Source of the DNA: Blastocystis sp. Blastoise
Lineage: Eukaryota; Sar; Bigyra; Opalinata; Blastocystidae
DNA length: 64,000 bases
Direction of reading: 5' to 3'
Assembly (NCBI GenBank): GCA_039096225.1
Contig: JBBPEB010000032.1
Location: 1,089,501 to 1,153,500, forward strand
Position numbers and translations under genes: made by a program. Shown piece by piece: positions 1 to 64,000 of this stretch. The notes below the pieces were generated by a model. The model did not search any database. It saw only the letters and a list, made by a program, of their open reading frames with translations, and was not told where the DNA came from. Within the stretch, counting starts at the first letter, position 1. The number at the start of each line of letters is the position of its first letter.

Positions 1-761
1 ATAAAAATGAATTGTGACTAATTCATTAACAAAATGAGTTTATAGATATACAATATTAATATTTATAACTTTATTATGTTCATTCAATATTATTTTAATC
101 ATTTAAAACCTATATAAAAAATCATAAACTATAATCATTCAAAGTAATTATAAAAGAATAATAAATAAATAAAATATATACTTCTTCTGTAGTTTTTGTA
201 TAGTGATTAATAATATATTACTATAAAAAAAGATAATAAAATAAGAATAACTATTTACATACAATTCATAAAATGGAAGAAAACTTTTATGAAATCTATT
301 TTACTATAAAAATGAGTTGAATATAATTATATAGATACCTATTATTGCATAGATTGAACCAAATGACTATAAAAGATATAGAAAAATTATTATAGAAAAG
401 AATGAAAATGTATTTATAATATACATACTTTATTATGAATAAAAATATATTAAACAAAAATTAAAACTAGAAAATCATCTCGTATGTTCTTATTGAACTG
501 GATAATTATGCTTTTATACTTATTATATCTATATATAATAAAAAAATATTTAAAATAGCATGAAAATAAATAATAATAGAATACTGTTGTCTCAGTAAAC
601 TATATAAATCATCATTTCTAGTATTATAAAGATATTCTATACTATAATAAACTAAACAAAAATGTAATTAAATTAAATATATAAAGATTCAATTATTAAA
701 AAATTAGAAAAACAAAGAAAAGAATAGAATATTCTTTAAAATAAGCGAATCAAAAAGCTTC
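1..761. other. AT-rich non-coding stretch
   Basis: No convincing reading frame, RNA or terminal repeat was seen. It lies 3' of the minus-strand exon ending at 762. If that gene belongs to a CACTA-type element, one end of the element should lie here or left of the window, but no CACT(A/G) terminus matching a partner near 24-25 kb was found. Confidence 0.6.
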
Positions 762-2397
762 TTAGTGTTTATTAATTGTATTTTTAACTTCGTCATAACA
801 AATTTTGAGGTTTTCAATGGTTGTTTTATTATTTCTTAAGATATAATTTGTAGCTTTTAATTGGTCCACCTTAGGACTCCACATATATTCCTATATAATT
901 GTGTTTTGAAAGTTAAAAAGAAATATAAGGTTAGAATATATAAGAATCTAATTAGAGGCATTGTTAGAAATACCCAAAAAAACCATAATTATTTTAACCT
1001 GCCCAAAAAAAAATCGAATTGTTAGAAATACCCAAAATCTTTCAAAATTTTTGTTAAAATACCCAAAATTTTTACAAAATTGGTAGAAATACCCAACTGT
1101 TTATTTTAGACTCTAAACGATTGGTGGTTTGAAAACACAAATTCTTATAAACCAATTAAAATTCTTTTTATTTCTTTTGTCATTATTAGAAAAAATATAC
1201 TCAAGAATATATTTATATTTTCTTTATTAAAGCTTACATAAAAATTTTGTAGTAATTAAAACATAAGAAATATTTTAATAGATTATTATAATAATTTAGA
1301 AAAGTAGTTATTTAATTTAAGATAAGCATTTTTATTTACAAATTAAATATAATTATCTCAAATTTTTGGATTAAGGATAGTATAAATACTGCAGACACTT
1401 ATATCGACTGATTAGTGTCATTTATAGTGTAATAATATATTGTATTGCTCTCGAATAAAGCTTTTAAAAACTACAACGTAAGTTCTCATGATTTTTCATT
1501 AATTAATCACTATAAAAATGAAATTTGTTGTCCAGAATCACAAGAATATACTTTATTTTAATTTTGACATATTTAGACGATTAAAGCTTTAATTACTGCA
1601 TATTTAACAACAAAGATATCTGTAAATCAATATTAAATTCATGTTAATTATTTTTATGTTATAATTTGGTAACTGATTCAGTTCAGCCACAACCAGAAGT
1701 TGAAATATGTTTTGGTTTGATTAAGGTGAACTATCATAAGTTTAAAGATAGTAAATAAATAACAAAATTTGAGACTGTAAAAACATATGGAGTCAAAATT
1801 ATGTATGTAAAAAGTTTCAACTAGAAAATGTAGTTTTACTATATATGTAAAAGCTAGGGTATCGAATAAAAAAACAAAAAACCCCAAAAAAGAAGACTTG
1901 CTTACAGATGTTACATTTCAAATTACCCGTTTATGTTCCATTTCCAAGGTGATGATGTTTCTGGATGGGTAGTCAAAAGATATTGTTGTCACGACTCTTC
2001 TGAGCAAACTTAAATAAATAAATTATATTCTTATATTAACATATTTATAGAAATGCAATCGTTTGTATATATTATATATCAAATGAAACAAAAAGCAAAA
2101 AATAGATTATAAGTTGTTAAAAAATGTTAAAAATAAATTAAATGATTTAAAAGATAATACTAAACAATATATAGTGCTAAAAGAAAGAATAAAAGAAAAC
2201 AAATTAGACATATCATATGAACTATTAATATTTTTAATCAAGAATATATATATATGTATTACATGATTCTACATAAATATATTAATATATTAGATTTTCT
2301 ATTTTATACACAATATTTAATATATATAAATTTATATATATATGTATACATGTATACTATTCAATACATATGTATATCTATTCTATATACATATACA

Positions 2398-2432
<35 letters not shown>

Positions 2433-4530
2433 ATATATATATATATAGCATTCTATACATATGCTTATTTATATCTATATATAGAATTCTAATATATCCG
2501 ATTAAGTATATATATATATTCAATATATATATAATATATATTTTTCTATATATGTTATTCTTCATACTAATAAAAGTAACATATATACACAATTCTATTT
2601 ATTCTTTTATATATCAATATATATATAATTCTATATATCAAATATTGTGTATAGCGTTTTAAAAAATGAGAATTCAACTTCAATTGAATGAAAAAAACGA
2701 TTCTTAGAATAATAGGAATAGGAAAATTATAATAAGAAGTGGTAGTAATATACGTAAATGAAGAATGATAATAGAAGTTGATAAAAAAGTAGCATCACAA
2801 GTAAAATGAGAAAGAGAAAAAGTAGAAGTAGAAGGACAAGGAGATATAGAAGGACAAGGACAAGGACAAGGACAAGGACAAGGACAAGAATAAGACGATG
2901 GAGAAGGACAATGATAAGGCGAAGAAGAAGAATAAGAATAAGACGAGTGAGAAGGACAAGAAGAAGAAGAAGAAGAATAAGATGAGGGAGAAGGACAAGG
3001 ACAAGGACAAGAAGAAGGACAAGGACAAGGGCAAGGACAAGGACAAGGACAAGAAGAAGGACAAGGACAAGGACAAGAAGAAGGACAAGGACAAGGGCAA
3101 GGACAAGGACAAGAAGAAGTAGAAGGAGAAGGAGCAGGACAAGATAAAGGACAAGAAGAAGAAGAAGAAAAAAAAAAAAAAAAAAAAAAACATCAGTAGA
3201 AGATAAGAATAAGTAGAATGAGAATGATTAGAAGTAGAAGTATAAGGATAATATAGAAAAAGAAGACGAAGAAGGGATAATATGTGGGTATAGAAGAAGA
3301 AATATGAGAAAAATAGTGGAAAAAGAAGAGACTCAAAAGAGAATAGAAGGAGAGGAGCGAAATATGAATAAAAAGGAGAATAGGAAAGAGAAAGATAAGA
3401 AGGAGAAGAAGAAGGATAAGGATAAGAAAATAAGAATGACAAAGAGAATGAGGAGAGGAAATAGAAAAACGAGAAAAAATGAAGGAAAAAAGAAAGAGAA
3501 GAAGAAGAAGGAAAAGTGAAATTATAAAGCGAAGAAGAAACAGAAAGAGAAAGAAAATGATAAGAAGAATGAGAAGAAGAAGAATAGGAATGACAAGAAG
3601 AACAAGAAGTACAAATAGAAGAAGGACAAGAAGAAAGATAATAGAAGAAGGACAAGAAGGAACAAGAGAAGAAGGAGAAAAAGGAGAAGGAAGAAAAAGA
3701 GAAGGAAAAGAAGAAGGAAAAGAAGAAGAAGGAGAAGGAAAAATAGAAGAAGGACTAGAATGATGAGAAGTATAAGTAAAAACTAAAAGTAAAAAATAAA
3801 TATAAGAAGAATGAGAGAAGAATATGAAAAGGAGATAGAGAAGTAGACGTATAAGTTGAAGTAAAAGGAAAGAAAAAGAAATAAAAGTATAGTAGTAGAA
3901 ACAAAAGTAGAGATAGTGTAGAAGGAGAAGGAAAAGGAAAAGGAAAAGGAAAATCAATAGAAGAAGAATGAAAAGAAAAATTAGAAAAGGAGAAACATAA
4001 AAAGAAGAAGGAAGAGAAAGAGAATATAGAAAAGAAAGAGACAAAATAGAAGAAACAAAACGAAAGAAGTAGGAGAAGAAGAAATAATATTAATAATAAA
4101 AAAATGAATGAGAATAAGAAATAGAAGAATGGCAATAATGCTAATGGGAATGAAAACAAGAATAAGAAGAAAGGGAAATAGAAGAACAAGGAGAAACATA
4201 AGTGCAAGTAAAATAAGAAGAAAAAGTAGTAGTAGTGATAGAAGTGGATGTATAGCATAAGAAGTAGTAGAAGTAAAAGTATGAATAGGAGTAGAAGTAC
4301 AAGTAGAAGTATAAGTGGAAAAATAAGTAGTTGTATTAGTAGTAGTATTAGCAGTAGTGTAGAAGTTAAAATTGAAAAAAAAGAATAGAGTAAGTAATAG
4401 TCGTAGAAATATGAGTAGAAGTACAAGTAGAAATATAAGAATAAAGGAAAAAATGAAAGAAGCTGAAGGAAAAGAAGGAAATGTATAAGAAGAAGAAGAA
4501 GAAATAATAATGAGGAGAAATAGCAACAAA

Positions 4531-4583
<53 letters not shown>

Positions 4584-7500
4584 GAAGAAGAAGAAGAAGA
4601 AGAAGAAGAATTAGGAAAATGAGATGAATAAAGAAATGTAATAAGGAGTAAAATCTTGAGAAATAGAATGAGAAGTAAAAGAATAATAAGAAGTAGAAAA
4701 CTTTAACAAGTATAAATAGAAGAAGAAGAAAAAAAACAATGAGAAATATAATAAAAAGATTGAGAATAAAAGAAAAAAGAAAGAATTGAAAGATAATAGG
4801 AATAAGAATAAGAAAGATAATTAGAAGTACAAGGAGGAGTATAAGGAAAATGAAAAAAAGAAGTACAAGCAGAAGGAGAAGGTAATGTTGAAAAAGAATA
4901 GGAATGACGATAATAAGAAAGATAAAGAGAAATAGAAGGAAAAGGATAATGTGAATTAAAATAAGAATCACAAAAAGAAAAAGCAGAAGGAAAACGAGAA
5001 AAATTTGATTTACAGTGAGGAGAAAAAGAATTGTAAAAAAGAAGAAATATAATAAGAAGAATGAGAACAAGAACAGGAATGAAAATAAGAAAAAGAAGGA
5101 TACTTCAAATAAAAAGAATAACAAGAAAGACATAATATAGACTAAAAAATGATATAGAAGAAAGAGAAGATAGGAAATAAGGAGAAGAAGAAGATAAAGT
5201 AGAAGAAGAATTAGAGCAAGAACAGAATTACAGAAAGAAAAGTAGAATGAAAATAAGAAAGAGAATAGGAATATAAATAAGACGTAGAAGAAGAAATAGA
5301 ATCAAAATGAGACGAATTTAGAATAAAACAGAATATGTAAAGTAGATAAATACGGAGAATGAGAAATGAGAAGTGTATAAATAGAATAAAAATAACTAGG
5401 CGAACAAGTAGAAGAAAAGCAAAAAAAGAAGAATCTGGAGAAGAATCAGAATAAGAATAAGAATATGACTGCGAAAGTAATAGTAGAAGTATAAATAGAC
5501 TTATACTTAGAAGGAGAAGGAGAAGTAGAAGAAGAAGCATAATATGTATAAGTATAAATAGAAGAAGTATAGTATAAAGAAAATAAGAGAATAAAAAGGA
5601 GAATAAATGATATAAGTATAGTATAAATAGAAGAAGCAGAAAGAGAATATGAATAAGAATCGATAAAATGTAAGTATAAGTATAAATAGAAGAAAAAATA
5701 AAAGTAGAACAAGAATAGGAATAAGAATTAGAATTGAAAGAATATAATATGAAAAATAATAATAAGAAGTTGTATTAGTAAAAGTAGATGTAAAATGATG
5801 AATATAAGTTGATAAACTAGAAGTAGAAGAATAAGTTGATAAACAAGAAGTCTAACTATGGTAGAACTAGAAGAAAAAGTAAAAGAAAAAGTAGAAGAAA
5901 AAAAGGAGAAGCTCAAATTGAAGAATAAGAGTTAATAGTAGTACAAGTACAGTAAAAGGAGAATTGAAAGTAGAAGGAGAAATAGCAAGTAGTGGTAGTA
6001 GAAGCAGAAGTGTAAGAACAAGAAGAAGGAAAACTAGGAAGTACAACTAGAACTAGAAGTAGAAGAAAAAGTAGAAATGGACGTATATGTATAAATATAA
6101 GTAAGAGTAGATGTTCAAGTAGAATGAGAAGTATAAGAATAAGAGTAAATAGTAGTAGATATATAAGTATAATAGAAGTAGAAAAATACGAGTAAATAGT
6201 AGTAGAAGTAGAATGAAAATAATAATGATAATAAATAGTAGAAATAGTAGTAGTAGTAGAAATAGAATTAGAAGAATAAGAGTAAGTAGTAGTAGTAGTA
6301 GAAGTACAAGTAAAAGTAACAGTAAAATTATAATTACAAGTAGAAGAATAAAAACACGAAGGAAAAGAAGTTGAAGGACACGAAGTACAAGTAAAAGAAC
6401 TAGAATTGAAATAAGAAAGGAATGAAAATAATAATGATACAAAAAAGTGAAAAGAAGAAGAAGAAGAAGTAGCATGAGATGAATAAAGAAAACGAAAAGG
6501 AAGTAGAATAATAAGAAAAAGAATGAGAAGTGAAATAAGAAGAAGAATAAGAAAAGGAGATAGAATTAATATAAATAGAAGGAGAATAAGAAGTAGAAGT
6601 AGAAGTAGAAGTAGCAAGATAAGGAGAAGTATAATAAAGAGAATGAGAATGAGAATGAGAATGAAAAGAAAAAGTAAAATATGAAAGATAATAAGAATAA
6701 GAATAAGAATAAGAATAAGAATAAGAAGAAAAAGTAGAAATACAAGGAAGAGAGAGGAAAATGAAGATAAGAAGTAGAAGCAGAAGGAGATAATGAGATT
6801 GAAGAAAAAATATGTTGGAGAACAATAATAAGCCTGATAATGAAAAATAGAATGAAAAGGAGAATTCGAAGTAAATTAATAGGTATATGAAGAATAACAA
6901 GAAGCAGAATGAAAATAAGAAAAATTAGAATTAGAATAGAAGAATGGAAATTGTAAAAAGAAGAAATAGAATGAGAAGAGTGAAAACAAGGAGACGAATG
7001 AAAACAAGAAGAATTAAAACAAGAAGAATTAAAACAAGAAGAATTAAAACAAGGAGAAGGACGATACAAATAAGAAGAAGAAAAAGAGAATAGAGAGAAG
7101 AAATGATATAGAAGAAGGAAAAGATAGGGAACAAGAAGAAGAAGAAGAAAACCAGAATAAATAGAAGGAAAAGTAGAAGGAAAAAAGAAAGATAATAAGA
7201 ATTAAAAGGAAATGCAGAAGGAAAATGAGATTAATTTGGAGAAAAAAAAACATGTAAAAGTAGAAGAATATGGAGAATAAAAAAAGGGAAGCATACGAGT
7301 AGAATAAAGAGAACTAGACAAGCAAGGAGAAGAAAGTAAAATAAGAAGAATTTAGATAAGGATAAGAATAAGAATAAGGATAAGAATAAGAACATGACAA
7401 ATAAAGTAGTAGTAGAAGCATAAGAGATGTATAAATAGACTTAGACTTAGAAGTGGAAATAGAAGGAGAAGGAGAAGGAGAAGGAGAAGGAGAAGGAGAA

Positions 7501-10500
7501 GGAGAAGGAGAAGGAGAATAAAAATGATAACAATAAGTATAAGTAGAACCATATGTATAAGGGCAACAACAAAAGATACGAATATAGGAGAAGGAGAAGA
7601 GAAATGAAAATTTGAAGTAGAATGAGAATGAAAATGAAAATAAAAAGTCGTTGAAAAATCAGAATACTAACGAGGAGAAGATAAAGAGGTGTAAAGATAA
7701 TATAATAAAAACAAGAAATAGAATATAAATAAAAATAAGAATAGCAAGAATAGAAAGAATAGCAATAATAAGAAGAATAAACAGAATAAAAAGGAGAAGA
7801 AGAAGAAGATGGAGAATAATAATAAGTGCAAGGAGAAAGAGAAAGAGTGAATAATGAAAATAAGAATAGTTGAATAAAACTAAGATGAAGAATTATAACA
7901 AAAACAGGAAGAAGAAGGAAAATGATAAGAAGAAGAATTAGAAGATGAATAAAAAAACAAAGAATAGAATAAGGAGTATGTTAAGCAGAAGTAAAAGTAA
8001 AATAAGAATAAGATGGAGGAATAGAATCATAATACTAATAACAATTAGAAGAAGAAATATGATAAAGAAACTAGGCTAATTAGAAGAAAAAGAATAGTAC
8101 TATTGAAAATAAGAATAAGAGTAACAAAGAAATATGTACAAAGAAAAATGAGTAAAAAGTATACTAGAAGTAGAATATAGAGAGAAAGACTATGATAATA
8201 TAATGTATAGAAGAAGAAGAAGAAGAAGAAGAAGAAGGAGAATAAGAAGAAAAATGACATGAAGTAGAAGTAGAAGGAGAATAATAGTTAAAAGGATAAT
8301 GTGAATAAGAATATGAAATGAATAATAATAAGAAGAAGAAGTAGACATAGAAGTAGATTGTGAAAGATAACGAGAATGAAAAAAGAAAGTAGAAGGTAAA
8401 TAAGAAGAAGTAGGTGAATAAGTAGTAGACAGAAATAGAAAGTGAATTAATAAGGAGAACGAAATTAAAAAGAAACTACGAATAACACCAGGAATAAGAA
8501 GTAGAAGTAGAATTAGATGAAAACTAGGAAGAAAAAATCAAAATAGAATGAGAATAAGTATATGGAGTAGAAAGCGAAATTCAACGATAAATAGAATGAG
8601 AATAAGTAGAAGAAGAAGAATAATTGGAGAACAAGAACAAGAAGGAAAATAGGAAGAAGAAGAAGAAGAAGAAGAAGAAGAAGAAGAAGAATTGAAAGAG
8701 AAACAGAAGATAAAATGGTTATTTACAATGAGAAAAGAATGGGAAGTAGAACAAAAACTTGAATAAGACGAAGAAGGCAACGGAGAAGGAAAAAGTAGCA
8801 TATGAAGGAAAGGGAGAAGTAGGACGTGGATAGTAATAAAAATAAGAAAGAAAAAATAAAATATTAGGAGACGTGGAACAAGAAGGAGAAAGTGAGATAT
8901 AAGGAGAAACTGAATAACAGAAAAAATAAGAGACTAAATAAGAAAAAAATAGGAAGTAAGACTAATATAAGACTAAGAATAAATTGAAGAAGGACAAGAA
9001 GGACAAGAAGGACAAGAAAAAGAAGAAATAGCAATAGCAATGAGAATAAGAAGTAAATCTATAATGAGAATGAGAAGCAGAAAGGAAGTATAAGTAAAAT
9101 AAGATGTATAGATGAAAGAAAAATAATAAAGATAGAAGATAGAAGATAGAAGATAGAAGATAGAAGATAGAAGATAGAAGATAGAAGATAGAAGAATGAA
9201 AGAATAGAAGAATGAAAGAATAGAAGATAGAAGATAGAAGATAGAAGATAGAAGAATGAAAGAATAAGTATAAGGATAAGAAGAAGAATTATTAAGGGAT
9301 AAGAAGAAGAAGAATAAAAAGGACAACAAAATAATAGTAGAATTCGTGAAGAAGTAATACTAAAGAAAATGAATAAGGAAGAACTAATATCCATATGAAA
9401 AAGAAGAAAAAAAAATGGAGTAAGAAGTTAATTAGAATGAAGAATGAAGAAGAAATAGCATATTAAGAGAAGAACGTGCTAGAGAGAAGCGAATAAAGTT
9501 CAATAAGCAAGATAATTATAATATTTAAAAGAATAGTAAACTGAATAAAAGAAGAGAATAGCAACTGATAACTTCAATCATAAATTAATACTATCTGACC
9601 AAACTCTCTATAGAAAATTAATAAAAAGTACAATAAGTCTAAAGAATATATAATATTAATAAAGTAATAATATAATAATAACTATTAAGACAAGAATATC
9701 AAATATATATTAATAGTCAGTTAAAATAAATTAGTTATACTATTAAAAGATATATACCTTAATAAAAACTTGAATCATTGCAATTTGTTTTGGTTATGCT
9801 TGGATTTGTTAAGATTCACTAAATAATTATATAAAATAAATAAAATAAATAGATTAAAGTATATATATATTAGAGAAACAACTAAATAGAAAAGTAAAGT
9901 AATTCAATTGTAAAAAATATATTTTTAAGTTAGAACAACATAACAACGCTATGATAATAATAGAGATGTACTAATAGCATAGAAATAAAATAGATATAAC
10001 AGAGAATAAACAAGATGAGAAAATGTAAAATAATTATATACCTTAGATTCATCTTTATTGTTCACCAAGACCTTTTCAGTTGATTTGAAACTAGATAAAG
10101 CTTGTTTTGAATATGTAAACAATAAGCAACCAATTGATCAACTGATTACTATATAAAATTAAATATTTGATGACAGCAGATGATACAAAATATAGATTTA
10201 TAACTAAAAAACATACATAGATTCATTTTATATGTCTATAATGACAATATATGAAATAAATCAATATTTGAATGTCACGAGAAATCATTCTGAGGATGGA
10301 AAAAGCGATAAATCAGCCTAAATAGCTAAACCAACCTCTTTGATAAAAACTGTTTTGGGATTTAGTGAACGAGTTTTAAAAATAATTTCTAGAGATTCAA
10401 ATAATGGAATAAAAAGTCTTTTTTGATATGGTCCCTATTCTTAAAGTTTTTTAGAATTACTTCAATCCGTGAAAGTCTTATTCAGCATCAGCTTAAATGA

Positions 10501-11392
10501 ACTGCTGAAAGAAGTATATTTTTTAAATATTAGTATATGGATTATTTGTTTATTTAGAAGGTTATTTTACACTTTATATTTATATTATATTTTTATATGC
10601 ATATTATTATAGATTAGGAATGAAATGAGCACAGATAATGGACCAATTGGTGACTCATTCTTTTAGGTATGTGTTTATTTTGTGATATTATGTATATAGG
10701 TTTGGAAACATAATCTAGGGAGCCTGATGACGTTGACTATTCAATATTGGAAGAAAACGAAATGATGGGCATTTCCTTGTTGAGAATATTCTTGGTATCC
10801 GTTCTAGTTGTATGTTATTTCATATTTTATTTTTATATTTAATTATTATTTAGGAGATTATTAAAAAGAAAAAAGTAATTGGTCTCCATCTACTAAGAAA
10901 ATTGGTGTTTAGGTCCTTCTTTTGATTTTTATTATTTTATTTTTTATCAGAAGTATATATTTATGTTATTAATACTATATTGTATCTAATTATATAGAAA
11001 TGGCGAGTGATTATTGTTATGGAATTTTTGTAACTTTTCGATTTCAGCACAATAATTATCGAGTCCTTAAAAGTATATAAATATATTAAATAATTATTTC
11101 TATTCTATAGATTTATGGAGTAAATTAATATAATCATATATACAAAAAAAAATACTAGAAGAATATGGTTAAAAAGTATATATTTTTTTATTTTTATTAT
11201 TATTAAAATTATATAAATTTGTTTAATTAAATTTATATATTATAGTTATTTATTTTTGTTATAACTGATGTTCTAACATTGATATATGGTTCAAATATCT
11301 ATATATATATATATTATTTATAAATTCTTAATATTTTATTAATTTATTATATTATTTTTCTATATAGGACTATTAATTATCATTCTTTTATT

Positions 11393-11423
<31 letters not shown>

Positions 11424-11951
11424 TATTTATTTTCGATATATTTTATTCTTATTCATATATATAGTATTATTAAGCTATGTACTCATTAGCTTCTCTACAT
11501 CAATACTACTATGTGACTAGGTATATTATATATATATTTAATTATTAGCATATTATTTTCTATTACTTCTTAATATATATATATTTATATATTAACTAGT
11601 ATTTTTTATATAGAGAATGGGACGTTTCCCTTATGTTATAAACTTCATGGTCATCAATTTTTATATCTAAGGTATATCGTTTTTATATATAAGTAATTGT
11701 TTTATTGTAGTATATTGTTTCAAATTATTTCTATATATTATTCTATTTTCCGTACAATAATTATTTATGTTTTTTATATAATTTATATTATGTACCTATA
11801 ATTACTAATAATATCCTATTGTTTATATTTCTGTTATTCATGTCTCTATAGTTTTATTAGTTATATAAAAACATAACTAGTAAAACTGTAATTACATGTA
11901 TATATTATATAGGTGTTATATAAATATACGAATGTTGCTTTAGTTGAAGAA

Positions 11952-12048
<97 letters not shown>

Positions 12049-13135
12049 GTTATAGACTTTTATTGTATTCTTTTTATATTATTATTTTATACATTTTTCT
12101 CTCTATATAACATATACACAGATATATTTACCTAATATATACTCTTTAGAAAATTGATATATGTTTTATTTTGGAAGTTGATAATATATACTAAAATCAG
12201 TTCATATCAATTGTTTATTCTTAAACTGTATATATATATATATTATCTATCAAAGTCAAAGTTATATATAAATAGAATAATGAAGAATTATCTATATATA
12301 GATGGTCTTTAGTTCTATTACTACATTATTTTTATGTATTTAAGATATATATAAATATATTATATATATACTTTTATATATACTTATTATATAAATATAA
12401 ACTTATAGACTTATATATAGTAATATATCAGTTATCCTTTTATTTTTCTCATGAGTTTTTAAGTATATAGTCTTTTTATCTTATTATATATATAATACAT
12501 TTTTTATAAATTGACACAAAAGGTAATATTATTTGTATATATAATTTTATCTCAACTATTCTTCTATTTAATTCTTTTATATCACTTTATCTTTCTATAA
12601 CTATATTATGTATTATCATTTTATAATATAATTTGTTTATAGTTAATTATATATATATATATATATGTAGTAACAGTAATAACTCTTCTTTTGGTCTCTT
12701 TTGTTCAATTATACTAGTATATACACTATGATAATATATATGTATTCTATTTATCTCATTTTATATATAGTTTTCTATTTATTTTGTTATATTTATAATA
12801 CACTTATTGTTATGTATACTATATTTTCTTTTTGTTTATACTATTATACTTATATCATTTTTATTATATATAGGATTAAGGATATATATATAATTGATTA
12901 TGAATGATTTAGTTTTTGTATTATATTAAGCCTTATTTTCTTGTATATATATATAAATATAGGTATCCTTTACTTTATGTTCCAGTTTTCTTTTCTATTA
13001 TATACATTGATATTCACTATTGTGTATTAATATTATTATATATAGTGTGTGAAGGTATTAAATACATTCTGGTTAAGAGTATATATTTTCATTGTTTTAA
13101 TATATATACATAATATGTTCTTATGTTACATCAAA

Positions 13136-13183
<48 letters not shown>

Positions 13184-13737
13184 TTTCTTTTTTTCATTAT
13201 TACATTTATGTATATATTCATATATATATATAAACTTGTTATTCCCTTAATTAATTCATGTCATATTATTCATTCATTTTTTTATATATGTATATCTTAT
13301 ATTTATTATGTATATTATTATTTATGTATATAGATATTAATCGACTTATAGAAATTATTATAAATAATGTTAATACGATTTTTTTGTATATATTTTATTA
13401 ATATTTATAATAGTTTAATATGTAATATTTTACTATTATAATATTATATTGTGTTTATTTAATTTATTTATATATATTTTATTCATTTATTTTATTCTCT
13501 AGCTATTTATAGAGTATATCTTCAATTTATTTCCTACTATATATATGCAATTCTTATTTATAGTATATATTATATAATACTTCTTTTTTTATATATTTTT
13601 TTATTAGTATTCTGTTCTCTACTTTATTCTTTAATACATTATATTCTGTTATATATTGATATATTTTTTTTATTCTAAATGTTTTCATTATATAGGTTAT
13701 TATTAATAGGTATAATAGATATAAGAGGTATACTGGA

Positions 13738-13777
<40 letters not shown>

Positions 13778-15617
13778 CTACACTTTTTTTATAGTCTCTT
13801 TTCTGCAAACATATATATATATATATATATAATTATATTCGCATAATTAATATTCCTTAGACTGAATATGGTCAGTATCAATCATTAATAGATTGTTATC
13901 AGGTTCAATTCCTGATCTAAGGTTATATACTATATTTTTTTTATATAAATTTTTATATTTTTCTCTATAGATATTCTCATTCATTATAGCCAGTATGAAA
14001 GGGTATATTGAGTTTCATGTAATTGAATAAACTCTATACATCGTTAGTCGCTCTTCTATATTGTTTTTAAATACCTTTACTTAAAACCAAACACATTCAC
14101 AATTACATTCACCTATAATTTTCTATTCAATAATTTATTTTGTTAATCATTCTTCTAATCAATTCTACACACAAATAAAAAATAAATATTCATCAATAAC
14201 ATCTTGAAGTCTATAAACAATCAATGCATTCTTTGCTTATATTCTTAAAAATCATTTCAACTGTTTATATTAATATAATTGACACTAATGATCATTTGTA
14301 ACATTTATAAACTACTTTCAAAACTTTTAAAGAACCTTGACAAATCTACATTACCTAGAAAACTATTATAATTAACTTTAGTTTATATAGGTCATAATTA
14401 AATTCAAATTACTAATAGAAAATTAAAATAACGACATTCTAACTCAACATATCACCAAGAAAAATCAATTGTGTTTGTAACTTCTCTAAAATTGAATTAA
14501 TTAGTGAAATATGTATTTAAATATATGTTGAATTCAAATTCAAACACACACAAACTCACCTTTTCTGACAGTTCTACACATTTAGGCAATCTAGTGACTA
14601 TCATATAATCGACTAATTCTTCTTGCCTTCATCAAGTCAAGTGATTTTCTCATGACTTGAATCATCAATTTTGTTTTATGTAACACTCTATAAATAATTA
14701 ATCAATTAACTATTTTTATTTACATAAATACATACTTCATCAACAACGACGAGACATCAGGAGTAAGAATAACAGTTTAAAGTATTTAAATAAAATAATA
14801 AATAATAAAAAGCAGAAATATTAAGATTTCAATAAAATTTAATAAGTTAATTTATAGTGAAGTTTCAATAATCATATAAAAAATATGATTAATTTCGTTT
14901 TTGTATGTTTTAAGTATATATTTATCTATATATAGGACCTAGGAGTATAGTAGAGTACCTTGCGGTCTCCATTGGCAGATTGATCTAAGGTGGTATGTTC
15001 TCTTTCTCTATTATAAGCTTATATAGGTGATGTAAAATGGTTAAGTTAGATGATCAGCTATTGTCTTATGGTTATAAATGGGATGATGTGACGTCACCAT
15101 ATAAAACTGTTTCTTTAGGCTTTCTCAGTGAGTCACAATGGATTGATTGTGTTTATTGTATCGGTTTTAAAGCTTCCAGAAAATAAAGTTGGTAATTGTC
15201 TCAACAAATTGGTCTTAAGTCACAAAGTAGCACAAATATCTAGGCTTAATAAACAACTTTCATAACTCAAATGTCATCGTTGTTATAGATTTGCTTGTAT
15301 TAATACTCAGATTGTAGATGTATATATTTTCTCTATTTATTTTCTTTATAATTATAATTATATTATTATATATACGTTCATATCTATTATTATAATGTTT
15401 TTAAATATAGTTCTTGCTTTTCTGGTCAATAACTGCTTGGTTTCTTTTTTGTATAGTATATATATATTATTAACTTCTTATATTTTGGTTATATTATATA
15501 AATTTCTTAATTATTGAATATTATTTTTATATATAATTATTATTTACTTTCTTCTATATATTTATTGACTTATAGTTTAAATTATTTCATTTTCTTTTTA
15601 TTTTTCTCTTTTTTATT

Positions 15618-15697
<80 letters not shown>

Positions 15698-18600
15698 CAA
15701 AACTTTTATATATTTGTTTTTATTCATTCTTATTTTCTCCTCTTGTCCTTAATTGGCCTTGTTCTCCTCTTCTCTCTTCCATTCATCTACTCTCTAGTTT
15801 TTACTCATTTTTATTCTTATACTCTTATGTTACATAAAACAGTTATTGTTTTTCTTAATATTACTTTATAGTATGTTTTATTTCATGTTCTTCTATTCTA
15901 TATTCTAGTTTTTCCTTCACTTTCTTCTTTCCTCCATTAATTATTACTGGTTCTTCTTCTCCTATCATTACCTACTCTCTTCATTTCAATCTCTTTATCA
16001 TGATTGTCTTCTTTTTCATTTCCTTCAACTCTTCCTTTTCCTACTCTTCTTCTTTATTTCCTTCTATATTATTACTTCTTTTTCTCATCTTCTTCCAATT
16101 ATACTTTCCTTATTCTTTATTCCTTTTAATTCTCATCTACACATTGTTTCTATTTTCCTTCTTCTTCTATATATCCTTATTTTTTGTCTCCTTGTTCATT
16201 CCTTTCTCGTTCTTTTTCATCTATTTATCCTTCTTCTATTTATTTTAATTCTGAATCACCTTCTCTCTATCTCTTTCTGTTTCTTCTTCTTTTATTTAAT
16301 CTTATTTTTCTTCTGGTCCTTCTTGTCTTCTTTTTCTTCTCCTTCTCTTTCTGTATATCCTTCTTCTATATATTCTTTATCTTCTATCTTCTTCATCTGT
16401 ATTTTCTCTTTTATGTATCCTTATTCTTATTCTACATTTTCTCCATATCATTCTCCTCCTATATCTTCTATACCTCCTTTATCTCCTTATTCTTCGTCTA
16501 TGTCTTCTATTCTTCTTCATCTTTTTTCTTCTTCTATATATATATTCTACTTATTCTTCTCTATCCTTGTCTATATATCTTTCTTCTATATTTTCTGCAT
16601 CTACTTCTTCTTCTATATCTTCTATTTATCATTATTTTCCAACATATTTTTCTATTGTACTTCTTCTTTTCTCTTCCTTCTCCTTCTTTTCTATATCTTC
16701 TGTTTATCTTATTCTTCGTCTATATATAATTATTCTCTTTATTCTTCTTCTTTATATATATATTCTTCTTTTTCGATATATTCTTTTTTTTTTTCGTTCT
16801 TTTCCTTGTTCTCCTTCTCAATCTCCTTCTCTTCATTGATATCCTTCTTCTTCTTCTATTCATCTTTTTCTCCTTCTTCTTCTTCTTCTTCTTCTTCTTC
16901 TTCTTCTTCTTCTTCTTCTTCTTCTCCTTCTTCTCCTTCTCCTTCTCCTTCTCCTTCTCCTTCTTCTACTTCTCCTTCTCCTTCTTCTTCTCCTTCTTCT
17001 TCTATTCATCATCATCTTCTTCTTCTTCTATTCATCTTTCTTCTTCTTCTTCATTTAATCCTTCTTCTTCTTCATTTAATCATTCTTCTCCTCCTCTGTC
17101 TTCTTCTTCTATTTATCCTTCTTCTCTTTCTATTCTCCTATATATCCTTTATCTCCTGTTTTTCCTTCTCAATCTCCTTCTCTATATCTCTTTCTTTTTC
17201 TTCTATTTATCCTTTTTCCACTTTTTCTATATCTTTTGCTTCTTATCTTTCTATATCTTCTCTATATCATTCCTCTCCTTCTTCTTCAGCATCTTCTTTT
17301 TAAATCTTATAATTATTTTCTCTTTTCTGTTTTTCTCATTTTATTCCATTTCATCTATTTTTCTATATCTCATTATTTTCAATATTTATTATACAGAATA
17401 TTATTTATATTTAATGTTTTTCACTTTCATACTCTTTTTCTAATATTATATTTTATCATTCTCCTACATCTTCACTTGTTCTTCTTATGTGTATTCTCCT
17501 CATATTTTTATTTCTTTTCTAATAGATTTTCCTTTATAGTTCTTCTAACTCTTCTCTACCTTCTTTCTTCTTTTTCTCTTCTACATGATTTTCTATTCTT
17601 CATCTTTCTTTTTTCTTTTTTATCTTCTTATCTTATTATCTATATGTGCTTCCTCTTCCCCTAATTCTTCTTTATACATATAAATTCTTTTCGCTCTTTA
17701 TCCTTCTAATCAATTCCTTATTCTCATTTAATTAATATTATTCTTCTTCTTAATTTATTTTCCCTTATTCTCCTTATTCTTGTCTTCAATTTTTTTCTAT
17801 ATTCAATTCTTATTTTTCATTATCTTTTATATCTATATATATATATATATATATACATACTTCTCTTCATATTTTAATTATTTCTATCTGTTATACTTAT
17901 TAATATAATATTTATTTTTATTAATAAAAAGATTTTCCCATTTTTATTTCTTATTTATATTTCTTATTTCATTAATTTATATATATATATATATATATTA
18001 ATATATATATATATTGGATATTATGTATTTTAATATTATTATCATTATTATTATTACTCTTATGCTCTATAAGGTGAGAGGCTATCATAATTAGATAGCA
18101 ATCAGGTTCAACTCCTGACATAAGTCATTCCTTATATATATATATATTGATATTTTATTTAATAAACATTTTAATTATATGTTCTTTTTACACTTATGAA
18201 TGCATTTATTAAATTATTTATAGCTCTTCATCCTTCAAAACTTCATAGTTTCTGAAATGAGTTGTAATCTGTTTTATTCTCAACAGTGTAGCTTATTCGA
18301 AATATGTTAGAATTGAGTTAAATGCAGTTTTAAAACTTAGATTCATTTTTTATTTTCAAAATATACTCAAATACAGAGTTTATTTAGCAATCATTAATAC
18401 TTTAACAACTGTAGTTTATTATTTTAAACTGAATTCTGGTCAGTATGCTCAACATAAGCAACCAAACACAATACATACGCATTCATGATTTTTAAACAAC
18501 ATTTTCCATTTCGACATTTACTTGATCCAGAATAAAACTATCTTTCCTTTTGATATAGTATAGAGAAACTAATACCATATACCAAACAAAACTTGTTAAC

Positions 18601-20096
18601 ATGAATCTCGTCATCTATTAAATATTTTTCTTAATCAATTCACAGTTCATACTCTTAAAACAGTTATTTGAGATTAATATTTATATATTTGTCTTTAAAC
18701 AATATTTTCATGACACTGTAATAGTATATATGAAAATACAAAGAATCAAGAAATCTGTTAATTATCAAAAAATAAGTTCTATTTTCTTAAAACATCTTTA
18801 TAAGATTTATAAACTCATATAATATAAATATATAGATCTTATATAAAGTATTCATTGAATTAACTAATTTGTCAGTAAATTAAAAGTATGTTATATAAGG
18901 TAATTCTATGTTATCTTTTTTAATCAGGTTTATCTTATAGTTGTTCATCGCTTATACGTCTGCTAATCTTATTTTTTAAAACAATTACAGACAATTATGT
19001 TATGTTCCTTGTCTATTAAGTTATTTTATTGAATTAATAGTATAAATACAGGGTATATAACAAAACAAATGTGTATATTAGTTAAAATAAGACATAAATA
19101 TAAATAAAGAAAAATAGATAAAATTGCCAATAAGCAAATTCAAGGAATAATATAGTACAACAAATGAATTTCTAATAGAAACTTAAAAATCGATTGATTG
19201 GATCAAATAGTCAAATCGTAACGTCATAATATGAATTATTCTTTTATTTTTTTGTTAATTTAAATTCTAGAAATACATCTAATAAACACGGTTATTATAT
19301 AAATTAATACGATTGGACAATGAAATCAAAATGTTAACAGATACTTTTGGGTATTTCTACCAAATCATACAAAAAATTGGGTATGTATACAAATCAATAG
19401 GGAAATCTGGGTATTTCTAACATTTTTCCATCTAATTAATATTGACAAATACATATAAACATATATATATACAAAAATATCGTTTTTTTTTCTGTTTTTC
19501 TTTTGATATTATTTCTTCTCCATTCTTTAATTCAAATCCAAAGAATGAATTAAACATACATTTATTGACTTTATCAGCAAATGCTGATCTTACTTCTTTT
19601 ATTATTAGATAATCATCAACTTTTTCTGTAGAATAGAATAAAATAAAATATTTCTTTATTATATTTATTATTAAAATATATAACCAATTGTCAACATCCA
19701 GTCTATTTGAGTCAGGAAAGTGTTTAAACATGTATCTTGCTTGTAAACGTATTTTTTCATCAAGTATATATGGAATATATAACAATAATTTCTATAATAT
19801 ATTGACAATTAAATATTAATAAATATACTTTAATTTTCTTTGATGTTATTTTTATAGAACTGATATTAATTCCTTCTTTTAGTGCTAGTCTTCTTAGGAC
19901 AACCTCTAAATCATTTGTTAAATAACTTTTATTAAACGACTCTATATAATATTATAATAATGTAAAATAATATATAGTACCTTTTATGCCTGGAAATCTG
20001 ATAGAATAGTAAAATTCTTTCACGGCATGCATAATCATCATTTTAAACTTCCTAACTTTTTGTATTTCTGCCTTACTCAGTGTTATAGTGTTACTT
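762..20096 (-). CDS. Unrecognised spliced gene, interrupted in an intron by an 18.5-kb insert
   Basis: Four exon-like blocks on the minus strand: 19981-20096, 19829-19941, 19473-19791 and, beyond the insert, 762-890. The first three join in frame across GTA...TAG introns; the last encodes a 42-residue end beginning [12 protein letters not shown] with a TAA stop. The product is basic and helical-looking, with no domain I recognise. It diverges from the Tnp2 transposase gene only 100 bp away, so it may be the second (TnpA-like) gene of the same CACTA element; that is inference from position. The 5' end is not resolved. The third exon leaves phase 1 whereas the last needs phase 0; a 9-A run at 19483-19491 (minus sense) just before the donor could explain this as a one-base length error. 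Without the insert the last intron would be only about 120 nt. Confidence 0.45.
963..1095. repeat. Left subterminal repeats of the 18.5-kb insert
   Basis: GTTAGAAATACCCA occurs at 963 and 1021, with variants GTTAAAATACCCAA at 1053 and GGTAGAAATACCCA at 1082. Such clusters usually serve as transposase-binding sites in CACTA-like elements; that role is inferred. Confidence 0.6.
2220..2660. repeat. TA-rich simple-sequence block
   Basis: Imperfect TA microsatellite with interspersed TATAC and ATTCTATATA motifs. It borders the polypurine tract and mirrors the TA-rich block at about 17830-18015 on the other side of the insert. The open frames across it encode only Tyr/Ile strings and are not genes. 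Confidence 0.8.
2690..9560 (+). repeat. 6.9-kb polypurine (GA-rich) tract
   Basis: The plus strand is almost entirely A and G for nearly 7 kb, broken mainly by single T or C bases. It is a mosaic of degenerate short repeats: GACAAG-type units at 2840-3140, AAT at 4528-4582, GAGAAG-type units at 7455-7515, GAA runs at 8210-8235 and 8655-8690, and ATAGAAG-type units at 9130-9260. Long minus-strand frames encode Ser/Leu/Phe/Tyr strings, a by-product of CTT/TCC-rich composition. Such tracts can form triplex (H-DNA) structures. Confidence 0.9.
10714..10931 (+). pseudogene. Possible two-exon coding relic
   Basis: An open stretch encoding [17 protein letters not shown] and onward to FLVSVLV (to about 10810) continues, across a candidate intron starting GTATGTTATT and ending ATTTAG, in the same frame as [17 protein letters not shown] and a stop near 10931. 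Composition is far less biased than the surroundings. A preceding ATG segment at about 10626 runs into TAG at its putative splice junction, so an intact gene is not supported. No family was recognised. Confidence 0.25.
11953..12045. repeat. (TA)n microsatellite
   Basis: A nearly pure TA run of about 46 units. Other long TA runs in the window lie at 15618-15695, 21458-21546, 41348-41412, 42440-42484, 51634-51722, 53573-53632 and 54408-54454. Several of these are parts of introns. Confidence 0.95.
13855..13922 (+). tRNA. tRNA-like sequence, anticodon UAA, 68 nt
   Basis: It folds as a cloverleaf. The acceptor stem is CCTTAGA/TCTAAGG (7 bp, perfect), the D stem CTGA/TCAG, the anticodon stem CAATC/GATTG with loop ATTAATA (anticodon TAA, leucine), and the T stem TCAGG/CCTGA with loop TTCAATT. 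GGTTCAATTCC matches the internal B-box. A T-run at 13935-13942 could end Pol III transcription. Oddities: no nucleotides between acceptor and D stems (positions 8-9 missing) and a 3-nt variable loop, whereas nuclear tRNA-Leu normally has a long variable arm. It could be organelle-like, a tRNA pseudogene or a tRNA-derived element. Confidence 0.45.
14930..15186 (+). other. Exon-like islands with a 49-codon open frame
   Basis: An island of mixed composition follows TATATAG at about 14935 and ends near 14992. A GTATGT...TATATAG intron-like gap comes next, then a second island containing ATG at 15037 and a 49-residue frame to TAA at 15184-15186 (starts [18 protein letters not shown]). Codon use looks gene-like against the AT background. 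GTGACGTCAC, a perfect CRE-type palindrome, lies inside it. No family was recognised; it may be one exon of a decayed gene or a spliced RNA. Confidence 0.3.
15720..17700 (+). repeat. 2-kb polypyrimidine (CT-rich) tract
   Basis: The plus strand is mostly T and C with degenerate CTT, TTCTCC and TTCTTC units and a near-pure TTC run at about 16878-16925. It is the strand-inverted counterpart of the 2.7-9.6 kb polypurine tract and is followed by a TA block, as that one is preceded by one. Long Ser/Phe/Leu frames across it are compositional. Confidence 0.9.
17701..19342. other. AT-rich right part of the insert
   Basis: TA-rich simple sequence lies around 17830-18015, then the tRNA-like sequence at 18058. 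About 1.2 kb of AT-rich DNA with no supported gene runs on to the right-end repeats. Confidence 0.6.
18058..18125 (+). tRNA. tRNA-like sequence, anticodon AAU, 68 nt
   Basis: Same length and plan as the sequence at 13855. The acceptor is TCTTATG/CATAAGT (6 of 7 pairs, outermost T-T mismatch), the D arm CTCT/AGAG around an 8-nt loop with GG, the anticodon stem CTATC/GATAG with loop ATAATTA (AAT, isoleucine-type), the variable loop CAA, and the T arm TCAGG/CCTGA with loop TTCAACT. GGTTCAACTCC fits the B-box. It too lacks the two bases linking acceptor and D stems. A tRNA gene, tRNA pseudogene and tRNA-derived repeat are all possible. Confidence 0.45.
19347..19421. repeat. Right subterminal repeats of the 18.5-kb insert
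   Basis: Three inverted copies of the end motif: TTGGGTATTTCTACC at about 19348, TTGGGTATGTATAC at about 19378, and the terminal TGGGTATTTCTAAC ending at 19421. They mirror the left cluster at 963-1095. Confidence 0.6.
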
Positions 20097-20194
20097 TATA
20101 AAAAATATTAAACTAAAATAGATTCTTAATAACATACACCATATTCTAAAAAGAAAAAAAAAGCAAAAACAATTTAGAATTTTATTTACTTTGA

Positions 20195-21453
20195 ATGGCA
20201 ACAAGAGGATTTGGTTCACAAGGCTATAAAGCCAAACGAAAAAGTAATTTAATTATTATTATAACTATATATCTAGATATTTCAGTTGCAGATCTGAATG
20301 ATGGATCTCATCATCATATGTTTAATGAAGAATCTAATGATTATAGTAGTATAGAAACTAATGACTTTAATGAAGAACCAAATAAAACCATAAAAGAGTC
20401 ACTGATAGAAAACATAATTGTATTTATATAACTCATTATTACTAGAAGTATTATGATTAATTATATATTATATGTATAGTATTCAAAAAATTGTATAAAA
20501 GAAACAGAAAATAGAAGAGTAGAAGAAGAAATATATTCTTGTTGGCGTTCCTTAACAATAAGTAAAGCTAAGATTAGAAATATATACAAATTAGTTAACT
20601 CTATTCAGAAACTAGCAGCACCTCAAAGTATTCCTATTCCAATTCCTAATCATGGTCAGGATATGATAAGAAAATATTGTACCACTCACAGTGAAACACC
20701 TATACATAAAAATATATATATATGTAATAAATGTAATGAGTTACTTGGATTCAATAGTGGAAGAAATTTGATACCTTTAAACGAAATAAAATGTCAAAAT
20801 GAAGAATGTAATATGAATATTGGTATGCTTATATATATATATATATATATTATACATATATATATATTATACATATTACACATATTATACATATTATACA
20901 TATTATACATATTATATGGCTATAATATATCTATTGTATACCTATTATATATCTATTATGTATCTATAATATATTTATTATATATCTAATATATGTCTAT
21001 TATATGGCTATAATATATCTATTGTATACCTATTATATATTTATTATATATCTATTATATATCTATTATATATCTAATATATGTCTATTATATGGCTATA
21101 ATATATCTATTGTATATCTATTATATATTTATTATGTACCTATAATATATCTATTGCATATCTAATATATGTCTATTATATGGCTATAATATATCCATTG
21201 CATATCTAATATATGTCTATTATATGGCTATTATATATCTATTATATATCTAATATATGTCTATTATATGGCTATAATATATCTATTGTATATCTAATAT
21301 ATGTCTATTATATGGCTATAATATATCTATTGTATATCTATTATATATTTATTATATATTTATTATATATCTATTATACATCTATTATATATCTATTATA
21401 CATCTATTATGTACCTATAATATATCTATTATACATCTATTATGTATTTATTG

Positions 21454-21548
<95 letters not shown>

Positions 21549-24092
21549 AACAAAGGTAACTATCTTACCAATAATTCCAAGGATTCGATTCTTGTTATCT
21601 TCAAAAAGACTAATACATGATATATCATATTATACTAAAGAGGAAATAATTAGTATTCTTCAGAATGAAAGTGTTTCTTTGAATCAAATTCCTTTATTCA
21701 TGACAGGTATAAATTTCAAGAAATCTATAAATGATATTATTAATAAAGGTGACATTTTTCTTGTTTTCAGTATGACCTGTGATGGAATATCACCCTTTTC
21801 AGATCCTGTCTCAGATGAGAATCTATCTTCATTTCCTATTCTTATAAAGTTGCTGAACTATAAAGAAATAAGAGAAGCAGATCATCGTAAGTTTTGGACG
21901 TATAGTGTCACAAAGGAATCATTCTCATCTTCAATATTTGATATATTAGTAGAAGAATTTAAAATCCTATATAAAGGGATAGAGATGGATGTTTGTATAA
22001 ATGATAGAATAGAAAAGAAAACAGTAATTGGATTATTATTACATACATATGGAGACTGTGCTGCCATTACGAAAGTTGCAAACTTTACAGGATCCTCATC
22101 CCTTTATCCATGTAGATGTTGTGAGTTAAGATGGTGCAGAAAGCAAAAACATTTTCATCAAGGCATAAAATGTACATATAAAGAAGTCAAGAAATATGTA
22201 CATACAAATAACACGAAAAAATCAGTAACAAGTATAAACTATCCATCAGCCGTATTATTAAATAATAAATCTACTCCCTATTCTATACTACCACAAATGA
22301 AGGATTATCATACATCAAATGATACTATTATTGAAAGACTACCCAGGAAGGATTCTTTTAAAGATTCGCTTAAATTAGTAGAGTATCCATTAAGAACAAA
22401 AATATCAATTCAGAAAAATAGAAATTCATGTAGTGATTGTGTATCTTTCAAAGGTATGAAGAAAATTCCAGGTATTCTAGAAAAACTTCCATATTTCGAT
22501 CCATCAACTTGCTATTGCATCGATACGATGCACTTGTTCAATAATGTTTCTACGCTAATTATTAATTTGCTGTTTGGTTTTAATACTAAACAATATGCTA
22601 ATAAATTATCCAGGAAATATTTCAGTAACGGAGAGAAGTATATTAAACATTTTTCATTAAATCCTACAAATATGTCCATTATTGAGTCTCGTATATCATC
22701 TATTAATACGTTATATAATAAAAATGAATATGAGTTCAGATATATATTAGATGAAAAGAAATATTATAATATGTCATCACATACAAGAATCTTCTTCGTA
22801 TCATGTATACTACCACTAATAACCCTAGACTTTAGTAATGTTGATTCACCAATAATATTATTAATAGATCCTCTAGCTACAATAATATATCAGGCATTTT
22901 CATATAATGGTAATACTCCCAGCGCTTTATTGAACATATTTAAAGATCAATGTTCTCTATTCTGTTTTCTTTGTGAACTATTGTTACCAAGAGAAATTAT
23001 AAACTCTCAAATTCATCTTATGAAACACTTACCTGAAACAATTATAAATTCAGGATCTTTAATATACTCTTCCACCTATGAATCTGAACGTTTCTACTCA
23101 TTTCTTAAACGATCTACTTACGGAAGAAAAAGATTTAATGAATCATGTATTAGAGTAATAATAGAAAAGGAGGTTACCGATATTAACTTAACTGATAATT
23201 TAGAGGATATAAATGAAGATAATATAGTAAATGATATATTAATTGCTGAACATAATAATGATAATGAAAATGATTTTCTTTCTCGAGAGGACACATTTGA
23301 AGGTTTTACTAATATTCATATTAATCGAGGAGAAATAAATGTAGTAAAGGGTTTGCGTGCTTCTCCAAATATTGATTTATCTGAATCACAAATAAAGGAA
23401 ATAATTTATATTCTATTATCATCACCTAATGACTTTGTTAATATGGCACTTCTCCCTAATGTAGATATAAACAGTTATATAAATATTTCAAGTTGTCTTG
23501 AAGATCATTCAGTTTTTCAAACATTACTTCTAAACTTCAAAAAGATACCTATTGTTTTTTACTCAGAAGTATTAATTAATGAAACCAAAGTATTTTCTTC
23601 TTCAGGAGTTGATGAAGGTATTGAACGACAAGATAATTCATATATAATGTATAATACGTATGATAGTGGAGAAGAACAGCAAACTCATCTTATTAAAGCA
23701 CTAAACTATATTCAAATTGGTCCTTTTATATTGATCCAGAAACACGAGTATCCATTAGCTCGTATGTCACGAACTAGATTATATTATATTATAAATGATT
23801 CTAATAGACAAATTCCAAGAACATCTAAATACTCAACATCTTTCATTGATATTTCCAATATAATTCCAGAAAATTTAATTATAGTAGACATTCATAATAA
23901 TAAGATTATGGAGAGTGACGCTTCTTATGAAGAACCATCAGTATATAATATATATATATATATATATATAGAATATATATATATAATATATAGATAAGGA
24001 GTAAAAGAAGTATTATAAGAACTGAATTTGTTTCAGCAAACTCAGTCATTACTAGCACAGTATTTATGCCACGTTACTGTAGATCATTATAA
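20195..24092 (+). CDS. CACTA/EnSpm-type Tnp2 transposase
   Basis: Five exons join in frame: 20195-20243, 20277-20419, 20480-20822, 21548-23940 and 23994-24092, giving about 1008 residues. Order of parts: an acidic N-terminus; a Cys-rich zinc-ribbon-like stretch (CNKCNE, then CQNEECN); the Tnp2-type catalytic region with MTCDGISPFSD, a CRCCELRWC cluster and DTMHLFNNV; then the HLMKHLPETI...YESERFYSFLKR block seen in the DUF4218 part of CACTA transposases. The enzyme would cut and paste an element carrying CACT(A/G) ends. The third intron is 725 bp of satellite-like repeat plus a TA run. No frameshift was found, so this gene looks intact. The ends of its own element were not located; the CACTGG-ended element at 29954-35396 could be a non-autonomous relative, which is inference. 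Confidence 0.8.
20823..21547 (+). repeat. Satellite-filled 725-bp intron
   Basis: The intron starts GTATGC and ends TATATAG. Its body repeats CTATTATATGGCTATAATA-like and CTAATATATGT-like units in varying order from about 20910 to 21430, then an uninterrupted TA run (21458-21546) reaching the acceptor. Removing it restores the transposase frame (NIG|TKVTILP). Confidence 0.85.
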
Positions 24093-25578
24093 GATACTTG
24101 ATCGTTTATAGAGTGTTAAACACCATATTTGTATAAGAGCTTTTAGCTATATATATATATTCTTTTTTAATTGTTTTCTTTATATTTTTATGTATTAAAT
24201 TTTTGAATCTTATATCATCTATATTATGTAATATTTTAAATTAGATAATTATTGTTTTGAATAATACCATTTATTGAGGTAACAATAATATCAAAATTAC
24301 CAACTGATATAATATTTAAAATTAAATATATGAGATAACTTTAATCAATTAAAGAATTATAGTGTAGGGAAGAGCTGACAATTTTTATGTATCATATCAC
24401 AAGAGTCTGAAAAATTTGAAATTTCTTGAATCTTATTGGGATGATTGATATACATATAGAAGGATATTATAATATAAAAGAATGAGAATTAACCTTAAAT
24501 ACGATGATACATATGAAATAAATAGTAGCTGGAATAAGAGTATATAATAATCATAGAGTATATAATGATTCTTAAAGACTTGAAAAAGTCATATAGTAGA
24601 AGATTAAAAATATTTAAACAAAAACATTACATATAATCATCAACCTAGAAGTCATAAACATAAGTAATGACTTGATATTGCGATTGAAGAATAAGAACAG
24701 AGGATATAACAAGTACTCGACATGTAGTTGATTATATGTATGATGATATAGGCTAAAATAATATATTTTGTTCAATAACCATAATATTATTGATAAAACT
24801 AATGATAAAACAAAATAATATAAGAGGACACAATAATGAGAAGATCATAACGTAATTCAATAAAATATAAGATATGACAAAAATTGACGAAGGTATTACA
24901 GTTTATAAGAAATCATAGTAAGTAAATAGAATATATTAAATATGTAATAGTAATTTGAATAGTATGATATATCATATATATAAGGGTAATAATGAAGTTA
25001 AGCATGATAAAACGTTAATTCAACTCATTAATGAATTAATGTTAGTATATGAAGTTTGCTAAATGTACAAAGATGGATTCAACAATGATAATGAAAAGTT
25101 TAATAGAAATAATTTCAAATATATAGAAATTCTGTTAAATATACATCTATATATGATAGTTAAGATAATAAAGAATAATAATAATTTCTAATATCTTATT
25201 GATAACTGTATTCTTTATATATTATTATCATTATCCATTCAGCAATTATATCATTTATTAGTCATATATAACATCATTTTTATGATAACATAATCAAACA
25301 AAAATATGTTCTTTTTTGATAATCGATATTATATTTTAGTATCATAACATAGCATCGATTTCTGTTTAATAATTAAAACGGCATAATTACTATAGTATAA
25401 TACTATAGTTTTAAAAGCAAACTTAAAGAATCAGAAAAGAAGAAAAATGAAGAAAAAAAATAATAAGAATAAAGTATCTTCTAGATCTATATGATTATTA
25501 CTTTTTCACATTGATAATTCTAAACACCAAATTTGAATATTTGAACATTTGTTATTGTATTCATTAGTAGAAATGTTT
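24093..25578. other. AT-rich intergenic DNA
   Basis: No open frame of gene-like composition, RNA or clear repeat was seen between the transposase stop and the minus-strand Cys-rich exon. One end of the CACTA element may lie here but could not be pinned down. Confidence 0.5.
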
Positions 25579-26192
25579 CTACGCTACTATTGCCTTTGAA
25601 GTGAAAGATATACATGTAGAATCAGGACATCTTAATTGATTGTTCATACATCCATAAGTAATAGGACATGTTAATCTACAAATACCATCTGAACATAATT
25701 GATATGTAGATATAAAACAACTATATGTATTATTATTTGAATATAGAATATGAATAAAAATAGATAATGTAGTAGAATCATAATGAATATTAATTTGATT
25801 TGATTTTTCTTTAGAATAAATAGAATAATCATAATAATGATAAGGTGAATAAATAGATCTTCCTACTTGTTGTCCTGATGGTGATATAAATATAGAATTA
25901 CAATCCATATTGATATATACACAAATACCATTAGGACATCTTTTAGGAGATGTAGTAGGACAAGGAGGAATAGGAGGACAAAGAGAAATATCACGAAAAG
26001 ATCCATCAGGACATAATGTAATAGAAGAAAAAGAAAGAGGAGAAGGAGAAGGAAGAGATGAAAATAATGTTATATTTAATGTTTCACAATAAAGAGGAGA
26101 AGATACACATAAATCATTATAACAATGATAAGGAAGATTCTCAGGACAATTTGATAGTAATGGACAATCACCTTCATTTAATACACATGTAC
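25579..26192 (-). CDS. Cys-rich extracellular-type exon with CPDG/CPNG motifs
   Basis: This frame opens right after a TTTTATAG acceptor and reads about 204 residues to TAG at 25579. Cysteines come in patterned groups: EGDCPLLSNCPEN, CYNDLCVSS, ITLCPDGSF, CPNGICVY, CSDGICRLTCP and CPDSTC. Such C-P-(D/N)-G-x-C spacing is typical of secreted or surface proteins of many protists; no exact family is claimed. No ATG opens the frame, so it must be spliced to upstream sequence, yet the MDN1-like stop codon lies only about 18 bp upstream. Either the first exon is beyond or within the 3' end of that gene (a GTATAT donor exists near 26330), or this is a truncated relic. Confidence 0.5.
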
Positions 26193-26209
26193 CTATAAAA
26201 TATTTTTTA

Positions 26210-29200
26210 TTATATAATTATTTTTATTATATTATCATTATCATTATCTTCTTGAACAACTAAAATCTCTTCAAAATAATTTGGTAATGATTCTAATAAA
26301 TGTATAAAATCTTTATGAATAGGATTATATACTTGTAATTGATTTATTAAAAAATCATCTAACCATCTTCTTTCATTCTCTTCAAATATACTATATATAT
26401 TATATACTATCTCATTCTCTATATTATATAATCTCTCTTTCTTATTCTTCTCTTCTATATATCGATTAAACATATCATTCAATTCTTCTATTGTAGATCC
26501 ATATAAAAATACTGGATAGATATCTTTACATATATATATCGAATATCCAATACCTATTGCTATTATTGGAATATATCGATTTATTAAATTATATAAATCT
26601 CTATATTCTTCTTCATAATTATATATATAATAATTATCACTAAATATAAAAAGAAAAGAAGGAATAGATCGAGACAATAATAACGATGAAGCAATATTTA
26701 TTGTATTATACATATTCATATTCATTTCTGATGGAGTCTCAAATATATAAAATAAACTAGAAAGAATAGAAGCAGACATCAATTCTTTAGATGATATTCC
26801 TGTTGCTATATATATACTCTCTTTATTATTTATCCATATATCTATATATTCAATATTACATTCAGATAAACTATATAAAATTGTAAATATTATTTGAATA
26901 GAAAATAATATATTACTTATATTAAAAGCAATTGGAGAATTATCTATTATTATAGATATACTATAATTTCTCTTATCTCCTCGATTATATTTCTTAAATA
27001 TCTTATATATATTATAAGGATCAATTAATGATTGTATATAATTCTTCATATAAATAGTTTCTCCAAAATATGAAGGAGACCATAAATTATTCTCATTAAT
27101 AGGAAATAAAAAAGAAGAAAATAAATAAGTAAATGAAAGAGGATGAATAGATTGAAGTAAAAAATTAAAATCAATACATGTATCTATATTAGGAAAATAA
27201 AATAATAATGAAGAAGATATAGAAGATATAGAAGATAAAGAAGATAAAGAAGATAAAGAAGATAATGATAATGATGATATTTTTGAATATAATAAATAAT
27301 GAATAGATTGATTTGAAGAAGGAAATATAGGATTCTTCATAAATGAAGATAATATAATATTCTTATTATTTAAAGAAGAATAAGAAATAGATGATATTAA
27401 AAAAGGAATATAAGAATAATTATGATTATCAATATTTATTTTCTTTCTATTTATATCTTCTATTGAATTCCAAAGAAAAGAAAGAAATGTATCTGATATT
27501 ATAGATATAGAATCAATAGTAGTATTATAATGAGTAATATGAGAAGGAAATAAAGAATTCAATGAGATTTCAAGTTCTTTCTCTTCTTGTATTGAAATAT
27601 CATCATTCTTTATATGAAATATATATATTTTTGATAAGATAGATCGAATCTGTTTATATATATTATCTTTAGGATATATACATAATTCAGATAAACAATC
27701 AGATATAAAAATACATGGAATATCTTCAGAAAGAAAATCTTCTATATTCGATTCTTTTATCTCTTTATGTATATATATAGATAAATAATGAAATGGAGAA
27801 CAAATAAATTTAGATATTTTTGAAAGATCTAAGAAGAATGATATATATTCAAATAATGAAGATAAAGGATTTATTTGAATTCTATAGAAATGATCTTCAG
27901 TATAACAAATATATAATATCATTTCAATATGAAGTGATTTAAAAAATAAATAGAGAATACATAATAATAAAGAACGATAAGATCTCATTTTATATGTTAT
28001 TGTAATTGATGAATCAATAAGTATACATATAGAAGAAATAAATATATTTTCTTTATTTTTATTATTTGATAGAAATATAAAGAAAGAAGAAAGCCATCGA
28101 GATATTAATGGACATAAGGATATTATATAATGAGAAAGTACTAAAGAAGAATCTTCATCAATTGTATGATTTTCTTTTTCTATTAATTTATAAGTTTTAA
28201 TTGAAGATAAAAGTAATATAGGAATATAAGAAAAATATGAAATAGAAGATCGTTTAAAGAACATTTGATAATATTCAGAAATAGAAAATGAAATATATTC
28301 TTTAGGAATATCTATTGAAATGTAATTTTCTATTTGATAAGTATAATTATTTAAACAAATATTTATATCATTTTTATTCTTATTATAAATATTTAAATCT
28401 CTTATTAAAATAATTTTATTATTATTTTGTTTATTATTATTATTATTTTGTTTATTATTATTATTATTTTGTTTATTATTATTATTATTTTGTTTATTAT
28501 TATTATTATATTCTAATATATATTCATCAATTATTTGATTTTTTTCATCTAATTTATCTTTATTATTCAATTCATATTTACTATATTGATTATTGATCTT
28601 ATATTCATCATATAATGGTAATGTATACCATACATCTTCCTTTAATAATCTATGAATACAAGATAAAATATTTTGAATCATCATAGAAAAGGATAAACAA
28701 TAATAAATATCAGAAAATTCTTCTAATAAATTCATTACTTTATTCATTTCTTCTTTATCTATTAACAATAAAAATTCACTATTATTAAGATAAAATAAAA
28801 GATCTATAAAGGATCTATTATTATATAAATATCGAATATTATTATTCTTTGAATAAAATAATTGTATAGAATCATATATAACAGAAGAACAAACATTAGT
28901 AGATCGTAATATAGGTTTTGAATGAGGATATTGAACAGGATCAGAAATATCAAATAAACGATTATTCTCTATATAAAATAAAGATTGAGTTCCTTGTGTC
29001 TTACTATTTAATAATATTGAACATCCTATAGGTTGTAATATATATTCATTATTTATAGGAAGTTTCTCTATATTCAAATTAATATTAGAATCATGAATTG
29101 TAGATATAGTCATTCTATCTTTATGAATCATTATATATTGTTTATTTTCAATAGTATTATCAACATATAAACAACAACAAGGAGATATACTTAAATATTG

Positions 29201-29953
29201 ACGACTTGCACTAATTTTAAATGATATATTTATAATATATTGTTTCTCTTCATATAAAGATGATTCTTTATTTATATATGGAATATTTAAATATATATTA
29301 TAATATATATTATTATTATTATTATTATTATATTCTAATTTCATAAAATCTTCTTTAAGTGTACAACAAAGATATTCATTTTTCTTTAAAGAAAGATTCA
29401 TTGTAGTAGAACTAAAATATAATGGATAATCATAAGGATTCAATATAGGTAAAAAGAAAGAACAATCAGAATAACTTTTAAAATATGTACCAATATCGAT
29501 ATTAAATATATTCTTTACTTCTTTATTATTATTATTTATATTTCTTAATGAAGAATTATTTCTATTTATATAAAAAAGAGGAGCATCATCATATTGATCT
29601 ATATATAGAATTAATGTTTCTGTTCTATAAAATTGAATAGTATTCTTATTTATATCTTTTGTAGAATCTAATATTGTAGATATTTCTTGTTTGAAATTAT
29701 AAAGAAATAAATTCATATTCATTAAATTATTATTATCATTATTATTATATATTGTATTCATATAAGTATATATATCTGTAATAGTTTCAGGATTAGATGG
29801 TAATGATATACAATGAGATAAACATTCTAATAAGAATAAAGATATATATGTATAATGAGAAGGAGATAAAAATATATATTTTTGATTTATAGGAATAGAT
29901 GTATGAATTAAATAAAGAGATAATGAAGATATAGAAGAAATATCTGAATGAAA
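26210..29953 (-). CDS. MDN1: Midasin-like C-terminal part: linker and degenerate vWA/MIDAS domain
   Basis: About 1,247 codons are open from the transposon junction at 29953 to TAA at 26210. Midasin (Rea1/Mdn1) is the giant AAA ATPase that strips assembly factors from 60S pre-ribosomes through a C-terminal MIDAS domain. Here the last ~300 residues match that region's plan: GETIYMKNYIQSLIDPY...YNRGDKRNYSISIIIDNS aligns by eye with the conserved segment leading into MIDAS, followed by FIFSDNYYIYN and IPIIAIGIGYS strands. The MIDAS motif DxSxS reads DNSPI, so the last Ser is missing and metal binding may be weakened. The rest is Asn/Ile/Ser-rich linker with (NNNNK)Q repeats near 28420-28510. The frame continues upstream of the transposon at 35400 when the insert and one AAA copy are ignored. 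Confidence 0.6.
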   Translation of the reverse strand, partial: FHSDISSISSLSLYLIHTSIPINQKYIFLSPSHYTYISLFLLECLSHCISLPSNPETITDIYTYMNTIYNNNDNNNLMNMNLFLYNFKQEISTILDSTKDINKNTIQFYRTETLILYIDQYDDAPLFYINRNNSSLRNINNNNKEVKNIFNIDIGTYFKSYSDCSFFLPILNPYDYPLYFSSTTMNLSLKKNEYLCCTLKEDFMKLEYNNNNNNNIYYNIYLNIPYINKESSLYEEKQYIINISFKISASRQYLSISPCCCLYVDNTIENKQYIMIHKDRMTISTIHDSNINLNIEKLPINNEYILQPIGCSILLNSKTQGTQSLFYIENNRLFDISDPVQYPHSKPILRSTNVCSSVIYDSIQLFYSKNNNIRYLYNNRSFIDLLFYLNNSEFLLLIDKEEMNKVMNLLEEFSDIYYCLSFSMMIQNILSCIHRLLKEDVWYTLPLYDEYKINNQYSKYELNNKDKLDEKNQIIDEYILEYNNNNKQNNNNNKQNNNNNKQNNNNNKQNNNKIILIRDLNIYNKNKNDINICLNNYTYQIENYISIDIPKEYISFSISEYYQMFFKRSSISYFSYIPILLLSSIKTYKLIEKENHTIDEDSSLVLSHYIISLCPLISRWLSSFFIFLSNNKNKENIFISSICILIDSSITITYKMRSYRSLLLCILYLFFKSLHIEMILYICYTEDHFYRIQINPLSSLFEYISFFLDLSKISKFICSPFHYLSIYIHKEIKESNIEDFLSEDIPCIFISDCLSELCIYPKDNIYKQIRSILSKIYIFHIKNDDISIQEEKELEISLNSLFPSHITHYNTTIDSISIISDTFLSFLWNSIEDINRKKINIDNHNYSYIPFLISSISYSSLNNKNIILSSFMKNPIFPSSNQSIHYLLYSKISSLSLSSLSSLSSLSSISSISSSLLFYFPNIDTCIDFNFLLQSIHPLSFTYLFSSFLFPINENNLWSPSYFGETIYMKNYIQSLIDPYNIYKIFKKYNRGDKRNYSISIIIDNSPIAFNISNILFSIQIIFTILYSLSECNIEYIDIWINNKESIYIATGISSKELMSASILSSLFYIFETPSEMNMNMYNTINIASSLLLSRSIPSFLFIFSDNYYIYNYEEEYRDLYNLINRYIPIIAIGIGYSIYICKDIYPVFLYGSTIEELNDMFNRYIEEKNKKERLYNIENEIVYNIYSIFEENERRWLDDFLINQLQVYNPIHKDFIHLLESLPNYFEEILVVQEDNDNDNIIKIII

Positions 29954-30400
29954 CACTGGTGGGCAGCTTTTTCCCTTTTATACCAGGTTCCCCATAAATT
30001 TATACCAAAATTACGAAAAAATCGGTCTTTAATTTTTTTTATACCGACGAAAGTAATTTATACCACAAAAACAAAAATAAACTTGGTATAATGTTGTGTG
30101 GACACTCATATAAATTCGTTGTTTTATATTTATATATTTATATCTAAGAAACTGATAGTAAGATGTTTTATTTGTATATTAACTGATAATTTAAGACTTT
30201 CTATAACATATTCAAGAAATTATCCACAATATCTAGGACAATCATTTTTAATTTTGTTCGGCAATTTACTTAATTGAATTATTCACGTATACTAACGAAT
30301 TCACAGACTCGAAAGAACATAGAATTGAATGTGAATTATGATAAAGTTGCCATTCTTATGAATGTCAGAAAATTGTCACTGGTGGACCATTTTTCTTGTC

Positions 30401-30420
30401 TAGGGTTAGGGTTAGGGTTT
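30401..30420 (+). repeat. Short interstitial telomere-like repeat
   Basis: TAGGGTTAGGGTTAGGGTTT: three TTAGGG-type units inside the CACTA-like element, just after the internal copy of the element end. It is too short to show what the organism's telomere is, but far from the local base composition. Confidence 0.7.
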
Positions 30421-33400
30421 GAGTTCAGTTTAAGACAAAAAAAGAAAAAAATCGGTCGAAAAAAAGTCTTTAACTAACAAAAGAAAAAATGTATAAAAAA
30501 AATTTATTTCTTTAAAAAATCAAAAATTTATTTTTAAGCTTATCCAGCTTTGTTGATTGCTTTTCATTTATTTTCGAGCATCAACTATCTCAGGAAGTCT
30601 GTGAACCTTTATACTAGTAAATATTTTATAATTATTTTATATACAAATACTTAATCAGTAATTATGTTATCGTTTATTTATTTTTAGAACTTATAGGTGT
30701 CACTAACAGTTTCAAGCCTTCACTTTAGTCACACAGGTCTCTTCAAAAGTATATAAATATAAAATATAATAATTTTGTCTAATTTCTATTTTATTTATTT
30801 AGGTTGTAATTGAATGAGATTCTTCAAATCACTTATGTACTAATGGTTGACGATTTTAAATCAAAATAAATTCAAATCAAAACAAAAGTGAGAGAATGGG
30901 AGACATTCATTTCTGTATATATTTATTTTTATTTATTCTTTTATTTATTTTACTTTATTCACTATCTATATTACTCTAGGGTAGTTATCGAATCTTGAAA
31001 AAGTGGTTTAATTAAAAAAAGAAAATTCTTCCTTTTCATTTTTTAGGTATATATAAATATTTTTATTATTATTATTTTTATGTTATTTTATTTAATTTAT
31101 TTGATATATTTAATTCAGATATATATTAAATAGTATTGTTTTATATAATTATTTATTTTTAATTTAATTATTTACTTTTATCTATAGTTTTGTATATATA
31201 GGTCTTATAGTATTTATTAGTAGAAATATATATTTATTCTTATAGTTTTTTTTATATTTTATATATTCATTCTATTTATTGTTTATATAGTATTAGTTGA
31301 TTCGTTAAACAAATATCTCAAAGTTTATTATAAAAATTTATTGTATATATATATATATTTTATTATTATTTTTATTCTTTTTTAATATATATATATATTT
31401 TATATATTTATTTTAAAAATATGTAAAAAAAATCAAATTATATATATAGGCATTGAATTCTATTAGAATATTGAGACTTAATCCTTATGAATATAGAATA
31501 GAGGTTATTACTACTTGTTTCCGTTATAATATGGTATATATATATATATATATAATTTAATAGAAATAATATAGTATACTATAATATATTTATTATATAT
31601 CTATATCTATAGAAGGATATAATAAATGATAATTAATGAAGAAGTCTATTATTATGTTGATTATTAGAATCTTCGTGATATATATATATATAATTATGTG
31701 TATATCTATTATTAAATATATTATTATATATATATATTTTATACATATATATTATTATTATATTGTTTATTATTATTCTATATATTATTATATATTAATC
31801 TATATTATCTATATATAGTTCTTCAGGATAATAAGAAGTAGATAATTTTATGTTATTCTCATCAGTAAAGATATAAATGTTTTTATTCCTAATAATAATA
31901 ACGATTTGGAGAATAAATTTATTAGTAAATATCTTTATATGAATTAATCTTTTTTTGTATATATATATAATACTTATATACATTTAAATCATATTATTGT
32001 ATAATAAACTATTATATATATATAGTTTTAAATAGTATGTAATAGAAGTTGAGAGAGTATATAAGGTTTTCAATTTCTTGGTTTATAAGGTATGATTAAT
32101 ATATTTCTATTAATAGATAGTTTATATAGATCTTCAATTGGTTCTTAAGTCTCTCTCTTGGTCAAACCTGTATTTTTTCTTATTGTTTCTCTTCCTGATG
32201 AATATAATAAGAATCGAGTTGTTTAAGTGTTAGATTCTCTGTATTTATATAAAAAAATAGTTTATTATCAGTTACTAGGAATATCATATATAGGTATCCT
32301 ATTATCTTTATCTTTTAAAAATGATGAAAAAGATGTTATTGTTATGATGATATAATGATGGATTTTGGTGAATATCTTTCTTCTTTATTTGACATAGATT
32401 GATATCATCTTTTCTTATTCCTTTAGATACACTATATGGATATGTACTGCATTATAGATTGAAGTTTTTATATAGAATAGTAAGGCATAGATACTAATAG
32501 AAAAGTATATATGTATTTATTACTAGTAATACTTTTATTCTATTTATTTATTTTTATTATTACTATTTGTATTATATAGATAGATAGAAATATAGATATA
32601 GATAGACGTGTATCAATTATAATAAGATTGTGTTTATTTATATATTTTTATTGTTTATAAAGATATGAATTTATTTGGGAATTATATAGAGTAATTACAT
32701 TATTATAAACGTATATTTTTATTTATAATATTTTTAAATATTTATATTATTATATATAGCTATTATAATTAGCTGAATATCATTAAAAGAAGATGATAAA
32801 TAAGTTATAATGAGCAAACAAAAACATCTTCTTCTTCTAGTTAATTATTTTTATATGATTTAAGATACTATTATGTATATTATTAAAAGAAATATTACTA
32901 TTATTATTCTTTATATATAACATTTTATATTACTATATACAATAAAATTATTATTATATCTCTCTCTATCTATAGCTATATTTTATGAATGTATCAAAGA
33001 AATATTATATACATTTATTGAGTATTAAATAAGTTATGATATGAAAAAAATAAAAACTCAAAATTATACATATAAGTATATATATCATAATTAATATATC
33101 TTTATTGATTTTTATTATAATATATATATAGTTAAATTTATTTATTCTTTTTTAAAAGAAAAATGAAGTTTACAATAAGTGTATATTATGTCTATAAAAC
33201 AAGTAAAGATATGTATATATATATAATTATTATTATTATTATTTAGCTACTATTCTATATATATGTATATATATTTGTCTATATTTATTTTTATATAAGT
33301 ATATATAGTGTTAGAATCTATTATTCCTTTTTAAATACTCAAGATAACTTATATTGTATACTTTCTGGTACTACTATTTGTTCTATAGTATATAATGTTA

Positions 33401-34638
33401 TTCTTATTATATCATAATTTTTTATTAGTAGAGAAATTTATATATATATATATATATATATGTTTTTTTTTAACAAAATATTTAAAATAATATATCTATT
33501 TATATATAGATCTTATTCCCGTGAATTTTCTTTATATTTTTATATTAAGAATTAATGTATATAATTAGGTATATAAAGGTCTTGGAAATTATTAATTACT
33601 AATTTATTTTATTTTAAACTAACTGATATATATATATATAGATAAAATAAAGAAGAAATAGAAATGAAGAAGGAGAAAAAGAAAGAAGTTTTAGTGATAT
33701 AGAGAAATATATTAATGTTTCAGTATATATATATATACTTATTTATGTATATATAAAATTGTTTATGTTCATTTATTTATATATATTTAAATTTACCTGT
33801 GTATATATTTATATTTGTATTTATATTTATATATGTTTCTATAGCTAAATATATCTATTCTGAACAAAAAATAATCCATAATCATTTATTATCTCATTCT
33901 TATATATATATTTACTTTTTATTATTATATATATATTTTTTTTTATTATTATAATATTAATAAATTATTTTACTTAATTCTCTTTGTATAATCTATAGTA
34001 GTTCATAATCTTTTAATTTTTATTATCTTTTTTAAATGAAAATAATTAAAAATAAAGCTTATATATATATATTTATAATATTTTTAGAAAATAATTTTAT
34101 TAATTGAAAATAACCTTAAAACCATTCAATTAAGCTTTTTAAAAGCTAATTTTGCACTTATTCATCTCTACAAGTGTATTGCTATTAAAAGAAAACATAA
34201 ATATAATAAAATATTTTATCTCAGTATTTGTTAATCAGTTTGATAAAAGTTTCCTATTTGTATATGTTTTGACTCAAAACGACTCACTGACAATCAATCA
34301 ACACTACAACGTCAATAAAGCTCATAAGTAAAACAAATATGAAAGTAATTGCCTTCAAGAATAGAGTTTTTTTCATCAGTAACCTTAAAACCATTGTCAG
34401 AGTACAATTTATATATTTATAAAGAACCATATTACATAAGCATCAATATATACATTTTTCTTAACTTCAAAGTGAAGTTTTACTAAAAATATTACAGAGT
34501 CGAAATAACCCCTGGATTTTAGAACTTTTCTTATATATAAAAAAATTTCATACAAATTCATATTCAGGGCCATGCTTATTCTTTTTTCAAGAAAATTCTT
34601 ACAAATATCTTTATATTTATTAATATTTATAAAGTTGG

Positions 34639-34870
34639 TTGTTTTCTTTAAAATGGTATTTTTTTCATTCCTTTTATATCTATTATTCTATAGCTTGTAT
34701 ATATAACTCAAATTATTCAAAAATAAGCACAGATTCTCTTGGCGATTCTAAATATAGCTTCTTCTATAACGATCAGCTGATCAGAAATAACTTGATTTCA
34801 AAGGTAACCTCTCTTGTTGTTCTGCTTCAAGGAAATGCGATTCTCCATGAGCTCTTAAACTGTATGTATT
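34639..34870 (+). pseudogene. Possible exon inside the CACTA-like element
   Basis: An open frame with less biased composition near its 3' half (DSLGDSKYSFFYNDQ, then VVLLQGNAILHELLN) reaches a GTATGTATTT donor-like site; TTTTTATAG follows about 55 nt later. After the junction the frame stops within a few codons. No family recognised. It may be a captured host fragment or chance. Confidence 0.2.
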
Positions 34871-35396
34871 TATTTATCCTTTTATTTATTACATTTCTAT
34901 AATTATATTTTTATAGGTTCCTTATATGAGTAGAAAACAAAGTCCCTCGGTCAAAATTAAATAATAGTTTTTTATATTTTGCTTTATTTAATTGTTTATT
35001 CTTTAATTTTTTTGTATTTTGTTATTTTTATTGTTTTTTATGCTTAAACAACTAAAATATGTATTAAAAGAAGCAAAGAAATAATGTGTTTAAAACAGTC
35101 TAAAATAGCCCTAATGAAAGTCTAAAATGTAAATTAGATGTTGTTATGAACATTTTTATCTTATATATATCAACAGTAAATACAACCACTGTCATTATGG
35201 AATACCAAAAATAAACATTAAAAATAAGTCGTAGTCATAAAAAGATACATCCCCCGTAACTATAGGAATACAAAACCCACCATAAGTTTATACCAGGAAA
35301 AGTCCTGTATATACCAGAAAATCACTTTTTTTATACCAAAAAACAGCTAGGGTGCATACCAGAATTTTCACGATTTTAAAAAGCTGCCCACCAGTG

Positions 35397-37253
35397 AAAT
35401 GAATGAAGATAATTATAATAAGATAATATATAAGAATTTATATACATATTCTTTTGAAAAGAATAAAGAGGAAATAAAGATTTATTTGAAGATTCATTTT
35501 TATTTAAAGAAATAGAAGATATATTATTATTATTATTATTATTATTTAAATTTATATAGAAATCATGAAAATTATTTAATTCTTTATAAATAGTTTTTGT
35601 TCTATCAAATATAAATAAAAAATCAAAAAGTGTTGTTTCTTGAATATGTTGAATATAATATAAATATTGTTCTTTCATAATTAAAGGATTCTTCAAATAA
35701 ATAGAGAATAGAAAAGAAGGAAAAGGAGATTCAAAGAAAAGAGGATAATATTCACATAAAATACTTTCTATATTATTAGTTATATTATTAGTATTAGAAT
35801 TGAAAGAATTAGTTATATATTCATAAAATATAGATATATTATTATTATCTAAGATATTATCTAAGATATTATTATTTAAAAATGATGATAAAGAATCTAA
35901 TGATATATTTAATGAAGAAATAGAATAAATTGTATGAATATAAAGAGGATAAAATTTAATGAATTCTAATATAGAAGAAGTTAAAGATAATGAATAATTA
36001 TATACATATAAATTCATTATTGTATTTATATAGATATATAAAGAGATTAATTGATGAATAGTAAATGATGTTTGAAATGGAATTGATTTCATATGTAATA
36101 TATTTTGTATTTTAGGATGTATATAAATATCAAATATTAATAAAGAATTTGTATCTATTATATCATAATCTATATTAGAAATATAATCATTATTATTATT
36201 ATTATTATTATTATACTTTTCTTTCTTATAAGGAATTAATAATTTATATATATATAAACAAAATAATCCTAAATCAAAATATTCAAAGAAATGTAAATAT
36301 TCTGATTTATTAAATTCTATTGAATATAAAAATTGAATATATTGAGGAAAACAAAATAATATTTTTCTATCAAATTCATTATTATTATTTAAAGAAGGAA
36401 GATTTATTATATTATTATTTTTATTATTATTTATAATATTATTATTATTATCATTATTAATAATTTTATTATTATTTATAATATCATTATTATTTAAAAT
36501 ATATATTATATATTGTAATGTATCAAAATCAATTCCAAAAGGATATATTCTTTCTATTCTTTCATAAATAGAAGAAGAAAAATTAAAATGATTAATTGAA
36601 GAATATAAATATTGCATATTCATTTGTCTTCTCTTTATATTATATAAATCTATATGATGTTCTATTATATATATTAACTGTTTTTTACTATATTCATTAT
36701 CATAAATATATTTAACAAAAGAAAGAGTCTTTGGTAATTGTTCTATTATATTATTATATTCTTCTAAATATTTTAAAATATCCATATAATCAATATCAAT
36801 CTCTATATTCTTTGATTTATATATTTCTATATATTTATCAAATTGAATCCATAACTCAAATAAAATACTTATTTTATGTAAAAATATAGGAATATCAACA
36901 GATTTATCATTTTGTATATATTCAAATATATATTCATAAAAGGATCGATATAATAATAATTCATTTGGAATATAGGTATCTTCTATACATACTTTATATA
37001 TAAATATCAATTTATCTTCTATATTCTCAAATATATAATAATCACAAGGATCTTTTCCATATATATATGCATTATTCATTGAATCTATATCTTTTATATC
37101 TTTTATATTATATTGTTTTGTATCAAATACTAACCATCTCTTCAATAATTGTGTTTCAGGAATAGTATTCTCTAAGAGAAACCAATCTCGTTCACCATAA
37201 ATGATAAAAGAGAATATAATATAAGAAATACAGGATAAGTAATACTACAACAC
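35397..37253 (-). CDS. MDN1: Midasin-like linker region upstream of the transposon
   Basis: About 590 codons open from roughly 37253 to the transposon junction, where the last host residues are LHSF. Asn-run-rich, helical sequence without a recognised domain, as expected of the long linker between the AAA ring and MIDAS in midasin. It starts in a different frame from the upstream AAA-module frame: the two overlap and shift between about 37190 and 37255 (ERDWFLLENTIPETQLLKRW lies in this frame just before 37145). One lost or gained base there would make the two continuous. No ATG supports an independent start, so I read it as a continuation. Confidence 0.5.
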
Positions 37254-39484
37254 CAATGATTCTCTTTATATAATAAAATATATAATAAATCAATCTCATT
37301 CTTTGTAAAATCATTATATTTACATTTATATAATAATTCTTTTATGATTTGAATCATATTGATTTCTTTTTCTATCGAATAATCACTTTTTAAATTTATA
37401 AATAAATCATTTATAATAGTCTTAGGAAATTCATTACATATAGATAAAGATGAAGATTTTAATGAATTATTTAATGAATTATTTAATGAATTATTTAATG
37501 AATTGTTTATTGAATTATTTAATGAATTATTTATTGAATTATTTAATGAATTATTTAATGAATTATTTAATGAATTATTTATAGAATTATTTAATGAATT
37601 ATTTATAGAATTATTTAATGAATTATTTATAGAATTATTTATAGAATTATTTATTGAATTATTTATAGAATTATTTATAGAATTATTTATTGAATTATTT
37701 ATAGAATTATTTAATGAATTATTTAATGAATTATTTAATGAATTATTTAATGAATTATTTATTGAATTATTTATTGAATTATTTATTGAATTATTTATAG
37801 AATTATTTATAGAATTATTTATTGAATTATTTATTGATTTCTTAACACAATTATCCACATTATTATCATTACCTTTCATTATAGAAATATCAATCGATTC
37901 TATTGTATCTCTAAATAATTTATAAGATATAGTATTCTTCATTATTGATTCCAAAGAAAACAATGAATTTATATTATATTTATCTTGAATCTCTTTATAT
38001 ATTTCTTCTTTTGATATATATGGTATATTTAATATTATACATCGATCTATAAGAGATAAAGATATATTATTTAAAGTATTCTCATGAAATCGAAATAGAA
38101 TTCGAAAAGAAGGATGAATAAAATATCCATATTCACCATTCATCGTATAATGATACTCATTATTATTTATATCTCTATATATATAATAAGGATTCTCTTC
38201 TAATAAAGAATTCAATATTGTAAGTATCTTATCAATATGAATATCTATTATATCTAATATTAACCAATATCCATTTATAATACAATCTAATAAACATCCT
38301 TTATTATATATTATAGATTTCTTTTTATCATATTCATATTTTATTCCATTCTTCTCATTATTATTATTATTAGTTTCATTTGATAAATCCATAGAATGAT
38401 ATTCTTCAAATAATCGTGAATTTTTATGAGTAGATCCTTCTAGATCTAATAATGTTTTACCATCTATTGAAGATAATGGTTTATTAATATGAATAGAATT
38501 ATTTTTTATAGAATTATTTATAGTAGAACTCTTTATACTATCTTCTTTTGATTTACTTATAGAAGAATAATCACTTTTAATACTTGATTTTCTTTTTAAA
38601 GATTCTTTAGAAATATTATTCCTTCTATGTTTTACATAATCATCAGAACTATCATCATCATTATTACGACGTTTATTCTTTTTTAATTTCATATTTATAC
38701 CTTTACGTTTATATTTATCTAAATCATTTCCATCTATATTATAAGTAGAATCATAATTATGACGTGAAATAGAATGATAATTTTCTTTTTTATCATTTTT
38801 ATCATTATCTATTTCAAATGTTTCATCATTTTCATTTTCACTTTGATTATCACTATCATCATAATGATAGAATGAACCTCTTCCTCTTCCTCTTCTATGA
38901 GATCGTAATTTACCACGTCCACGACCACGGCCACGAATAATAGGATTGGATACTCTATCGGTATCTGTTATTATACTTGTAGTATCATCATCATTATCAT
39001 TATCTTCTTTTTCTTCTTCTTCTTCTCTTTCTTTTATTTCTTCTTCTTCTTCATCATCATTTTCTTCTTTTCTTTCTTCTTTTGTCTCTTTTTCTTTATG
39101 TTTTTCTATTTTTTCTTCTTTTTGTTCTTTTTGTTCTGGTATACTATCTTCTTTTGTTGCTTTTTCCTCTTCTTGTATATTATTTATATTTGAATAATCA
39201 ATACTATGATTTCTATTATTCATATAATTCATATCATTTATACTATCTTTAGAAGAATCACGAATAGTATTACCTTTAACAGAAGAATTATTCTTATTAT
39301 TTGATATATCTTTTGAATTATTTATAGTTTTATCTTGAGAAGAAAATAAAGATGAAGAAGATGAAGAATTAGAAACATTTGATTCTTTACGATGTTTATT
39401 TGAATGCATATTATTATTATTTATAGAAATAGAATTATCTTTAAGAGAGAGATTCGATTCATCTGTTTCTTATTATTATTATCT
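37172..39484 (-). CDS. Open frame joining a SNF2-type tail to one degenerate midasin AAA module
   Basis: The first half has a Ser/Asn-rich stretch, a Glu/Lys-rich acidic block (39010-39130), then RGRGRGRGKLRSHRRGRGRG (near 38880-38940), an AT-hook or RG-type basic patch as found after the helicase of SNF2/BRM proteins. It also has KRKG/KKNKRR basic motifs. The second half aligns by eye with a midasin AAA unit. A remnant Walker A SSIDGKT (near 38460) lacks the first Gly, followed by MDLSNET (compare INLSEQT) and Walker B WLILDII (near 38260) without the catalytic Glu. Then come LTILNSLLEE, HPSFRILFRF and SLIDRCIIL. After the module, a repeat of NNSI/NNSL units (37450-37840) precedes the frameshift into the linker frame. 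Whether SNF2 and midasin parts are one protein or two genes with an unseen boundary is unresolved. Confidence 0.5.
37450..37840 (-). repeat. Coding tandem repeat, Asn-Asn-Ser-Ile/Leu
   Basis: About 32 tandem 12-bp units (AATAATTCAATA or AATAATTCATTA in coding sense) encode NNSI or NNSL tetrapeptides. It lies between the degenerate AAA module and the linker. The low divergence between units suggests active slippage. Confidence 0.9.
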
Positions 39485-43289
<3,805 letters not shown>

Positions 43290-44908
43290 CTATATATTAA
43301 TAATAATAAACATAATTAATAATAATAATAATCAAATAATAATAATAATAAACAAAATAATAATAATAATAATAAACAAAATAATAATAATAATAATAAA
43401 CAAAATATAATAATAATAATAATATTTATCAGGATTTACCATTTCAAATAAAAAAGACGAAACTAACATCATGATTCACCAATGGTAAAAGAAAACGACT
43501 ATCCTATAATATAATACACAATAAGCATACAATAAAAATAGAATAAAATAAACAAATAACAAAAGAATAATTTCAATAAGGAATTGACAAAAAAAGAAAA
43601 ATGAGTCAATGCAAATAAAAAATAAAAATATATTTATATACCTTCATTAATCTGTTGATTGGTTGTCTGGAAGAAGTTTAAATGAAAATAACCAAGGAAC
43701 CTAAAAGAATTAAAAATAAATGTAAAAATAAATACCTTATAAGAAATAATTCAACGTGAAGCTATAGCAAACCATTTTGTAATAAATCAAGGAGACGGTC
43801 TGAATTGAAGAAGAAATCTAAAATGGAAAAATCTAAAAGAATCAAGTCGTAAACTAGGAAATTTTTAATAAATAAATACTGATACATTATCTATTGAGCT
43901 TATGAACATCAATAATTTTTAGTATAAACTTCATTTTTAGTTGCAGACAATAAATTAAAAATAAAAGATGAATTCATAGTTAAATTCAAATTCTTTAGTC
44001 AAGAAATAAATATTTTCATAAAAATTCGTTTTTTTTTATTTCTATAAATTTCATGATAGTTTATTAGAATTTTTGTTTATAACAGTCCAATCACAACCAT
44101 ATTCAAAAAATGATGTTGTATCCCAATAATTATAACTTTGAAAATAAAAACTCATTTTCTTTGACTCTTTGATCTGTTGGCTTATTCCTTTAAAAACTAT
44201 TGATTTTTACTAGAAACGTTTCCACACTACATAATTAACGCTAAAAACAACTTTTTAAAAGACTTTTATTTGATTCTGAGGAAAAGTAGTTTTTTTAGAA
44301 GTTTTGACATACTATTTGTATGCGGAACTTTATTCATGATAAAATTTAATGAAAAAACAATTTTAAAACTCTTATGTCATCTGATATACAATAAAATATA
44401 AATAGACTCAGTTTTGAACAAAAAAATTATTCCCGTTATTAAAAAAGAATCAAAAACTCTGGTCTGACTGCCCATGGAATAAATAGGGTGGGTTCAATTT
44501 TTCAGTGTAAAAAAAATATAAATTTTTGACTTTTTGGCTGAATTTTGGTTTTGACTTATAGAGGTCGTTTTATAAACTTTTATACATGCTTATGACTCTG
44601 AGATGGTCTTCACTTTAAACACAACTATAAAAAGTTTTAGAATATTGATCCCATTATTTTTCAAAATTGCCACTTAGAATGAAATAGAAACGTATTTGAT
44701 ATTGTGCAACGTTCAAAAATAATATAAAAATGTCAATACATTGATAAAATATGCTTAGTAGTGTTTTTGAATTAAAATCACTAATCAACAAAAACTTTCC
44801 TGAAATATTCTTTTTTTGTATTCATTTTTATTTATTTATTTAATATTGATTAAAAATGTCTTTACGTAAAAATAAGCCATTAAAAAGCTATAAATAGTCA
44901 AAAGTACT
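43290..44908. other. AT-rich intergenic DNA upstream of the SNF2-type gene
   Basis: It begins with AAT/AAC-type microsatellite (43310-43425) and a possible short first exon of the SNF2 gene with ATG at 43472 (MMLVSSFLFEMVNPDK), not confirmed. Nothing else is supported up to the MITE. Confidence 0.5.
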
Positions 44909-44910
44909 TA

Positions 44911-45430
44911 AAGTCCCTGGAAAAACCCGGTCATCTGGAAAAAACAGGTCCATTTTTTTTTTAATGTTATTTTCATGTAAACAATGATTTTTTTACGGCA
45001 AAAAAATATATAACCACGATTTTTAATTTTTTTTTGTTTTATACACAGTTTTATTAGCAACATCATTAATATGCGAGTCATCTATATTCCCTTCCATCAC
45101 TTTTACAGCACATACCATGATAATAGTTTATTGTCACTTCAGCCTGACTTAAATTGACTTATCGAGAATAAATAAGATTACACTGTTAAAAATTAATATT
45201 ATATAGCATATTTCGTGATAATTACCACATAACAATTCTGTTAAGTGATGTGGAAAGTGGATGACATATATAGTAATGATTATATAAACAAAAATGTTTA
45301 TAAAACGAAAAAAAAAATGAAAAATCGTGGTTATTTTGTTTTTGTCGTTAAAAAACGTATTTACATGAAAATAACATTAAAAGAAAAATGGACCTTTTTT
45401 TTCCAGAGGAAGGTTTTTTTCCAGGGACTT
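44911..45430. mobile_element. 520-bp MITE with long inverted ends and TA duplication (Tc1/mariner type)
   Basis: The left end AAGTCCCTGGAAAAA and right end form inverted repeats extending over 100 bp on each side: AGGTCCATTTTT, ATGTTATTTTCATGTAAA and AACCACGATTTTT recur in inverse order at the right. TA dinucleotides flank it at 44909-44910 and 45431-45432. No coding capacity. The arm length and TA target suit a foldback mariner-derived MITE. Confidence 0.8.
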
Positions 45431-45549
45431 TATGTATGATAGAAATCACTAACTGGCTTTTGTTTTTCTGAATTCAGTCGAATTAAGCAATGCTGAAAAA
45501 AATATCATAAAAGTCTCTACGCAATTGTCATACACACTCCGAAGGGTAG

Positions 45550-45806
45550 TGTTTATTATGTGACATCAGCATTTAATTCTTCATTTATTATGTGACGTCA
45601 GCATTAAATTATTTATTTATTATGTGACGTCAGATTTAATTAATCATTTATTAGGTGACGTCAGATTTAATTAATCATTTATTAGGTGACATCAGCATTA
45701 AATTCTTTATTTATTTGGTGACGTATGATTTAATTCCTTTTTTTTTAGGTGATGTCAGCAATAAATTCCTTATTTATCAGGTGACATCATCATTTAATTT
45801 TTGTTG
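45550..45806. repeat. Tandem 31-32-bp repeat carrying TGACGTCA-like motifs
   Basis: Eight units start their TGA(C/T)(G/A)TCAG-like core at 45561, 45593, 45625, 45656, 45687, 45719, 45750 and 45782, linked by (A/C)TTTAATTN-type spacers and TTTATTA(T/G)G. Several cores read TGACGTCA, the CRE/ATF palindrome that bZIP dimers bind. Regular 31-32-bp spacing puts sites on about the same helical face. It may be a regulatory array or a plain minisatellite. Confidence 0.8.
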
Positions 45807-47112
45807 TTAGGAAATTATTTAAAAAATGAAACATAGTTAAATATTGTTGAACAATTTATAATTAAAATAATTTTTATTACATAACATTATAAATAATAAA
45901 AATAATTGATATTATAAAATATATAATAAGTGTGTAGAATGAATTAAAATGAATTATATAGATACATAAAATAATTAAAGTGGATGAAAAAGCATCTTAA
46001 AATATTATTTAATCAATATAGAAAGTGTTTCAAAACTTGTTTAACAAATAAACAAAAAATTGTTAATATAAATAAATTAAATAATGTAGATTTTGGTGTT
46101 GTAAATATTCTCGTTGTGCAAAGAGAAACTATAAAATTAAGGTTTGGTTATACAACAGCTGCGCAATGAGAGTATCGTTCTGGGTAGATTTTCAAATTTC
46201 AAATTTCTTTTTTGAGGAAGAAAAAACAGTAATTTATGTTTATTATTTTTCATATTTTATAAGTCAAGATCAAGAAAGAATTAGATAATCTGGTGGTGAT
46301 AATACATCAGAATAGTACTGTAGTATGACTAAGAAATACTACGAAATAAAAAAAAGGAAAAATATATATGACTATTTTGAAAGGATTATGTTGATTAATA
46401 GATGATAAGGTTTTGAAGCCATGCATTTTCTGAACGTTAGTAATAATATGAAACAAATAGATAATTATTTTTTTCTTTATGTGAGTGAAAATAAAGACTT
46501 ATAAAGATGCTAACATCTTATCAGATATATTTCATTGAATATATATATATATATATCTTTGTTTTATAGTGATATATACATATTAACGCACCACATGTCA
46601 CATTACTTACATCTACGCGATTCATTTACTATGTGTCAACACCAAAAGAAATTCTCAAGTTTATATCGAAAATAGCTCGAATATATATTTAATATAATAT
46701 ATTATCAAATTAATAATAAATTACAAATTTTAATCGTTAAGTAATTAAAAAAATATGTTTTTGTTGTTGCGTAAACAGTGCGCCTTTTTTTGACAACACA
46801 ATTTTATATTTGCAAACAAAAAAATTAAACCATTGTATTTCAGTAAAAGGAGACTTTTTAATAAATGTAAAATGAACATTTATGATTATTCAATAATATA
46901 GAATGAATTAATATAATTTATTGGAATTTTATTTAAAAAAATCAAATTGTTTTTACAAAATTCATGTATAGCTAATTATAGATAAATATGATCAAGAATA
47001 CTTTGATTATTATCTTCTAATTCGCAAAATACATGATTACTATAGAATTATAATAGCAAATAATGATAAACATAAATTAAAATAGTTGAATAATATTCAT
47101 TATATTTACATT
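45807..47112. other. AT-rich intergenic DNA with one weak open frame
   Basis: A 61-codon frame at 45984-46169 (+; starts MKKHLKILFNQYRKC) has some mixed composition but no recognised feature and no spliced partner found. A TA run lies at 46537-46557. No other gene was seen. Confidence 0.4.
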
Positions 47113-47547
47113 ATGGAACAAAATAATTTGCAACAAGAGAACAAAAGTATAAACAATATATAATAGATAACACATTCAAGTAGAATTGTTAAATGGTACA
47201 AATGAAGGAAACAACACAAAAAACAAAAATCAAGCTAGTGATAGCAATGCATAGTATGAAACAAACAAAATATTATTATATTTTAGTAAAGAATATTGTG
47301 ATGCGACTATTATTAATAAGAAAATATCAAAAAAAAGTATATAAATAATAATTGTTCTATATATCTAGGAACAACGTCGAGCAGAATTTATTCTCGAAGA
47401 TACAGACTTCGTCTTAAAAACAAGATAGAAAAGTTAAGTACAGAAAATGAAGAATATTTACGTGTAATTAAAGATTTACTAGCAAATTGTATTAATATTA
47501 AGAAAACTATTGATTATTTGTTAGCTGATTCTAGTATAGAGAAGTGA
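47113..47547 (+). CDS. Small bZIP-like protein, four exons
   Basis: Exons 47113-47146, 47184-47253, 47287-47336 and 47369-47547 splice in frame through GTA...TAG introns of 32-37 nt to give 110 residues. The N-terminus is Asn/Gln-rich. The basic stretch KKRTTSSRIYSRRYRLRLKN is followed at once by KIEKLSTENEEYLRVIKDLL, a heptad-type helix, the arrangement of a basic-leucine-zipper DNA-binding domain. The zipper is short and the invariant Asn/Arg pair of the basic region is not clear, so this is a family-like call. The TGACGTCA-type repeat array lies about 1.3 kb upstream. Consistent phase across three introns argues strongly that it is a real gene. Confidence 0.6.
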
Positions 47548-47932
47548 TTTAAAAGTCTAAAATATATTGAACATTTATATTTTATAGATAGATGTCATAA
47601 ATAATTATATCATTAAGAAATGATATCACAAATATAAAATATTATATAATTTTTTTTTAATTGTTTTAACATGCTATTTTAATAAATATTCAATATTTTT
47701 TGTTAAAACCTACAAATAATAAAAGAAAATAAATGTAAAACAAAACATAAATTATAAGAAAAGAATCAATGAAAGAATTTTCAAGACGATGATGAATTAT
47801 ATTATATTGAAATATATAGTTTTGATGAACAAATGAATTTTTAAGTCTAGATATAATATTGAAAAATATTTCTTAATAATAAAAAAACAAATTAATTATA
47901 TCAAACGCAAATCTATATGAACAAAGTATTCA

Positions 47933-48320
47933 TTATAATTGATATATCTTTTCTTCAAAATTTGGTTGAATCAAAAATTCATCACTTGATTTTAATATTT
48001 TTATAATATCATCAAATTTACTCTGAAGTCTTTGCAATATATAATGATAATAAGCATTTTTTTTGCATATATCGTTGTTTTTTCTTTTTTGTCTAATTCT
48101 GAATTCATTAGAATACCTTTTACTTTGTAATTTTTCTTTACAATAAAGTCATAATTAATATATATGTACTTTTTTCTTTTTTATCATCTATATTTAGTTT
48201 CTTTATAATCGACGGCGTTCTAAAAAAATATTTATATATTATATATAATTACTTTTGAGTACTAGTTTCAACATAATTTTGATTATTATTTGATTTATAT
48301 ATACTATTTTCATCTAACAT
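47933..48320 (-). CDS. Small basic protein, three exons, unrecognised
   Basis: Exons 48320-48253, 48219-48170 and 48135-47933 join in frame through two short introns (GTAATT...TTTTTAG and GTACAT...GTAAAG) into 106 residues. It has an Asn-rich start (MLDENSIYKSNNN), a Lys/Arg-rich middle (KKKLQSKRYSNEFRIRQKRK), then a helical tail (ILQRLQSKFDDIIKILKSS). Overall plan and size resemble the convergent bZIP-like gene 386 bp away, and it may be a diverged relative, but the match is weak. Confidence 0.5.
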
Positions 48321-49061
48321 AATATTAAATAATTTTATGTATAATATATTAATAATTTACTATTTTGAATCGAATTATTCATTTTTTATATAATATATAA
48401 AACCTAATATATATCAGAATATATAAACAGTAATAGCTAAAAAAATATAAGTCATATAATTTTTTAAATTCAATTATTAGACAATAAATGTTGTAACTCT
48501 CATATTTCTATTTCTATAAACAACAATTAAAAAAATAGAAACAATATATATATATGTTTTTTATGGGAAACTTGCTATATTTCTAAAAAGCAACTATATT
48601 ACATGATAATAATAATATAAGTTGTAGAAAATATTATTTAATAAATGATTAAATATATTTAAAAACATTTTATACTTTTTTTAATAGTTTTCTGTTTCCT
48701 CTCAACATTTTGTGACAATTGAGAAGGCTTCCATAAAAATAGCTTTACTCAGATTTATTATGATTCAACATTATAATATATATGTTTTTATTTATTAAAA
48801 ATATAAGAAAGTGTTATTTTTTTAGATAAATTCCAAAGAGGCAAAAAATAAAATCTTAGGGAAGATATTAACAAAAGAGAGCATGAATTCATTGTTTATG
48901 TTAAGATCATAAATGTTATATTCTTTTTATTTTATATATTTCAACAACAAGAGCTTAATTATTATAAAAAACAAAACAATAAAATAAAAGATGTATAATT
49001 AATAAATTTGTAATTACATTAATCATGAAATAATAATAATAATCAAGAAAAATAGATTAAT
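48321..49061. other. AT-rich intergenic DNA
   Basis: No gene was seen. At 48698-48725 CTCTCAACATTTTGTGACAA is followed by TTGAGAAGG, an imperfect hairpin. TTTTGTGACAATTG and TCTCAACAT recur at 51115-51138 on the other side of the GT2-like gene. Confidence 0.5.
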
Positions 49062-50706
49062 TTAGTGATATTTACCATCACCAATTATTTTATGCTTTAT
49101 ATTTCTTCTTATATAATTCATAGGAATAAAACCAATTGATTTATAATATTCATATACATCGTATATCGACTTTTGTTCTTCTAATACGGACATATCAGGT
49201 ACTTTTATATTATGATAACCTTTCAATTTCATTATTTTATTAGAAGAATAATTGGAACGAAATGTATCATTTTGAGTATTCTCAGTTGGAACAGATGTTA
49301 TATAACTTTTAGTTCCACATTCAATATTATTTGTTGTACAAAATCCAATATCTTCACCAAATGATAATGTATACAATTTATATCTTAAAAATATTTTTGA
49401 CATCTTTGGAGAATAAAAAATAACATTTCCTACATGATCATATCTCTTATATTTACTTTTTGTTCTGTTAAGAAGAGTTCTATTAGGAGAAAAAAAATTC
49501 AATTCTCCAAGTTTCCCATATATAACATTATTATTACCTAGAAGATTTGTTACATTCTTAAAAATATCATGCTCAGCAAGAAAATAGTCATCATCAATAG
49601 CCATAACATATTTTGTATCAAAAATAGAAGAAGTATAAAGTCTAGCATGATATTTCATATTCCAATTTGGAGACCATATATAATATATAGGAAATTTGCT
49701 ATTTTTAAATATATTACTTGGTATTTCAATATAATGAAGACTTTGAAGAATTACTAAGTATTCAGGTAGACTATTTTGAATTGATAATCCTTGAATCATT
49801 CTTTCAATATTATCTCTTTTATAAACTGGAGTTACAACTGAAATTGAAAGATTTTGTTGAAATTTATAAGTATTACAAAAAAATACATATATTGAATTAG
49901 TATAATAGTTATTTCCATTATTATTGTTTTTTAAAAAGAAATTATAATTCATATTGTATTTCTGATTCCTTAAAAACGAATAAATAGTATTCATTACTGA
50001 AGAAGATTTTAGATTTATTGTTGTATATGTTAATAATTTACGAATCCATTTTTGTTTTATTATTAAACATCCTGATATTAATTTATTATCATTATTTTCT
50101 GATATTATACAAGAAAATAAATCAATTTGATTGTTTTCTAATGAATATATTGTTTCATCTAACCAATTTGATGTCATTTTATCTTTTATTTGAGTATTAA
50201 TTTCATTTTCATCAATATAAAATACATAATCTTCTTCATAATAAATAGATAACATAAAAGCATAATGATCTAAATCATCATAATTTTGAAAAATACAATA
50301 AGGAAATGAAAAATCATTACAAATTGTATTTTTATAATCTATTGAAGTAGAATTATTGTTTTTATCTCTTTGAATGATAAATATTTGATCAAAAAGAGAT
50401 GTTCCATTATAAAATGTAGTAATATCAAGAGTATCAGCAGTAATTTTGTTAGTTTGAATGACTAAGGCTATTTTCCTTGGATTAGTATAAAATCTGATTA
50501 AGTTAACATCTATATTATATTAGAGAATAATAATAATAAATACTTTTTTTGGTAGTATTTATATTTGAATAAATTGTTAGGTTGCTATTAAATTTTTGTA
50601 TATGAGGAGAAACAAGTATTTTAGTATTATTTTTATAGAAAAAACAAATTGAAATTATAAAAAAGATAATAATAATATGACATTTGAAATTAGTATGAAC
50701 AGACAT
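49062..50706 (-). CDS. GT2-like glycosyltransferase, type II membrane protein
   Basis: Two exons: 50706-50544 encodes a short cytosolic start and a hydrophobic anchor (HIIIIFFIISICFF). A 29-nt intron (GTATTT...AATATAG) joins TTKK to NVNLIRFYTN in frame, and the second exon runs to 49062. Total about 537 residues. The catalytic half opens with ISVVTPVYKR, a GT-A fold start, and has AIDDDYFL, the metal- and nucleotide-sugar-binding DDD motif, then GKLGELNFFSP and SFGEDIGFCT. It probably acts in the ER or Golgi lumen, adding a sugar to a glycan or protein; donor and acceptor cannot be inferred. No frame break. It heads a run of three glycosyltransferase genes. Confidence 0.8.
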
Positions 50707-51504
50707 TTTTTAATGCAAATTATATGTCAAAATATTATTATATATATACATATATTTGCCACTCTATTATATAAATAAAATAGCAACAATATTATGACCA
50801 CAATTTCATTTTAAAATTTTTACATATAATGAAATCAAGATATATAAAAACATTTTTTTATTTTTTTTGAGAAATATAAAAAAAAATAGAAACAATGTGA
50901 AATAGTAATAAAAGTATTTGTTAGTCATATATAATTTATCAACAATAAAATAAATCAATTTATATGCTTCGATTATATGATATAAACTATTTTTCGACAT
51001 AAGAGGTGATTTTTTGTGACCATCACAAAAAGTCACTTTTTCTCTGACTTTTATGGCAGAATATAGTAATAATTTTTTTTTCACTGTCAAAAAAATAACA
51101 GAAGTGCCACAATTTTTGTGACAATTGCTTCTCAACATAAAGAAGGAACTTAAGGAAGAGACTCATTATAAATGTATACTTAAAATAAAAAATAAAATAT
51201 TGTCCTTAACATAAACATGAATGTTATTAATCAAAAATTTTAATACATTATGGTTAATAGTTTTTCATAGGTGAAATTGATTGTCTTATTATAATGTTTC
51301 TTCATGCATGCACATTTTTTTTTTGCTTATTTCTTTTAACCACAAATTAAAGAATATTTTTGAGAATAACAAAAAGTTTCATCATTATTAATTCATATTA
51401 ATAATAAATATTAATAAAGTCATATAATTACAATTAATTTTTGTAATAATTATTCAAAAGGGAATAGAACCATTTTAAAGAGTTATTTCTTAGTAGATAT
51501 AAAA
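50707..51504. other. Divergent intergenic region with tandem hairpins
   Basis: It separates divergently transcribed GT2-like and GT-A-like genes, so it must hold both promoters. A dense cluster of inverted repeats lies at 51010-51138: TTTTTGTGA-CCA-TCACAAAAA, then AAAAGTCA...TGACTTTT, then CAC/GTG-containing arms. No coding frame is supported. Confidence 0.55.
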
Positions 51505-51627
51505 ATGACCTTCGTTAATAAAAAATTTACTTTTAAAGTTGCTTTTTATATGATATGTATAAGCTACATTCTATTGGTGATAAAAATATATGAATATATC
51601 TATTTGGAAAAACTTATTCCATTCGCT

Positions 51628-51724
<97 letters not shown>

Positions 51725-53142
51725 TTTTTTAGAAAAGTAATACCATTTTATATCAAGATGTAAAAGCAGATAGTTACGAATCTGTTGAAATCAATATTTC
51801 ATCTAGAAATAATGTTAGTAAAGAAATGTACGAAACTAGAAGAAATACATATATAGATGAACTTAGTATATATTTATTTATTCATAAATATTCAACATAT
51901 TTAGAAAAAATTCAAATATGTAAAGTGGATTTTGAATCTCCAATATGTGATGCATCTTTAAACTCTACAGAAAAAGAATTACTTGATAAATATTATGATG
52001 AAAATAGCATTCATACAAAAAGATCGTTGATTATTCTTGGAACAACATTAGTAGTTACAGTATTATATATATAATATTATAATATATTATTTAGAATCAA
52101 ACATCAAGAATTTTCATTCAAAATTACTTTATTGATAGCATTCTTATATTTCAAAAATATACAAATATAAAATTTGTTATTTTCACTGATAATGAGATAA
52201 TAATTGATGAATGTATTAAAAAGAAAATCTACTATAGTAATGAATGTATGCTTATTTAAAAAATTATGATTTTATGAAAATATAGTTGAAGTTAATGAAT
52301 ATAATGTTCCAATACTCAAATCTATTATAAATACTTTAGAATTTAATTATGAATCATGGTTTTATGGATATGTAAATGGAGATATATTATTGAGCTTGAA
52401 TATTCAAGATGTGATGCTAAAAATAATGGAATCTATGTATGCAAAAGAATTAAAACAAGAAGTAATTATAGTAAGTACACGATCAAATGTGGAAGATACA
52501 TTCTTCTATAATAAAACATTTATTGATGATTATGAATATAATGCACTTTTAAATGAAGCTTATAAAAATTCAACATATTATCTTCCAAATGCAATAGTAA
52601 ATTATATATATTTTTTAAATTTTATATTTATAACAAATATTAGGATTTGTTTATTTCTACAAAATATACACTTACAAATCATTTATTTGATGATGCTGTA
52701 ATAGGAAGATATTTTATAGATAATTATATAATGGATAATGCCAATTTTAGAAGTGAATATGTTGATGTTATAGATATCACACCAAGTAGTATGATATTTA
52801 ATTTTTTATTAATGAATTTAAAAAACAATATAATGTATAGTGCTAACAATTCATATGTCTGGAAATGAACAATATAAAAGTGTTCAAATAGAATCAGATT
52901 TAAAGTATAACCAAAAATATTTTGCTACAGATAAGAAAGGATATTTTTGCGATATTCATCTGGCCAACTATATGGTATGAACACAACAAATTATTTCATA
53001 ATTTTCATTTTTATAGATGCAAAAATCAAACAATTCATATGTAATTATATCAAGTAATGATGAATCATATATGCGAAAAATGAAAGATGAATATAAGTTA
53101 CTTACTTGTTATTATAAATATCTTATAAATGATAAATGCTAA
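51505..53142 (+). CDS. GT-A-like glycosyltransferase, type II membrane protein, six exons
   Basis: Exons 51505-51633, 51733-52059, 52095-52245, 52286-52596, 52644-52974 and 53017-53142 fit one protein. Exon 1 is a signal anchor (VAFYMICISYILLVI). The body has ILGTTLVVTNQTSRIFI, then IKFVIFTDNE, VNEYNVPILKSI, WFYGYVNGDILL (the position of the usual YxNxDI metal site), VIIVSTRSNVED, STYYLPNAIDLFI, AVIGRYFIDNYIM and VIDITPSSM. This motif order matches a widespread family of nucleotide-sugar transferase-like proteins (…VNADIIL…VGQR…DYF…IGR…DNW…DAT…); its substrate is not known to me. The frame shifts by one near 52855 before SGNEQYKSVQIES, with no homopolymer to blame, so this copy may be damaged. 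Confidence 0.7.
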
Positions 53143-53567
53143 ATATCTATTTTTTATATTATTATCTTTTAGTATTTATAATATTAGATATATTTTTTAA
53201 TTATTTGTATATAAATGAATTTCTCAAATATATTTAAAAAATATACTTTTTATTTTTTATTTTTCATAATCATTTCAAAAACACAAGAATTTCTTGAAAT
53301 GCTTTTTTTATTAGTTAAGTTCTTTTAATAATTAAGTAAATATAAGTCTTATTTAAAGTAAAAATCAGTCATTATCATGACATTAGTACAAATGTGGTGA
53401 AGTTTGTTGATATCAACGTTTTATATATGATTATGATTACAGAACAGTACCATAAACTATTTTAAAATGTTTTCAATATAAGAAAAATATATGTTAATAA
53501 TATTCAGCTTTAAAAGGTCAGACTTGATAATTGTAATATTTTCTTTAATATTATAAAAAAAAACTGA

Positions 53568-53640
<73 letters not shown>

Positions 53641-53861
53641 ATAATAAAAATTTCAAACATTATAAATAAGAGTTTAACAAACTAGTAGATAAATGAAAAT
53701 GATTACTAAGTAGATGCAAATAAATGGAAGCTTTGTTTATTTTTTAGTCCTTTTATAAAATAAAAATAATTAATAAAAGACAAGTTTGTGTATAAAAATG
53801 ACAATACTGAATCATAATATAGAAAACGGAAAAGAATAATAAATAATTTAATACAAAAATA
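53143..53861. other. AT-rich intergenic DNA between convergent genes
   Basis: It holds a TA microsatellite (53573-53632) and no supported gene. It lies between the 3' ends of the GT-A-like and GT61-like genes. Confidence 0.6.
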
Positions 53862-54403
53862 TTAAAAGATATATTTTTCATCTGGAAGATAATGATCAAA
53901 ATCAATTCCATCTAAATAATTAATAGCTTCTTGAAATGATGATTTTATATATTCTTTATATAGATAAACATTTTTTAATACTGTACATTTCTTGCATCGT
54001 AAATATGTAGTCAACAATGTATCTTTCAAGCAATTATCAAAAGTTTCTTTTGGATATTTGACAGTATATTGATTATTTGGATGTATTAAATGTAATCTAA
54101 ACAGCATACTTAGTACGTGTCCAAATTTTTCATAAAAATAAGGTGTATTTCCTTCAATACAAACACTATAAGGTTTTGCAAATAATAATGTTATTTCACC
54201 TTGACCATGAGAAATACAAATAATATCATTATCATAAACTGCTTTTACTTGATCTTTAAAAGATCTTTTATCAAAATATAAAATCGTATAGGAAAGACTC
54301 TATACATAATAAGAGTGAATAAATAATAAATTATATATAAATTAACAATAAAATATGATAATATTCATAATTATAAAAAGTATTAATTAATGAATAAAAA
54401 AAT

Positions 54404-54459
<56 letters not shown>

Positions 54460-55921
54460 TTTGAAATCATTCTTCAAAATATGTTCTATTTCATCAATAT
54501 TATCAAATTTTCTTCTTCCTAATCTATTAATTACTAATGCATTATATTTTTCTTTTTTATGTCGCTCATAAGCAAATTGAAATTTATGATAAACAGATGC
54601 TCTTATATAATCTGACGTAATAATTTCTGTAAATATACCTCCCAATATTATGTTTTCATTTCTATCAAAAAGCACCTAAATACATTAACTAATTATTAAA
54701 ATATAATAAAAATAAAATATTTATTATAGAAAAATTATAGTTTTATGATAACAATTTTTTTGAAAAAAAATTGTTATAGCAATTGATACATAAAAATTAT
54801 AAACATATCATACAAGTTGATCAAAGCAAACAATTGGATCTTTTTCAATATTTATATTAAATAGCTTTGAAATTTTTTTTCCATAAATAACGCTATAATT
54901 ATAATAAGATCCATATTGCTGAACTACTTTCATAACTTCAAGATTAAATTCTACTTCATCATTTATATTTGGAAATAAAAAGTATTCTATCTAAATATAT
55001 ATAATTTTTTATATCCTTATTAAAAATAAAACAATTTACAGGTCCTTGAACATAATTTGGATCTGTAACAATGTTCATTACAGTATAAATAGCTTCTGCA
55101 ACATGTCCAATATGTTTTATCCATGCAGCAAAACACATCGCAATGTATTTATTATGAATAACAGGATGTAAATGACTTGGAAATGGAGTTGATATTTCTT
55201 CAAATTTTGTACCAAATAGATAATATTCAGCTAATAATGTGTATTACAAAATACTTTCATAAAAAATAATTACTTGTTTTTTCAATAATTTCTGTTATTC
55301 TTCGATAATTAGGGTTATCAGAAGGATAATAATAAAGAATTTTATAATTATTTGTATTTAAACAAATATTTGACATATATGCATATTTAAGACCCATGTG
55401 ATATTTAGGCATATATATTTGATAATATGAATAACTTTTATTTCCTCTATATATATAATTTAATATGGAATTAAATTATTTACTTTGACATATCATTAAT
55501 AACAGTATCATTTATTTTTCTAAGTAATTTTATTATTATTTTATTATATTAATAATTTACAGTGGTTTTTCTTTAATTAATTTCTTAGCACGTTGTATTG
55601 ATTTCTCATAACTATATATAAAAAAAATGTTTCTATAAACATAAAAATATACTAATCATAAGTTTTCCAGAATTGTTTTATATTTTCTTTACTATATATT
55701 ATTTTTGTGATATTTTGTTTAATATTCTTATTTAGAATCAATTGTTTGACATTTGATTCATTTTTTGGATAAAAAATAATATGTCGATGTGATGAAGAAA
55801 AATCATTCTCATTCCATATATATATCCTATTATATTGAGAAAATATAAAAATTTATATTTACAACAAAATCAAGCAAATTGAGCTTATTAAAATAATATT
55901 TGATTTATTGCTTATAATCAT
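53862..55921 (-). CDS. GT61/EOGT-like glycosyltransferase, many small exons
   Basis: The first exon starts at 55921 and encodes a membrane anchor (NIILISSICLILL). At least eight further exons continue in frame to TAA at 53862. Landmarks in order are YIWNENDFSSSHRH, MPKYHMGLKYAYM, EYYLFGTKFEEIS, AAWIKHIGHVAEAIYTV, DPIVCFDQL|VLFDR, ASVYHKFQF, VINRLGRRKFDN, VKAVYDNDIICISHGQGEIT and KPYSVCIEGNTPYF. IxxxG(R)RR...N and the HGxGxxxLLF...P block are hallmarks of GT61 enzymes, which include EOGT (O-GlcNAc on secreted EGF domains) and plant xylosyltransferases. Some conserved positions vary (HGQGEIT). A TA microsatellite fills the intron at about 54405-54456. It likely works in the ER or Golgi lumen. 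No frame break noticed. Confidence 0.75.
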
Positions 55922-56049
55922 CTTTTCTTTTAAAAATTCTATTTATTAATAGAAAATATTTATCTAATAGATAATAACAAGAAGATAAATTCTTTAAAAA
56001 AATGATATAATTTTATATTTATAAAAAAATTATTAAATTTATAAAAGAA

Positions 56050-56346
56050 TATAATTTGTGATTAAATATTCTATTAGGAATAGGCAAATGATTATATTAA
56101 TAAATTATTTATATATAAAAAATATATATAATATGTATATAACATATGAACTTATTATTCTGAATCATTCGACAAATTATGGAAAAATGTGAAAAGTATT
56201 TGAAATATAAAAATATCTAATATTTATTTTATTCATGTAATTCTTAATTATATTACTTGAATGTATTGACTTAAAGATGATCTGAATAATAATGATTAAA
56301 TTGAAAAAAAAATTGTAAAGATTTTGTTTCTAACAAGAGTTTTAAA
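56050..56346. repeat. Outer part of the left palindrome arm, left of the hAT insertion
   Basis: This sequence reappears, inverted, at about 63715-64000: for example TGAATCATTCGACAAATTAT at 56161 is mirrored at 63875-63894. The copies differ by scattered substitutions and small indels, unlike the identical inner arms. Confidence 0.8.
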
Positions 56347-56858
56347 TAGGGTTGGGCTGGTACATGGAATTTCTTAAAAAAAAAGTATATACATTATTTC
56401 TATTCTTATTCCAAATAACCAGAATGCATTTTTTAATTAATTTTAATATATATTTTCATTCATCACAATATTCCTCTCATTTCCATTACTACAAATTAAA
56501 TTATAAATGTATTTATTTGAAAACATTTACATTACTACTATTATATTTCATGTAATAACATTATAGTTACCTAAATAAAGTAATTTTTATCAATATCAAA
56601 GACTTAATAAAGGATTGTATAAAAAAAAATGTATGTGACACCCCAAATCTATCTATATTCTTCGTAGAACTTACTGTGATTAGTCATCGATTATTGTCAG
56701 TGTTCAAATAACAAATAAAATACAAATATAAGCACAAACAATTATATATAAATGAAACTTAATTCAACATGAAGAACAAATATAATTTATAATAAAAGAG
56801 TCATAGCTAACACAATAGAATCAAATATATATTAAAGCATAAAAAAGCAAAAATAAAA

Positions 56859-59304
<2,446 letters not shown>

Positions 59305-59387
59305 TTCATTAATTCTGGTACTATATATGAAGATCACCAATACAAAAAAAATATCCACTTTTTTCCCGTGAATATTTATAAAAATTT

Positions 59388-59462
59388 GTAGCTACTTGTG
59401 GGTAGCTACTTTCAGCTACCAGGTAGCGACAAGTAGCTGCCCAAACTTGTAGCTACTTGAGC
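59388..59462. repeat. GTAGCTAC subterminal repeats at the hAT right end
   Basis: The palindrome GTAGCTAC or close variants occurs five to six times in 75 bp just inside the 5' (transposase-start) end of the element. hAT transposases bind clustered short motifs of this sort. No comparable cluster is visible at the other end, so the element's ends look asymmetric. Confidence 0.7.
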
Positions 59463-59471
59463 ACATCCCTA

Positions 59472-60934
59472 GTTTTAAATATTTCAACTTGAAACAATAC
59501 AATAAGAAAACAAACAAAAATGAAATATTTATTTAAAAAACAGATGCACAAAGTCCATTGAGTTTCACTTGTACCAAAATGTTCTTTTAAAAGTGACTTT
59601 TCTTGTATAATAATATCAAAATGCTTATTTTTTAAAATTATATATACTTTTTTGTATTCTAATATACTTGTGTTCATACTTCAAACAGGAGAGATTTTAA
59701 GTATATATGACAATTAGATTCAATTCACTTTAAAAGCGATTTATCTTATTTAATTGTATGATATATCACTGTATAAATGAATTCTACGTTCTATTCAGTA
59801 TTAATAAGAAATTTATACAATTATATTTATTCATCATATTCGTAATATTTAGTAAATTTAACATAAAATCTATCATTAAGAGTTATAAACTGTCTATTAT
59901 ATACAAAAAGAAACTACTATTATAATATTTAGAAAAGTAGACATGAGTAGAGATGCATGGATAGTTTATAAAATATAGATATTTTATATAAATAATAATA
60001 TATATAAATGGATGTACATGACTAGATATTCTTATGGATAAAATAATGCAAAAAAATATATATGTTTGATTAAACTTTATTACCAAGTTGTAATTGATAT
60101 ATATTTATATAGAGTATAGTTTCTAGAGTTAAATTAAAGAACCAAATTCTAATTTTCATTTTATTACATGTAATTATATTTTATACTCATTCAATATTAC
60201 TTTTTTTTAAGATTGTCATAGTTGTAGTATATACATTGATCACCCCATGATATCTTGACTCAACAATAACTTGTACTGAAGATTGAAAGCACATCAAAAA
60301 AATGCTTTTTTTCGTGAAAAATAGGGGTAAAAGACAGGTCCATAATAGACCTCCAACCCCAAAAGATGGGCCTAAATGGACCTCCATGACAAATAGGCTT
60401 TCATCTGTCAATTACTAAAATTAATAAAAAAAAATAAAAATAATAAAATTCATAAAAATAAATCTATTTACATAGAACACACAAGAAATATTTTAGAAAG
60501 TTAGTAATCATTGTGTACTAAAAAATAAGATAGATTAAATAAACAAAATCAATTTAAAAATTTAAGGGTTAAATCCCATCCGGCAATAAAATGGAGGTGT
60601 CGATAACCTTCCGGCAATGGACATGATTTTTCCCTACCTTCCGAAATTTTTCTCATTTTTTGTTACCTTTAGGCAATTGATACCATTTTTGTATACCTTT
60701 AGACAATTGATGTCATTTTTGTATACCTTTAGTCAATTGATTTCTTTTGTTTACTATTAGTCAATTGCTGTCATTTAATATTCATTAGTCAATTGATGTC
60801 TTTTTATATACCATAAGTCATGACACCTTTAAAACCTACCCAAACAACATTTTTAATTTTTAATGTATCTATTCAATTCACTATTTTATTATATCATTAG
60901 TAAAATATACTTTTAATTTTGCTAATTAGTCATT
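59472..60934. repeat. Left arm of a large inverted repeat
   Basis: From about 59520 to 60934 this sequence is the reverse complement of 62258-63672 with no difference that I could find; paired positions sum to 123192. Outside 59520 the match becomes diverged. The arm holds short open frames (for example 60187-60411, MTDESLFVMEVHLGPSFGVG) that are identical in both arms simply by duplication; none is recognised. Confidence 0.92.
60655..60840. repeat. About 30-bp tandem repeat in the left arm (mirrored at 62352-62537)
   Basis: About six degenerate units of the form TACCTTTAGNCAATTGATNN followed by CATTTTTGTA. The 5' units are closer to each other, and the 3' units drift to ATTAGTCAATTG. Function unknown. 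Confidence 0.8.
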
Positions 60935-62257
60935 TCTATCTCTTATTAACTAATAATCAGTTTTTTTATTGATTTATTTTTTTGTCAATTTTTTGCACAT
61001 CGTTTACTACTCTCTAATACTCATAATAATTCTGTTATTTAAATTAGATATTTTTTTGAAATCACTATTATGTCTTTACGTATTTATTTTTATTTCTATT
61101 TTTTGGATCGTATTATTATATATACGGTATACTATAATAGCATAATATCAATAAAATCCATCTGCTATGATACATAAATCATCAATTCTTTAAAAAAACT
61201 CCACATTACTTTTTCATATTTTGTCGTTATACATTTTCTAAGTATTCCTCCATTTAATTATTTTGTAAATAAGTATTTTGGTAGATTTCTTTTTTTAAAT
61301 AAAGTACTTACTTCGAAACCAGACTTCACAGATTGTCAATAATTTGGTCATTATTGTTGTTTATAGCATTTTATAGTTATTCCCAACAAGACACATTGTT
61401 TATTATAATAGAATTGCGAAGAAAATGTTTTCAACTTAATAAATCAGTGAACATTTTGGTTATATTTTATACTAACAAAAAAAAATGCGTTTAGAGAGTA
61501 TACTATGATAAAATAATAGTCTATGTGTTGTTGCATATTTATTTTTTAAATAAGAATATTTAAATAAATATTTTTTCAATAATAAACGAATTCTATAAGA
61601 GAAATTAATTTTTAATTTAAAAGAAAATAAGTTTTAGAGTATATATTTAATATATATTCCATTTATTATATTTATTGTATTCAATTTGATGATTAAAGTA
61701 AGTATAACGCTTTTAAATAAGATAATTGCTTATAAAAAGCAATTAAGAAATATATGTATTCTAAAATAGTAATAAAAAAAGTCTTTTGATTTACATTATT
61801 ATATGAGAGATGAGTATTAAAAGAAACTGAACTTCTTATGAAAACATACATGACAAATACTCGTGAACATCATTGATGCAGTGTTTATTTTCGTTTTTTC
61901 ATTTGTTTTAGAGAAAAGTCAGAAAAATAGTCAAATATTATCATATAATAGAGAAAAAAATATATACTTTCATAAAATAAAATTCAGAATGAAAGCTATT
62001 AGTTGGTTAATAAAGCATAAAATCTAACATACTAAATACACAAACAAGTTATACTCACAGTTAATTACTAAAGACCAATTTCATAATAATATGGATTTCC
62101 AATTCTCACATAAACTACGTTATTATTGATTAGAATTTCTTATCTATGATAACAGCAAGCTGTCATAGGTATTAAAATAATATATAACTCAAAAAACAAT
62201 ATATTTCTAATCTATTAGAAATGCTATTAAATAACTATAAATATAAAAAATTAATTG
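60935..62257. other. 1.3-kb spacer at the centre of the inverted repeat
   Basis: Unique, AT-rich, no supported gene. The centre of symmetry of the arms is 61596. Confidence 0.7.
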
Positions 62258-63720
62258 AATGACTAATTAGCAAAATTAAAAGTATATTTTACTAATGATA
62301 TAATAAAATAGTGAATTGAATAGATACATTAAAAATTAAAAATGTTGTTTGGGTAGGTTTTAAAGGTGTCATGACTTATGGTATATAAAAAGACATCAAT
62401 TGACTAATGAATATTAAATGACAGCAATTGACTAATAGTAAACAAAAGAAATCAATTGACTAAAGGTATACAAAAATGACATCAATTGTCTAAAGGTATA
62501 CAAAAATGGTATCAATTGCCTAAAGGTAACAAAAAATGAGAAAAATTTCGGAAGGTAGGGAAAAATCATGTCCATTGCCGGAAGGTTATCGACACCTCCA
62601 TTTTATTGCCGGATGGGATTTAACCCTTAAATTTTTAAATTGATTTTGTTTATTTAATCTATCTTATTTTTTAGTACACAATGATTACTAACTTTCTAAA
62701 ATATTTCTTGTGTGTTCTATGTAAATAGATTTATTTTTATGAATTTTATTATTTTTATTTTTTTTTATTAATTTTAGTAATTGACAGATGAAAGCCTATT
62801 TGTCATGGAGGTCCATTTAGGCCCATCTTTTGGGGTTGGAGGTCTATTATGGACCTGTCTTTTACCCCTATTTTTCACGAAAAAAAGCATTTTTTTGATG
62901 TGCTTTCAATCTTCAGTACAAGTTATTGTTGAGTCAAGATATCATGGGGTGATCAATGTATATACTACAACTATGACAATCTTAAAAAAAAGTAATATTG
63001 AATGAGTATAAAATATAATTACATGTAATAAAATGAAAATTAGAATTTGGTTCTTTAATTTAACTCTAGAAACTATACTCTATATAAATATATATCAATT
63101 ACAACTTGGTAATAAAGTTTAATCAAACATATATATTTTTTTGCATTATTTTATCCATAAGAATATCTAGTCATGTACATCCATTTATATATATTATTAT
63201 TTATATAAAATATCTATATTTTATAAACTATCCATGCATCTCTACTCATGTCTACTTTTCTAAATATTATAATAGTAGTTTCTTTTTGTATATAATAGAC
63301 AGTTTATAACTCTTAATGATAGATTTTATGTTAAATTTACTAAATATTACGAATATGATGAATAAATATAATTGTATAAATTTCTTATTAATACTGAATA
63401 GAACGTAGAATTCATTTATACAGTGATATATCATACAATTAAATAAGATAAATCGCTTTTAAAGTGAATTGAATCTAATTGTCATATATACTTAAAATCT
63501 CTCCTGTTTGAAGTATGAACACAAGTATATTAGAATACAAAAAAGTATATATAATTTTAAAAAATAAGCATTTTGATATTATTATACAAGAAAAGTCACT
63601 TTTAAAAGAACATTTTGGTACAAGTGAAACTCAATGGACTTTGTGCATCTGTTTTTTAAATAAATATTTCATTTTTTATTATTTTTCCATTGTTTTTTTA
63701 AAATATGAAATTATATTATA
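62258..63720. repeat. Right arm of the large inverted repeat
   Basis: Identical inverted copy of 59520-60934 up to about 63672, then a diverged copy of the hAT empty-site region. At the place matching the hAT insertion, sequence runs through without the element or its duplication. Confidence 0.92.
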
Positions 63721-64000
63721 ACTTTTGTTAGAAATGTAATCTTAATTTTTTCAATTTAATCATTATTATTCAAATCATCTTTAAGTCAATACATTCAAGT
63801 AATATAATTAAGAATTACATGAATAAAATAAATTTTAAATATTTTTATGTTTCAAATACTTTTCACATTTTTCCATAATTTGTCGAATGATTCAGAATAA
63901 TAAATTCATATGTTATATACATATTATATATATTTTTTATATATAAATAATTTATTAATATATATAACCATTTGCCTATTCACAATAGAATATTTCATCA
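63721..64000. repeat. Outer right arm, continuing beyond the window
   Basis: Diverged inverted copy of about 56050-56340. The match is still good at the last base of the window, so the inverted repeat extends past 64000. Confidence 0.8.

Follow-up and report, generated by a model that had tools for sequence, protein, structure and literature searches.

Mutator-like DNA transposons (MULEs), represented in PMC2725143 by MuDR of maize, Hop of Fusarium, Mutyl of Yarrowia, EMULE-Ei1 of Entamoeba and the TvMULEs of Trichomonas, are described there as having inverted termini, target duplications of ~9 bp and a MULE-type transposase with the C-x2-H part of the signature, the lengths given there being 2.4–7.4 kb. 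Terminal inverted repeats measure ~220 bp in maize Mu, and the termini of Mutyl are short and imperfect (22 bp) (PMC2725143). Among large or cargo-bearing elements of the cut-and-paste type, as far as the review PMC6431247 treats them, Pack-MULEs stay below 7 kb and carry gene fragments, and the CACTA elements of Chondrus reach 16–20 kb, enlarged by extra reading frames; the same source reports that the efficiency of DNA transposition falls above ~6 kb. The elements of Blastocystis sp. Blastoise described here share the termini, duplications and transposase type of the named MULEs, with ends as short and imperfect as those of Mutyl and far shorter than those of maize Mu. They differ in being 15.7–23.8 kb long and mostly non-coding (their bulk shows no coding signal), in carrying a purine and a pyrimidine arm, and in containing a module common to different families.

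The window, by which we mean the whole 64,000-nucleotide stretch of contig JBBPEB010000032.1 that was analysed, contains an insert that is very probably a non-autonomous copy of such a giant Mutator-like transposon, a statement that concerns its identity and mobility and not its function (Table 1). A preliminary description of this DNA had proposed inverted 14-bp ends accompanied by end repeats, and both are present: GTTAGAAATACCCA occurs at 963 (+) and at 19408 (−), and more copies stand at both ends; there are five matches with ≤2 mismatches where shuffling expects 0.47 (five were reached in 0/100 shuffles). The proposed extent was 8 bp too short on each side, since the outermost ends common to all 15 paired copies of the family, GAGGCATT on the left and GGAAAAAT on the right, reach 8 bp further out and set the element limits used here; the terminal inverted repeats consist of 14 identical bp enclosed by 8 diverged outer bp. 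The ATT formerly taken for a target duplication is part of these outer 8 bp and lies inside the element, and the real duplication is the 9-bp ATCTAATTA. Elements of the CACTA (EnSpm) type have ends that begin CACTA and a 3-bp duplication; the ends and the 9-bp duplication found here reject membership in that group.

Table 1. Features of the window copy, in positions of the window.
Feature	Position	Strand	Remark
Target site duplication, left copy (ATCTAATTA)	946–954		
Whole element, transposase-less copy	955–19429	+	18,475 bp
Left terminus (GAGGCATTGTTAGAAATACCC) with inward subterminal repeats	955–1096	+	Motif spacing 58, 31, 30 bp
Remnant of transposase zinc-finger exon	1880–2010	+	Stops upstream; limits approximate; translation compared with P0001 by eye
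Purine (GA) arm	2607–9617	+	~80% purine, period 6 and 3
Conserved block I	9990–10720		No coding signal seen; limits approximate
AT-rich core	10721–13846		Conserved less than blocks I and II
Conserved block II	13847–15400		No conserved coding frame, nor fold besides cloverleaf; limits approximate
tRNA-like cloverleaf	13855–13922	+	At start of block II
Pyrimidine (CT) arm	15636–18000	+	~80% pyrimidine
Second tRNA-like cloverleaf	18056–18126	+	ARAGORN: tRNA-Ile, anticodon AAT; in 7/7 copies read end to end
Right terminus (inward GGAAAAATGTTAGAAATACCC) with subterminal repeats	19348–19429	−	30-bp steps
Target site duplication, right copy (ATCTAATTA)	19430–19438		

The family is real, recently mobile and unusually large. 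Exact searches recovered 17 left and 15 right ends, which form 15 facing pairs of 15,670–23,772 bp (reversed-pattern control, 0) and, because the near-identical copies on contigs C21 and C22 are one insertion that was duplicated, at most 14 insertions; two left ends without a right end, and diverged solo ends, are also present. An exact 9-mer flanks 14 of the 15 pairs, the copy on C4 being without duplication, and in the C13 copy and the first C8 copy the 9-mer sits in a simple repeat, so that duplication length is not independent there. For the sister insertion on C16, 18 uninterrupted empty sites were found, in which the joined flanks are 99–100% identical (≥698/700 bases). The search for empty sites that the preliminary description had proposed thus succeeded for a sister, with a single target copy, and this result, together with the facing pairs, sustains the insert as a unit. 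For the window insertion itself, an empty allele was looked for and not found. Full copies, also to be sought, exist as these pairs, and shorter derivatives with the same ends do not appear among them (none <15.7 kb). That the locus is an assembly artefact, or simple repeats arranged by chance, is barely credible: low-complexity tracts are error-prone, and C21 and C22 hold near-identical copies, but the flanks differ and carry each its own 9-bp duplication, a sister insertion has its 18 empty sites, and the arms of different copies align much better than reversed controls do.

The transposase gene resides in sister copies. A transposase stretch of 642 aa is 100% identical and stop-free in seven copies, with matches to the Pfam families MULE (PF10551; 41.3 bits, E 2.2e-10, cut-off 27.6) and SWIM (PF04434; 33.3 bits, E 3.3e-8, cut-off 19.6), and a weak match to the N-terminal DNA-binding domain of MuDR type, DBD_Tnp_Mut (E 0.0066; 16.5 bits, under the cut-off of 25). 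Residues D484, D549, C570, H573 and E647 are invariant in four aligned proteins, two of them fragments, and a comparison by eye of P0001 with the 25-residue transposase signature given in PMC2725143 showed two deviating positions, with D, G and C-x2-H fitting. A search of solved structures for the transposase gave no match, and its predicted structure (mean pLDDT 33) was useless. The 642-aa stretch has no match on C21, and the window copy does not encode the transposase, its only trace being the zinc-finger exon remnant; the earlier suggestion of an overgrown non-autonomous element is therefore apt for this copy. The transposase of the sisters would act on it in trans, probably by binding the subterminal repeats spaced ~30 bp. 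Everything from purine arm to pyrimidine arm, with the AT core and both blocks between them, is internal DNA that the element has inherited.

The GA and CT tracts noticed earlier are confirmed by purine content in 300-bp windows, which stays >0.70 across the purine arm and <0.30 across the pyrimidine arm, compared with a mean of 0.50 (sd 0.06) and only two short outliers (27092–27419 and 38775–39341) in the rest of the window; the sequence also contains the TA blocks and an AT core. The "mirror image" formerly proposed holds for composition and fails for sequence: the GA arm aligned to the reverse-complemented CT arm yields bits just 1.3–1.9 times the control in 5/5 elements, and we reject the arms as mutual inverted repeats; from copy to copy, each arm is homologous. 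Mirror repeats are a feature of purine tracts that form triplexes (H-DNA); mirror 12-mers number 39–386, against 0–6 in five shuffles, in each of four arms, a count that any repeat array raises. A coding role was also rejected: open frames exceed all 100 shuffles in the CT arm of 3/5 elements and the GA arm of 1/5, but the CT-frame indels are mostly not multiples of three (1/9, 3/8, 3/12 and 4/18 divisible) and third codon positions show no surplus of changes.

All seven copies read end to end contain the purine arm, the AT core and the pyrimidine arm, and each of the 15 pairs contains blocks I and II. An element on C10, whose transposase is ~39% identical, has the arms and core too; over ~9 kb it is 81–100% identical to the C4 and C16 copies, dropping to 63–81% in adjoining sequence. 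Because identity peaks in this manner, we infer that the non-coding module was recombined between MULE families; termini of the C10 element's own were looked for and not found. Across block II, only two of 50 windows had an RNA-structure z < −3, both at the cloverleaf, and Rfam returned no match at gathering scores.

What the arms do is a separate matter from what the element is. Our best functional guess, a tentative one, is that they play a cis-acting structural or chromatin role serving the ~20-kb element. At least as likely, and about an even bet as a reading of arms and blocks together, is that identity stands and they are ballast, a satellite-like filler carried along passively by young elements and reshuffled through ordinary recombination. 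The GA arms are indeed degenerate period-6/3 repeats, and the transition/transversion ratio, in a low-power test, shows no purine constraint (1.07 in the GA arm, 1.14 in the core); a related MULE on C15 showed no arms, nor did the slice of a C23 relative that was looked at; and with 99.89% identity between the copies on C13 and C8, short derivatives may have lacked time to form. Mere filler is harder to reconcile with blocks I and II being 0.77–0.94 identical between C10 and C13 where the core between them is 0.52–0.82, with a start-to-start block spacing of 3.7–4.0 kb at 20 places (2.8–2.9 kb at the four most diverged), and with the retention of arms in 4/4 transposase-less copies read (C4, C16, C21 and C22).

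We consider it unlikely, though worth stating, that arms, blocks, core and cloverleaf form a portable cis-acting organiser, passed between families as a unit, that would let MULE transposases move ~20-kb elements or keep them unsilenced. The model is phage Mu, another long DNA that transposes and whose central region, with its gyrase site, is special in the accounts of PMC10052514 and PMC3820752; the likeness is an analogy of function only, Mu being a bacterial phage whose mechanism is unrelated as far as known. All 15 paired copies found exceed 15 kb; what they keep is non-coding DNA that appears to move between families. Deletion derivatives of transposons usually shrink. A module required in cis would offer a way to learn how DNA transposons of large size evade the size limit; one that is not required would clearly exemplify the spread of satellite-like DNA within transposons through module exchange.

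The preliminary description had also considered a structural locus captured between transposon ends. A reading of this kind, in which a centromere-, origin- or boundary-like locus came to lie between the ends of a MULE and was propagated along with them, is improbable. It would account for an AT-rich core kept between conserved non-coding blocks and cloverleafs and common to MULE families, but the module is distributed unevenly over the 34 contigs: in lower-bound searches, and with contigs that may not equal chromosomes, many contigs have none and C8, C14, C16, C23, C28 and C31 have several, which rejects a centromere as one locus per chromosome. Block I, moreover, always came with block II where it was found (24/24 places, again a lower-bound search), and the cloverleaf is no special mark of these elements, since it belongs to a genome-wide family. 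Its T-arm motif occurs 237 times and same-strand cloverleaf pairs are common elsewhere, so the pair 4.2 kb apart is not element-specific. Neither cloverleaf matches the Rfam tRNA model (E up to 1), and capture of a tRNA gene, strictly speaking, was rejected, although ARAGORN still calls the one at 18056 tRNA-Ile. Seven cloverleaf-pair units sampled mid-unit contain no pyrimidine tract (purine 0.48–0.64) and, by eye, resemble a multi-copy gene family.

Within the 34-contig, 33.3-Mb assembly, of which the window covers C21:1089501–1153500, the exact 14-bp inverted end was found 65 times (reversed control, 0), and an extended-end search allowing up to 3 mismatches returned 67 places, including 17 exact left ends as well as 15 right ends. 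This search supplied the other full copies that the preliminary description had suggested looking for: 15 facing end pairs, 15,670–23,772 bp in length and named here after their contigs (see the table). No short facing pair was present among the pairs from this search, which would miss shorter derivatives with more diverged ends. The window copy (C21) and the C22 copy are one insertion that was duplicated, so the 15 pairs represent at most 14 insertions. Inserts lengthen at least the C16, C19 and C22 copies: one that interrupts C22, the twin of the window copy, is 4.4 kb long and has CACTA-like inverted ends with a TGC duplication, and one in the C19 copy is 2,785 bp long, with CTGTCAAACGCG as its inverted ends and no open frame reaching 70 aa. 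Around C28:256 kb, the site of an older left end, no arm was found within 10 kb, nor was one found within the 10 kb of C30.

Locations of element ends, cloverleafs and neighbouring features (C numbers are contigs of the assembly)
Feature	Location	Remarks
Facing end pairs	C4, C8 (two), C13, C14, C16, C19–C24, C26, C28, C31	extended-end search
Left ends lacking a right-end partner	C16:1306514; C28:365734	extended-end search
Diverged solo ends, type GAAAAATTG[GT]TAGAAATACCC	C8:2339335; C14:1274771; C16:2113744; C26:29882; C26:1245174; C30:16087; C31:1332767	several at most ~50 kb from a contig end
Repeated gene	C16:928206–952686	18 near-identical uninterrupted copies elsewhere; by eye like the tyrosine recombinase of another mobile element
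tRNA-like cloverleafs	window 13855–13922; window 18056–18126	also on many contigs
Tandem array	window 20829–21546	adjoins the long open frame
Long open frame	window 21421–23997	weak DUF4218 match (20.5 bits; cut-off 27); perhaps a CACTA-type transposase remnant
Low-copy duplicated region	window 35400–36400	matches C22 (100%), C13 twice (99%) and C16 (98%)
hAT-type transposase-like pieces	window 56859–59391	by eye; DUF659 match below cut-off; split by long AAT repeats

The ends, tracts and gross order first described for the window copy were all borne out in its sequence; its limits had to be revised, as the common termini extend 8 bp further out, and the target duplication is 9 bp rather than the proposed ATT. 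This 9-bp duplication is exact in 14 of the 15 pairs and fails in the C4 pair, whose site is a TA repeat; in C13 and the first C8 copy it sits within simple repeats. Across 20.4 kb, the copies on C13 and C8 share 99.89% identity. Empty sites, also proposed as a check, were recovered for a sister insertion: the C16 copy lies in a repeated gene, and its joined flanks with a single 9-mer match 18 other places at 99–100%, each match covering 698 or more of the 700 bases; at the C16 locus itself the match falls into two halves. For the window insertion no empty site was obtained, its flanks occurring at high identity only on C21 and C22, both filled.

The reading frame of subfamily A contains MULE and SWIM domains, and we take D484, D549 and E647 to be the catalytic residues of the transposase. 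Over 94% of its length as query, the family transposase was 100% identical to a protein of Blastocystis sp. Blastoise, a stramenopile, which we take as the host. A six-frame genome search gave 32 transposase matches, 25 of them weaker and seven at 100%, the latter a stop-free, 642-aa stretch on C8, C13, C14, C19, C20, C23 and C31. Based on these matches, seven of the 15 paired copies carry a transposase and eight do not. All that remains of it in the window copy is part of the zinc-finger exon; the transposase of sister copies would presumably act on this copy in trans.

All seven copies read over their full length (C4, first C8, C13, C16, C19, C21 and C22) have a purine (GA) arm, an AT core and a pyrimidine (CT) arm, in either orientation, and four of them lack a transposase yet keep arms and core. 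The other eight pairs are represented by their lengths and by the two non-coding blocks flanking the core, blocks I and II, which were found in 15/15 pairs; in C16b, covered in part, the purine arm was entered as well. Retention of the arms in 4/4 transposase-less copies read, of both blocks in every pair, and the lack of any short pair among the end pairs argue for a role. Deletion derivatives usually shrink. A role of the arms or module in cis is, in our judgement, a tentative and rather doubtful proposal.

Arms align among copies far above reversed controls (ten pairs each; GA, 669–6336 versus 123–525 bits; CT, 353–3059 versus 109–341 bits), and show periodicities of 6 and 3. The mirror image initially proposed for the insert extends, in its two arms, to composition only: GA against reverse-complemented CT arms scored 113–421 bits versus 76–328 for controls, higher in 5/5 elements by a factor of only 1.3–1.9. 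Transition/transversion ratios, taken from well-aligned columns only, were 1.07 (GA), 1.05 (CT), 1.14 (core) and 1.22 (right end), and in this test of little power gave no sign of selection for purines. These ratios, the youth of the copies and the existence of relatives without arms (none seen in 24.5 kb of the C15 MULE or within an 11.6-kb slice of a C23 relative) speak for ballast, to which we would assign an even chance, again as a judgement. No paper on such an element was present among the matches listed for the open-licence PMC library, which leaves out most subscription papers and preprints; the main-text portion of PMC5608401 contains "transpos", "mutator" and "centromere" 0 times.

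The same arm and core order recurs in the C10 element, whose transposase is ~39% identical; its 25 kb yielded no match to the end motif of the family, and its own ends were looked for and not identified. Between C10 and C13, identity is 0.80–0.94 in block I and 0.77–0.93 in block II, versus 0.52–0.82 in the core between them. Part of this block identity could stem from exchange; a single exchange alone would not leave the core less spared than the blocks on both sides. Across the genome, block I occurs at 24 places, 20 nearly whole and four as a 308-bp piece, each adjoined by block II, with start-to-start spacings of 3.7–4.0 kb at 20 places and 2.8–2.9 kb at the four most diverged. An additional long match to block II sits at the end of a contig, and the block II count is a lower bound because only 40 of 223 candidates were scored. 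Neither a consistent reading frame nor, apart from the cloverleaf, a conserved fold was seen in block II.

Cloverleaf pairing was assessed in 10 distinct sequences, of which block II copies supplied six and other parts of the genome four: 96.7% of 240 cells were paired and 14 changed on both sides (matched by 0/500 shuffles), with the number of pair types reached in 5/500 shuffles and much of the covariation contributed by sequences from outside these elements. The T-arm motif was found 237 times genome-wide (reversed control, 0); the cloverleaf is therefore a genome-wide family and no mark of the element by itself. Furthermore, its loop varies among copies, which counts against decoding. Among the first 100 of the 237 motifs listed, pairs 4.0–4.5 kb apart were on the same strand in 28 cases versus 3 opposite, and some motif pairs surround what by eye resembles a cysteine-rich multi-copy gene family.

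Over ~13.0–22.0 kb of its stretch, C10 is 0.81–1.00 identical to the C4 and C16 copies, with 13/18 (C4) and 12/18 (C16) half-kilobase windows at 0.92 or above, compared to 0.63–0.81 in the adjoining 8–13 kb and 22–23.5 kb and no match before ~7.9 kb, where the C10 transposase sits. The window copy is likewise a mosaic, its first 2 kb being 0.98–1.00 identical to C4 versus 0.64–0.84 to C13 where aligned, and part of its core 0.93–0.98 identical to C13 versus 0.64–0.78 to C4. We read both patterns as recombination between families, to which sequences alone give no direction.
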